From assembly GCA_024278345.1 (NCBI GenBank), contig JAJRTK010000512.1, positions 1 to 50,096 on the forward strand: a DNA stretch of 50,096 nucleotides. The letters run 5' to 3'. The position numbers and the translations under genes were made by a program. Shown here piece by piece: positions 1-50,096 of this stretch; positions within the stretch are counted from its first letter, which is position 1; the number at the start of each line of letters is the position of its first letter. The DNA is from a bacterium. Its GTDB lineage: Bacteria; CSSED10-310; JAJRTK01. Below the pieces are notes generated by a model. It was not told where the DNA came from, did not search any database, and was given only the letters and a program-made list of their open reading frames with translations.

Positions 1-25
1 CGCTGGCGGTCAGTAGCTCTTCGGA

Positions 26-1570
26 TCAAGCCCGGGTTTCCGCCTCTTTCTGACGACGTTCTCGCTTGATCCGGATCGCACGGATGACAATGATGAAAAA
101 TGCCAATCCAAGGACTACCGCAATCACCACGGAGACCGTGGCCGTCGGATCTCCCGACACCACCAGGAACGGTATCACCTCCGTTTTTCCCTCCACGTCA
201 AGGCTCAGCTCCACGATGTATTCGCCCTCTTGTGGGAAAGTTGCCGACAGCGAGTGAGGTTGTTCGTAGGGAATGACTTCCAGTGAAGAAAGCACTTCCA
301 AGCTTCGCCCGAAGGTGAAAGTCCGCAGGATCCGTACCCGAATCGGCTCCTGATAGGGCTGGCCGCTGTCCCGGTTCTTGATGTAAAAAGCCAAGTTTGC
401 TGTTTCTCCCGGTATCGGGCGACCGGGATAGCTGGTGAGCAAGATGTCATAAGGTCCAGTGGACGCTGGGTATTCCAGGATCGGGACCTGAGGATAGTTC
501 TCCTTGTAGGAGTAGTGGGGAAGCCCTAGGATGTGGTGCGCAGCGGCGGATGCTGGCAAAAGAGCCGAGACCAGGATGACGGCCGCCATCGCGGTCCGTG
601 AGCTTTTTTCGGGCGGGTGGCTCTTCTTGATCCTCGCACGGGAACGACCGGGCAAACCCGCGGTAAAGAGAAGGGCCTTTTCCGGACAATGCCGAAGGCA
701 AACACCGCAGTTATCGCACTCCATTTCGTAGGATTGGAGCACGGGATTCAGCCCCTCTTCGCAGACCGGCTCGCATTCCCGGCATCCGGTGCAAAGATTC
801 GCATCCAGCCTGATGCGAAGAAGTCGGCCGGCGCCGAGCAGGCCGTACAAAGCACCACCAGGGCAGAGGGTCCTGCACCACCAACGGCGAGAAACAAAGA
901 CTTCCACGGCAATGATGATTCCTAGAATCAGGAGCATTCCCGTGAATGCCGTTCCAAAAATCCAGGCGTGGACCAGCCGACTGATTACCGCAGGCGGGTA
1001 GATCAGCGCAAAGAATGGCAATCCCGCCACAGCCGCTACGATCAAGCCGGCTCCCAGGAAGGCATATTTGTTTCCGTGGGAAAATTCCACCTCACCGGGG
1101 GGAAGCTCGGCGAACCTCAGCAGTTTTCGCAGTTTTCCCGCAAGCTCGAACAACACGTAACCCGGGCAGATCCCACTACAGAAGACTCGCCCCAAAAGCA
1201 GCGTGACGAGAACAGGGATCAAGATAGACAAGAGCATGGGGCCGTAGAGAGTCTTCGAGGCCACGACCATTTCCGCGGCTGCCAGCGGATCGCTCAGCTC
1301 CACTCCCCAAAGGCGCATGGACCAGAGCGTTCCTTTGAAACCATCCAGGAACTGCTGTGGTTGCTCCATGGGGGCCACGGTATCGTCAATGAACCGCAAC
1401 ACCTTTCCCTGAAAACCCGCCATGAGTTGATCATCTTCCAAGGCCCGCGCAGCGCGATAATGGGCGTAGAGGCTCAAGTAGACCACAGCGATGACTACGG
1501 CCATCACCGATGCCTGGACCATCCGCCGCAGAATCTGCAACGCCAAGTGTCGAACTTGATAGGCATTCAT
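26..1570 (-). CDS. NapH-like polyferredoxin with C-terminal exported domain
   Basis: Membrane Fe-S protein of the NapH/polyferredoxin type, expected to pass quinol electrons to periplasmic partners. Seen: a membrane helix near residues 17-36, more helices at about 110-130, 168-190 and 205-226, the paired NapH signatures FCSGICP (130-136) and CRTLCPGGAL (232-241), then two 4Fe-4S motifs, CTGCRECEPVC (260-270) and CDNCGVCLRHCP (285-296). After residue 325 comes a feature not found in ordinary NapH: a hydrophobic, signal-like stretch ending in ASAAAHH, an exported domain of about 130 residues that looks like a beta-sandwich, and a final helix near 480-500 with a basic tail. The exported part resembles YtkA/FixH-like domains only loosely. 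The start is supported by a strong ribosome site, AGGAGGT at 1576-1582. It is the last gene of the operon in this window. NapH-like identity is firm; the role of the tail is unknown. Confidence 0.82.
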   Translation of the reverse strand: MNAYQVRHLALQILRRMVQASVMAVVIAVVYLSLYAHYRAARALEDDQLMAGFQGKVLRFIDDTVAPMEQPQQFLDGFKGTLWSMRLWGVELSDPLAAAEMVVASKTLYGPMLLSILIPVLVTLLLGRVFCSGICPGYVLFELAGKLRKLLRFAELPPGEVEFSHGNKYAFLGAGLIVAAVAGLPFFALIYPPAVISRLVHAWIFGTAFTGMLLILGIIIAVEVFVSRRWWCRTLCPGGALYGLLGAGRLLRIRLDANLCTGCRECEPVCEEGLNPVLQSYEMECDNCGVCLRHCPEKALLFTAGLPGRSRARIKKSHPPEKSSRTAMAAVILVSALLPASAAAHHILGLPHYSYKENYPQVPILEYPASTGPYDILLTSYPGRPIPGETANLAFYIKNRDSGQPYQEPIRVRILRTFTFGRSLEVLSSLEVIPYEQPHSLSATFPQEGEYIVELSLDVEGKTEVIPFLVVSGDPTATVSVVIAVVLGLAFFIIVIRAIRIKRERRQKEAETRA

Positions 1571-1585
1571 TCTTGACCTCCTGTC

Positions 1586-2311
1586 TCAAGCCATGACGCG
1601 GGTCGGAACAACCCTGATCGCCGGCTCTCCTCGGACCATCACACGGCAGATCTCTTCGCACATCCCGCATCCGGCACATCGAGCCTCATGGACGGTGGGA
1701 GCCAGAAAGGATCCCGGCTCCAGAGTAATGGCGCGTTCCCGGAGCGGACAAAACATGTAGCACTCGCCGCAAACGCCGCGCCGTTCCGTAGTGGCAACCA
1801 CCTCTGTAGGCTGGCGGCCAAGTTCCATGAGCAACGCCTGTTGCGCACGAATCGCCTTCGCCTTGTGAGACAGGCAGCGATCCTCGAAAAGCTCCACCGA
1901 CGCCATTCGAACCAAAGCCTTCTCTTTTCGTGGAGTGGGAATCAAGGCCGCGGTTGGACAGACCTGGGTACAGTCCATACAAAGGGTGCAGGCTTTGGCC
2001 GCGGGCTTGATGTAGGGGGTATGGTAATGCAGTCCGTTTCTTTCGGTGAAAAATTGAATGGCGCCGACTGTACAGGCATCCTGGCAACGATAACAGCGAA
2101 TGCAGGCGCTCAGGAAAGCCGCTTCCTCAAGAGCGCCAGGAGGCCGGATCAAACTCTTCGGGTTCGAGACCTTCTCTCCAAGTAGAACTGGATAGTCCAG
2201 CTCGCGACGCCTCGACAAAGCATGGACTGTTCCCAAAACCACGGCGAGGCCCGTGGCCTTGAACAGCCATCGGAAAAGCCTTGAGAACAACTGCCGTCGC
2301 GTCCAGGACAT
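1586..2311 (-). CDS. NapG-like 4Fe-4S ferredoxin, second copy
   Basis: Exported ferredoxin-type protein of 241 residues, predicted to relay electrons between the membrane polyferredoxin and the molybdoenzyme. Seen: an N-terminal WTRRQLFSRL twin-arginine-like segment followed by a hydrophobic stretch. After it come CIRCYRCQDAC, CTLCMDCTQVCP, a degenerate CGECYMFCPL group and CAGCGMCEEIC, which suggests up to four clusters as in NapG. The ATG overlaps the TGA of the preceding ferredoxin gene (TGATG), so the two are translationally coupled. Compared with its neighbour it is longer and has an insertion between the second and third cluster motifs. Two adjacent NapG-type genes are unusual for a nap locus. 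NrfC/DmsB-like electron-transfer subunits are the alternative family label. Confidence 0.8.
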   Translation of the reverse strand: MSWTRRQLFSRLFRWLFKATGLAVVLGTVHALSRRRELDYPVLLGEKVSNPKSLIRPPGALEEAAFLSACIRCYRCQDACTVGAIQFFTERNGLHYHTPYIKPAAKACTLCMDCTQVCPTAALIPTPRKEKALVRMASVELFEDRCLSHKAKAIRAQQALLMELGRQPTEVVATTERRGVCGECYMFCPLRERAITLEPGSFLAPTVHEARCAGCGMCEEICRVMVRGEPAIRVVPTRVMA

Positions 2312-2913
2312 CAGCCCAGCTCCACCTTGACCCGGATCGCTTGGGGATACCGGATACAGGCACGCTCACAAAGGCCACAACCCACACACTGATCGGCGTG
2401 AACCGTGGGCCGTTCCCACAGCCCCAGGGTGAGGGCTCGGTTGGGAAAAGGGCAGGCCCGGAAGCAAGCGCCACAGCTCCAGCTATTGTACGAATAGCAG
2501 AGCTTGAAGTCGATCTGGGCGATTCCCATGGCGACCTTCGTCTGGATCTCCTCCGCGTTCTTGTGAACGAGCCGCAGCGCACCAGACGGGCAGGCTTCAG
2601 TGCATTTGAGGGTGTCGCCCTTGACGCTCATGCAAAGCATACATGCCTGTCTGCGAGGCTGAATGACGGGAGTCATCTCTTCTCCTGGCCCAGAAGAACG
2701 CCCGGAGGGGAGAATCGCGTTGTTGGGGCAGGCATCAGCGCACCGCTGGCATCGGATGCAACGAGCCAGGAACTCGATCTCAGGCAAGGCCCCAGGCGGC
2801 CGGATGGGATGAGAGCCCGTCTTTTGGGGCACCACAAGGCCTGCTGCCGCGCCGGTCGCAAGGGTCGCGGCTCCGGTCATCAACACGTTTTTGAGGAAAT
2901 TCCTGCGATCCAC
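2311..2913 (-). CDS. NapG-like 4Fe-4S ferredoxin, first copy
   Basis: Tat-exported ferredoxin of 200 residues. The N-terminus DRRNFLKNV followed by an alanine/glycine-rich hydrophobic stretch is a good twin-arginine signal. Cluster motifs are CIRCQRCADACP, CMLCMSVKGDTLKCTEACP, CGACFRACPFP and CVGCGLCERACI, the usual four-cluster NapG layout. The chosen start is a GTG at 2913 with GAGAGG about 8 nt upstream; it places the Tat motif at the extreme N-terminus as the family requires. It follows the molybdoenzyme gene after a 148-nt gap and overlaps the next ferredoxin gene by one base. Likely function is periplasmic electron transfer to or from the Mo enzyme. Family identity is secure, the partner inferred from order. 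Confidence 0.82.
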   Translation of the reverse strand: MDRRNFLKNVLMTGAATLATGAAAGLVVPQKTGSHPIRPPGALPEIEFLARCIRCQRCADACPNNAILPSGRSSGPGEEMTPVIQPRRQACMLCMSVKGDTLKCTEACPSGALRLVHKNAEEIQTKVAMGIAQIDFKLCYSYNSWSCGACFRACPFPNRALTLGLWERPTVHADQCVGCGLCERACIRYPQAIRVKVELG

Positions 2914-3014
2914 CGCCTCGACCTCTCAGGTGGGCAAAATGCCATGGCACGTCATGCCAGCAGAGGCGAAGCGGTGGCCCCGCCGCCTCACGGTTATTCT
3001 CAGAATTGCTAGAC

Positions 3015-3047
3015 GAGGAGGGAAGATGAAAACAGCCTCCCCTCCTC
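3015..3047. other. Inverted repeat between the molybdoenzyme and ferredoxin genes
   Basis: GAGGAGGG at 3015-3022 is matched by CCCTCCTC at 3040-3047, an 8-bp perfect stem around a 17-nt loop. It sits just after the end of the molybdoenzyme gene, inside the operon. On the minus strand no T-run follows it, so it is not a standard intrinsic terminator. An mRNA-stabilising or attenuating hairpin is possible. Confidence 0.4.
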
Positions 3048-3061
3048 AATTCGGAAAACGC

Positions 3062-5794
3062 CTATACGCGTTCGATACGGGCCGCGATCTTCTTGTAATC
3101 GACCTGACCGCTCACTGGATCCCAAGCCCGGTGGCTTGTCAGGTTCACGAGCCATCGGTTCTTCCGAGGGTCGGCACTGTCGGCAACGGACAAGTTCCAG
3201 GGGCTGAAGATGTGACCGGGGGGCATTTCGCTTCGAGCAGGACGCACCATACTGTCGAGACCGACGGATACACGGCATTCGTAATGGCCTCGGCGGGTGA
3301 CGATTCGGACCTTGTCGCCATCCTCAAAGCCATAGCGTTCGGCATCTTCTTCGGCCATCTCCAGATACTGTTCGGGAACGAGCTTGAGAGTCGTTGCTCC
3401 TCGGATGGTCTTGGCTGTGTGGAAATGCTCGTAAACGATCCCAAGCGAGAGCCAGAAGGGATATTTGTCCTCTGCCTTGTGGTCTTCGATGTTCTTCTTC
3501 TTGTCGCGATAGACAGCGAGGTCTGGAAGCTCCGGAGGCAGCGCCATATCCCGCGCGAGCTCGAGGAGGCTCTTGCGGCCTTCTTTTTTTGCTGCCGCAA
3601 TGTCATCGATGATGAAAGGTCCTTCGCCAGGTCGATCCTTGTTGCCGTATTCCATGAGCTTGCCAGTGATCTCTTCGATTCTGGAGTAATCCTGCTCGCA
3701 GAGCTTGAACCTGGCTTTCCCATCTTTGTGGCGGAAGGCGCCGTAAGGTTTCCCGGCCCAGCCTTCCTGGCCAAGGTAGCGGCGCGGAGTTCCGCCGGCC
3801 TTGGCGATAACACTCGTGGGCGCCGGCCATTGGATGCCTCGAAGCTGGCGAAGCTGATCGTAGGGAGTGATTCCTTCGGCCTTTTCCACTTCCAGGATAC
3901 CGGTCAAGTCAGCATCTGATCCCTTGGAAGCCGTAAGAATATCGCGAAAGATATCTTGCGGATCGTAGGCCATCAGGCCATTGCCCATCTTGATCGTTTT
4001 CTTGTACGGGAAAATTTTATCGGCATCCAAACCAAGCTTCTTGGCAAGAACCCGCCCTTTGTCGATGGCCATATCCATGTCAGGGCGGCAGTTGGGTGGC
4101 GGGTTTTTCGTTCCGTCGCAGACATAGACCCGACGTTCCGATTGAATGTAGGTGCCTCCAGTCCATTCACCCCAGGTGGCGGCGGGAAACACGACATCGG
4201 CGTACAAGTTGTTCGGGGCGTGCCGGTAGATGTCTTGAACCACCACAAACATCTTCGTCAGGGCCGGTCGAACGAGGGTTTCGCAGTCAGCCATGTGAAT
4301 GTGGGTCGTGTACATCCAGAACATGGCCATGAGATCACCCTTCAGGGCACGTTCCATCATGCCGACGACCATGCCTGGGTTCGGCAAGGCTGTCGTCTGC
4401 GCCAGTCTCTCCCTGGGCACCCGCCAGGCATCGGCGATGTGATCCCTCCATTTTTCGTTTTTCAACGGCTGATTGAAGGGAAGGCGACCCGTGAGACCAC
4501 CCATAAGCCGTTCGCTCATGGCGTTGGGTTGGCCGGTCTGGGAGTGACTGCCACAACCAGGCCGCCCAAGGTTGCCTGTCAACAGATGCAGGTTGATGAG
4601 GCCAATGGTGTTGTGTTGGCCGTGGAGCATCTGATTGTAGCCGATGCCCCAGAAAGTCAAGACGCCTCCCTTGCCGCGTTTTCGGCCCTTGATGCTTGCC
4701 TCGGCCCACTGCTTGGCGATGGTCTCGATGAGCTTCACTGTCACGCGACCGTTATCCAGAAGATCAAGGCGCTTGACGACGGCTTTGGGAGAGTATCGTG
4801 TCTTGACTCCTTCGACGTAATCACGCCAGCCTGTCGTGTTCTTTTCGAGCCATTCCTCGGGCATGCAAGCGTCGGGATACTTGGTCAAAAGAACATGGGC
4901 GATGGCGTTGTGGTAGCTGATATCGCCGTTGAAGGTCTGGAGGTGGTAGCTGTTCCTGGGGTTGATGGCTTCAAGGCCAATGACGGTTCCCGTCCGCCGG
5001 GGATCGACGACCAGTGTGGGGATGTTCTTCTGCTTCTTGTGGTCGGCAGCCCGCCAGAAAAGCACGGGATGCGCTTCTCGGGCGTTGTGCCCCCAAAAAG
5101 TAATAAAATCCGCTTGCTCCACATCCTCATAGCTGGTGGGGGGAGCATCGGACCCGTAGGAATAGAAATACCCCGTTACGGCTGAAGTCATGCACATGCG
5201 GGCATTGGCTTCGATGGAGTTGGAGCCAATGACTCCCTTCATCAAAAGGTTTTCGATCCACTGGGCCTCCATGGTGAGCTGACCCGAGCCATTCAAACCA
5301 ACATAGTTGGGGCCTTTTTCCTTAATAATCGCCGCGATCTTCTCAGCCACGAGCTCTTCGGCTTCTTCATAGGGGACTTCCCTGAACACGTTGGCGTCGA
5401 ATCGCCCTTTCGTTGCCGAAACGTGCCCTTTGAGAGGGTCGCTCATGTCTTTCCGAACGAGCACTTTGGTCAAACGATCACGGTAGATCGGCTCGTGCGC
5501 ATTGAGGCCTTTGATGCACTGAATCCCCCGGTTTGTCGGGTGCTTCTTGTCCGGCACCATGCCGACAACCTTCCCATTTTGGACGCGAATGAGCGTTCCG
5601 CAGCCCACCCCACAATAGGGGCAAGCCGATTGGAGGAGCTCCGGTCCCTTGTTGTTCGAGGCTGGAGGTGCATCTTGCGCTTCAACGAATTCAGCGGAGA
5701 AGAGGTTGGTGGCGGCACAGGCGACACCGCTGGCGGCAGCGGCCTGCATGAACTCTCTGCGATTGAAATTGACTGGCCCTTGCCTACGTGGCAT
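3062..5794 (-). CDS. Tat-exported NapA/NasA-type molybdopterin oxidoreductase (nitrate reductase-like)
   Basis: Large Mo-bis-MGD reductase of 910 residues. Seen: Tat signal NRREFMQ (11-17) followed by an alanine-rich stretch; a 4Fe-4S site formed by Cys58, Cys61, Cys65 and Cys93; the Mo ligand candidate Cys201 in NARMCMTSAV; and the GQPNAM motif typical of nitrate reductases. The region around the Mo cysteine mixes NapA traits (NAR-CM) with NasA traits (CPYCGVGCG, SAVTGY, DAPP-SYED), and the chain is longer than E. coli NapA (about 830). Known family reaction: nitrate to nitrite; for this protein that is inference. The Tat signal puts it in the periplasm, unlike cytoplasmic NasA. Upstream lies the decahaem cytochrome, downstream two NapG-like and one NapH-like gene. 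No NapB, NapC or NapD is in the window. Formate dehydrogenase is less likely because the FDH Sec/Cys-His motif is missing. Confidence 0.8.
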   Translation of the reverse strand: MPRRQGPVNFNRREFMQAAAASGVACAATNLFSAEFVEAQDAPPASNNKGPELLQSACPYCGVGCGTLIRVQNGKVVGMVPDKKHPTNRGIQCIKGLNAHEPIYRDRLTKVLVRKDMSDPLKGHVSATKGRFDANVFREVPYEEAEELVAEKIAAIIKEKGPNYVGLNGSGQLTMEAQWIENLLMKGVIGSNSIEANARMCMTSAVTGYFYSYGSDAPPTSYEDVEQADFITFWGHNAREAHPVLFWRAADHKKQKNIPTLVVDPRRTGTVIGLEAINPRNSYHLQTFNGDISYHNAIAHVLLTKYPDACMPEEWLEKNTTGWRDYVEGVKTRYSPKAVVKRLDLLDNGRVTVKLIETIAKQWAEASIKGRKRGKGGVLTFWGIGYNQMLHGQHNTIGLINLHLLTGNLGRPGCGSHSQTGQPNAMSERLMGGLTGRLPFNQPLKNEKWRDHIADAWRVPRERLAQTTALPNPGMVVGMMERALKGDLMAMFWMYTTHIHMADCETLVRPALTKMFVVVQDIYRHAPNNLYADVVFPAATWGEWTGGTYIQSERRVYVCDGTKNPPPNCRPDMDMAIDKGRVLAKKLGLDADKIFPYKKTIKMGNGLMAYDPQDIFRDILTASKGSDADLTGILEVEKAEGITPYDQLRQLRGIQWPAPTSVIAKAGGTPRRYLGQEGWAGKPYGAFRHKDGKARFKLCEQDYSRIEEITGKLMEYGNKDRPGEGPFIIDDIAAAKKEGRKSLLELARDMALPPELPDLAVYRDKKKNIEDHKAEDKYPFWLSLGIVYEHFHTAKTIRGATTLKLVPEQYLEMAEEDAERYGFEDGDKVRIVTRRGHYECRVSVGLDSMVRPARSEMPPGHIFSPWNLSVADSADPRKNRWLVNLTSHRAWDPVSGQVDYKKIAARIERV

Positions 5795-5839
5795 GACGTT
5801 TCTCCCTTGGTTCCCCGAAAGGGGCGATGAACCAGATGC

Positions 5840-5875
5840 CCCCTAGGGGATTCGGACAAGGCGGTGAAACACCGC
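5840..5875. other. Small inverted repeats in the 115-nt gap before the molybdoenzyme gene
   Basis: Two short perfect inverted repeats lie between the decahaem cytochrome stop and the molybdoenzyme start: CCCCTAGGGG at 5840-5849 and GCGGTG-AAA-CACCGC at 5861-5875. Most other junctions in this operon are overlapping or under 20 nt, so this spacer may be a site of mRNA processing or uneven expression. No direct evidence of function. Confidence 0.35.
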
Positions 5876-5909
5876 TATTTCAGGATCCGGCACGAAGTAG
5901 GCACCCCGT

Positions 5910-8666
5910 TTACCGTCCGGTAGTGAGGCTGACGAGATCTCCTTGTTCGGGCGTTGGCTGTTCGCTCGGCCTGAATGCTTCTGGCGCCCAGGTTCGAATG
6001 AAAGCGACGATATCGTTGATCTCCTTGCCCTCTAGCTCTGAAACTCCGCCCCCCCCGCGGCCGAAGGGGCGCATGGCGGTTCCGAGCCGGCCTCGGACAA
6101 TCGTCGCTTGAAGGAAACCATCGGTAGCGGCAGCCAGGAACTCAGAATTGTTTAGAGCCGGTGCCCATCCTTCGCGACCCATGGGTCCGTGGCAGCCTGA
6201 ACATTGCGTCCCATAGAGCAGTTGACCATTGCCAAGATCCGCACCCGCGACATAGCGGTGAGGGAGCGACGTCGGTGGCCGGCGTGCCCAATCTCTGAGG
6301 TAGGCGACAACGTTGTCGATATCCTCCATGGAAAGCTGCACGTTCCCTTGGCCGCCCAAGCCCATAGCCCGCATTTCTGTACCGTCGCGGCCAAGAACGA
6401 TGGTCGCTATCAAGTAGCCGTCGGCCGCGACTCGAAGGAAATCGCGATTCGCCAGTGCGCTGCCCGTGGCGCCCTGCCCTTCGGTCCCGTGACACGAAGA
6501 GCAAGCCCCTTCATAGACTCTCTTGCCAAGGGCCGCAATCCCTGTGCCCGGGCGACTACCCTCCAGGCGTGGCCGTCCTTCGATTTGCCGGAGATAAGTC
6601 ACGATGTCTTCGATCTCTTCGGCTGTCAGCTCGACGATCCCCTGAAGACCTTTGAGGAAAGGCCGCATCTCAGTGCCATCTCGCCCGTACGAAACCCAGT
6701 GGCGCAACACTGCGTTGCTGACGGAAGCCAGAAAAACAGGATTATTGAGCTGAGGTCCGGTGCCACCTTGGGCGTTGTCCCCGTGGCAGCCTGAACAGGA
6801 GCCGCGGTAAAGCCGCGCTCCGCGCACCCAGTCCCCTCGGGCGACGAAATCCTCGAGCTTCTGTCGGCGATTGTCATTGAGGCTACGCATATAGCCGATG
6901 ATCGCCGCAACATCCTCACCCCTAAGACTCTTCCAGGATGGCATCGCCGTGCCCGGCCGTCCACTGACGATGGCGTCGTAAAGGTAGTCGTCTTCCACCA
7001 CTGCAAGGAGAGAATTGGTTCGGAGCGCTGGACCAATGCCGCCTTCTGCTTTTCGGCCGTGACAGCTCGAGCAATGGCTGCGGAAAAGGCCTTTCCCAAT
7101 ACGGATCTCCCGCCGTGGCAGAGGACCGTTGGCCAGCTTTGTCAAGACTTCTTGTTTACGGGAATTCTCAAGCTGCCAGGACCGGATGTAAGCCAGGAGG
7201 TCACTGACTTGTTGATCCCCAAGATCCTTCCAACTTGGCATGGCGGTGTTGGCCCGACCGAAGACAATAGAGTCTCGTAGGAATTCATCCGAAGCTACGG
7301 CAAGGAAGGAGGGCGAACGAAGAGCCACTCCAATCCCTCCCTGGCCGCGGTTGCCGTGGCACGCCGCACACTGGCCCCGGTAGATGACGCGGCCTTTTCG
7401 GGCATCACCATAGGCAGAGCTGATCCGATCAAGAGCGGGTACTTCCTTTTGCCATGATCGGATATAATCAATGATTCGATCAATCTCTTTGGCGTCAAGA
7501 CCTCCCTGCTCAAGGTTCCATCCACCCATGGAGGTCCCGCTCCGCCCCGTGGCGATGATGCGGCGGAGGTAATCATCGCTGGCCACAGCCAGAGTATCGG
7601 GATGGTTGAGGGAGGGGGTCATAAGCTCTCGCGGCGCATCGACGAGCGTGGGCTCAATCTCCGGATCGCGAACCGTGTTGCCAACGCCATCCTTCCCGTG
7701 GCACGCACTACAAAACATCCTGAACAGGCGCCCGCCATCGACGGATTTTCCCGTGCGCGCCGGTGGTACCGGCGTAAAGGCTGCTGGCTGGCTCTTGCGA
7801 TGCAGGCTGAGCATGTAGGTCGCCAAATCCCGAGCCTGTTCATCATTGAGTTCCAGGTCCGGCATGACGGTCTCAGGTGTGACAGCGGCAGGCTCCTTAA
7901 AATGCTCGTAGAGCCACTGAGCGACGGTCCGCTCGCCCTTGACGTTCTTAAAATCAAAATCGTGTGCGACTTTGTCGCCAACCGCTGTGATCTCAGGCCC
8001 TAGGCTTCCGCCACGTCCTCGGTACTCATGGCACCCCAAACAGCCAGATTCTAAGGTGAGCTTCTTGCCTTTCCCCACAACCTCCGCCCCGGGGACGGTC
8101 CAGTCGAGTTCCGACTGGTCCAGGGGTTCTGGTGGAGCTTCCCGGGCATAGAGGTCGTTTTGGGATCCATAGAGGTCATTTTCGTAATGGCACCGCCCGC
8201 AGCTTGTATAAATTTGATCACCCCGGAGCAATGGAGTTTCCCAGTGGGGGACGTCACCGTGGGCATCGGCTATCTTGGTTGCACGGCCCTGCCCATCGTG
8301 ACAAACGGTGCATCCGAATTTGTCCACTGGATGCTGCCGAAGCCATTTTCCCGGATGCGCTTTAAGAGGTTGTTTGGCGTTGGACATGCCTGGATGCTCA
8401 ACTCCCAGATGGCAAGTCATGCATCGATCCACGCGGCCCAGTTCGGATAGGAAGAGCTGCCGGAACTCGATCTCCATTGCCTCCGCTGACGCTCGAGTCG
8501 TGTCGCTCTTCGCTTGCGCAACGAGGGTCTCCCGATAGTTGGCCTGGATTTGTCGCCATTCGCCCGCGAGGTTTTCCTCGAAAGCGGCCAGCATCATCAA
8601 CACGAGCGAAGCAAGGGAGGAAACCAATAAAATGATCTTCAGTTGCCGAACCTGTTTGTACTCCAT
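5910..8666 (-). CDS. Membrane-anchored decahaem cytochrome c (4 + 6 haem architecture)
   Basis: Electron-transfer protein of 918 residues with ten CXXCH haem sites at about residues 82, 119, 156, 209, 319, 433, 532, 624, 722 and 822. One N-terminal helix (10-29) anchors it, leaving the rest periplasmic. The first four haems lie in an N-terminal section with several extra His residues. The last six sit in six tandem single-haem class I cytochrome c domains of roughly 92-114 residues, each with a GxGTxM-type Met ligand motif (TSMGGW, TAMPSW, TAMPSW, TEMRPF, TEMRAM, TAMRPF). It starts 7 nt after the cytochrome b gene and precedes the molybdoenzyme gene. It probably takes electrons from the Rieske/cytochrome b complex and may replace NapB/NapC as donor to the reductase. 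Haem count and layout are direct observations; the partner is inferred. Confidence 0.88.
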   Translation of the reverse strand: MEYKQVRQLKIILLVSSLASLVLMMLAAFEENLAGEWRQIQANYRETLVAQAKSDTTRASAEAMEIEFRQLFLSELGRVDRCMTCHLGVEHPGMSNAKQPLKAHPGKWLRQHPVDKFGCTVCHDGQGRATKIADAHGDVPHWETPLLRGDQIYTSCGRCHYENDLYGSQNDLYAREAPPEPLDQSELDWTVPGAEVVGKGKKLTLESGCLGCHEYRGRGGSLGPEITAVGDKVAHDFDFKNVKGERTVAQWLYEHFKEPAAVTPETVMPDLELNDEQARDLATYMLSLHRKSQPAAFTPVPPARTGKSVDGGRLFRMFCSACHGKDGVGNTVRDPEIEPTLVDAPRELMTPSLNHPDTLAVASDDYLRRIIATGRSGTSMGGWNLEQGGLDAKEIDRIIDYIRSWQKEVPALDRISSAYGDARKGRVIYRGQCAACHGNRGQGGIGVALRSPSFLAVASDEFLRDSIVFGRANTAMPSWKDLGDQQVSDLLAYIRSWQLENSRKQEVLTKLANGPLPRREIRIGKGLFRSHCSSCHGRKAEGGIGPALRTNSLLAVVEDDYLYDAIVSGRPGTAMPSWKSLRGEDVAAIIGYMRSLNDNRRQKLEDFVARGDWVRGARLYRGSCSGCHGDNAQGGTGPQLNNPVFLASVSNAVLRHWVSYGRDGTEMRPFLKGLQGIVELTAEEIEDIVTYLRQIEGRPRLEGSRPGTGIAALGKRVYEGACSSCHGTEGQGATGSALANRDFLRVAADGYLIATIVLGRDGTEMRAMGLGGQGNVQLSMEDIDNVVAYLRDWARRPPTSLPHRYVAGADLGNGQLLYGTQCSGCHGPMGREGWAPALNNSEFLAAATDGFLQATIVRGRLGTAMRPFGRGGGGVSELEGKEINDIVAFIRTWAPEAFRPSEQPTPEQGDLVSLTTGR

Positions 8667-8673
8667 GATGCCC

Positions 8674-10302
8674 TCAATGGGTCGGCCACTGGCTAGGCCA
8701 CCAGTAGAAGTCCCAGTTCGGCCCGCGGTGGACGGTGGCGAAGTAGGTCAGCACCACGAACGCGACAATGAAACAGGTGAAAAGGGCGATGGCACTCATC
8801 CGAGTCGAGCGGGTCTTCCCGATGATCCCCAACGACCAAACGATGAAAGCGGTAACGAGCACGGTTCCTGGATTTACAAACGTGATAATGATCTGCGGGA
8901 TTTCCAGAAACCAATTTCTAAGCCATCCAAAATTGACGGTAAAGGTGAGAAGCGCCACGGTGAATAAGAAGGAAAACAGGGCAGTTTGCCAAGCGACTCG
9001 GATGCCTTCTTGCCCGCAAATCCAGCGACCAGGTATTTCGCGCTCCCGATCAAGATAGGGAATCAGCGCCAACCCCAAGATGACTACCGCGGGGATCCCC
9101 ACGCCTCCCATGAAGGCCGAATAACTGACCATTTCCTGGAGTCCCAGGAAATACCACGGCGCCTTGGCGGGGTTCTCAGGGATTCCGGGGTTTGCAAGCT
9201 CCTTTAGCGGTGCGTCGAAGAAGTAGCCCAAAAAGAGCATGACTGCCGTTGTCAACATTGCCAAGGCCGCAATGGCATAGAGGGCATTGGGGTAGGCCGG
9301 AATCGTATTTCGCAGCTCCTTGCCCACGGCAGGTGTCCGCCCCTTCATAAGGGCCATGAGCCCCCAAGTCCGAGTCGATGGATCTCCCTGCTTGGGTGTC
9401 ATGGCTGTCATCGACGGGGCCTCGACATCTTTCCCCGTTGGCCGTGGGGGCACGGTCTCTGCCGGCTTGGCCAGCCCCCCGTCCTTGCGAATGCGCCATA
9501 TATGCACCGCGGCAAATAGGGTCAGAACCAGTGGCAAAACCACCACGTGGAGCACGTAGAAGCGCACCAGTGCTTCCTGCCCCACGTAGTGGGCTCCCAA
9601 CAAGAGTTCCTTCTGCATTCCCCCAATATCTAGGCTGGCTGTAATCCCCAGGGCATCCGTCAGCTCCCGTGGGGATTGAGCGATGTTGGCTCCAATGGTG
9701 CAAGCCCAAAAAGCCAGCTGATCCCAGGGCAGTAGATAACCCGTGAAACTCAGTCCGAGGGTCAAAACGAACAGAGCCATACCAATGACCCAGTTGAACT
9801 CCCGAGGTTTTTTGTAAGCTGCCGTATAAAAAACCCGCGCCATGTGGAGAAACACACATAGGACCATCCCGTGGGCCGCCCAGCGGTGGATGTTTCGGAT
9901 GAAGCGCCCGGACGGAACAACGTAGATGATATCCTTCATGGAGTCGTACGCCAGATCGACGGCCGGTTTGTAGTAAACCATCAAAAGGATGCCCGTGAAG
10001 GTCAGAATGCCAAACAGGACCAGGAGAATGATGCCAAGCCCCATCGTCGCCGAAAACTTTAGCGATCTCAGGTGGACGCGGACCGACATGACATGAAGAA
10101 AAAAATTGCTAAAGACCGTTTGGGAACGAGCCCGATCCGATGTCGGCACACCATGACGCACGACGGAATCGCGAGCGGTATCCGGTAGTGCCTTGAGGTT
10201 TGCCAGGAATGCAGGCAAACCTCCTCGTTCCTCCAGGGCCGGGGAGACCTCAACCGGTGGCTGCCTCCCGTTGATCGATTTTTCGACGGGTGTCGTCGTC
10301 AT
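8674..10302 (-). CDS. Fused b6/subunit-IV-type cytochrome b of a Rieske-cytochrome b complex
   Basis: Integral membrane cytochrome b of 542 residues that oxidises quinol and reduces quinone in a bc-type complex. Seen: haem ligand pairs His139/His153 and His252/His267. The 15-residue spacing of the second pair is the b6 rather than the mitochondrial pattern, and FYVLH...[12 protein letters not shown] is b6-like. A hydrophilic linker (about 277-335) joins it to a subunit IV-like half. The Qo-site PEWY motif reads APWY (381-384). A polar N-terminal extension of about 80 residues precedes the first helix. The ATG at 10302 is preferred over an upstream in-frame start because AGGAG lies about 8 nt before it and the longer form runs into the Rieske gene. 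It lies between Rieske and decahaem cytochrome genes, so the three probably form one complex. Confidence 0.88.
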
Positions 10303-10321
10303 GATGAGTCTCCTGAAGCCT

Positions 10322-10822
10322 TCAAACCGGAAGCCGCGTGCCGAGAGGAACGTTGATCGCGGTGTCCACAAGGAGCTGCCCGTCCGGAGACAGCCCCATC
10401 GCTATCCAATGGAGTGGCGTTGGCGCAGGTCCCTGGAGCACCTTGCCATCAGGCGCGAAAATCGAACCGTGACAGGGGCACCGAAAAATCCCGTCGGCGC
10501 TGCGGCCAGCAATACATCCCAGGTGTGTACAGATGGATGAAATGCTGTAAAGACCCTTGGCGTCATGAAAAACCCACAACCTAAGTTCCGGGAGATGGGT
10601 CACGGAACCCTTGGGATAGCGCTCGGGATGACCGATCTTTACGCGGGAATTCGATTCGGGAAAAACGGATGGCATCGGCAGCCGGAGGGAGCCAATGAGG
10701 GCGGCTCCGAAAGCTGCTACGGCGGACCAGATCGCCGCTAGTCCCAAGAAGTCTCGACGGGACGCGGGTTCCTGGAACCGGGGACTTTCTTCCAGTGCAG
10801 AGTTCCGAGACAGTTTGCTCAC
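10322..10822 (-). CDS. Rieske 2Fe-2S protein
   Basis: High-potential 2Fe-2S subunit of the bc complex, which takes the first electron from quinol. Seen: twin-arginine motif SRRDFLG (21-27) followed by one membrane helix (about 28-46), then the cluster ligands CTHLGC (98-103) and CPCHGS (115-120), the canonical pair of Rieske boxes. The length, 166 residues, is usual for bacterial Rieske proteins. The start is a GTG at 10822 whose GTGA overlaps the stop of the upstream FAD protein by 4 nt, with GGAGG 7 nt before it. A longer frame starting inside the upstream gene was not accepted. The cytochrome b gene follows after 19 nt. Confidence 0.9.
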
Positions 10823-12732
10823 GATCCGACCTCCCGCCAGGGACTTTCGTAATGGACTCTCTCCATAGTGATTGCATTGACAGGGCACCGTTCCGCGCAA
10901 AGCGCACAGCGGATGCATCGAGACTCGTCTTTGATGATGGCCGAGCCTTGGGGCAACTCTTCGGGCGCATAGCGAGCCTCGAGAAGTTCCTGTATCTGCT
11001 CCGTCGCCTCCAGTGCCTCCACGGGAACAAGCCTAAGGCAAAGCTCGGGGCAAACATCGGCGCACCCGCCACACAGGATGCAGACGTCGGAGTCAAAGAC
11101 GGTATTGACGCCGCAATCGAAACAGCGACCGGCTTCCCGCATGGCGTCGGCTGGCTCATAGCCAAGCTCTACTACCGCCGTGTGCGAGGCCTTTCTCTTA
11201 TCCGGATCGAGTGCTGGCACTGGCACGCGGCCTTGCTTTTCGTAGTCAGCTTCCCGTTCGTACCCCAATATCGGTACATGGATCATCACCTGCTCAGGTT
11301 TGATTTCTAGACCCGTCAAATAACGATGCACCGATCTGGCAGCCCGTTTGCCCGTGGCGACCGCGTGGATGAGAAGACCCGGTCCCGTGGCGATGTCGCC
11401 AGCCAAGAAAACGTCCTCGGCACTGGTGGTCAACCGCACGGGGTCCACATCGATCAAGCCTCGCTCCGTAAACCGGATATCTCCGCCGGCCGGGATGAAG
11501 CTCAAGTCAGGTTGTTGCCCAATTGCCCAAAGGACGGTGTCAGCCTCGATGGTCGTCAACCCATCTCCAAAAATAGGGGAGAACCGACCGTTTTCATCGA
11601 AGACCCGGAGTACTTCTTGGAAGAGAACGCTTTGGACCTTTCCCGCCTCGTCCAGCAAAATCTCCTTTGGACCCATGCGGTGGTGTCTGACAATGCCCTC
11701 TTCATCACCCTCGATGATTTCCACGTCATCCGCCGGCATTTCTTCAAGGCTTTCCAAGGAGACCATGTTGACTTCCCGAACACTGGGATGGCGCAAAGCG
11801 CTCCTAGCTACGTCAATGTCCACCTGGCGCACGACGGAACGGGCTACGTCATAGGCAACATTTCCACCGCCAATGACCACGATGCGCTGACCAAGCTCCG
11901 CCGGCTCGCTGAGGGCAACACTCCTCAAGAACTCAACTCCACCCAGAACCCCTTCTCCCTTCGACCCCGGAATTGACAATCGGCGGGAGTACTTCGCACC
12001 AACGGCAATGATCGTCGCGGCGAATTCGTTCCGAAGCTGTGCCAAGGAAAGGTCACCCCCAACCTGCACATTGCATTCGAAATGAACGCCTAGGGCTTCG
12101 ATCAACTCGACTTCCGCCGTCACAAGATCTCGAGGCAGGCGGTAAGAAGGAATCCCCAAGACGAGCATCCCCGCCGGAATGGGTTCCATCTCGAAAACCG
12201 TGGGGCGAAATCCCATGAGCGCAAGATCGTGGGCTGCGGCCAACCCCGCCGGCCCAGCTCCCACGATGGCAACTTTGTGGCCATCCAGCTTGGGAGGGTC
12301 GATCCGTCGAAGGAGCCTTCGAAGGCTTGTCAACTCTTCTTTGCCGCGAACTTGGCGCTGGCGTCCGAAATGTAAGACCCGCTGGAGGATGTCCAACGGC
12401 CTTTGGCTCCGGGTTTCGGGGCCGTATAGGTTTGTCACAAACCTCTTCAGTGCTCGAATCGAAACCGCTTGGTCCACGCTTCCTCGGCGGCAGGCAGCTT
12501 CGCAAGGTGCGCCGCAAACTCGTCCACAAATACTGGCGAGCGGATTGGGGCCTCGCGCGATGAGGTAAGCTGCCTCGAAGTTGCCCTGGGCGATCGCCCG
12601 TACATAGCCCCGGGCATCAGTATTGACGGGACAGGCATCGTGGCATTTGATTTGCTTGGTCCAGTAGGCTGCATCCGGAACCTCAACGCGAAGCCTCTCA
12701 CCAGCCGGCTCCGCCACCCCATTCTTGCACAT
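10819..12732 (-). CDS. GltD-like FAD/NAD(P) oxidoreductase with extra C-terminal ferredoxin domain
   Basis: Soluble flavoprotein of 637 residues from the family of glutamate synthase small subunits and NfnB-type proteins. Seen: an N-terminal Fe-S section (CHDACP at 30-35, ICGRVCGAPCEAAC at 68-81), FAD fold GAGPAG (158-163), a second nucleotide fold VVIGGGNVAYD (about 293), FAD-binding GDIATG, then two 4Fe-4S motifs, CILCGGCADVC (551-561) and CIRCALCAERCP (606-617). No GltB large subunit is nearby, so glutamate synthase is unlikely. As first gene of the operon and coupled to the Rieske gene, it may link NAD(P)H or ferredoxin to the quinone/bc complex. The ATG at 12732 has GGAG about 9 nt upstream; the longer in-frame ATG at 12828 lies close to the predicted transcription start and adds non-conserved residues. 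Confidence 0.82.
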   Translation of the reverse strand: MCKNGVAEPAGERLRVEVPDAAYWTKQIKCHDACPVNTDARGYVRAIAQGNFEAAYLIARGPNPLASICGRVCGAPCEAACRRGSVDQAVSIRALKRFVTNLYGPETRSQRPLDILQRVLHFGRQRQVRGKEELTSLRRLLRRIDPPKLDGHKVAIVGAGPAGLAAAHDLALMGFRPTVFEMEPIPAGMLVLGIPSYRLPRDLVTAEVELIEALGVHFECNVQVGGDLSLAQLRNEFAATIIAVGAKYSRRLSIPGSKGEGVLGGVEFLRSVALSEPAELGQRIVVIGGGNVAYDVARSVVRQVDIDVARSALRHPSVREVNMVSLESLEEMPADDVEIIEGDEEGIVRHHRMGPKEILLDEAGKVQSVLFQEVLRVFDENGRFSPIFGDGLTTIEADTVLWAIGQQPDLSFIPAGGDIRFTERGLIDVDPVRLTTSAEDVFLAGDIATGPGLLIHAVATGKRAARSVHRYLTGLEIKPEQVMIHVPILGYEREADYEKQGRVPVPALDPDKRKASHTAVVELGYEPADAMREAGRCFDCGVNTVFDSDVCILCGGCADVCPELCLRLVPVEALEATEQIQELLEARYAPEELPQGSAIIKDESRCIRCALCAERCPVNAITMERVHYESPWREVGS

Positions 12733-12849
12733 GCTAGCCCGCTCCGGATTCTTTGCTGCACCCCCCCAGGTTCCCGCGCCGATGGGGAACACCGGTTCAA
12801 GGAGCCAACAAACGGAAAAAACGACCATGAATTCTCATTGGCAATAGAT

Positions 12850-12878
12850 TCCATAAAACAATCCAAAACATCTGTCAA
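12850..12878 (-). promoter_or_regulatory. Candidate sigma70-type promoter of the bc/molybdoenzyme operon
   Basis: Read on the minus strand, a perfect TTGACA (complement of 12873-12878) is separated by exactly 17 bp from TATGGA (complement of 12850-12855), in an AT-rich stretch unlike its surroundings. It points at the first operon gene, giving a leader of roughly 110 nt. The -10 box is weak. Confidence 0.45.
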
Positions 12879-12922
12879 GCCCTGCAACTCACTGGCAGAT
12901 ATAAAAAAACTATTTCGCAAAG

Positions 12923-12940
12923 AAAATGCATGATCATTTT
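12923..12940. promoter_or_regulatory. Palindrome in the divergent regulator/operon promoter region, candidate Rrf2 operator
   Basis: AAAATG (12923-12928), a 6-nt spacer and CATTTT (12935-12940) form a perfect inverted repeat between the divergent Rrf2-type gene and the respiratory operon. Rrf2-family regulators such as NsrR bind AT-rich imperfect palindromes of similar size. Assigning this site to the neighbouring regulator is inference. Confidence 0.4.
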
Positions 12941-12987
12941 GCACGAGAAACTCGAACCCTGCACAGGCCACGCCCGAGATCCAGCCC

Positions 12988-13016
12988 TTGCACTTTGAGC
13001 ACCAATCACCTATTGA
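12988..13016 (+). promoter_or_regulatory. Weak candidate promoter of the Rrf2-type gene
   Basis: TTGCAC at 12988-12993 and TATTGA at 13011-13016 are 17 bp apart and immediately precede the regulator ATG at 13026. If used, the transcript would be almost leaderless, which fits the lack of a clear ribosome-binding site. Both boxes are imperfect. Confidence 0.25.
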
Positions 13017-13025
13017 GTATGCGAT

Positions 13026-13472
13026 ATGGGTGTCTTACTTTCTAAAACAGCACAATACGCAATTCGAGCACTGGTCGATCTGGCGCTGCAGTCTAGCGAG
13101 CGAGCCACGCCAATCCGGACTATCGCCGAACGTACGAATATTCCTTACCCGTTCCTGGCCAAACTGGTGGTCCAGCTTGTCCAGTCTCGTCTGGTGTCGT
13201 CGCACAAAGGGCCCGGAGGGGGTATCCGCCTGATGCGGCCCGCCAGCAAGATCAGCGTCATTGAGATCATCACGGCGATGGAGGGGGTCAACGCATTTGA
13301 AGCTTGCTTCCTGGGGCTCAAGCACTGTGGCGAGGAAGATCCATGCCCCATGCACGACTATTGGGCCGGCTTCAAGAGCCAGCTCCAGTCGAAATTGGTG
13401 GAGACTTCGCTTGCGGATTTGGCTGAGCTGGAACGAAAGCAGCAAGCGATCAATGCTGGCTCGGCAGACTGA
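13026..13472 (+). CDS. Rrf2-family transcription regulator, IscR-like cluster ligands
   Basis: Dimeric winged-helix DNA-binding regulator of 148 residues. The N-terminus LLSKTAQYAIRAL and the recognition region around 25-60 (IAERTNIPYPFLAKLV), followed by KGPGGG, are classical Rrf2. Cys94, Cys101 and Cys107 with His110 (CxxxxxxCxxxxxCxxH) closely resemble the three-Cys plus His ligand set of IscR, so it probably holds an Fe-S cluster and senses redox, oxygen, NO or iron-sulfur status. It is transcribed away from the respiratory operon, and the shared region contains a palindrome, so control of that operon plus autoregulation is likely. NsrR is the alternative label. No isc or suf genes are nearby. 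Confidence 0.85.
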   Translation: MGVLLSKTAQYAIRALVDLALQSSERATPIRTIAERTNIPYPFLAKLVVQLVQSRLVSSHKGPGGGIRLMRPASKISVIEIITAMEGVNAFEACFLGLKHCGEEDPCPMHDYWAGFKSQLQSKLVETSLADLAELERKQQAINAGSAD

Positions 13473-13583
13473 AGCTCTCGGGCAGCGCCTCGGATTTCTC
13501 CCCGGGGTTTTCCGCGGTGCCTTGTTCATCCGATCCTCCTGCTCTCTTTTAGGGTGTGCTTTTCGGGTAAAGCCTCCGTTCTC

Positions 13584-13632
13584 TTTACGTTCCGCTCCCG
13601 GCGGCGGCAATCCGTCCGCCGCCAGTCGCCAT
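13584..13632 (-). repeat. Dispersed structured element, copy 1
   Basis: One of five related elements in the window. Read on minus it has GGCGACTGGC, a strong hairpin (8-bp stem of GGCGGCGG with CCGCCGCC, 8-nt loop) and the conserved box CCGGGAGCGGAACG. It lies within the approximately 320-nt gap between the regulator and the hydantoinase gene, in which no credible gene or other signal was seen. Confidence 0.6.
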
Positions 13633-13792
13633 TGGTGCCGCTCTTGTCATCCACTGCCCTAAAGTCAGAGTTCCACCGGTTCTTCCTTTTCCCTGGCGTT
13701 TTCGTTGGCAGGGCCTTTTCAAGGTATCGTCGGGATGGCATTCACTGGCGGATCGCAGTCTTGTTTGCCACAATCCGTGGTAGGGTTCCGGA

Positions 13793-15421
13793 ATGGAAGT
13801 CGCCATCGCATCGAAACCCGAAGAGAGTGACCCCATCGAGCTTGAGCTGATCCGCTCGACACTCTTTTCCATCACGGAGGAGATGGGCGCGGCGCTAGAG
13901 AGATCGGCCTTTTCCCCGAACATCAAGGAGCGGCGCGACGACTCCTCCGCCATCTTTGATTCGCGGGGCCAAATGGTTGCCATGGGGGATGACCTCCCGG
14001 TCCATCTTGGCGCGATTCAGGCATCTGTTCAGGCGTTCGTTGACGCTCTCCCTCTTGAGCCGGGAGATGTGGGACTTTTGAACGACCCGTTTTCCGGAGG
14101 TTCCCATCTTCCTGACTTGACAATGGTTCAAGGCGTGTGGAAGGGGGAGCGCCTTCTTTTTTATGTTGCGAACCGCGCACATCACAGCGATATAGGAGGG
14201 ATGTCACCCGGTTCCATGGGGCCTTCGACGGAAATTTACCAAGAGGGGTTGGTGATCCCGCCGATTCGCCTGGTTCGCCGTGGCGAACTCGACAAAGAGC
14301 TTCTTCGTTTGGTGCTGGCCAATGTGCGTACCCCGAAAATGCGGCGAGGTGATCTCACAGCGCAGCTTGCGGCGTGTCATCTTGGGGAAAGACGGCTTTT
14401 GGAGGCCTACGCTGTTTATGGTGAGCGGTTGTTGGCTTTGAGCGGAGCACTGCTCCTCTCCACCGAGCGCCGCGTCCGGGATCTTGTGGCGAGTTTACCC
14501 GATGGTCACTATTCCTTTGAGGATCGCCTCGATCCCCTGGAGGATGGCCAAGAAGCCCGTTTGTCCCTGGAACTTCGGATCGATGGGGATCGCGCTGTGA
14601 CCGATTTTTCCGGGAGTTCGCCTCAAGTTACCTCTGGCGCGGTCAATTGCCCGCTGGCGGTGACGGCTTCGGCGGTCTATTATTGCTTTCGCTGCCTGAT
14701 GGATGATCCGGTCCCCTTCAATGGCGGTTTTGGCCGGGCCATTGAGATCGTGGCTCCCAAGGGATCTATCTTGAACGCCAAACGCCCGGCGGCCGTGGCC
14801 GCGGGGAATGTGGAGACTTCCCAGCGGGTCGTCGATGTCGTCTTCGGAGCCCTGGCGCAGGTTGTTCCGGATCGCGTCCCGGCGGCGACCCAGGGAACGA
14901 TGAATAACCTCTCTTTCGGTGGCCTTCGCCCGGATAAGACTCCCTTCGCCTACTACGAGACCATGGGCGGCGGCACCGGAGCCTGGGCCGGTGGAGACGG
15001 TGAAAGCGGAATCCAGAGCCACATGACCAATACCTTGAACACGCCCATCGAAGCGCTGGAAAATGAATTGCCGGTTCGCATTCGGGCCTATTCTCTTCGC
15101 GAGGGAAGTGGCGGCGCTGGACAAAAGAGGGGCGGAGAGGGTTTGATTCGGGAGTTGGAAATGCTCCAGCCGGTGGTGCTGTCGATTCTTTCGGAGCGCC
15201 GGCGGACCGGTCCCTACGGACTGGCCGGCGGGAAGGCCGGGAAACCGGGTCGCAACTTGCTGATCCGCGGCGGGGCCGAAGTCCTGGAGCTGGGGCCTCG
15301 CGTGGGACTCCGGCTGGAACAGGGGGATATCATTCGGATGGAAACTCCGGGCGGGGGAGGTTTTGGGGCTTGCCCGGCACCTGGGGTCACCGATGGCGAT
15401 GGCGGCGAAAATGGCGAGTAG
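13793..15421 (+). CDS. Hydantoinase B / 5-oxoprolinase family subunit (orphan HyuB)
   Basis: Homologue of the HyuB subunit of ATP-dependent hydantoinases, acetophenone/acetone carboxylases and 5-oxoprolinases. Seen: the family N-terminus (PIELELIRSTLFSI, then EEMGAALERSAFSPNIKERRD), LNDPFSGGSHLPDL near residue 100, NRAHHSDIGG, and the C-terminal GGGGFG end. Length, 542 residues, is usual for HyuB. These enzymes normally need HyuA, which binds ATP; no hyuA lies in this window. The stop codon falls inside dispersed element copy 2, so the last residues are encoded by repeat sequence. A transporter gene follows in the same direction after 62 nt and might bring in the substrate. Substrate unknown. 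Confidence 0.85.
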   Translation: MEVAIASKPEESDPIELELIRSTLFSITEEMGAALERSAFSPNIKERRDDSSAIFDSRGQMVAMGDDLPVHLGAIQASVQAFVDALPLEPGDVGLLNDPFSGGSHLPDLTMVQGVWKGERLLFYVANRAHHSDIGGMSPGSMGPSTEIYQEGLVIPPIRLVRRGELDKELLRLVLANVRTPKMRRGDLTAQLAACHLGERRLLEAYAVYGERLLALSGALLLSTERRVRDLVASLPDGHYSFEDRLDPLEDGQEARLSLELRIDGDRAVTDFSGSSPQVTSGAVNCPLAVTASAVYYCFRCLMDDPVPFNGGFGRAIEIVAPKGSILNAKRPAAVAAGNVETSQRVVDVVFGALAQVVPDRVPAATQGTMNNLSFGGLRPDKTPFAYYETMGGGTGAWAGGDGESGIQSHMTNTLNTPIEALENELPVRIRAYSLREGSGGAGQKRGGEGLIRELEMLQPVVLSILSERRRTGPYGLAGGKAGKPGRNLLIRGGAEVLELGPRVGLRLEQGDIIRMETPGGGGFGACPAPGVTDGDGGENGE

Positions 15422-15460
15422 CGGGCGCCGGATGGCGCCCGATGGGAGCGGAACGTAGCA
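15401..15460 (+). repeat. Dispersed structured element, copy 2
   Basis: Contains GGCGGCGAAA, GGCGAGTAGCG, a hairpin pairing GGGCGCC with GGCGCCC across GGAT, and CGATGGGAGCGGAA. It overlaps the 3' end of the hydantoinase gene and supplies its TAG stop. The same GGCGAGTAGCG and GGGAGCGGAA boxes are seen near 24.1 kb. Confidence 0.7.
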
Positions 15461-15483
15461 CAGAACGGGGAAGAGGGTGGCCG

Positions 15484-16806
15484 ATGGTTTACGAGGCGAT
15501 TTTGATTGCTCTTGGGGGAATCGTGACTCTGACCGGCGCGTTGGTCCGGCGCTTTGGTGGTGAACGGGGACAGCAGCTATCCGGGACGGCGCAGCTTTTC
15601 GTTGCCATGACCTTGGGTTTCGCGTTGGCCTGGATTTCACCGGAAACGGCGGCGGGCTTCGGTTGGATTGGGCATCTTTTTCTGAAGATGCTGAAGATGA
15701 TCGTGGTGCCACTGGTGGTCGGCTCGGTGATCGTCGGCATCACGAGCCTTGGCGACATCCGCAATCTTGGCAGGACCGGCTTTGCCACCCTTGGCTACTA
15801 TGCGGCGACCACGTGTGCGGCGGTTCTTCTGGGTCTCATCGTTGTCAACATTTTCCAACCCGGCGTGGGGATTTCCACGTCGAATGCCGTCATGCTGGAG
15901 AACGTGGCGGCGAAGAGCAAATCTCTCAGTGAAGCCTTCATCGACATCGCCCTGGGCTTTTTCTCCGAAAACGCTTTCTACGCGGCAGCGGCGGAGAAAC
16001 CCCAAATGTTGCCGCTCATCATCTTCACGCTTGTTTTTGGCGGCGCACTGACCACCATCGGCCCGAAGGCCAAGGTGGTCATCGACTTTTTCGACGCCTT
16101 CAACGAGGTGATCCTGAAGATGGTCCACTGGATCCTGAAGCTGGTTCCCTACGGAGTCTTTGGCCTCATCGCCGGACGCCTTGGGCAGGCGGGCCCAGAG
16201 TTTTGGCAACTGCTTTCCGGTATTGCCCTCTACGCGGTGACAGTGGTGGTGGGGCTCCTGATTCACGGGGTGATCGTTCTTCCGATCCTGCTCAAGGTTT
16301 TCGCGAAACGGAGCCCCTGGGCCTACACCCAGGGGATGGCGGAATCCCTGATGACGGCGTTTTCCACGGCTTCCAGCTCGGCGACCTACCCCATCACGCT
16401 GGAGTGCGTGAGCCAACGGAACCGAGTCTCGAAGAAATCAGCGATGTTTGTCCTTCCCATCGGCGCCACCATCAACATGGACGGCACGGCCCTCTACGAG
16501 TCGGTGGCTGCCATGTTCATTGCTCAAGCTTACGGTATTCACTTGGGTCCCGTGGAGCAACTGGTGATCTTCATCACTGCTTCCCTGGCGGCCATAGGAG
16601 CGGCGGGCATCCCCGAGGCGGGGCTCTTCACCATGGTCATCGTCTTGAATGCCGTTGGCCTTCCCCCCGAAGGGGTCTCGCTCATCGTGGCCATCGACTG
16701 GTTCCTGGACCGGTGCCGCACAACGGTCAACGTTTGGGGCGACGCCGTTGGCGCCGCAATCATCGACAACATGGGAGAATCCCAAAGTGCTCCTCTCAGA
16801 CCGTGA
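15484..16806 (+). CDS. Dicarboxylate/amino acid:cation symporter (DAACS, GltP/DctA type)
   Basis: Sodium- or proton-coupled uptake carrier for C4-dicarboxylates or glutamate/aspartate in the inner membrane, 440 residues. Seen: multiple hydrophobic helices; the serine-rich re-entrant loop TASSSATYPITLEC; the cation-site stretch PIGATINMDGTALYE; and IPEAGLFTMVIVL followed by DRCRTTVNVWGDAVGA, the substrate-binding helix with conserved Asp, Arg and Asn. All are hallmarks of the family. The start at 15484 is preferred over upstream in-frame codons because the upstream residues come from repeat DNA and are not hydrophobic. The 3' end overlaps the dCTP deaminase gene by 20 nt. Exact substrate cannot be read from sequence. 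Confidence 0.88.
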   Translation: MVYEAILIALGGIVTLTGALVRRFGGERGQQLSGTAQLFVAMTLGFALAWISPETAAGFGWIGHLFLKMLKMIVVPLVVGSVIVGITSLGDIRNLGRTGFATLGYYAATTCAAVLLGLIVVNIFQPGVGISTSNAVMLENVAAKSKSLSEAFIDIALGFFSENAFYAAAAEKPQMLPLIIFTLVFGGALTTIGPKAKVVIDFFDAFNEVILKMVHWILKLVPYGVFGLIAGRLGQAGPEFWQLLSGIALYAVTVVVGLLIHGVIVLPILLKVFAKRSPWAYTQGMAESLMTAFSTASSSATYPITLECVSQRNRVSKKSAMFVLPIGATINMDGTALYESVAAMFIAQAYGIHLGPVEQLVIFITASLAAIGAAGIPEAGLFTMVIVLNAVGLPPEGVSLIVAIDWFLDRCRTTVNVWGDAVGAAIIDNMGESQSAPLRP

Positions 16807-17383
16807 CATCGAGATTGCCCTTAATGAGGGGCGTATTCGCGTCAATCCCGAACCCGACCTCGTGGCCCAGCTTGGCGCCTGCTCCCTCGATTTTCGCCTG
16901 GGCACGCTCTTTCGGGTCTTCGAACACTCCCGCTACCCCTACATCGATCCCTGCAAGGGCATGGATGTAGATGCCCTCATGTCCAGCGTGAAGACGCCCC
17001 CGGGCGAGCCGTTCATCATGCAGCCCGGCGAGTTGGTGCTGGCCGTCACCATGGAGTGGCTCGAACTGGCCGACGATCTCGCCGCAAGGATGGAGGGCCG
17101 CTCTTCCCTGGGACGCCTGGGCATCATCGTCCACGGGACCGCCTGCCTCTTCGATCCCGGTTGGCGCGGCGTTCCCACCATGGAGATCGGGAATCTGGGC
17201 AGGATGCCCGTGGCCCTCTACCCGGGCATGAAGATCTGCTCCTTCACCTTCGAGCCTCTTTCGTCGCCCGCCCGCGTTCCCTACTACAAGAAGCCCGGAA
17301 ACAAATATGCCGGCCAGCGGAGCCCCGAGGCAAGCCGCCTTGGCGACGAATTCCTCGAATCTCCCGCCGACAGGGCCCTCTAA
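16787..17383 (+). CDS. dcd: dCTP deaminase
   Basis: Converts dCTP to dUTP (or, in bifunctional forms, dUMP) for thymidylate synthesis in the cytoplasm. Seen: N-terminus LLSDRDIEIAL, the nucleotide-binding motif GRSSLGRLGIIVHGTA (about residues 103-118), and the catalytic region DPGWRGVPTMEIGN with the active-site Glu. The length, 198 residues, agrees with the usual 190-200. The start is GTG at 16787, inside the end of the symporter gene, with GGAGA about 8 nt upstream; it gives the conserved start of the family, whereas the longer in-frame extension is out-of-frame symporter sequence. The overlap suggests co-transcription with the symporter. Confidence 0.92.
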   Translation: MLLSDRDIEIALNEGRIRVNPEPDLVAQLGACSLDFRLGTLFRVFEHSRYPYIDPCKGMDVDALMSSVKTPPGEPFIMQPGELVLAVTMEWLELADDLAARMEGRSSLGRLGIIVHGTACLFDPGWRGVPTMEIGNLGRMPVALYPGMKICSFTFEPLSSPARVPYYKKPGNKYAGQRSPEASRLGDEFLESPADRAL

Positions 17384-17474
17384 CGCGAAGGCTCGGTCGG
17401 CGCGAAGCTGGCCAAGTCAGCCCGGTCGGCGCCATTCATCGAGACGCTGGCCGATTCCCACCAAGGAGGAAACC

Positions 17475-18101
17475 ATGCAATTCTGGAGCGACAGTTTCAA
17501 GGATGGCCAACCCATTCCGGTCGCCAATGCTTTTGGGAAGTACAATTCCCACAGCCATGTAGAGCTCTCGGACAACAAAAACCCACACTTCGCCTGGTCC
17601 GGTCTCCCGGAAGGCACCCGTTCCCTGGTCCTGATTTGCCGCGATCCCGATGTTCCCAGCAAGCCTGATGACGTCAATCAGGAGGGCCGCGCGGTACCGG
17701 CGAGTTTGCCTCGGGTGGACTTCACTCACTGGCTCCTGGTGGAGATCCGGCCCGGTGGATCGCCCATCCTGGAAGGCGAGTTTTCCCACGGCATTACGCC
17801 TCGGGGAAAGAGCGGCCCAGCGGGCCCAAGGAACACACGCCAAGGTGTGAACGACTACACCGCCTGGTTCCAGGGTGATGCCGACATGGAGGGGACCTAC
17901 TTCGGATACGACGGCCCCTGTCCCCCGTGGAACGACGAGATCGTCCACCACTACCATTTCACTCTCTACGCCCTGGATGTGGAGAGGTGTCCCGTGGAGG
18001 GGAACTTCACCGTGGATGACGTCAAGAAGGCGATGGAGGGGCAGATCCTGGATCAGGCGACCCTGGTGGGCACCTACCACATAAATCCCGACGCCAAGTG
18101 A
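17475..18101 (+). CDS. PEBP/YbhB family protein
   Basis: Phosphatidylethanolamine-binding-protein-like protein of 208 residues, a family of small beta-fold proteins of mostly unknown bacterial role (E. coli YbhB/YbcL). Seen: CRDPDVPS near 55-62, FTHWLLVEI (about 79-87), GYDGPCPPWND (about 142-152) and HHYHFTLYALD, the conserved ligand-pocket signatures. It is slightly longer than YbhB because of an insertion before HWLLVEI. The start is fixed by a strong AGGAGG at 17464-17469, 5 nt from the ATG; no signal peptide is visible. It is last of a plus-strand run and faces the large carboxylase gene. Confidence 0.85.
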   Translation: MQFWSDSFKDGQPIPVANAFGKYNSHSHVELSDNKNPHFAWSGLPEGTRSLVLICRDPDVPSKPDDVNQEGRAVPASLPRVDFTHWLLVEIRPGGSPILEGEFSHGITPRGKSGPAGPRNTRQGVNDYTAWFQGDADMEGTYFGYDGPCPPWNDEIVHHYHFTLYALDVERCPVEGNFTVDDVKKAMEGQILDQATLVGTYHINPDAK

Positions 18102-18184
18102 GCCTTGATTGCTCTCGACCATAGGGTTATCATCGCAGCCATGGACTTTTTGGGGCGTTGAGTTCCGTTGGGGTGCGGCCCCGA

Positions 18185-18270
18185 CCCGCGCCCGCGGCGC
18201 GGGGCCGCCGCGCAGGCCCTTCGCGGCTAGGCGGGCGCCGACTTCCCGCGCCCGCGGCGCGGGGCCGCCG
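18185..18270. repeat. Very GC-rich direct repeat between convergent genes
   Basis: An identical 26-bp block occurs at 18185-18210 and 18245-18270, a 60-bp period. Each copy holds an internal inverted repeat (CCCGCG ... CGCGGG). It lies in the 227-nt space between the stops of the PEBP gene and the carboxylase gene, where it could halt converging transcription, although no T-run follows. On minus the flank reads CGGAACTCAAC, like the edge of dispersed element copy 5, so it may be a degraded relative. Confidence 0.6.
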
Positions 18271-18328
18271 CCCCTTGCTCCATTCCCCCGGGGCATGGTA
18301 CGCCGGCGGACCCGCCACGCTGCGCCCC

Positions 18329-21300
18329 CTAGACCCGGCGTCGGATCATGGGGGGGACCAGCGGAGTCTTCTCCGTCAGGATTCCCTCCATCTGAATGGT
18401 CCTTGCCATTCCCCGTTCCACGGCATTCACAAGGTAGGGCCGGAGGAGGTTGGGTGGCAAGATATGGTCGATGGAGCCCACACGCTGGGCTCGTTGCACC
18501 GTATGGATGGCGTCGAACTCTTCGGCCACTTCGCCGAGCTTTTCGGCGTGGACCTTTTTCCGGAGGTCGTCGAGCTGTGTTCTGAGGCGGTGTTTGTGGG
18601 GTTCCTTGGCTTCGGCAAGCTCTTGTTCCAGCCGTTTGACTCGTTCATCAAGTCCGACTCGTGCCTGCACTTCCCGAGCAAAGACGACGGCTGCCGCCGG
18701 TGCGCCGCCGATGACGGAGGCATAGCTTCCTTCCAAGGCGGCGACTTCGACACTTTCGTTCAGGGCCTTGGAAAAGACGACGTAGGCGCCGCCGTGGTAT
18801 CTGGAAATCACGCAAAAGACGACGGGGCCGCGGAAGTTGACGATGGCCCTGCCGATTTCGGCTCCGTGCTCCAACTGAAGCTCTCGCATGGATTCCGGCG
18901 AGCCGTCGAAACCGGACAGGTTTGCCAGGATGACGACGGGCCGAAGCCCGCTAGAGGAGTTGATGGCTCGTGCGACCTTCTTTGAAGAGAGGGGAAAGAG
19001 AGTTCCCGCGGTCCAGCGGTCAGGACCATCGGCCGGTGCGTAGCCAAGGCGGCTGAGGTTTTTCGATTCGATCCCTATGAGGCAGATGGAGCGTCCTCCA
19101 AGCCTTGCCGACCAGACCACGGCGGTTTCGGCATCGCGCATGGCGGCCCAACGTTCCATGGGCGTGCAGTCCTGATCGACCACGGAGGCCATGACGGCCC
19201 GGATCTCGAAAGGCCGCTTGCGGGCGGGGTTCTTCTTCGCTGAGAAGATATCGGCCACTTGTTCGAATTCGGCTGTCCCATGAAGGTGGACTCCGGCATC
19301 CCGCTCGGTGGGATCGGCTGTTTCAAAGCGCCTTGGAAATCTTTCCCCGGAAGCCACGTAGGTATACTCGTAATGGCGGAAGAGGAGGTGGCAGGCGTTG
19401 GTGAAATCTTCCGCCCAAAACTGGGCCTGGCCATTGGGTCCCATGATGTGCTCGTATCCGCCGATCCCCTGATTCGTGTCGGCGGAGACTCCGCCGGAGT
19501 AGTCCAAGGCCTTCTTGCCCGTGAGGAGCATGGCCCCTTCGGGGATCATGATCAAGATTCCCCGGGTGTGCATAAGCATGGTGGCTTCGGCGTTCCAGTA
19601 GGACTGTGCCCCCACATTGACGGCATGGGCGACAATATTGACTTCGCCGCCATCGCGGGTGAATTCGATGAGCCGCCGGAGGACGCGGGCAGTCCAGTCC
19701 AGGTTCTCCGTGCCGCTATCCATGGCGATCTTGGCCCCTGCTGAGACGGAGAACCATTCTACGGGTACGCCGAGATTTTGAGCCAGATCGATAGCTTGAA
19801 TAATCCGGCGGCACTCGGGTTCCGCCAAGGATCCCATGGACTTGCTGGGGTCCCCAAGGATCACCACGCGAGTGATTCCGTCGGGGTAGCGTTTGGTGAA
19901 GTTTTTCAACAGGCCCACAACCAGATTGGCTTCATTGAGGCCATAGGGGCGCTGTACCGGAACGAGCCGCTGAGCGTAGTCGAGATCGTATTCCACAAAT
20001 TCGCCGGGCGGGAATTCTGAACGGACGCCTTCCTTGGCTGGCGTGAGCATCCGGATGATTTCGTAGGGATAGATGAGCCCCCGCTGGCGCATGCGGACAA
20101 CTTTCCGCTCGTACTCGGAAAGGGGGCGAATGAGCTCATGCGTAGGCTCGTCGATATGGAGGACCAGTTGGGCTCCGGTGGGATTGGACATCCCGAGGAT
20201 CTTGCTCCGCTCGACGCCCAGTTCCTTGTCGAGAATACGGACGTGCATGGTGATCTTTTCCAAGCCGAGCTCGGCGGTGGAAGCGCCGACGCGGCGAATG
20301 ACTGTCCTGAGATCTTCGGGTTCGAGTTCTAGTCTGGGCCAGACGTAGAGGATCACGCGATTCCAGTGGAGCCGCTTCCTGAGGGTGCGATGGGATTGGA
20401 ACATCCGGATGCCAGCCAACGCCTCGGAGACGGTCCTTTCCAGGTAGGGAAGCTGCACGACGTTCCCGCGGGAATCGCGGACGGGCGTGAGATCCCAGAC
20501 CTCGGCGAAGGCGAAGATCCTTTCGTCCCTGGGATTGTCCCGGGCTACGCCGTGGAAGAGATAGAGGTCTTCCACCGAGGGCAGGCGCTGGATCTTGAAG
20601 TTCCCCAGGCGCCAGAGCTCCAGGCGTTTGCCCATCATGGGGTGAAGTCCCCGATAGAGCTTTTCTTCCCAGTATCCCTTGTCCGAGGGCCGGAAAGTGT
20701 ATTGCTCCATCCCCTCGCGGCCATCGTGGAGGCTAGGGCCGGCGACGGCGAAGAAGACGCGGCGAAGTGGTTCGGGGAAGGACTCGTCCAAGAGCTTGGT
20801 CAGCTCTTTGGAGCGTCGCTCCTGATCGCAATGACCGCCCTCGTCCCAGACGTAAAAATCGATGAGCACCTGCCGCTCATCCGCGATGCTCTCCGCGAGG
20901 TCGCGGAGAGCGCGAGCCGCCTGGGGAAGCTCCTGATAGCCCACGTGGAGTGACAAGAGCAAGAGCTGCCGGTCGTCGTATTCGTATTCGGCCGTTCCAA
21001 CGCTCCATCGACCGGCGGAGTAGAAACGGATGTTTTCCAGGTTCCGGATGCAATAGTAACGGCGCATGATCACTTCGAGCATCCGATCCCGCATCTCGGG
21101 GGAGGCCTGGTGGAATCGGCGGCTGAAGACGCCAACGATCTGTTGCGGACAATCGACGAGCTGCTGGAGGAGGCTTTCGCGTTCGTCATCGGATGGGCAG
21201 GCGATGAGGCGTTGGAGGTGGCTTTCCATTCGGGCGAAAGTTTCCTGACGCACTTCGTCGAAGAGGGGTTGCTCGAAAATGCGGTAGCGCACTTCTCGCG

Positions 21301-23944
21301 CCAGATCGGCCAGAGCGGGGTTTTGGCCCAAAGCCGCGAAGACCAGGCGGTCGAGGAGATCCCGGAACGAGCTGGCGTCAGTCTTTGGGATCATGCGGTC
21401 CGGTTCAAGGCACTGTTCCAGGAGCTCCAAGATCGCCGGAATCTGCTGCTCGGTACGTCGTCTGGCCTTGAAGATCCAGAGAAGGGCTTCTTCCAGTGGC
21501 TGGGACCGGTCAAGATCTTCCACGCCGTAATGTGCGAGAGCGCGGAGGAGCTTGTCGAGAAAAGACTGGGGAAGTCCTTCGCCCCGGGCGTCGAGGTCTC
21601 GCAGGTAGGTGAAGAGATACTCTTCGTCGCTGACGCGGCCTTCCACCAACAGGCCTTGACCTGCCCGGGTGGATCTTCGGCGGAAGAGGGAGGAGAGATC
21701 GGTAAAAATTTGGAGGAGGTCTTTTTCCTTCGGTCGGAGGAGGAGTTTTTCGTCACCGGCCGCGGGCAGCCGGCGTTCGGACAAGATCCGTTCGACTTCG
21801 GTGGAGGCAACGTCAAACCCGAGCATCAAACTTTTGAGAAGGCGTGTGTTTTCTTCGCGCCGCTCTCCGCTGGCCTGGTGGCCTGCCGGGTCGGAGGCTA
21901 TTTTCTGGAAGGTAGCCCGTTGCGCCAAAGTGGGGGTGGCTGTTTTTTCTTCGGGATCGACCAGGATCAGCGGGGCACCGGCATCGACCTGGACATTGGC
22001 TCTGGTGAGGATTTTTTGGACGCGGCCGCCATAAGGGGCGACGACGGACATCTCCATCTTCATCGCTTCAAGGACCATGAGGCGATCACCGGCTTCGACG
22101 AGATCTCCTGGCTCCACGGGGATGGAGAGGACAACGGCGGGTGCTGGTGCGCGGATAATACCGCCTTCATCGCGAGAGATCTTGTGGGGAATCCCGTTGA
22201 TCTCGATCTGGTGGTGAACGCCGTGGACGACCGTGAGAACGCGATAAGTGCGGCCGCCCACTTTGAGGCGTCTGCCAAAGCGATCCAGGCGCTGGCTCTG
22301 CACGTCTACACTGCACCCGTCGATGCGGATTCTGTAGCGGGAAGCGCCGATCCGGTAGACGGCCATCTCGTAGGAATGGCCGCGATAATGGAGCTCGACG
22401 CTGCGGCCCAGGGTATCTCTCAGGCGTGGGCGGTCGCGGGCGGCGGAGGTGAAGAAGCGCATCCTCTCCAGTTTCAGCTCCGAATCGTAGACATCGATGG
22501 CTGCTTGGAGAATGGCTATTTCCGCATGACGCCGAAGGCTGGCGCCTTTCTGGGCGTTTAGGCGGTCGAGCCAGCCGATGTCGAGGTCGCCGCTCTGGAC
22601 TTCCGGTCTTTCCAGGAGCTCTAGGAGGAACGCCTTGTTGTTCATGCCTCCACGAATGACGATGGCCGCTTCCTGTAGGGCTCGGCGGAGCCGCGCAAGG
22701 GCCTCGTTTCGATCCCGGCCCCAGGCCAGGATCTTCGCCACCATGGAATCGAATTCCGGCGGCACCCGGCTTCCGGCTTGAACCCCTGTATCGACGCGGA
22801 TTCCTGGCCCCGTAGGTACCCGGAAGAGCTCCACCACCCCGGGAGCTGGTGCAAAGCCGTTGTCGGGGTCCTCGGCGTTGATCCGAACTTCGATGGCGTG
22901 GCCCCGGCTCTCGGGGGGCTCGCCTTCGAGGCGGCCGCCCCGGGCCACGTGGAGTTGTAGTTTGACAATATCGACCCCGGTGGTGAACTCTGTGACCGGA
23001 TGCTCGACTTGGAGGCGGACATTGACCTCCATGAAGGCGAAAGCCTTGGTGACGGGATCGTAGAGGAACTCTACCGTACCTGCATTCTGGTAACCGGCGG
23101 CTTCTCCCAGACGAGCCGCCAACATGCGCAGATCTCGATCTTGCTGTTTCGTCAAGGCGGGTGAGGGAGCCTCTTCGAGGACCTTTTGGTTTCTGCGCTG
23201 GATGGTGCAGTCCCGAACCCCGAGTGCCCACATTGTGCCGTAGCCGTCACCGACGATTTGGACCTCAACGTGGCGGGCACCTACGAGCATCCGCTCCAAG
23301 AAAAGAGTGCCATCTCCGAAAGCTCTGAGGGCTTCGAGGCGTGCGCTTTCTAGTCGCTCCTCGAGCTCGTCATCGGAGCACACCTTCCGAATACCGCGTC
23401 CACCCCCGCCAGCGCTGGCCTTGATGAGCAGTGGATAGCCCAATCGCTCCGTGTGGGTTTTCGCCTCTTCCACCGATTCGACGGGTCCGCCGCTCCATGC
23501 GGCGACGGGGACACCTGCCTCTTCGGCGAGGCGCTTCGAGGCGATCTTGTCTCCGAGCCTCCGCATCACGTCGCCGCTCGGTCCGATGAAGACGATGCCG
23601 AGATCCCTGCAAAAATCGGCAAATGCGGCGTGCTCGGCGACAAATCCCCAGCCCACCCAAACGGCATCCGCTTCGGCGGACTTGAGGGCACGCTCAAGCC
23701 GTCCATAATCAAGGTAGCTGCTCTTGCGGCGCCCGTCTTGTGGATCGACCCAGGTGGCGGGTCCCAGCGGAACGGCCTCGTCGGCCTCGTGGACGAACAT
23801 GGCCCCCTGATCGGGTTCGGTGTACAGGGCGATGGTTTCCAAAGGGCCGCCGTTTTCCCGGGCGAATTCCCGGGCGGCATGAATGAGCCGCATGGCTGGC
23901 TCGCCGCGATTGACGATAGCAATTCGACGAAAATCTCTCTGCAT
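18329..23944 (-). CDS. Single-chain biotin-dependent acyl-CoA carboxylase (BC-BCCP-CT fusion)
   Basis: Giant multidomain enzyme of about 1871 residues that would carboxylate an acyl-CoA using ATP and bicarbonate; acetyl-CoA to malonyl-CoA is the likeliest reaction. Seen: biotin carboxylase at 1-450 (RRIAIVNRGEPAMR, KASAGGGGRGIR, MEVNVRLQVEHPVTE), BCCP at about 590-660 with the biotin lysine in VLEAMKMEM (about 629), a central helical region without recognisable motifs (about 690-1180), and carboxyltransferase beta- and alpha-like halves to the end (GISADTNQG-like SGGVSADTNQGIGGYEH; GPVVFCVISRYHGGAYVVF). A basic, charged helical stretch lies near the C-terminus. The start at 23944 (MQRDFRRIAIVNRGE) matches biotin carboxylases and has GAGGG just upstream; an ATG 11 codons earlier is possible. 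Bacteria usually split these parts into separate genes. Confidence 0.88.
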   Translation of the reverse strand: MQRDFRRIAIVNRGEPAMRLIHAAREFARENGGPLETIALYTEPDQGAMFVHEADEAVPLGPATWVDPQDGRRKSSYLDYGRLERALKSAEADAVWVGWGFVAEHAAFADFCRDLGIVFIGPSGDVMRRLGDKIASKRLAEEAGVPVAAWSGGPVESVEEAKTHTERLGYPLLIKASAGGGGRGIRKVCSDDELEERLESARLEALRAFGDGTLFLERMLVGARHVEVQIVGDGYGTMWALGVRDCTIQRRNQKVLEEAPSPALTKQQDRDLRMLAARLGEAAGYQNAGTVEFLYDPVTKAFAFMEVNVRLQVEHPVTEFTTGVDIVKLQLHVARGGRLEGEPPESRGHAIEVRINAEDPDNGFAPAPGVVELFRVPTGPGIRVDTGVQAGSRVPPEFDSMVAKILAWGRDRNEALARLRRALQEAAIVIRGGMNNKAFLLELLERPEVQSGDLDIGWLDRLNAQKGASLRRHAEIAILQAAIDVYDSELKLERMRFFTSAARDRPRLRDTLGRSVELHYRGHSYEMAVYRIGASRYRIRIDGCSVDVQSQRLDRFGRRLKVGGRTYRVLTVVHGVHHQIEINGIPHKISRDEGGIIRAPAPAVVLSIPVEPGDLVEAGDRLMVLEAMKMEMSVVAPYGGRVQKILTRANVQVDAGAPLILVDPEEKTATPTLAQRATFQKIASDPAGHQASGERREENTRLLKSLMLGFDVASTEVERILSERRLPAAGDEKLLLRPKEKDLLQIFTDLSSLFRRRSTRAGQGLLVEGRVSDEEYLFTYLRDLDARGEGLPQSFLDKLLRALAHYGVEDLDRSQPLEEALLWIFKARRRTEQQIPAILELLEQCLEPDRMIPKTDASSFRDLLDRLVFAALGQNPALADLAREVRYRIFEQPLFDEVRQETFARMESHLQRLIACPSDDERESLLQQLVDCPQQIVGVFSRRFHQASPEMRDRMLEVIMRRYYCIRNLENIRFYSAGRWSVGTAEYEYDDRQLLLLSLHVGYQELPQAARALRDLAESIADERQVLIDFYVWDEGGHCDQERRSKELTKLLDESFPEPLRRVFFAVAGPSLHDGREGMEQYTFRPSDKGYWEEKLYRGLHPMMGKRLELWRLGNFKIQRLPSVEDLYLFHGVARDNPRDERIFAFAEVWDLTPVRDSRGNVVQLPYLERTVSEALAGIRMFQSHRTLRKRLHWNRVILYVWPRLELEPEDLRTVIRRVGASTAELGLEKITMHVRILDKELGVERSKILGMSNPTGAQLVLHIDEPTHELIRPLSEYERKVVRMRQRGLIYPYEIIRMLTPAKEGVRSEFPPGEFVEYDLDYAQRLVPVQRPYGLNEANLVVGLLKNFTKRYPDGITRVVILGDPSKSMGSLAEPECRRIIQAIDLAQNLGVPVEWFSVSAGAKIAMDSGTENLDWTARVLRRLIEFTRDGGEVNIVAHAVNVGAQSYWNAEATMLMHTRGILIMIPEGAMLLTGKKALDYSGGVSADTNQGIGGYEHIMGPNGQAQFWAEDFTNACHLLFRHYEYTYVASGERFPRRFETADPTERDAGVHLHGTAEFEQVADIFSAKKNPARKRPFEIRAVMASVVDQDCTPMERWAAMRDAETAVVWSARLGGRSICLIGIESKNLSRLGYAPADGPDRWTAGTLFPLSSKKVARAINSSSGLRPVVILANLSGFDGSPESMRELQLEHGAEIGRAIVNFRGPVVFCVISRYHGGAYVVFSKALNESVEVAALEGSYASVIGGAPAAAVVFAREVQARVGLDERVKRLEQELAEAKEPHKHRLRTQLDDLRKKVHAEKLGEVAEEFDAIHTVQRAQRVGSIDHILPPNLLRPYLVNAVERGMARTIQMEGILTEKTPLVPPMIRRRV

Positions 23945-24114
23945 CCCGGTCCCTCGATTCCGCCCCAGATTCGACACACTCTCCGCCAGTCTGTAGCGGT
24001 GGCTGATTCAACGGTCTCACCGGTCTCCTCGCCGGTAGAAAGACCTATTAACACGATGGCGGGACTTGCGTCACCCGCAGAGGGGATAATCCCGTTTTCG
24101 GCGGGCCACGCCGC

Positions 24115-24173
24115 GGCGGCGAAAGGCGAGTAGCGCGCAACGGACGTGAGCGATGGGAGCGGAATGCAACCCA
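24115..24173 (+). repeat. Dispersed structured element, copy 3
   Basis: GGCGGCGAAA, GGCGAGTAGCG, a weaker hairpin (GCGCGC against GTGAGC, one mismatch and one G-T pair) and CGATGGGAGCGGAA, nearly identical in the flanking boxes to copy 2. It sits in the approximately 320-nt gap between the divergent carboxylase and channel genes; apart from it no gene, terminator or clear promoter was seen there. Confidence 0.7.
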
Positions 24174-24267
24174 GAGACGTGGAGTCCGGGATCGACAATT
24201 CCCGGCGAAGGAGGTTACCATCCGGTCGATTGGATTTTCGAGCAACCAAACCAGAATCGAGAACCGA

Positions 24268-27200
24268 GTGAACAGAGCGTCCTACAGTCAGCTTTGTCGT
24301 GGATTTCTACTGGGGGTTCTGCTCGTGGGGCTGCTTTGGAGTCCGGCGCTGCTGCCTTGTTCCGGGGCGCAGCCAAAGGCGGCAACTTCCACAAGAGCCG
24401 GGACACCGGGGAAAACAACGCCCAGCCAGACTCCCTCCGAGGAAGGAACGGCGGTGGGGGCCCAGGATACGCCTTCATCCTCCGCAATTCCTACAGAAAT
24501 CCCGTTTTTGGAAAGTGGCGGCGTTCCCCTGGACGATGCGCGCCTGGGAGTGCTCATAGGCAAGACCAAGGCCACCCTTGTCGATGAGGAGGCAAAGGAC
24601 AACCCCGATCCGGCGCTTCTTGCCTTTGAAAACCGCACGTTAGCCATTTTGGAAGGCATCTTGAGCCTTTACGGGGCGGAGCGGGCCTATCCCCAGAGAC
24701 GCGGGGAGGTGGAGGAGCGGTTGCTGCGGCTTCGGGCTGAAAAGGAGGCCATGGGGAAACCCTCTGAGCCGAAAGCCCCAAAACCAGAAGGCCCAGAATC
24801 AGGAGCAGAGCGAGACGAGATCCCCTTGTCTACGGACCGGCTTGCGGAAATCGCGGCGACGATTGCAGAGTTGCGGGGGAAATTGGCGGAGCTGGAAAAA
24901 GAGGCTCTCCGTGCGCAGCAGGCGGGCAGTCTGTTGGATTCCTCCGCCAGATCCAACGAAAACCTCCGGTCTGAATCAGAGGGGGTGCGCCAGGAGTATC
25001 TGGGGAAGCTGGCCAAGGCGCAGGGGGTCAATGCGCCGCCTCAACAGATCGCGGACCTGGAACGCCGCATCCAGGCCCGGGACCTCACGATTGCGTATTC
25101 TGAGCGGAGGTCGAAACAGATCGAAAAGGAGCGGGAGCTCTTGGCCATGTCCGATGAAGCTCTGGCCCTTGAGCGTTCGATCCTTCAAGCGAAGAGCGAA
25201 GCAGCCGAAAAGATGCGCGCCCTTGTCAGCCAGCGGCTGGAAGATGCCTTGAGCCAGAATGTCTTCGAGTCGGAAAAGGGTCTCGAAGAGGCAAGGAAGC
25301 TGGCAAGAATGGCCCAAACATCTCATGCCAGGCTTCGGGCGAACAAGCGTGTCGAGGAAAAGCTCATCGACACGCAGCGGCTTCGATTCAAGGCCGAAAA
25401 GCGTCAGGCGCTCCAGGGAGCCCGGGAGGTCTTGCTCGGGATCGAAGAGCTGAGGGCTGAGCTGGAACTGGCGAAAACCGCCGTGAAACACCTTGAGGAA
25501 ACCCGGAAGCTTGGTCGTCCCAGCGCGTTGAGGGCAAAGCAGGTCTCGGATCTACTCCACAGCCTCCGTCACCGTGCCCGCCGGCTCCAGGAGGCGCGCC
25601 GGCCACTGCTGGCGGATCTCGGAGGGTTGGCAGGCAGGCTGGAGGCTGGGAAAGCCGATCTCCAGAACCGTTTGCGCCACCTTGGAGCGAGTTTTAGGAG
25701 CCACCGGGAAAAGGCGAGGTCGCTATTCGAGCAGGGCCAAGGCCAGCACCGTCGCCGGGGGTTTTGGGGCTGGAAGAGGGAGGTGGAGGCTTGGAAAAAG
25801 CTCGAGTCGGACACCAGGAGCACCCTCGTCACGTTCCTGGAGGAGATCGCCGCGGCAGAGAACGAGCTTCAGGAGCTCACCCTCACCGTGGAAGGAGCGG
25901 ATACTGCGCTTGAGGAGATCAAAAAATTCGTCCGCAAGCACCACCGCTACAAAAAAACGCCTTTGCGAATTTCCATTGGTTCTTTGAAGCGCCTGCCTTC
26001 GGATATGCTCGACGGGGCGGATGGGGTTTGGGCTTTTCTGATGAAGATGCCGGCGAGCTTCTCGGCCTTCACTGCCCAGGATGAAGTTCTCTACGCCATG
26101 GCCGCCATCCTTGTCTTGGGAGGCCTCCTGCTGCCCGCGCTGATCCTCATTCGCCGCTTTCTTGCTTGGGAGCTGGCCTCTCCCGATCCGATCGTCCTCG
26201 ACATCCTCGGGCCCGTGGGCATTTTTGGTGGCCGGGTCTTCCTCCAGATCTCCGGGACGGTTTTCCTCTCTGGGTGGCTCGTGGCGACGAGCTGGCTCCT
26301 ACCTTTGGAGCCGGCAACGGCAAGGTTCGCGCAAGTTTTGATCCTTTCTCTTGCTGCGGCAGTCATTGGAAGCTGTTTCTGCCGTGAGCTCGCGTCGATC
26401 CCTGCCAGGGAGTCCGGAGCTTCCAAAGAAGAAAAAGCCGCAAGCGACTCCCGAAGGCACCTGGTAACGACCCTTCACAGGCTTCTTCTTTGGTCGCTTT
26501 TCTTTGTTCCCGCGGTCCTCCTGTTGGAAACCACCCAGTACAGTAACCACGGCTTTCTGGACCTTCTTTGGCTTGTTCACAACACTGGTGTCTTCGCTTT
26601 GGCCATCGGTTTCTTGCGCCATCGCCGACGAGTGATCGGACTGTTGAGTTCCCGGTCCGGCAAGTGGTGGAAGGCGAGCAAGCTGGTCTTGGAGGTCTTG
26701 CGGCCCATCATGATCGCTGCTGGAATCTGGATTTTCCTGCTGTGGGTCACGGGAACCAGGGAATATGCTGCGTCGCGACTGATGAGCGTGCTTCACGTCT
26801 TTTTGGCTCTCCTCATCGTTCCAGCCGCAACGACAGTGGTTCTCGAAGCACTGCCAAGGCTGGTGAACAGGCTTTCGGCATCGGCGCCTCCGGTTTCTCC
26901 CCTTCATGCAGCCTGCGACCACAGCCTGCTCTACACTCGCCTTCTAGTGGTGCTCCTAGCCATAGTAACGGCGCTGTTCTGGGTGTTGGCGGCTTGGGGA
27001 CTCTCCCCGCGTGAGACGTTTGAAATCCTTGGCAATCCGCTCCCCTGGATCGATCCCGAGTCCATGCGGCCCACAAGCTACCTGGGTCTGTTCCAGGCCA
27101 TCCTGAGCTTTCTTCTGTCGGTGGCGACAGCCAACTATGCCCGGGATATGCTCCGGGAAGTGTGGCTCCCCCTTTCGGCGGTGGAACGGGGCCTTGGATA

Positions 27201-27948
27201 CGCCATTTCCACCATCGCGCGATACATTGTCCTGCTCACGGGGGCCACCATCGGGTTTGCCTACCTGAACATCCGGTGGGGCGACCTCAACTGGCTCTTC
27301 GCCTTCGTCGGCTTGGGGATCGGCTTCGGAATGCAGGATATCGTCACGAACTTCATCGCCGGCCTCATCATGCTCTTCGAGCGTCCGGTCAAAGTCGGCG
27401 ATGTCGTGGGCGTTGGCGATACCGAGGGCTCGGTTCAGAGCATCAGCATTCGCTCCACCCTGGTCCGCACGCGGCGGAATATCGACATCCTCATTCCCAA
27501 CAAGCGGTTCATCACCGAAGATGTCATCAACTGGACCCTGGGGGACAAAAAGGTGAGCATCTTCATCGACGTGGGCGTCTCCTACGACACCGACGTGAAG
27601 ATTGTGCGGGACCTCCTTCTCGATATCGCCAGGAAACATGGCCGTATTCTCAGCAATCCTCAGCCCTCGGTCCTCTTCATGAGCTTCGGCGATTCTTCCC
27701 TTGATTTCGCCCTCCGCGTCTGGATCGACCGGGCCATGGACCGCCCCCAGATCGAAAGTGACCTTCGATTCGCCATCTTCGCCGCCTTCAATCGCCGCGG
27801 AATCGAGATCCCCTTTCCCCAGAGGGATCTTCACCTCCGTTCGTCCGACGTTTCGCTGGATTGCCCCGGCGCCCACAAGCCACCGGAAACTTCCGCATCT
27901 TCCAAAACCCGGGAACCGCCCAAGCCGGACAAGCCGAAGCTTCCCTAG
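24268..27948 (+). CDS. MscK/KefA-like large mechanosensitive channel
   Basis: Inner-membrane channel of 1226 residues expected to release solutes on hypo-osmotic shock. Seen: signal peptide (about 1-34), a Pro/Thr-rich linker, a long periplasmic coiled-coil region rich in Glu, Lys, Arg and Leu (about 165-580), a cluster of membrane helices (about 600-960), and a C-terminal MscS domain with the pore-lining helix VGLGIGFGMQDIVTNFIAG (about 1015-1033) then LFERPVKVGD and the cytoplasmic cage (IRSTLVRT, LIPNKRFI). Length matches MscK/KefA (about 1100), with a longer coiled-coil portion. The start is GTG and its ribosome site is weak. It is divergent from the carboxylase gene and stands alone. Confidence 0.88.
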   Translation: MNRASYSQLCRGFLLGVLLVGLLWSPALLPCSGAQPKAATSTRAGTPGKTTPSQTPSEEGTAVGAQDTPSSSAIPTEIPFLESGGVPLDDARLGVLIGKTKATLVDEEAKDNPDPALLAFENRTLAILEGILSLYGAERAYPQRRGEVEERLLRLRAEKEAMGKPSEPKAPKPEGPESGAERDEIPLSTDRLAEIAATIAELRGKLAELEKEALRAQQAGSLLDSSARSNENLRSESEGVRQEYLGKLAKAQGVNAPPQQIADLERRIQARDLTIAYSERRSKQIEKERELLAMSDEALALERSILQAKSEAAEKMRALVSQRLEDALSQNVFESEKGLEEARKLARMAQTSHARLRANKRVEEKLIDTQRLRFKAEKRQALQGAREVLLGIEELRAELELAKTAVKHLEETRKLGRPSALRAKQVSDLLHSLRHRARRLQEARRPLLADLGGLAGRLEAGKADLQNRLRHLGASFRSHREKARSLFEQGQGQHRRRGFWGWKREVEAWKKLESDTRSTLVTFLEEIAAAENELQELTLTVEGADTALEEIKKFVRKHHRYKKTPLRISIGSLKRLPSDMLDGADGVWAFLMKMPASFSAFTAQDEVLYAMAAILVLGGLLLPALILIRRFLAWELASPDPIVLDILGPVGIFGGRVFLQISGTVFLSGWLVATSWLLPLEPATARFAQVLILSLAAAVIGSCFCRELASIPARESGASKEEKAASDSRRHLVTTLHRLLLWSLFFVPAVLLLETTQYSNHGFLDLLWLVHNTGVFALAIGFLRHRRRVIGLLSSRSGKWWKASKLVLEVLRPIMIAAGIWIFLLWVTGTREYAASRLMSVLHVFLALLIVPAATTVVLEALPRLVNRLSASAPPVSPLHAACDHSLLYTRLLVVLLAIVTALFWVLAAWGLSPRETFEILGNPLPWIDPESMRPTSYLGLFQAILSFLLSVATANYARDMLREVWLPLSAVERGLGYAISTIARYIVLLTGATIGFAYLNIRWGDLNWLFAFVGLGIGFGMQDIVTNFIAGLIMLFERPVKVGDVVGVGDTEGSVQSISIRSTLVRTRRNIDILIPNKRFITEDVINWTLGDKKVSIFIDVGVSYDTDVKIVRDLLLDIARKHGRILSNPQPSVLFMSFGDSSLDFALRVWIDRAMDRPQIESDLRFAIFAAFNRRGIEIPFPQRDLHLRSSDVSLDCPGAHKPPETSASSKTREPPKPDKPKLP

Positions 27949-28136
27949 ATGGCCCGGTCTCCGCTTCCCAAGGCTCCGCACCACTCTCCATGGTTTCTTG
28001 AAGGCAAGCCTGCATGCAAGGATCTTAATGTGCGCTCGTGTCCCGCTCACGCTGCCCGCAACGTTTCTCCCGCTCCCGGGCCACCAGCCCCAGGGAAAGG
28101 GTGCCCCGCCGCCTGCGATTCCGTCCGGTGGCAGCG

Positions 28137-29237
28137 CTATTTGATGGCTTCCCGGATATAGGCGGATGCCACGTCCATGGCCCAGACGGTGAGGACGATG
28201 ACTAGGGCCAGGGTGCCCACCTCGTGCCAGCGTGCCTGACCCTGGAACTGCATGATGAGGGTCCCGATCCCGCCGCCGCCCACCAGGCCGATGATCGTAG
28301 ACATGCGGACGTTGATGTCCCACCGGTAGATGGTGAAGGAGATGTAGGGCAGGATCACCTGGGGCACCACGGCGAACCAGACAACCTGGAGCGGCCCGGC
28401 GCCGGTGGCGAGGATCCCGTCCACGGGGCCGTCGTCGATGCTTTCTACAAGCTCCGAATAGAGCTTGGCCAAGGAGGCTACGGTGTGGAGCATGAGGGCC
28501 AGCATTCCGGCGAAGGGGCCGATCCCTACCCAGACGGAGAAGATGATGGCCCAGATGAGCGGCTCGATGGAGCGGGTGATGTTCAGGAGCGCTCGGAGAA
28601 AGGTATAGACGGCGAACCCGATTTTGGTCTGGCCCATGAGGTTTTTCGCGCAGAAGAAGCTCAGGATGAAAGCCGCCGGAACCGCCAGCACCGTGGCCAG
28701 GAAAGCCATGAAGATCGTTTCCAGGATGGCTAGGACGGCCATGGGCAGGATGGCGAAGTTTGGCGTGGCCAGGCTGGAGAAGACTCGGCGGGCGCCTTCG
28801 AATCCGTCGGAGGAGAAAATCTCGTAGAGGCTAAACTCGGTCACCACGATGGCGGCGGCGAAGGTCACCAGGAAGGTGATGATGGTCTGGATGCCCCAGG
28901 TGGTCTTCCACCAGGTTTTGGCCGGGCCCTCGGTGTCAAGGCGCGCCTTCTTGTCTGGGGACTCGAAGAGGAAGCCCCCAAGAGTCTGGAACCCGGCCCT
29001 GTTGATGCCGATGGAGAGGCTCGCGCCAAGAGCCGTGAGAGCCAGCACCACGAAGGCATAGGGAAGTTGGTTCTTTGGAGCCTCTTCCTTAGCGGTGAGG
29101 AAGCTGGAAACAACCCAGCTTTCCGGCAGGAGTCTTGCTTCCACATCATCTTCCGTGACTCCGGTGATGACAGCTAGCGCGATGGTCAACAGGTAGCCGA
29201 AACAGATGGCATCGAAGATCGTCTGTTTGATGGTCAC
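28137..29237 (-). CDS. PhnE-type ABC transporter permease
   Basis: Inner-membrane permease of an importer for phosphonate, phosphite or a similar phosphorus oxyanion, 366 residues. Seen: N-terminal helix after VTIKQTIFDAICFGY, an intervening soluble segment (about 35-105), a second group of helices, and a binding-protein-dependent permease domain with the EAA-type loop (SELVESIDDGPVDGILATGA) and C-terminal GGGGIGTLIM. It is about 100 residues longer than ordinary PhnE because of the N-terminal helices. The GTG at 29237 was chosen since residues upstream are not hydrophobic or conserved. Genes for the ATPase and binding protein lie upstream in the order D-C-E. Confidence 0.82.
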   Translation of the reverse strand: MTIKQTIFDAICFGYLLTIALAVITGVTEDDVEARLLPESWVVSSFLTAKEEAPKNQLPYAFVVLALTALGASLSIGINRAGFQTLGGFLFESPDKKARLDTEGPAKTWWKTTWGIQTIITFLVTFAAAIVVTEFSLYEIFSSDGFEGARRVFSSLATPNFAILPMAVLAILETIFMAFLATVLAVPAAFILSFFCAKNLMGQTKIGFAVYTFLRALLNITRSIEPLIWAIIFSVWVGIGPFAGMLALMLHTVASLAKLYSELVESIDDGPVDGILATGAGPLQVVWFAVVPQVILPYISFTIYRWDINVRMSTIIGLVGGGGIGTLIMQFQGQARWHEVGTLALVIVLTVWAMDVASAYIREAIK

Positions 29238-29353
29238 TGGCCTTATTCTTTCCCTAGTGCCTGTAAAAAAAGATGACTTCCCATGTTGGTTTGGACGCCC
29301 TGAGCCCCGGCGGCCTCGACTTCCAGGGCGGGAGCTCATGTTTTTATAGGCCC

Positions 29354-30172
29354 TTACTCGATATGGACATCCTGGGTTTCCTCGCCGTAGATTCGGCGGA
29401 ACCATTCTTGGTCGATTTCTTTTGGATCGCCCTCAAACACTAGGATTCCTTCCCGGAGAGCCACCACGCGTCGGGCGTACCGGCGAACGAGGTCCAGGAA
29501 ATGGAGGTTGCAGAGGATCGTGATGTCCAGCTCCCGATTGATCTTTTTCAGATAGTCCATGACGACGTGGCAGGTGGCCGGGTCGAGGGAGGAGACCGGT
29601 TCGTCGGCGAGGAGGATTTCGGGTTTTTGCATGAGAGCCCTGGCGATGGCGACGCGCTGCTGTTGCCCACCGGAAAGGCGGTCGGCTCGGATATTGGCTT
29701 TGTCGGCGATCCCTACTAGATCCAGGTATTCCAGGGCCCGTTTCCTTTCCTGGGCCGAGAACAGCCCCAGGATACTCTTGAGCGTGCCGGTCCTGCCCAG
29801 TGCTCCCATGAGCACGTTGGAGAGCACGGTGTGGCGTCCGATGAGGTTGAATTGCTGGAAGATCATGGCGACTCGGCTCCGGAGCTGCCTTCGTTCCGCG
29901 GTTCTGGGTCGAGTGATGTCCTGGCCGTGGAGGAGGATCTGCCCCCCCGTGGGTTCGTGTAGGTGGTTGATGCACCGGAGCAGGGTGCTCTTTCCGGATC
30001 CGCTCAGGCCGATGATCACCAGGAATTCACCCTTTTCCACGTCGAATGACACAGACCGCAGGGCGTGGATATCGCCGGAAAATCTTTTGGCCAGATTCCT
30101 GATGGAGAGTTGCTTGGCGGTCAAGGTGTGTGCCTTTCTCCGGAAAACCACACCACGGCAATTTTTGGCCAT
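29354..30172 (-). CDS. PhnC-type ABC transporter ATPase
   Basis: ATP-hydrolysing subunit of the same importer, cytoplasmic. Seen: Walker A GLSGSGKST, Q-loop IFQQFNL, ABC signature LSGGQQQRVAIARAL, Walker B ILLADEP, and the switch His in CNLHFLD, the usual NLH of PhnC. The start is uncertain: the ATG at 30172 (272 residues) is preferred, but the frame stays open upstream to the end of the binding-protein gene and a TTG just before the ATPase fold would also fit. No strong ribosome site marks either. The permease gene follows after 116 nt. Confidence 0.85.
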   Translation of the reverse strand: MAKNCRGVVFRRKAHTLTAKQLSIRNLAKRFSGDIHALRSVSFDVEKGEFLVIIGLSGSGKSTLLRCINHLHEPTGGQILLHGQDITRPRTAERRQLRSRVAMIFQQFNLIGRHTVLSNVLMGALGRTGTLKSILGLFSAQERKRALEYLDLVGIADKANIRADRLSGGQQQRVAIARALMQKPEILLADEPVSSLDPATCHVVMDYLKKINRELDITILCNLHFLDLVRRYARRVVALREGILVFEGDPKEIDQEWFRRIYGEETQDVHIE

Positions 30173-30351
30173 GGTACTTAGGGCACGGGGTAAGTTCAGG
30201 GCGATGAGATGCACGCGGCGGCGGCTGAGTGGTGGGAAGTCGCGCCGAAGGCGTACCCCAGCCCGATTCCCATCATGGCACCCGCCTTGGTCATGGGTCA
30301 TCAGTGGGCAAAACGGTTGTCCGGTCTCGTTGCCGCGGATGGTAGGGCAGA

Positions 30352-31263
30352 TCATTTCTTCAGGAGGTCCGCCGCTTCGATTTCCAGTTTCTTGATCATT
30401 TTTCGAACGCCGTCATAGTCGGAATCCTTGGCCTCTCGGAGCCCGGTGACCTCGTAGAGAGCTCGGAACGTTTCCCGGCCTTCGTCCGTTTCGATGAATT
30501 GGAGCAGTGCATTGATGACGGCGGTTTTCATTTTTTCCGGCATTCCTTTCCGGAAAACCATGGGCTCGATGGGAACCTCGGCGGTGAGCTCGATGATCTT
30601 GACCTTTTCTTCGATGTCGGGGTACTGGGTTCGCACAAGGCGCCGGGCATCCTGTGCCAGTCCCTCGGCTGGCGGAGAATAGAACGTCGCCCCGGCATCG
30701 ACTTGCCGATTGTAGACCATGGTGATGACGTTGTCGTGCCGGCGTGCGAAAATGGTTTCTCCCAGCTTGATCCCCCGTTCCCGAAAGAGGTTCGCGGGCA
30801 AGACATAGCCGGACAGGGAGGCCGAATCGACATAGGCGAACTTTTTACCGGCGATATCTTCGAGTTTCTGGATGGGGCCATCGACATGAGCGACGATTTG
30901 GCCGCTGTAGGTGTCCTGGCCAAACCTCCGGAAGGCGAGCCTGGCCTCGGCTCCGAACTTGTCGTTGGCCAGCAGGTAGCCGAAAGTGTTGAGGGCGGCC
31001 ACATCGACGCGCTTAGTGCCGAAGGCTTCGACCACGGCGATGTAACTTGCGGGAACAGCCGTTTTGTAGTGGAAGGGCGTCTGTTTTTCCAGGTAGGCCT
31101 TGATGACCTTGGCGTTCTTCTTCAAGGCCGCCGCATCGGTGGATGGCACGAAATAGATTTTCACCGGATTCGATTTGCTCCCGAGCGCCGCTCGTTCGCC
31201 GGAGCAGCCGGCCAGGATGGCCGCCAGACCAAGAAGCGCGATTCTACAAAGAGATCCCTTCAT
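30352..31263 (-). CDS. PhnD-like phosphonate/phosphite-binding lipoprotein
   Basis: Periplasmic substrate-binding lipoprotein of 303 residues. Seen: signal peptide with lipobox LAGC (Cys20); start of the fold at VKIYFVPSTD; the family patterns ALNTFGYLLA and YVDSASLSGYVLPANLF, which form the oxyanion pocket in PhnD-type proteins; and a typical C-terminal helix. It is first of the three transporter genes and is preceded by GAGGTGAG at the start. Specificity (phosphonate, phosphite, hypophosphite or phosphate) cannot be decided: no C-P lyase, phosphonatase or ptxD gene is in the window. The short region upstream is shared with a divergent kinase gene. Confidence 0.86.
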   Translation of the reverse strand: MKGSLCRIALLGLAAILAGCSGERAALGSKSNPVKIYFVPSTDAAALKKNAKVIKAYLEKQTPFHYKTAVPASYIAVVEAFGTKRVDVAALNTFGYLLANDKFGAEARLAFRRFGQDTYSGQIVAHVDGPIQKLEDIAGKKFAYVDSASLSGYVLPANLFRERGIKLGETIFARRHDNVITMVYNRQVDAGATFYSPPAEGLAQDARRLVRTQYPDIEEKVKIIELTAEVPIEPMVFRKGMPEKMKTAVINALLQFIETDEGRETFRALYEVTGLREAKDSDYDGVRKMIKKLEIEAADLLKK

Positions 31264-31516
31264 CGCTTGCTCACCTCGTGACTCGAACGCCTTTTATCGA
31301 AAGGTTACACAATAAACCGGCCTGACCTTAGTCGCTGGCCCGTGCGACGTCAACCCTGTCCAAAGCGGTGTTCACTTTCGTGGGGGGAAAGCCTCCCGTC
31401 CAGCCGAATCGATTCCGGTCCTTCCAGGGATTGAAAAGCAGCGTGGAACCGAATAGCTTTCGGAGAATGGGCCGGTACTGAATCGTGGCCCGGCGACGGA
31501 GAACGAAGGAAGAGCC

Positions 31517-34500
31517 GTGTTGGACAGCGATCCCAGTGCCATTGGTCCCTATGATATCGTGGAAGTGCTTGGCTTTGGCGGCGGTGGCGTCGTTTACAAG
31601 GGGTGTCACCGGGAGACCGGCGAGTTGGTGGCCATTAAGACGTTGCACGCTTTCCTGGAAGACCGGCTTTCCCATCTTCGGTGGGAGATCCATGCCTTGG
31701 CGCGGCTCAGGCACCCGAGGATCGTTCGGATTGTCGATCACGGAATCCACGGGGACGTTCCGTGGTATGCCATGGACTGTCTGGAAGGGGCGACTCTGCG
31801 CCGATACTCCGTGGGCCTTTGGCAGGCGGCTTTGGGAGCGCTCCAGGAGTGGGAAGAGCTCACGGACCCGGAAGAGATGACTCTTGACGTGCAGTTTGGG
31901 ACGCGGGAGTGGTGGACACTCTGTCTTCCGAGCCGCCGCCTCGCGCAGCTCCTTACGGCGCCTTTTGCCAGGACGGAGAGACTTCCAGGCGTGGCAGGAG
32001 CCGAAAACGGGCAAAGAGCTCAAGAGACCATGACGGCGGGGCCCAGGCTAGATTCTGAGGCATCCGGGAGTGGTGAACCGACTCTGACAGCGCCTTCCTT
32101 GTCGCCTGGTGACCAGGGGGTTGCCAGGCCATCCGAGGCGTCTGAGGCTGATCAGGATCTTCCTCGAAGACGGATTCCGGGAGTCCTTCTCAATAAACTC
32201 CTCGACTTGGCTCTGAAACTCTGTCCACCCTTGGCGTTCCTTCACGGGGAAGGGATGGTTCATTGCGACTTCAAGCCGGAGAATATCCTTATTTCCCCCA
32301 GTGGCGAGCCGGTGCTGGTGGATTTTGGGCTTCTTTCTCTGTCGGGTGGGCCTCGGGCTCGGGAAGTGCTCCGGATCACGACCCAGGGAATCGGCACGGC
32401 ACCCTACATGGCTCCGGAGCAGATCCGGGGGGAGTTGCCGGATGCACGGGCCGACCTTTATGCGCTGGGCTGCATTCTTTATGAGATGTTTACTCGTCGG
32501 CGTCCCTTTCGCGGGCGCACCGTGGAAGATCTTCTGGGGCAACAGCTCCATGAAATGCCTCACCCGCCGGGGGAAATCGTGGAGGGTCTGCCGCGGGAGC
32601 TGGACGAGTTGATTCTGGGGCTTCTGGCGAAGCGTCCCCAGGACCGGATCGGCCATGCGGATCAAGTGGCGGCGGTTTTCCGGAGCTTGGGAGGCCGGGA
32701 CGCCGGTGCGCGTGCGCAACCGCCGGTAAGGGCGGCCCTTTACCGGTCAGGCTTCGTTGGGCGCACGGAGGAGCTTTCGGCGGTTCGTATGAAGTTGGAC
32801 AAGCTCATGGAGGGCCGGGGGAGCCTCGTGCTGATCCACGGGGAGAGTGGCTCTGGAAAGACGCGCTTCGCCATGAAGCTGGCGCGCCAGGCGAAGGGTC
32901 ATCGGATCCAGGTGTTAACGGGGGAGAGCGACGCGCCGGCGGCGCCGGCGGAAAAGTCGGGGCACCGGGGAGGAGCGCCTTTGGAGGCGCTCCGGCCCAT
33001 TCTCCGGGCGATCGCGGATCGCTGCCATGAAAAAGGGCCGGAAGAGACCCGGCGGCTGCTGGGAAAGAGGCTGGGCCTGTTGGCCCAATTCGAACCGGCG
33101 CTGGCTCGTCTTCCCGGCGCGAAAGTCCCGGCTCGTTCGAAGGCGCCGGACAGCGTCACCCCTTCGCGGGTCCACCGTAGTTTTTTCGAAACGCTGGCTG
33201 CTTTGGCGGAAAAGAGGCCGCTCTTGATGATTCTTGACGACCTACAGTGGGCGGACGAGCTGACTCTGGGTTTCCTCCAGAACCTCCTTCAAGAGGGGCA
33301 TTTGGAAGAGACCAGGCTCCTTGTCCTGGGGGCCTACCGCAGCGAAGAGGCCTCGCCGACCATCCAGCGGTTGGCTTCCCATGACGAAGTTCTTACCCTT
33401 CGGATGGGCGACCTCAACGAAGAGGCAATTTCCACCATCGTCCGGGAAATGCTGGCGATGAAGGAGGCTCCCGTGGAGCTGGTGCGCTACTTGGCCCACC
33501 AGTCGGAAGGCAATCCCTTCTTCGTGGCGGAATACCTGCATGCCGCGGTGGAAACAGGCCTACTGGTCCGAGGCGAAGGCGGTTCCTGGAAGGTTGCCGG
33601 CGATTTTTCCGACGGTGAAGCTCGGAGCGAGATCGACTTGCCGGAATCGTTGGTGGAGCTGGTGGGCCGGCGCTTGGATGCTCTTCCAAAACGCGCAGTG
33701 AGGGTCGCTCAGGCCGCGGCCGTCCTGGGTCGCGAGTTCGAAGCCAAGCTCCTAGGCAGGGTGACTCGCAAGAAGACGAAGCGGTTGGGCCGCGCTCTTC
33801 AGGAGCTCTTTCGGCGGCATGTTCTTCAGAGCGCTGGGGCGAGCTCTCTGCGGTTCGTCCACGACAAGATCCGGGAAGTCGCCTATGGTGGTATATCAGC
33901 CAAACGGCGTCGCAAGCTCCACCGCCGGGCCGCGGAGGCACTGGAAGAGAGGCAGGCACACCGGCAAGACGCACCTCTTGCGGTTCTCGGGCAACACTGG
34001 GAAGAGGCGAACGACCCGGTTCGAGCCCGAACCTATTACCTGGCTGGGGCTCGCCAGGCACGACATCTCCATGCATATGGCGAGGCCGAGCAACTGTACC
34101 ACAACTACCTGCGCCTCGTGGATGAACCGAACGTCCGGAGTGTGGATTCTCGCAACGACCTGGCCCGGGACATTCTCTATGCCCAGGGCCGGAATCCAGA
34201 AGCGATTGAGCAACACGAGATCGCCCTTCGCGAAGCCGTACGTTTGGGGGACCTGAATGCTCAGGCCCAATGTCTCCGCGGGCTTGCCACGGTTTACCGT
34301 GGAACAGGCCAGCTCGACAAGGCATCCAAACTCGCTCACCAGGCGCTTCAGATTTACAGGCAAGCAGATGATATTCGCCTCCAGGGCCGGACATTAGCCA
34401 TGCTTGCCGGCATTGCCGAGGATCAGGGGAGAATTGAGCGGGCGGAGGAACTCTATCGCGCCGCCCTGGCCTTGCACCGTGAAGCGCGGAGCCCTCACTT

Positions 34501-35278
34501 CGAGGCCATCACCCTCAGTAGCCTGGGTCTTCTCTTCCAGTTGCGGGGGAAGTTTCTCGAGTCGCGAAGCCTCCAGAAAGCGGCCTTGGAGATCCACAGG
34601 ATGGTGGGCAACCGCCGTTCCGAGGCGATTACTCTTGAGCTCTTGGGCTCCCTGGCCATCGACGAGCAGAAATGGACGGAAGCCCGGCAGTTGCTGGAAC
34701 AGGCGCTGAACATTCTCAAAGACATAGGCAATCGCCGTTTCGAGGCAATCGCCATGGGCCGCCTTGCCCTGGTGGACTTTGCCCAAGGACGCCTGCCGGA
34801 GGCCCGTGCCCTTTTGAGTCAGTCCCTAGGACTTCTGGAGCGGGCTGGAAACCGCCTTTTTTGGGGTCGGGCTCTACGGGACATGGCGCGTTTGGAAAGG
34901 CTGGGCCGCGCGAACTTAGGTGACGCTGCTCGCCTTCTCCAAAGGGCTGAAGGGATGTTCGACAAGCTAGAAAACGCACTTGAGCTCGCCCTCTGCATCT
35001 GCGAGCGGGGACATCTGGCCCTGGCCGGAGGCGAAACGGCCAGATCCTTTATCGGCCGCGCCCGAGAGCTGTGCGCCTCCGTGGGACTCGGCTCGGCCAG
35101 CCAGCCAGGCCGCGCCATCGGTCGCCTGGAACGGGCCGACAACGATTTTCGTGCCGGTCGCCCACTCATCCGGGGAGATATCCCCTTCGATCTTCCTGAC
35201 TCCCTTCGCCATTTCGAGCCCAAGGTCTTTGGCCTCGCCAATTCCGGCGGAGATATCCGGAATCAGAGCACCACCTGA
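31517..35278 (+). CDS. Ser/Thr kinase - AAA ATPase - TPR signalling protein
   Basis: Cytoplasmic regulator of 1253 residues. Seen: kinase N-lobe with glycine loop [11 protein letters not shown] (18-28) and VAIKTL lysine; a low-complexity insertion of about 120 residues (roughly 100-225) before helix E; catalytic loop HCDFKPEN (about 249-256, Arg of HRD replaced by Cys); VDFG; APEQ; then an AAA/STAND-type ATPase with Walker A GESGSGKT (about 441) and Walker [13 protein letters not shown] (about 570); and from about 860 a run of roughly 40-residue TPR-like repeats. The layout resembles PknB-AAA-TPR regulators of myxobacteria and planctomycetes. Target unknown. The start codon is GTG. It is divergent from the importer operon and precedes sat-cysC. 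Confidence 0.85.
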
Positions 35279-35489
35279 TTCCTGGCGGAGCGTGAATCCG
35301 GTCAATTCCAACGTGAAGGGATGGAATCTTGAGCACTTGGGCCTCGTTTTGTGATCTGGTAGCGTAAATCCCCTCATTCTGTCGCCGCTCCATTCCTGAG
35401 CTCCCCTTCCCGGCGGGGTTTCACTGCAAAGCGGCGTTTCCCATGCATCGAATGGCGCCGGAAGAGCGTGCGCAGGAGTTTACCGACCT

Positions 35490-37235
35490 ATGCCTCACAC
35501 TTTGATAGCTCCTCACGGAGGAGAGCTGAAAAACCTACTCGTTTCCAAAGATCGCGCCGCGGAGCTCAGAGCGGAATCACGGGAATGGCCCTCCTGGGAC
35601 ATGACCCATCGGCAGCTTTGCGACCTCGAGCTCTTGTTGAACGGGGGGTTTTCGCCGTTGACCGGTTTCATGGCGCATGCCCAGTGGGATTCCGTCTGCC
35701 GATCCATGCATCTGCCTTGTGGAACCCTCTGGCCGCTGCCCATCACGCTGGATCTGCCCAAGGAGATGGCTCTACGGCTCGACACCGGCCAAAAGCTGGC
35801 CCTGCGTGACCCCGAAGGAGTGCTTCTGGCGGCGTTGACGGTAGAAGAAGTCTGGAAACTGGACAAGAGGGCCGAGGCCACCGCTGTCTATGGAACGATC
35901 GACGAGAGCCATCCCGGCGTTGCCTACCTCATGGAGGAGGCGCATCCATTCTGCGTGGGAGGCAAGCTCGAGGGGCTGCAATTGCCGGTTCACTATGATT
36001 TTCGCGAATTTCGCAAAACACCCTCGGAGGTCAGAAGAGCTTTTGCCCGGGCTGGCTGGCGGCGTGTGGTCGCTTTCCAGACCCGCAACCCCATGCACCG
36101 CGCCCACCAGACCATGACCCTCCAGGCCGCGAAAGAGCTCGAGGCAAACCTGCTCATCCACCCGGTCGTGGGGATGACGAAGCCCGGTGATGTCGATCAC
36201 TACACGCGGGTTCGAAGCTATCAGGCTCTCCTGAGGCGCTATCCCAAGCACACGACGAAGCTTTCCCTTCTGCCCATCGCCATGCGGATGGCCGGTCCCC
36301 GTGAGGCGCTTTGGCACGGGATTATCCGAAAGAACTATGGCTGCACCCATTTTATCGTCGGGCGCGATCACGCCGGTCCGGGCCTCGACCAACGAGGGCG
36401 CCCTTTCTACGGCCCTTACGATGCGCAGGCGCTCATGCGGGAAAATGCCAAGGAGCTGGGGATTGAGATGGTTCCCTTCCGCCTCATGCTCTACGTGGAA
36501 GAGCTTGACGCCTACGTGCCTCAGGACCGGGTTCCAGAGGGAATGCGAGCTCTTAGCATTTCTGGCACGGAGCTCCGAAAACGTCTTTCCATGGGCCATG
36601 ATCTCCCAGAATGGTTCACGTTTCCCGAAGTGGCCCGCGAGCTTCGCAAGAGCCATCCTCCGCGCTACCGGCAGGGATTTACGGTCTTTTTCACCGGACT
36701 TTCCGGAGCGGGCAAGTCCACGATTGCCAACGTCCTGATGGTGAAGCTTCTGGAGGCCGGTGGCAGGCCGGTGACCCTGTTGGATGGCGATATTGTCAGG
36801 AAGAACCTCTCTTCAGAGCTGGGCTTCAGTAAGGAACACCGTGACCTCAATATTCGGCGCATTGGATTTGTCGCCTCGGAGATTACGAAAAATGGAGGCA
36901 TCGCCATCTGCGCTCCCATTGCTCCTTACGCCAAAGTACGGAGTGAAGTCCGCCAGGTGGTGAGCCAGGGAGGCGGTTTCATCCTGATTCATGTCGCCAC
37001 GCCGCTGGAGATTTGTGAGATGCGTGATCGCAAGGGCCTTTACGCCAAAGCGCGACAGGGGATCATCCAGCAATTCACCGGGATCTCCGATCCGTATGAG
37101 GATCCGGAAAACCCTGAAGTTGTCATTGACACCACCGATATCAGTCCTGAAGAGGCAGCCCAGATGGTCTACCTCCACCTGGAACGGGAGGGATACGTCG
37201 GAATCAACGGAGTCGCGGGCGAAGGTTCTGGGTGA
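35490..37235 (+). CDS. Bifunctional sulfate adenylyltransferase / adenylylsulfate kinase
   Basis: Makes APS from sulfate and ATP and then phosphorylates it to PAPS. Seen: ATP sulfurylase of the monomeric Sat type at 1-385 (QTRNPMHRAH near 195, HPVVGMTKPGDVDH, GRDHAGPG) followed by an APS kinase of CysC type at about 390-575 (P-loop GLSGAGKST near 404, DGDIVRKNLS, GFSKEHRDLNIRRIG). 581 residues is the normal size of this fusion. No sulfite or PAPS reductase, AprAB or Dsr gene is in the window, so assimilation or sulfation are both possible; the next gene is a polysaccharide flippase. A 211-nt spacer upstream holds an inverted repeat (CGCCGCT/AGCGGCG) but no clear riboswitch. Confidence 0.93.
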   Translation: MPHTLIAPHGGELKNLLVSKDRAAELRAESREWPSWDMTHRQLCDLELLLNGGFSPLTGFMAHAQWDSVCRSMHLPCGTLWPLPITLDLPKEMALRLDTGQKLALRDPEGVLLAALTVEEVWKLDKRAEATAVYGTIDESHPGVAYLMEEAHPFCVGGKLEGLQLPVHYDFREFRKTPSEVRRAFARAGWRRVVAFQTRNPMHRAHQTMTLQAAKELEANLLIHPVVGMTKPGDVDHYTRVRSYQALLRRYPKHTTKLSLLPIAMRMAGPREALWHGIIRKNYGCTHFIVGRDHAGPGLDQRGRPFYGPYDAQALMRENAKELGIEMVPFRLMLYVEELDAYVPQDRVPEGMRALSISGTELRKRLSMGHDLPEWFTFPEVARELRKSHPPRYRQGFTVFFTGLSGAGKSTIANVLMVKLLEAGGRPVTLLDGDIVRKNLSSELGFSKEHRDLNIRRIGFVASEITKNGGIAICAPIAPYAKVRSEVRQVVSQGGGFILIHVATPLEICEMRDRKGLYAKARQGIIQQFTGISDPYEDPENPEVVIDTTDISPEEAAQMVYLHLEREGYVGINGVAGEGSG

Positions 37236-37243
37236 AGCTCCTG

Positions 37244-37296
37244 AAAAAGGCGACTGGCGTGCGGCGGCTGTCGCACGACGGGAGCGGAAGTCAACT
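37244..37296 (+). repeat. Dispersed structured element, copy 4
   Basis: AAAAAGGCGACTGGC, a hairpin pairing GTGCG with CGCAC across 8 nt, and CGACGGGAGCGGAAG. It starts 9 nt after the stop of the Sat-CysC gene and ends about 80 nt before the flippase gene, so it could act on either transcript. Confidence 0.65.
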
Positions 37297-37376
37297 GGAA
37301 GAAGAGTTCTCCAACCCAAAGATTCGCCATCGGTTTTTGAATTTTGGAACACGGGCAGAGGGAATCTCAGGTCAGA

Positions 37377-38789
37377 ATGTGGTCCAAGCTAAGAAGAGTC
37401 TCGAGTTTGCTCGACGGGCATTCCACTGAGATCGTTACCAAGGCAAGAGACGCCTTTCTTCTCCGTGTGTGTGGAACCGGAATGGCCTTTGTCTTCAGCA
37501 CGTTGATTGCTCGGCGGCTGGGGGCGGATGGGGCAGGTCTCTATTTCCTGTCCCAGACCATCGTTTTTTTGGCCGTTGCTTTGGGGCGAGGCGGTTTGGG
37601 CCATGCGATGCTCAAGTTCATCGCCAACGCTGCCTCTGCCAAAGATTGGGACACCGTCAAGGCAGTATTTGGGAAAGGTCTTTTCTTTTCTAGCCTTTGG
37701 TCCGCAACCATAGGGCTCTTACTTTGGATCCTTGCACGCACTCTTGCAGTGGGAGTTTTCGGCAAGCCTGACCTGGAGACTCCGCTCCGTTGGATGGCTC
37801 TGGCGGTGGTTCCCGGAGTCCTACTGATCATCATCGGGGAGTCCCTCAAGGGGCTCAAGAGGATCAAGAGCGCCATTGCCGTCAACGGCGTTTTAGTGCC
37901 CATGGGCTCTTTGGTGGTTTTCGTGGCTATTGGAGAGAGGTATGGAGTCTTGGGCGCCGCTTTCTCGTTTGTGTCGGCAAACATTGTGGCGGCGCTGGCG
38001 GGTGGATGCCTTTGGCGTTTGGCGACGCCGGATTTGGTCTCGTCTTCCGGTGGGGAATTCGATACTCGGTCTTTCCTTAAGAGTAGCATACATTTATATC
38101 ATATTGTAATTATGGGGCTTTTTCTTACTCGAGCACCGGGGCTCTTTTTGGGGGTCTGGGGCACGAAGGCGGACATCGGAGTCTTTGATATAGCGTTTAG
38201 AACGGCGATGCTCACGAGTTTCGTTCTCAACGCCATGAACAGCATCATTCCCGCCAAGATTGCCGAGCTTTACCAGCGGCGGGACATGGAGCTTCTGGAC
38301 CGGACCATTCGGCGGATGGCGTTCGTGACCGCACTCCTCGCAAGTCCTGCCGTTGCTTTTTTTCTTCTGATGCCCTCAAAGGTGATGGTTTTTTTTGGGC
38401 CGGATTTCGTGAGGGGCGCTCCGGCTCTTGCCATTCTTGCCGTGGGCCAGTTTGTCAACGCGGCTGTCGGTTCCGTCGGTTTCGTTCTCATCATGACTGG
38501 CCGGGAAAAGATTCTGCGGAACATTACCCTTGCCATGATGTTGCTTGTTGTCGCTTTGAGTTTCTTGCTGATCCCCCGGTGGGGCGTTGTTGGTGCCGCT
38601 TGGGCTGGAGCCATCACCGCCGCCGGCCAAAACCTCGTGGCCAGCTTCGTTGTCATGAGGAAATTTGGAATTCGGAGCCTTCCCTGGCCTCGTTTCCTTC
38701 TTCCCTCCAAGGAAGCGCTGGCGGAATCGCTTTGTCCGGTGACTCGGAAAGCGGGCGAACCGGTGAATCCCCCCGGGCGTAAGCGCTAG
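37377..38789 (+). CDS. Wzx-like polysaccharide/lipid-linked oligosaccharide flippase
   Basis: Membrane transporter of 470 residues with about 12-14 helices, MATE/MVF superfamily. Seen: N-terminal FVFSTLIARRLGADGAGLYF, the usual first-helix pattern of O-antigen flippases; alternating hydrophobic stretches throughout; FGPDFVRGAPALAILA near residue 340; and a charged Pro-rich C-terminus. Known role of the family: flipping lipid-linked glycans across the inner membrane. No glycosyltransferases are in the window, so the glycan is unknown. The ATG at 37377 is preferred to one 11 codons upstream; support is modest. It follows sat-cysC in the same direction. Confidence 0.8.
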   Translation: MWSKLRRVSSLLDGHSTEIVTKARDAFLLRVCGTGMAFVFSTLIARRLGADGAGLYFLSQTIVFLAVALGRGGLGHAMLKFIANAASAKDWDTVKAVFGKGLFFSSLWSATIGLLLWILARTLAVGVFGKPDLETPLRWMALAVVPGVLLIIIGESLKGLKRIKSAIAVNGVLVPMGSLVVFVAIGERYGVLGAAFSFVSANIVAALAGGCLWRLATPDLVSSSGGEFDTRSFLKSSIHLYHIVIMGLFLTRAPGLFLGVWGTKADIGVFDIAFRTAMLTSFVLNAMNSIIPAKIAELYQRRDMELLDRTIRRMAFVTALLASPAVAFFLLMPSKVMVFFGPDFVRGAPALAILAVGQFVNAAVGSVGFVLIMTGREKILRNITLAMMLLVVALSFLLIPRWGVVGAAWAGAITAAGQNLVASFVVMRKFGIRSLPWPRFLLPSKEALAESLCPVTRKAGEPVNPPGRKR

Positions 38790-38888
38790 CGGTGAGGAAG
38801 CGAGCAAAGGCTAGACATTCTCCAGAAAGTGTGGTCGTTTTTGGGGGCGGCTAGACTCAACCCGAATGCCCGAGGAGCGTACGATCCG

Positions 38889-40034
38889 ATGCAGGACGAA
38901 AGTCACCCGACTCAAATAGGTCCTTACGAGGTACGGCAGATCATCGGACGTGGAGCGATGGGCGTTATCTACGAAGCCTACGATCCCGAAGCCGATCAAA
39001 GGCTTGCCATCAAGACTCTGCCCCTGGATGTCATCACCGACAAGTCCCAACTTGACACCCTGGAGATGAACCTGCGGCACGAAGCGAAGATCGCGTCGAA
39101 GCTGATCCATCCCAACATCGTTCAGATTTACGGAGAGGTCCGTTGTGCGGAAGAGGGTGATGTCTTTTTCGTGGTCATGGAGTATGTGGATGGCATCAAC
39201 TTCTCCGTGCGCATGAAGCAAGGCCCTCTGCCCCTCTGGGAGCTTCGCCAGATCATGGTCCAAGTCTGCGATGGTCTCAACTATGCCCACGATCAGCAGG
39301 TGATCCACCGTGATGTCAAGCCGGGGAACATCCTATTGACAAGCGATTTGCAAGCGAAGATCACGGACTTCGGGATCGCCAAGGTGCAACGACGTGCCAC
39401 GACGATTCTCTTCAACCAGACTGGCAAGATGGTGGGCACGCCCTCGTATATGTCCCCGGAGCAGGTCACCGATTCGAAGGTGGATCGCCGCACCGACGTG
39501 TTTTCCCTTGGCTGTATCCTCTATCGAGTATTGACGGGAAAAAAGCCTTTTACGGGCAAGACGATCGTCGATACTCTGGTCAAGATCGTTAGGGAGCCGC
39601 CTCTTCCTCCAAGGCATCATCAGCCGAAGCTCTCGGCAAGCCTGGAGGAGCTTGTCCTCAAGTGTCTCGAAAAGGAAAAAGGCGATCGCTATCAATCGAC
39701 TTTGGAGCTCAGGGAAGATCTCCTGGAACTCTTGCCTCCACCTCCGGAAAACCGCAATCTCTGGTCACCTGAGGGGGAGACCATGGTGGACGACGGTGAT
39801 CTCGTTTCGTCCCAGGTCCACAAGCGCCTCCAGGAAGTGGTAGAGGAAAAGCCAGCGGTTTCCCTGCCGGCCAGCGATCTAGATTGGTGCCTCTACCGCG
39901 CCGAACGCTACGTGGAGCGGCAAACCTTCCTCACCGCTCTCCACGAAGTTCGCAAGGCTCTCGCGTTGGAGCCGCGTCACCCGCGTGCCACAGATTTGCT
40001 TGGGGAGATCTCCGAAGCGCTGGAAGTGCGCTGA
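38889..40034 (+). CDS. Ser/Thr protein kinase with C-terminal TPR-like segment
   Basis: Eukaryotic-type (Hanks) kinase of 381 residues. Seen: glycine loop GRGAMGVIYEA (20-30), Lys42 in LAIKTL, intact catalytic HRDVKPGN (about 139-146), DFGIAK, activation segment GTPSYMSPEQ and the DVFSLGCILY helix. After the kinase domain (to about 290) comes a Pro-rich linker and a short helical stretch, YRAERYVERQTF...EPRHPRATDLLG, that resembles one TPR pair. No membrane segment, so it acts in the cytoplasm. The ATG at 38889 is preferred because the upstream extension is not kinase-like. Unlike the larger kinase at 31.5 kb, all catalytic residues are present. Substrate unknown. Confidence 0.87.
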   Translation: MQDESHPTQIGPYEVRQIIGRGAMGVIYEAYDPEADQRLAIKTLPLDVITDKSQLDTLEMNLRHEAKIASKLIHPNIVQIYGEVRCAEEGDVFFVVMEYVDGINFSVRMKQGPLPLWELRQIMVQVCDGLNYAHDQQVIHRDVKPGNILLTSDLQAKITDFGIAKVQRRATTILFNQTGKMVGTPSYMSPEQVTDSKVDRRTDVFSLGCILYRVLTGKKPFTGKTIVDTLVKIVREPPLPPRHHQPKLSASLEELVLKCLEKEKGDRYQSTLELREDLLELLPPPPENRNLWSPEGETMVDDGDLVSSQVHKRLQEVVEEKPAVSLPASDLDWCLYRAERYVERQTFLTALHEVRKALALEPRHPRATDLLGEISEALEVR

Positions 40035-40182
40035 GAGAATTCCCTGGGTCCCTCCTTGGTGGCCCACAACCATGAGAAGGGAACGCGATTCTTGGAAATG
40101 ATGCTTCTGAAGGCGTTCTACGGCTAGATCGTCGGGTCGCCCTGTGGTTTTTTTCGTGAACTCCTGACAAGGAACTGATCCC

Positions 40183-41463
40183 ATGATATATCCTCGCTCT
40201 AATAGCCTTTGGGCAGCCGCTCAGAAGACCCTCGTTGGAGGTGTCAACAGCCCTGTTCGCGCCTTTCGAGCCGTTGGCGGAACTCCGCTTTTTATCCGAC
40301 GGGGCGAAGGTGCGATGATGACGGATGAAGATGGCAACGGCTATACGGACTACGTGGGCTCGTGGGGGCCGCTCATTGCGGGCCACCGGCATCCAAGTGT
40401 CGTCGCGGCATTGGAGGAAGCCCTGGCCAAGGGAACAAGTTTTGGCGCTCCCACGGCCGCGGAAATCACCCTTGCCGAGTTGGTCATCGAGAGAATTCCG
40501 GGTGTGGAACGGGTCCGGTTTGTCAACTCGGGCACCGAAGCGACCATGAGTGCTCTCCGTCTGGCGCGGGCCGCCACCGGCCGGGACCGGATCGTCAAGT
40601 TCGCTGGTTGCTACCACGGCCACAGTGACGGGCTGTTGGTGCGTGCTGGGTCTGGAGCGACAACCTTGGGCACCCCGGACAGCCCGGGAGTCCCGGCTGC
40701 CTGGGCCAAACTGACCTACGTGGCGGACTTCAATGACTTGGCAACTGTCCGAGAGGCTTTTGAAGCGCATCCAGGGGAGATTGCCGCAGTCATCGTCGAG
40801 CCCGTGGCGGGGAACATGGGAGTCGTGCCACCAAAGGATGGCTTCCTCCAAGGCCTTCGCGATCTCTGTGACGAGCAGGGAGCTCTGCTCATCTTCGATG
40901 AGGTGATGACGGGCTTCCGAGTTAAAAGAGGCGGCGCGGCGGAGCGGTTCGGGACCAAGCCTCATCTTTACTGCTTTGGCAAAGTCATTGGCGGAGGCCT
41001 TCCAGTGGGCGCCTACGCAGGTCCAGCCGAATTGATGGACCAGATTTCGCCCAGGGGTCCGGTCTATCAGGCGGGAACCTTGTCGGGTAATCCCCTGGCC
41101 ATGGCGGCGGGGATCGCCACGTTGCGCCTGTTGGACGAAAGTGCTTACGAAACGCTCGAGGAACTGGGGCGGCGCCTGGAAGAGGGGCTTCTTCGGTCCG
41201 CAGCGCCGGGAGCGATTCACGTACAGCGGGTGGGCTCGATGGTGACGCTTTTTTTTCAAGGCGGTCCGGTCCACTCTTACGAAGACGCTCTTAAAAGCGA
41301 CGTGAAGCGGTTTGGCCTTTTCCACGGGGCAATGCTCCAACGGGGGCAATACTTGCCGCCCAGCCAGTTTGAAGCCTGGTTTCTTTCCTTGGCCCATACT
41401 CCAAAACTTGTGGACGACACGATCACCGCCGCCCGTGAATCGCTTGCTATCGCTCTGGCGTAA
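40183..41463 (+). CDS. hemL: Glutamate-1-semialdehyde 2,1-aminomutase
   Basis: PLP enzyme that makes 5-aminolevulinate from glutamate-1-semialdehyde, the C5 route to haem, which fits the many cytochromes encoded here. Seen: N-terminal GGVNSPVRAF, VNSGTEATMSALRLARA, the glycine-rich KFAGCYHGHSDGLL, the PLP Asp in FDEVMTGFR, and the Schiff-base Lys in FGKVIGGGLPVGAYAG (about residue 266). 426 residues is the normal size. AAGGA lies about 10 nt before the ATG. The 148 nt upstream hold nothing recognisable. It is distinguished from class III transaminases by the N-terminal NSPVR segment and the GHSDGLL motif. Confidence 0.95.
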   Translation: MIYPRSNSLWAAAQKTLVGGVNSPVRAFRAVGGTPLFIRRGEGAMMTDEDGNGYTDYVGSWGPLIAGHRHPSVVAALEEALAKGTSFGAPTAAEITLAELVIERIPGVERVRFVNSGTEATMSALRLARAATGRDRIVKFAGCYHGHSDGLLVRAGSGATTLGTPDSPGVPAAWAKLTYVADFNDLATVREAFEAHPGEIAAVIVEPVAGNMGVVPPKDGFLQGLRDLCDEQGALLIFDEVMTGFRVKRGGAAERFGTKPHLYCFGKVIGGGLPVGAYAGPAELMDQISPRGPVYQAGTLSGNPLAMAAGIATLRLLDESAYETLEELGRRLEEGLLRSAAPGAIHVQRVGSMVTLFFQGGPVHSYEDALKSDVKRFGLFHGAMLQRGQYLPPSQFEAWFLSLAHTPKLVDDTITAARESLAIALA

Positions 41464-41657
41464 GAACCTCGTGACGCTCCTTTTCGTGGGCCAGCACGGC
41501 GCTTTTTCATGCGAAGCTTGTCAAAACGTGTTTGAAATCTACCGCTTGCAGGGTCATAGTAAGGAAGAGAGGAACGAGGGGAGATCATCAAGGAGGGGGT
41601 GGCCTTACTCGAATTCCGCCACAACACACCAGAAGAGTTCCCTTGTCAGGCGATCCC

Positions 41658-42737
41658 ATGAACCGCCGCTGGCTTATCCGTTATCTATGTTACGTTTTAC
41701 GTCATAACCCCAGGGATTTGGGGATCATTCTCGACGAGCGGGGCTGGACCGAGGTGACCCCGCTCATCGAGGGACTACGTCGGCACAAACAGTTCCAGAT
41801 TTCCCTCTCGGAGCTCGAAAGGCTTGTCCAGCACGATCACCAGAGCCGCTACAGCCTCTGCGATGACCGTATCCGCGCCAACAGTGGCCACACGCTTCCC
41901 GAGGTGCGCCTGGTCTTTGAAAAAACCGAACCGCCTCAGCTCCTCTATTACGGTATCGCAAAAAGCCGGCTCCATTGCTACATCGAGGCAGGTGCCCTGA
42001 CTCCCGACGATCCGGAGCGGTATGTCACCCTCTGCGCTTCGGCCGGCGAGGCGGACTGCAAGAGCCACTGTTCCTCCGACGAACAGCCCCACATCATCGT
42101 CATCGAAGCCGCGAAGGCTGCCCAAAAGGGAGTCCCCTTCTTCAAAAGCGAAATCGGAGAATACCTCTGCGAAAGCGTCCCGGCGGAGTTCTTCCTCGAT
42201 CAGCGGCCGGACTTCCGATTCCAGGTCTCCGCGGGAGGCGTCGTCGTTCGGGATTTCAATGCCAACTATGACGCAGCGATCATGCGTACCAGAACACCTT
42301 GGGAACTCCCCAAGGGCAAGCTCCAGAAGGGGGAACGTGGGTGGGAAGCCGCGCGGCGCGAAGTCCAAGAAGAGCTTGGGCTCACCGGCAGCATCCGAGT
42401 CGGGCAGCGTCTCGATCGTGTCCTCTACTTCTTCCGGAACCACTGTGGTCAGCCACGGCTCAAAACCGTGCTCCTCTTCCTCATCCATTACCAGGGCTCC
42501 ATGGAGCTCCGGCCGCGGAAAAAGGAAGGTGTCCTTGCCGCGGAATGGGTCAGCTTCGAAGAAGCCCAAACCAGGCTTCTTTACTCAGGAGGCCGCTATC
42601 TGCGGGCCCTGGAAACCGCCCAATGGCTGCTTCGAAAACACTGCTGGTCCAAGCTGAATCCAAGCGGTGAGAGGCCGAGGGGCAACGACCGCCCACAGGC
42701 CGAGGCTCTGCGGAAACCTCCCTGTTCCGATTCCTAG
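41658..42737 (+). CDS. KptA/Tpt1-like RNA 2'-phosphotransferase domain fused to a NUDIX hydrolase
   Basis: Two-domain protein of 359 residues. Residues 1-180 follow KptA/Tpt1: YVLRHNP (12-18, with the RH pair), LGIILDERGW, DRIRANSGHT (70-79), ending VPAEFF. Several NAD-pocket positions differ: the HGT motif reads YYGI (97-100), HLS reads TLC (124-126), and the last Arg of the Arg-His-Arg-Arg set is not apparent. Residues 185-335 form a NUDIX domain with a perfect box, G220-x5-E226-x7-REVQEEL (234-240). Known KptA chemistry moves an RNA 2'-phosphate to NAD; NUDIX enzymes cleave nucleoside diphosphates such as ADP-ribose. A joint role in RNA end or ADP-ribose metabolism is inference. The ATG at 41658 has CAGG about 9 nt upstream and matches the KptA N-terminus. 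Confidence 0.83.
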   Translation: MNRRWLIRYLCYVLRHNPRDLGIILDERGWTEVTPLIEGLRRHKQFQISLSELERLVQHDHQSRYSLCDDRIRANSGHTLPEVRLVFEKTEPPQLLYYGIAKSRLHCYIEAGALTPDDPERYVTLCASAGEADCKSHCSSDEQPHIIVIEAAKAAQKGVPFFKSEIGEYLCESVPAEFFLDQRPDFRFQVSAGGVVVRDFNANYDAAIMRTRTPWELPKGKLQKGERGWEAARREVQEELGLTGSIRVGQRLDRVLYFFRNHCGQPRLKTVLLFLIHYQGSMELRPRKKEGVLAAEWVSFEEAQTRLLYSGGRYLRALETAQWLLRKHCWSKLNPSGERPRGNDRPQAEALRKPPCSDS

Positions 42738-42854
42738 CCAACACCTTCCTTCCGGCGGTGGAACTTCGGTATCTGGCAAGTGTTCCGGAATTGGCCCACG
42801 CGAACCAGCGGCCCACGGGGGCGGAAGACAATGACCAAGAATGAGGTTCATCCC

Positions 42855-43535
42855 ATGAACGAGCAGATCTACTTTCGGCAGATACCGGCCGGACCCATGG
42901 CCAACTACGTCTATCTCTTGGGCGATCATTCCAAGCGCGAGGCATTCATCGTGGATCCCGCCTGGGATGTCGCGGGACTTCTGGACCTCCTTGACAAAGA
43001 TGGGATACGGCTGGCGGGCGTCCTGGCAACCCATTACCATCCAGATCACGTGGGAGGCTCCATCTTCGGCATGAGCATCGAAGGACTAAGCCGCTTGATG
43101 GAGCTCCGGCCCGTGCCCGTTCATGTCAATCGGCACGAAGCGGATGGCCTCAAGCAGGTCACGGGCCTCGAAGAATCGGACCTGGTTCGCCACGACGGTG
43201 GTGATCTGCTCAAAGTCGGCGACGTGCCCATCGAGCTATTGCACACGCCGGGCCATACCCCTGGAAGCCAGTGCTTTTTGGTCGATGATCGCTTGGTGTC
43301 GGGCGATACGCTCTTCATCCAGGGCTGCGGTCGCGTCGATCTCCCGGGGGCCGACCCCGAAGAGATGTACTACACGCTGACCCGAAGGCTTGCCAAAGTG
43401 CCCGATCACGTGGAACTCTACCCTGGCCATAACTATGCCGCGGACATAAAATCTACACTTGGCAAAGAGCGGAAGACGAACCCGTACCTCCAGATTTCCT
43501 CTTTGGAGGATTGGCTCCGGACGATGGGCCACTGA
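42855..43535 (+). CDS. Metallo-beta-lactamase-fold hydrolase (glyoxalase II-like)
   Basis: Probable di-metal hydrolase of 226 residues, cytoplasmic. Seen: the metal site HYHPDHVGG (HxHxDH), the third-His motif HTPGHTPGS, the bridging Asp in VSGDTLF, and YPGHNY near the C-terminus, all in the order of glyoxalase II and persulfide dioxygenase-type proteins. The short C-terminus lacks the full substrate domain of true glyoxalase II. A start at 42831 with GGAAG close by is also possible; 42855 was chosen for GAGG at 8 nt and the usual N-terminus. It follows the KptA-NUDIX gene and ends facing the HAMP-PAS gene. Confidence 0.85.
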   Translation: MNEQIYFRQIPAGPMANYVYLLGDHSKREAFIVDPAWDVAGLLDLLDKDGIRLAGVLATHYHPDHVGGSIFGMSIEGLSRLMELRPVPVHVNRHEADGLKQVTGLEESDLVRHDGGDLLKVGDVPIELLHTPGHTPGSQCFLVDDRLVSGDTLFIQGCGRVDLPGADPEEMYYTLTRRLAKVPDHVELYPGHNYAADIKSTLGKERKTNPYLQISSLEDWLRTMGH

Positions 43536-43553
43536 GCTCCGCCCTTCATCGTG

Positions 43554-43590
43554 GTCCGTCAATGGCGGAACCGGACTGAAACGCTTTTTT
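43554..43590 (+). terminator. Weak candidate terminator after the metallo-hydrolase gene
   Basis: GTCCG (43554-43558) pairs with CGGAC (43572-43576), followed 8 nt later by TTTTTT (43585-43590). The stem is short and the loop long, so support is weak, but the position between convergent genes is right. Confidence 0.3.
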
Positions 43591-43594
43591 GTCT

Positions 43595-43654
43595 TGGGTT
43601 GAGTTCCGCTCCCATCGCTCGCGTCCGCTGCGCGCTGTGCGCCTTGTTTCGCCC
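43595..43654 (-). repeat. Dispersed structured element, copy 5
   Basis: Read on minus: GGCGAAACAAGGCGC, a hairpin of GCGCGC against GCGAGC with one mismatch, and CGATGGGAGCGGAACTC. It lies between the convergent stops of the metallo-hydrolase and HAMP-PAS genes. It is the copy most like copy 3 over its full length, including AACCCA at the end. Confidence 0.68.
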
Positions 43655-43709
43655 AGCGAAAGAGCTTCACCCCGAAGGATAGCCCGCTGTTGAGTTTCAG
43701 GGCGTTTGG

Positions 43710-44864
43710 TCATTTGCCCGGAATCTTCTTGGATCCCCTCTCTTGGGTTCGCTGTGATTGGGAAGGACCCTCCGCCGGTTCAGGTTTTTCTGGCTTCTTT
43801 GGAGGCTCAATATTAATGAGGGTGACAAAGGTCCCAAGAAGGCCGCCACGGCTGTCGCGCATCGGTTCCTGGGTCAGGCGGAATTTGCCATCGGTGAGCT
43901 CGATATCTGCGCGGATACGCTTGCCTTCCCGTAGCAGAGTCACAATCGCTCCAAGGTCCCGGCGCCAACCTGCGGAAAGGAGCATGACACGACCGGAGGC
44001 ATTGGTCAGGAGGACCTCCCGTCTGAGGTCGAAAATGATGGCAGGTCCATCGTAAAGCTCGAGAAGCGCCCGAGCGATCTGGGCTTTGTCCGCGCAGAGA
44101 GCTTCGTGGCGGTCGATTGTCTGCTGGAATTGCTCCAGCATGCGGTTGATCTCTGCGGCGACATCCCCGAATTCGTTCCGTTCGTGGCTGGGAAGCCTGA
44201 GATAGGCTTCGCCCTGAGCCAGTCGATGGAGGTGGTGGAGCAGGTTGGCAAAGGGCCGCATCAGAGAGTGGGAAAGAAGCCTGTAGTAACCATACACGGC
44301 CAGCAATCCACAGACTAGAAGGACGGAGAGCCACTGAACGCCCCGTTTTGCCAGTGCCTTGATGCGGCTTTGTCCCTCGTGGAGAGCCAGCTCATTGATT
44401 TTGAGGAGCTGCTGGGTGGCGTCCTGGAGTGTCCGGAGCTGCGGAAGAACCCGAATCTGATAGTGCTCGATGGTGGGCGGCGGCTCGATCTCGAGGTCAG
44501 GGCCGCTCCAACTGACAAAGTTCCGGAATTCCTCTGCCATGTTGCTAAGGATTTCCGCTTCCCCGGGAAGAGAAGAATGGCTCCGGGCTCTTTCCAGGTG
44601 GCTGGAGAAGGCATTGGCGAGTTGTTTGAAACGGCTGGTATCGATGGCGTCCCTTGCCAGGAGCCTTGCCATGTAGAGCCCGTTGAGCTGAGTCAAGTCC
44701 TGCTCCATGGTACGGGCAGCCTGGATGGACATGTAGTTTTGCTCGATGACGCCACTGATGGCGCTGCCCAGGTCGTGGATTCTCCATATCGCGGTCGTCG
44801 CGCTCAAGAGCATGATGATGGCCAGAACGATGAATCCGGCGAAGATCGACTCGGTTGCTCGCAT
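43710..44864 (-). CDS. Membrane HAMP-PAS sensor-like protein without output domain
   Basis: Inner-membrane protein of 384 residues with the front end of a histidine kinase or chemoreceptor. Seen: helix 1 (about 8-28), a periplasmic four-helix-bundle-like region (30-170), helix 2 (about 177-197), a HAMP segment (about 198-250, RPFANLLHHLHRLAQGE ... NEFGDVAAEINRM), a coiled linker and a PAS-like domain (about 268-365, PAIIFDLRREVLLTNASGR). It then ends in a Pro/Glu-rich tail; there is no HisKA, ATPase, GGDEF or methyl-accepting part, and no such frame follows. The ATG is 8 nt after the TrkA gene, with AAGGA upstream, so it belongs to the potassium-uptake operon and may sense or gate that system. 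Confidence 0.78.
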   Translation of the reverse strand: MRATESIFAGFIVLAIIMLLSATTAIWRIHDLGSAISGVIEQNYMSIQAARTMEQDLTQLNGLYMARLLARDAIDTSRFKQLANAFSSHLERARSHSSLPGEAEILSNMAEEFRNFVSWSGPDLEIEPPPTIEHYQIRVLPQLRTLQDATQQLLKINELALHEGQSRIKALAKRGVQWLSVLLVCGLLAVYGYYRLLSHSLMRPFANLLHHLHRLAQGEAYLRLPSHERNEFGDVAAEINRMLEQFQQTIDRHEALCADKAQIARALLELYDGPAIIFDLRREVLLTNASGRVMLLSAGWRRDLGAIVTLLREGKRIRADIELTDGKFRLTQEPMRDSRGGLLGTFVTLINIEPPKKPEKPEPAEGPSQSQRTQERGSKKIPGK

Positions 44865-44872
44865 ATCCGTCC

Positions 44873-45562
44873 TTAGTCCAGGTTGCTCATCCGAGCGACA
44901 TCGTCCGGAGAGCCCAGTAAAAGCAGAATATCGTCAGAAGTGAACTGGTCGTTGAGCCTCGGGATGGTGAGCTCCAGTTGGCGCTTCGTTTTGTGCCGGC
45001 TTCCAGAACTTGGCTGGCGTCGGATGGCCAAGATCAACACGCCGTAGCGGCGGCGGATATCGAGCTCCAGGATCGTCTTTCCCACAAAACTGGCGGGGAT
45101 ACTGACTTCGCCGATGACAACGTCGTCGGAAAGTGACTGGAGATCGAGGATCCCCGGCCGGACGATCCGGCCCGCCAGGCGATCCGCGGCTTCTTGTTCG
45201 GGATTGATGACTTCGTGAGCGCCGATGATCCGCAGAATTCGGCCGTGAAGCGGTGTTGTGGAACGGGCGATGATGCGGGGAACTCCAAGCTGCTTGAGAA
45301 GAGCCGTGGTCAAGATGCTGGATTCCACACTGTGGGTTCCCATGGCGACCACGACAGTACTCATTTCCGGTATCCCGACGTTGGCCAGGGCCGCCTCGTC
45401 GGTGGAATCCATACAAACCGTTCTGTCCACAAAAGAGCTCACCTGCTCCACGTGCTCCATGTTGTTGTCGATGGCGAGCACGGGCCACTTGTCCGTGGCA
45501 AGTGAGAACGCCAATGCGCGGCCGAAACGGCCCAAGCCAATAATGGCGACTTTTCCGAGCAC
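44873..45562 (-). CDS. TrkA/KtrA-type potassium channel regulatory subunit
   Basis: Cytoplasmic RCK protein of 229 residues that binds nucleotides and gates TrkH/KtrB. Seen: Rossmann N-domain with VAIIGLGRFGRALA (4-17) and the acidic end of the second strand (AIDNN), MDSTDEAAL, then a C-terminal RCK_C domain from about residue 140 (IGEVSIPASFVGKTI). It is one RCK unit as in KtrA rather than the doubled form of E. coli TrkA. The start is GTG at 45562 with AAGGAAGG upstream. It lies 84 nt after the channel gene and 8 nt before the HAMP-PAS gene. Confidence 0.9.
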   Translation of the reverse strand: MLGKVAIIGLGRFGRALAFSLATDKWPVLAIDNNMEHVEQVSSFVDRTVCMDSTDEAALANVGIPEMSTVVVAMGTHSVESSILTTALLKQLGVPRIIARSTTPLHGRILRIIGAHEVINPEQEAADRLAGRIVRPGILDLQSLSDDVVIGEVSIPASFVGKTILELDIRRRYGVLILAIRRQPSSGSRHKTKRQLELTIPRLNDQFTSDDILLLLGSPDDVARMSNLD

Positions 45563-45646
45563 CTCATACCTTCCTTGTTCTACGGCTCCACCGGTGCTTG
45601 CAGGTGCGTCGGCGTGCCCTTTTTTTCGGAGCCACAGGGAGCAAAA

Positions 45647-47668
45647 TCAGCCTACCAAAACATTTCCGTGAGGCAAGCGATAGGCGAGCCGGCTTTTCGA
45701 TTCTAGGAGCAGAACCAGGGTGAGCGGGCCGATCCGGCCGATGAACATCAGAACGATGATCACGAGCTTCCCGAAACTATCCAAAAGACCGGTTGTCCCT
45801 AGGGAGAGGCCCACGGTTGCCACGGCCGAAAACGCTTCGAAAACGAGAGATGGGAAAGAGCCCGACTGGGTGGCAAGAAGCAAAAGAACGCCTCCCGAAA
45901 CAAAGAGCAGCGACAATGTAATGACCACCGTCGCCTTGTAGACCGTGGCGACGGGGATGGTGCGGCCCATGACCTCGACTTCTTCTCTGCCCCGGATTGT
46001 CGATACCACTGCCGCCAATAAGACCATGATCGTCGTGACCTTGACACCTCCCCCGGTGGAGTTGGAGCAAGCTCCTACGAACATCAGCAACATCATGAAA
46101 AAAATTGTCGCCGACTGAAGTGTCCCATACGCCACACTGTTGAAGCCAGCCGTTCTACAGGTGACCGATTGGAAAAAGGCATTGAGCACCCGGTCCTGGA
46201 GCGGAAGTCCACCCAGCGAGGCGTCCCATTCCAACAACCCATAGACCAGAGTTCCAACCACGACCAGTGCCAACGTGCCAAGGAGAGACAAGCGCACGTG
46301 GATGGGGGTGGGACCCACCTCGGCCATCCCAATCAGGCGCCGGTAGAAAAGAGAGAGCACGCCAAAACCGATCCCACCAACCAAAATCAAGAGCGAAATG
46401 GTCAACAACCCGGGGACCGAGCCACGGAGCCCCACCAAGCTGTCGGAAAAGAGAGCGAAACCCGCGTTGCAGAACGCCGAGACGGAATGGAAAAGCCCGT
46501 ACCAACAACTTGTGGCAAGCCCGTATCCTTGCTTCAAGAAGACATTGGCCAAAAAAAGTGCGCCCACGAGCTCTATGGCAAGAGTGCCCAGCACAATGAA
46601 GCGTATGAGCGAAAAGAGCACGGCCGGGCGATCTGCTTCGTAAAGCGTCCCCAAGGCCGCCTCCGCTCGCAAGCCGATCCGGTGCCCCAAAAATAGCGAC
46701 GCAAAACTCGAAATCGTGATCATGCCCAGTCCCCCCACCTGGATCAGAACGAGCAAGACTACGTGGCCGAAGGTCGAAAAATCGACCGGTGTATCAAGAA
46801 CGATGAGACCCGTGACACAAGTGGCTGAAGTCGCCGTAAACAAAGCGTCCAAGAAACCGATGGGAGCGTGTGCCGACGCGACGGGAAAGCTCAGCAGAAT
46901 CGTGCCAACGGCGATGATCCCCGAAAAACTCAAGGCCAACATTTGCGCAGGGCGACGATAAAGGCCCTCCAGAATTCCCACGATAAGGTCGAGCTGGCGC
47001 ACAACGCCCCAAAGAAGAAAAATCTGACCCAAGGCGATCATCGTGAAAGCAAAGCTTGGGCGCACCACGAAAAGAAGAAGCGACAAAAACATGGCCAGCC
47101 ACCAAAACCTGGATTCCATAGGGCCGCGGGAGCCAGGCGGCAGCACAAAACGGGCTTCGATGACAGCCAGGGCCACCAAGATCGCCAGACAAAGATGCGT
47201 CCAGAGAGTTTGACTCAGCTCGTAGCCCACGAAGAGAAGGATGAGTACCAGCACCAGCAGATTGAGCCAGGTAACCGGTACCGCGAGAGAGCCATGGTCG
47301 GCATCTTCCAACCGGCACAACTGAACCATCCACACATTGGCCAGCGCGGCCACAGGCCACAATACCGCGTCGGGGGGAGAAAGAAAAAGAATCGGAAGAA
47401 CCGCGCAAAAACTGAGGAGCAGCGCATAAAATGCTGCCTTCCGTGGCAATATCCTCGACTGAAGGTAGACTCCAGCCGATCCAAGAGCCAAGAAACCCGT
47501 GAGGCCGAGCCCAACAGGCGTCACGACATCCGCCGGACCAAAAGCTCCACCAGGATCGGAGAGCACAAGATAGACCAGGCCATTCAGCGGGGCCAGCGCC
47601 AAGATCGGGTATTGCGGCGCTAACCAGCGTGGCCTATCCACCGATGATCTCATTCCCGCAAGCCTCAT
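45647..47668 (-). CDS. TrkH/KtrB-type potassium uptake channel with N-terminal membrane extension
   Basis: Ion-conducting subunit for K+ (often Na+-dependent), 673 residues. The C-terminal 450 or so are KtrB/TrkH: the selectivity-loop regions SATCVTGL, SAFCNAGF, CRTAGFN and SNSTGGGVK are visible in order, with IQVGGLGMITI after the first. About 230 additional residues at the N-terminus form six or seven more helices not found in plain KtrB (about 450 residues). An in-frame ATG at 47653 is an equally good start. It follows the Hfq-like gene by 55 nt and precedes the TrkA gene. Confidence 0.88.
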   Translation of the reverse strand: MRLAGMRSSVDRPRWLAPQYPILALAPLNGLVYLVLSDPGGAFGPADVVTPVGLGLTGFLALGSAGVYLQSRILPRKAAFYALLLSFCAVLPILFLSPPDAVLWPVAALANVWMVQLCRLEDADHGSLAVPVTWLNLLVLVLILLFVGYELSQTLWTHLCLAILVALAVIEARFVLPPGSRGPMESRFWWLAMFLSLLLFVVRPSFAFTMIALGQIFLLWGVVRQLDLIVGILEGLYRRPAQMLALSFSGIIAVGTILLSFPVASAHAPIGFLDALFTATSATCVTGLIVLDTPVDFSTFGHVVLLVLIQVGGLGMITISSFASLFLGHRIGLRAEAALGTLYEADRPAVLFSLIRFIVLGTLAIELVGALFLANVFLKQGYGLATSCWYGLFHSVSAFCNAGFALFSDSLVGLRGSVPGLLTISLLILVGGIGFGVLSLFYRRLIGMAEVGPTPIHVRLSLLGTLALVVVGTLVYGLLEWDASLGGLPLQDRVLNAFFQSVTCRTAGFNSVAYGTLQSATIFFMMLLMFVGACSNSTGGGVKVTTIMVLLAAVVSTIRGREEVEVMGRTIPVATVYKATVVITLSLLFVSGGVLLLLATQSGSFPSLVFEAFSAVATVGLSLGTTGLLDSFGKLVIIVLMFIGRIGPLTLVLLLESKSRLAYRLPHGNVLVG

Positions 47669-47723
47669 CCCACCGGCATTCCGCAGCTATCTTATTCATT
47701 CGAGACTCCATCGGTGGCTCGGT

Positions 47724-48638
47724 TCAGCGGCGGCGCCGACGATGCTTTTTCTTCTTCCCCGCTACCGGCTTTTGCCTCACCTTCTTCTCTTTCTTCCGCG
47801 GACTTGGCTTTTCAGATGGTTCCGTAGCCTCCCCCGAAGACGCGTCAGCGGCGTCCACGGGACCATGGGAGAGAAGAGCGTGGAAAAAGCCAACAGCTTC
47901 GACATTTTCGGCCACGGTCAATCCGAATTCATAACGGGCGAACCAGTTGACGACACCTTCCAGAAAGTCGCCGTCCCGAAAGACGAACCGCAGCCTCTCA
48001 CCCCCCCGGATCTCTTCGAAAAAGTCCTCTTTATCGATCTTAAGGCGCTCTTTGAGATCCACGGTGGCAGAGAGACCCCGTTTCTGAACCTCTTCGTCCA
48101 CGCTCATCGCATTCCGCAGAACATCGATCTGCTCCGGCGAAAACAGCAAGACTTTGACGTCGTGCTTCTGGAGTACCTCGGTTCCCTCTTCGGCCTCGAA
48201 TTCGAATTCGTATTTCTCAACACCACACAAACGGCCAACCCGCCATGGTCGCCCAAAAGACAAGATGGCGAGATCGCAAGCCCGGTGCTCTTCTACATCA
48301 AAAATACTGTATCGGGCTTTCCAAAAACGACTGGCCCGCCTTTTACCGCGGGCGACAACTTTTTCCAAGGATGCGTGCCCCCGGGCCACCTGGCCAGCCA
48401 CAGAGGCGGAAAGCCCGTAATCTTCCATCAGCCTCCGAGCCTTTTCCCTCAGCATCATCTTCCGGAGGACATCGTTCAGAGTCGTGCGACCGTCAATGAC
48501 ATGGAAAGCCAAATGCAGAGGAATCCCGCTCCGTTGTGAGAGCTCTCGCGCCTTTTCCCGGCGTTCGAACTCACCCGAATCTCTTTTGCGAAACGGTCTC
48601 TTGGAGCCCACCGGTCGATGAGAAGTACGCAATGCCAT
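47724..48638 (-). CDS. Protein with two tandem Hfq/Sm-like domains and basic tail
   Basis: Not recognised as a named protein. 304 residues, four parts are visible. (1) Two helical repeats at 28-62 and 64-98, aligned as EKAR-L....G....-A..V..G...L..V. (2) A first Sm/Hfq-like segment at about 117-167 ending VLQKHDVKVL, comparable to the Hfq YKHAI strand. (3) A second, clearer one at 211-256: FVFRDGDFLEG, NWFARYEFGL and GFFHALL match the Hfq patterns L-NG-L-G, F-F-ILL and YKHAI. (4) A tail from 279 of mostly Lys/Arg. This points to an RNA-binding protein; RNA binding itself is inference. The ATG has a very strong ribosome site (GGGGAGG). It is upstream of trkH in the same direction. An ordinary hfq is about 80 residues. 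Confidence 0.7.
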   Translation of the reverse strand: MALRTSHRPVGSKRPFRKRDSGEFERREKARELSQRSGIPLHLAFHVIDGRTTLNDVLRKMMLREKARRLMEDYGLSASVAGQVARGHASLEKVVARGKRRASRFWKARYSIFDVEEHRACDLAILSFGRPWRVGRLCGVEKYEFEFEAEEGTEVLQKHDVKVLLFSPEQIDVLRNAMSVDEEVQKRGLSATVDLKERLKIDKEDFFEEIRGGERLRFVFRDGDFLEGVVNWFARYEFGLTVAENVEAVGFFHALLSHGPVDAADASSGEATEPSEKPSPRKKEKKVRQKPVAGKKKKHRRRRR

Positions 48639-48800
48639 GACCTCCCCTCCCCTCTTGTTGTTCCACCAAAGGTTTCTAAGTCACCGTGGAGCCCTCAGCC
48701 CCCGGAATACAATCACGCCCCGGAATCCCTACATTGGCAACCAGAACCGACAAGGTTATTCTAACCAAGCGAAAACCCAATCGCTCCCAAAAAAATCACC

Positions 48801-49931
48801 CTATGCATTTGTTTTGCTTTCTTTCAAGCGCATTATTTCTTCGGCTTCGCTCACCCACTCCCTCCACAAGGCCAGGAGGACTGATAAAATCGTCGGACCA
48901 ATAAAGAGCCCAATCAGCCCGAAAGCTCCCACGCCTCCAAGGACTCCGAAGAACACCAACAGATAGGGAATGCGGGTCGCGCCGCTGATAAAGTAAGGCC
49001 TGAGGACGTTGTCAATGGTACTCACCAGCAGAGCACCCCACAAGAGCAATAAGATTCCCTGGAAAACCAGACCTTGCATCAGCAACCACAATCCCGCCGG
49101 GACCCAAATCAGGGGAGCGCCAAAAGGAATCAGCGCCAGTAATCCCGTCGCTGCCCCCAAGAGGAGAGGGGCTCCAACCCCGGCAATGAGGTAACCGATG
49201 CCCGCCAAAACCCCCTGGGCCATGGCTGTCAACAGCAAACCGTAAACGACCGCGCGGATGGTCTGCCCTACATTCTGAAAACGCCGCTGAACCTGTTCGC
49301 CGGCAAATCGCCGTGCGACTTTTCGGGTTTGCTCCACAACCTCTTCCCCGGAAAGGTAGAAGAAGAAAAGTGTCAGCAGGGTCAAACCTAGCTTAACGAT
49401 GTTTTTCCCAAGGCGGCCGCCAAGATCGAGTGCCAGATCCTGAAACGACGATGCCTTTTTCAGAATGAGCGACTTGATGGATTCAGGGTCCTCGTGCCAC
49501 TGCTTTGCCAGAGTTTCCACGCGAACTCCGACGATGGGCAGTTCCTTGAGCCACGATGGCGCTTCGGGAGGAGCGTGCAGAACTTCCCTGGCCTTCGCCA
49601 TGGTCCCCTGGACCTCCGTGGCCAGCCTCCATGATCCATAGAGCACGGGAAGCGCAACCGCCACAATGATCAAGAGCAGCATGATCCAGGCCGCCAAGAT
49701 CTGGCGCCCTCCAAGCCGAGCCAACAGACCGCGGTAAGCGGGCCAAGTCGTGTAACAAAGGACCCCTGCCCAAGCGAGGGGCGACAAAAAGGGTTTGAGC
49801 ACGACGTAAGTGCCAAGGAACAGAAACACCAAGAGAGTGATTCCCACAAACCAGCGCATATCTCGTCCTGTCATTGCCTTGTTCCTCGCGTGAATTGTCT
49901 TAACACTCATGGGAGAATCGGCCTCGGTCAT
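48801..49931 (-). CDS. AI-2E/PerM family transporter
   Basis: Inner-membrane protein of 376 residues from the AI-2 exporter/PerM family; members transport diverse small solutes or sodium ions, so the name does not fix the substrate. Seen: two N-terminal helices (about 27-60), a helix near 80-100, an amphipathic periplasmic segment (about 105-175), and the conserved C-terminal half with GLLALIPFGAPLIWVPAG, DNVLRPYFISG and GLFIGPTILSVLLALW. Start choice among several Met codons is uncertain; the ATG at 49931 is the first ATG of the frame. The 162 nt between this gene and the Hfq-like gene show no strong terminator. Confidence 0.86.
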   Translation of the reverse strand: MTEADSPMSVKTIHARNKAMTGRDMRWFVGITLLVFLFLGTYVVLKPFLSPLAWAGVLCYTTWPAYRGLLARLGGRQILAAWIMLLLIIVAVALPVLYGSWRLATEVQGTMAKAREVLHAPPEAPSWLKELPIVGVRVETLAKQWHEDPESIKSLILKKASSFQDLALDLGGRLGKNIVKLGLTLLTLFFFYLSGEEVVEQTRKVARRFAGEQVQRRFQNVGQTIRAVVYGLLLTAMAQGVLAGIGYLIAGVGAPLLLGAATGLLALIPFGAPLIWVPAGLWLLMQGLVFQGILLLLWGALLVSTIDNVLRPYFISGATRIPYLLVFFGVLGGVGAFGLIGLFIGPTILSVLLALWREWVSEAEEIMRLKESKTNA

Positions 49932-49977
49932 GGTACCGGCCACCCGAAAAAAGCACGCAGCGCAAAAAGATGTGGGT

Positions 49978-50074
49978 CCAGGGAGCTGGCTCCCTGGCGT
50001 GGGTCTGGGAGCGGCGCTCCCAGCGGAGGTCCGGAGGCAGAGCCTCCGCCGGGTTCCAGGGCTGGAAGCCCTGG
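49978..50074. repeat. Tandem array of four short perfect hairpins
   Basis: Four palindromic units with 7-8-bp stems: 49978-49997 (CCAGGGAG/CTCCCTGG), 50005-50023 (CTGGGAGC/GCTCCCAG, loop GGC), 50032-50048 (CGGAGGC/GCCTCCG, loop AGA) and 50056-50074 (CCAGGGCT/AGCCCTGG, loop GGA). Linkers are 7-8 nt and each ends in a GGGT/GGTC/GGTT-like group. The array is upstream of the AI-2E-type gene and may run beyond the window edge. It is similar in form to REP/BIME-like intergenic repeats. Confidence 0.8.
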
Positions 50075-50096
50075 GGCGGCGTCTGAAATCTGCACC

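Follow-up and report, generated by a model that had tools for sequence, protein, structure and literature searches.

A conserved gene cluster encoding a Rieske/cytochrome b complex, a fused decahaem cytochrome and a NapA-like molybdoenzyme

Results

Gene content and extent of the locus

The window, i.e. the whole stretch of DNA analysed here (50,096 nucleotides), represents an entire contig (JAJRTK010000512.1) of the bacterial assembly GCA_024278345.1. Eight codirectional genes lie at its beginning on the minus strand, in the order FAD subunit, Rieske protein, cytochrome b, decahaem cytochrome c, Mo enzyme, two NapG-like proteins and NapH-like protein, and a divergent regulator gene adjoins them:

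10819..12732 (-): FAD subunit, GltD/NfnL-like FAD and NAD(P) oxidoreductase carrying Fe-S cluster regions at both termini
10322..10822 (-): Rieske [2Fe-2S] protein that starts with GTG and carries a Tat-type RR signal/anchor
8674..10302 (-): cytochrome b in which the b6 and subunit IV parts are fused; its b-haem His are spaced 13/14 and its Qo motif reads KAPWY
5910..8666 (-): decahaem c-type cytochrome (4 + 6 haems) with N-terminal membrane anchor
7767..8666 (-): N-terminal half of the decahaem protein with four haems; its homologues are cytochromes found in Nar-linked Rieske/cytochrome b complexes
5955..7754 (-): C-terminal hexahaem half of the decahaem protein, homologous over its full length to a free six-haem cytochrome
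3062..5794 (-): Mo enzyme, Tat-exported NapA-like Mo-bisPGD oxidoreductase, Cys201 predicted as Mo ligand
2311..2913 (-): NapG-like Tat-exported ferredoxin 1
1586..2311 (-): NapG-like Tat-exported ferredoxin 2
26..1570 (-): NapH-like membrane polyferredoxin whose C-terminus carries an additional beta-sandwich domain and a TM helix
13026..13472 (+): Rrf2-family (IscR/NsrR-like) regulator, divergent, adjoining the operon

The gene order and overlaps reported in the original prediction were confirmed, as were the cofactor motifs in the encoded proteins. The GTG start of the Rieske gene at 10822 overlaps the FAD stop by 4 nt, the ATG start of cytochrome b at 10302 is preceded by AGGAG, and NapG1 and NapG2 overlap at TGATG. 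Rrf2-type genes were also found near the cluster in nine further loci, and MoCo genes are situated close by in several loci.

The operon is cut off at position 26. Its genes 9 and 10, which encode a YHS/NapH-like membrane protein of 690 aa and then a third NapG-like protein of 212 aa, were located at the end of another contig (C143) from this genome. The link between both contigs rests on synteny in relatives, because comparison of their ends revealed no common end of at least 12 nt.

Conservation and distribution of the cluster

The same eight genes recur with conserved order and strand, as the original prediction had proposed to check, at at least 24 other loci from several bacterial phyla, mainly from Planctomycetota, hence the arrangement is not due to chance. 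Moreover, the distances of the Mo enzyme (MO) correlate with those of C10 (r 0.94), H (0.95), B (0.82), FAD (0.62) and G1 (0.86); for C10, H, B and FAD, permutation tests gave 0/2000 permutations each. The Mo and bc genes, which were expected to be conserved together, are joined in all these loci, but in some lineages the bc genes are replaced, i.e. Mo clusters exist that contain alternative-complex-III-like genes instead or a lone hexahaem cytochrome. The bc part of the cluster is exchangeable. Whatever the locus type, the Mo gene comes with the G/H genes, also where bc genes are missing, and the same is true for the YHS/NapH-like gene wherever the contig extends far enough.

The decahaem cytochrome

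The decahaem cytochrome contains exactly ten CxxCH motifs, as does every complete homologue found, and is composed of a four-haem part and six single-haem class I c domains; this architecture ruled out a decahaem protein of the MtrA/DmsE type, which acts as outer-membrane wire. Residues 1-300 match cytochromes of Nar-linked Rieske/cytochrome b complexes (about 31%, 1e-31), and residues 305-904 match a free type-B hexahaem cytochrome (42-45%, E 1e-143 to 1e-165), which adjoins the Mo gene where a locus lacks bc genes. Each half fits its own side and not the reverse. Judged by its sequence, the decahaem protein arose as a natural fusion of a bc-linked tetrahaem and a Mo-enzyme-linked hexahaem cytochrome, which argues directly for an electron path from the bc complex through the haems to the Mo enzyme.

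The Rieske/cytochrome b core and its FAD subunit

By sequence, the quinol-oxidising Rieske/cytochrome b core is complete. The Rieske protein bears the motifs CxHxGC and CPCHGS with ligand residues conserved in 35/35 sequences. In cytochrome b, the haem ligands His162/176 and His275/290 and the PWY of the PxWY-like Qo-site motif (KAPWY in the window) are conserved in 33/33. The subunit IV part is fused to cytochrome b, no separate subunit IV exists, and the Cys for a covalent c_N haem was not found in cytochrome b, where Gly takes its place in 32/33. The Fe-S-containing FAD subunit, which is of a cytoplasmic type and encoded together with the Rieske protein and cytochrome b, combines FAD and NAD(P) domains and displays 17 Cys residues that are invariant across 29 homologues. 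Furthermore, His93 (33/33) and Arg295 (32/33; numbering of the 565-aa ORF) of cytochrome b align with His43/Arg247 of the Kuste4571-like protein. By its GltD-like subunit, the bc part is related to the anammox Rieske/cytochrome b complexes bearing a NAD(P) oxidoreductase, such that NAD(P)+ may receive the second electron of quinol. The plain, energy-conserving Q-cycle that was initially suggested is hence only one option.

The Mo enzyme and its probable substrate

Sequence features of the Mo protein are a Tat-like RR signal, the cluster motif CPYCGVGC and the Mo-ligand motif CMTSAV. Its nearest relative by sequence and fold is NapA; an AlphaFold model of mediocre quality (pLDDT 66.6), which served for the fold search only, retrieved 2v45/2jio, the NapA of Desulfovibrio desulfuricans, as closest structures, the aligned folds being about 26% identical. 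The NapA equivalog scores are under the cut-off (TIGR01706 288.7 bits vs 930.55; NF010055 307.8 vs 904). The phylogeny proposed along with the original prediction placed the enzyme near NapA, with a sister position supported by just 87/60, but in a separate clade outside NapA (support 100/100). The Mo-ligand Cys followed by Met, the equivalent of Arg354 and a conserved Gln are kept in 27/27 homologues. The second shell differs from Nap: the Glu after Arg is replaced by Leu (27/27), Arg720 by Ile (26/27) and Trp725 by Phe (27/27).

We consider nitrate the likely substrate. Because of the separate clade and the changed second-shell residues, the substrate could differ, and the enzyme might use a different oxyanion or work backwards, e.g. 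as nitrite oxidase or as selenate/chlorate reductase. Chlorate and perchlorate are also turned over at low efficiency by Campylobacter NapA (PMC12769810). Nevertheless, such a function appears rather unlikely given that the Cys-Met ligand motif and the Arg are retained as in nitrate reductases, NapA is the top match in fold and sequence, and octahaem HAO-family genes occur inside or adjoining the operon in two loci, namely between Mo and NapG in L065 and directly beside the operon in G049.

HAO-family genes are present in 22/27 carriers; their co-occurrence is weak (7/10 vs 94/284, p 0.035, uncorrected for kinship). Nitrite would be passed on to octahaem HAO-family reductases, and a search for a Cu-nitrite reductase as following step gave no match above cut-off.

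Partner proteins

NapB or NapC encoded elsewhere, which the original prediction had named as potential partners of the enzyme, were not found in the window's genome, and NapD was missing as well; with a MAG that is 88% complete, these absences are provisional. Among the carriers, NapB occurs in 2/28 and NapD in 2/27, the window's genome belonging to neither group. The only NapC-family match in this genome was rejected as dedicated NapC, it lies within a 717-aa 16-haem protein of another Rieske/cytochrome b locus. MqnA/D-type genes, considered as indicators of the quinone type, are found in 8/8 other carriers tested and in none of the contigs of the window's genome (88% complete). The NapG-like proteins have TIGR00397 as top family (104.1 and 81.9 vs the cut-off of 178.85) and the NapH-like protein has TIGR02163 (129.8 vs 213.05), all below the cut-off. 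The beta-sandwich at the C-terminus of the latter is weakly similar to the copper protein CrdA (E 9e-4).

Discussion

Proposed electron flow

The operon probably encodes a dedicated respiratory system from quinol to a periplasmic acceptor, in which the decahaem protein would relay electrons from the bc complex to the Mo enzyme. Quinol would be oxidised at the Qo site, and the first electron would pass from the Rieske protein through the tetrahaem and hexahaem halves to the [4Fe-4S]/Mo centres, where nitrite would be formed in the periplasm, most likely from nitrate. The second electron would travel via the b haems towards the cytoplasmic face and there either complete a Q-cycle or enter the FAD subunit and reduce NAD(P)+. 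This path, as originally predicted, is supported by the fusion, the conservation and the missing NapB, NapC and NapD, but the bc genes are not a universal partner. A more far-reaching and only tentative reading is quinol bifurcation, in which periplasmic nitrate takes the high-potential electron via the ten-haem wire and thereby drives the reduction of NAD(P)+ at the cytoplasmic FAD subunit; in sister operons the acceptor is perhaps O2 or others.

The constant presence of the G/H genes, and contig permitting of the YHS/NapH-like gene, beside the Mo gene even in bc-less loci, and the tracking of MO by H and G1, would also fit a scheme in which the NapGH-like, YHS/NapH-like and third NapG-like proteins form the true quinol dehydrogenase and the bc/decahaem part serves another acceptor or an auxiliary branch. 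However, C10 tracks MO equally well, the hexahaem half of the decahaem protein is a Mo-linked cytochrome, and nitrate respiration of C. jejuni requires Qcr despite NapGH (PMC6195509), which makes this scheme unlikely in our opinion. Maturation or reactivation of the Mo enzyme is a more likely role of the NapG/NapH-like proteins than that of main quinol dehydrogenase; a second electron input is possible.

GltD-family enzymes are in principle reversible, and this reversibility together with the FAD and NAD(P) domains and the invariant cluster cysteines is compatible with a reductase that depends on NAD(P)H and quinol and in which NAD(P)H is oxidised at the FAD subunit to supply the b haems. We regard this direction as improbable, since NAD(P)+ reduction has been proposed in print for the anammox relatives of the complex (PMC12954380), although sequence cannot show direction.

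Significance

Periplasmic nitrate reduction is usually viewed as non-energy-conserving. Here, a whole quinol-oxidising complex sits in the operon and is joined to the reductase side via a fused cytochrome, an arrangement found in many uncultured Planctomycetota and several other phyla. The operon offers a testable route by which periplasmic nitrate could be used for energy saving or NAD(P)H production. If the bifurcation reading is true, respiratory nitrate reduction directly drives NAD(P)H formation from quinol.

The FAD–Rieske–cytochrome b unit occurs together with the NapA-like enzyme, Nar/Nxr-like enzymes and HAO-type proteins and also adjoining a cbb3-like oxidase, therefore one exchangeable module may set energy conservation or NAD(P)H production in its carriers. 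The window's genome contains a second such set adjoining cbb3-oxidase-like genes. Moreover, the NAD(P)H proposal made for anammox bacteria gains a large comparative data set.

Comparison with known systems

Respiration via Nap driven by a bc complex is already known, it has been shown in Campylobacter and proposed for Caldithrix. Hence, the initial assumption that no Q-cycle pumping takes place in classical Nap systems is outdated (PMC6195509, PMC5317091, PMC4683180). In Campylobacter jejuni, Nap and Tor depend on QcrABC, and menaquinol electrons reach the periplasmic NapAB via this bc-type complex without NapC and with NapGH (PMC6195509), similar to the situation proposed here; however, qcr forms a separate operon, NapA/NapB are normal, and neither a FAD subunit nor a decahaem fusion is present. 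The nap locus of Caldithrix abyssi contains Rieske, cytochrome b and NapG/NapH genes and an adjacent octahaem eHao, lacks NapB/NapC, and led to the proposal of bc-driven Nap respiration (PMC5317091). It differs in that the tetrahaem NapM replaces the decahaem protein and no FAD subunit is described; its Mo enzyme was classed as Nap (PMC5317091) and is likened here by description. In haloarchaea and Methanoperedens, a Rieske/cytochrome b complex is tied to an outward-facing nitrate reductase (PMC4683180), but the enzyme is of the Nar type and neither FAD subunit nor decahaem fusion is described. The monomeric NapA of Desulfovibrio desulfuricans (with NapM, NapG/NapH) has the closest fold, lacks NapB and has NapGH-type partners, whereas it is a smaller enzyme without a bc complex in its cluster.

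The bc part resembles the anammox complexes Kustd1480-1485 and Kuste4569-4574 of Kuenenia, in which a FAD/Fe-S NAD(P) oxidoreductase is combined with a Rieske protein, a b6-like cytochrome b and a multihaem cytochrome c, and for which NAD(P)+ reduction is a published, unproven proposal (PMC12954380). His43/Arg247 at the proposed interface b haem of Kuenenia are conserved in the window's cytochrome b, and the Ser/Phe pattern of the Rieske protein is as in Kustd1480. In contrast to the Kuenenia complexes, cytochrome b and subunit IV are fused in the window, the c_N Cys is missing, the multihaem protein is a different one, and a Mo enzyme takes the place of the HAO-like octahaem protein.

The operon and its continuation

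The window is the complete contig C457 (50,096 bases) of a MAG of 6.06 Mb in 550 contigs. The eight-gene set and order of the original prediction are present on its minus strand, codirectional and tightly joined, with GTGA at the FAD/Rieske junction and TGATG at the NapG/NapG junction.

12732 to 26, minus strand: all eight genes, starting with GltD-like FAD/Fe-S protein (FAD), Rieske protein and fused cytochrome b, then
5910..8666, minus strand: ten-haem cytochrome c (C10)
3062..5794, minus strand: NapA-like Mo enzyme
2311..2913, minus strand: NapG-like ferredoxin (NapG1)
1586..2311, minus strand: NapG-like ferredoxin (NapG2)
26..1570, minus strand: NapH-like membrane ferredoxin

The contig stops directly past the NapH gene. 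In relatives, the next gene encodes a YHS-domain, NapH-like membrane protein of ~700 aa, and a third NapG-like protein often comes next; both genes also occur in the window's genome on contig C143, separated by a beta-helix protein gene, the YHS/NapH-like gene beginning at the extreme contig edge. NapH itself carries an extra periplasmic beta-sandwich domain (residues about 365-472; window 155-478, minus strand) with an invariant His pair ahead of it and a weak fold match to the copper protein CrdA; this domain and the following YHS domain hint at copper or other metal handling. Elsewhere on the window, an 1882-aa ORF (18329-23977) looks by eye like a protein of the acyl-CoA carboxylase type in which biotin carboxylase, biotin carrier and carboxyltransferase parts are fused, and an ORF at 35490-37235 resembles, also by eye, a sulfate adenylyltransferase-APS kinase fusion.

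Conservation and exchangeable input modules

Scanning one genome per species, we found 60 loci with Mo enzymes of 68-82% identity, mostly labelled Planctomycetota, but also Elusimicrobiota, Wallbacteria, Deltaproteobacteria, Verrucomicrobia, Latescibacterota and Hydrogenedentota. The eight-gene order recurs, in identical order and strand, in at least 24 loci, and all complete copies of C10 have exactly ten CxxCH motifs. Pairwise Mo enzyme distances correlate with the distances for NapH (0.95), C10 (0.94), NapG1 (0.86), cytochrome b (0.82), Rieske (0.81) and FAD (0.62), with 0/2000 permutations for each pair, values to which shared genome ancestry also contributes. In an evenly drawn sample of 294 Planctomycetota genomes, ten encode the Mo enzyme, four of them together with a close FAD-type complex.

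The bc genes lie upstream of the Mo gene in 37/64 loci examined, many of the remainder being cut contigs. The predicted conservation of the Mo gene with bc genes holds for loci with the window's FAD-Rieske-b-C10 module (type A), but not for two other types. Type B (L050, L069, L148, L149, L150; L061 is cut) lacks bc genes and has, ahead of the Mo gene, just a free cytochrome with two to six haems. Type C (L055, L059, L063, L064, L068, L073, L083) lacks C10 and has ActA/ActB/ActC-like genes downstream, which among protein families match QrcA/QrcB/QrcC and NrfD best; judged by these genes, its module is a predicted alternative-complex-III/Qrc-like complex after the core, with no bc complex before it. 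The constant part of the loci is the Mo–NapG–NapH–YHS core. In two loci (L040, L070) a divergent cytochrome b that groups with Nar-linked complexes stands, together with likewise divergent FAD and Rieske, beside typical C10 and Mo enzyme, an apparent swap of the FAD-Rieske-b module. Hence, the input module looks exchangeable, while C10 keeps with the Mo side. At L080:10001-21941, Nar/Nxr-like alpha and beta subunit genes lie between the Mo enzyme and NapG/NapH genes.

The decahaem fusion and the proposed electron path

Residues 1-300 of C10, with four haems and the membrane anchor, match the N-terminal part of seven-haem cytochromes encoded in Nar-linked Rieske/cytochrome b operons at about 31% (E 1e-31). 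Residues 305-904 hold the other six haems and match the free hexahaem cytochrome of type B over its full length (42-45%, E 1e-143 to 1e-165); the N-terminal half has no real match to that cytochrome. Therefore, C10 is a fusion of a bc-linked and a Mo-linked cytochrome, which we regard as the strongest evidence for a path from the bc complex through C10 to the Mo enzyme. From this fusion and the conservation we infer that quinol would be oxidised at Qo, one electron passing via Rieske, tetrahaem and hexahaem parts to Mo; the second might either enter a Q-cycle or pass to FAD and on to NAD(P)+. The constant NapG/H-like set may act on the Mo enzyme, maturing or reactivating it, a role suggested for C. 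jejuni (PMC6195509), or serve as a second quinol input.

The alternative that NapB or NapC encoded elsewhere serves the enzyme finds little in the window's genome, which has no NapB and whose sole NapC-family match is a protein of 717 aa and 16 haems encoded at another Rieske/b locus. NapB was likewise not found in the other 23 carriers tested without an Elusimicrobiota label, and is present in two Elusimicrobiota genomes; NapD was not found in 25/27 carriers.

The Mo enzyme

NapA is the best sequence relative (E. coli 2nya, D. desulfuricans 2jio) and the best fold match (2v45, with TM 0.79 normalised by target length, from a model with pLDDT 66.6). Phylogenetically, the enzyme and its homologues form a separate clade (100/100) with weak support for a sister position to NapA (87/60). 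The Cys-Met ligand motif, the Gln and the Arg354 equivalent are kept in 27/27 homologues; essentially all of them have substitutions at the acidic position following the Arg, at the pterin-contacting Arg720 and at Trp725. Because of this kinship and residue pattern, nitrate is the likely substrate, and gene context favours N-oxides. Octahaem HAO-family genes stand beside the operon in one genome (G049), together with a NIR_SIR-domain gene, and between the Mo enzyme and NapG1 genes at L065:8402-10094. HAO-family genes occur in 22/27 carriers versus 34% of the 294 Planctomycetota and, within that sample, in 7/10 Mo carriers versus 94/284 others (p 0.035, uncorrected for kinship). A hemerythrin gene with a weak match to NO-damage repair proteins is found in seven loci.

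Comparison with known systems

In the literature searched, which excluded most subscription journals, we found no description of a FAD–Rieske–b–decahaem–Mo operon. Several parts have precedents. In C. jejuni, Nap and Tor respiration needs QcrABC, which is held to render it electrogenic (PMC6195509); the Caldithrix nap locus contains Rieske and cytochrome b genes (PMC5317091); Nar of haloarchaea and Methanoperedens is linked to Rieske/cytochrome b (PMC4683180); and Nap clusters with an NrfD-type complex are known from OFTM MAGs (PMC10732223).

Among related Planctomycetota FAD-Rieske/b operons, L135, L136, L141 and L143 encode Nar/Nxr-like enzymes, and L134 and L140 encode HAO-like octahaem proteins. 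The window's genome holds at least two further such sets. There, a second FAD-Rieske-b6-subunit IV-seven-haem operon (L157, G000:C183:835-8381) has CcoN/CcoO-like cbb3 oxidase genes, named by eye, immediately behind it. Also in that genome, at L161 (G000:C263:8234-13446), consecutive genes encode a Rieske protein, a cytochrome b, a nine-haem protein and a 16-haem protein with a NapC-like N-terminus, a gene row predicting another unusual quinol-to-multihaem route.

The bc part itself resembles the anammox Kuenenia complexes. The FAD subunit has domains for FAD and for NAD(P), and none of its 17 cluster Cys varies across 29 homologues. The Rieske ligands are conserved, and the tuning positions are Ser and Phe as in Kustd1480, measured at +335 mV (PMC12954380). 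Against a Kuste4571-like anammox protein, whose His43/Arg247 and FAD partner's Arg511 agree with the published numbering, cytochrome b His93 and Arg295 align on the proposed interface-haem His/Arg and are kept in 33/33 and 32/33 sequences. However, the window's complex differs from the anammox complexes in that the c_N Cys of cytochrome b is Gly, subunit IV is fused, and Arg511 of the FAD subunit is Gly.
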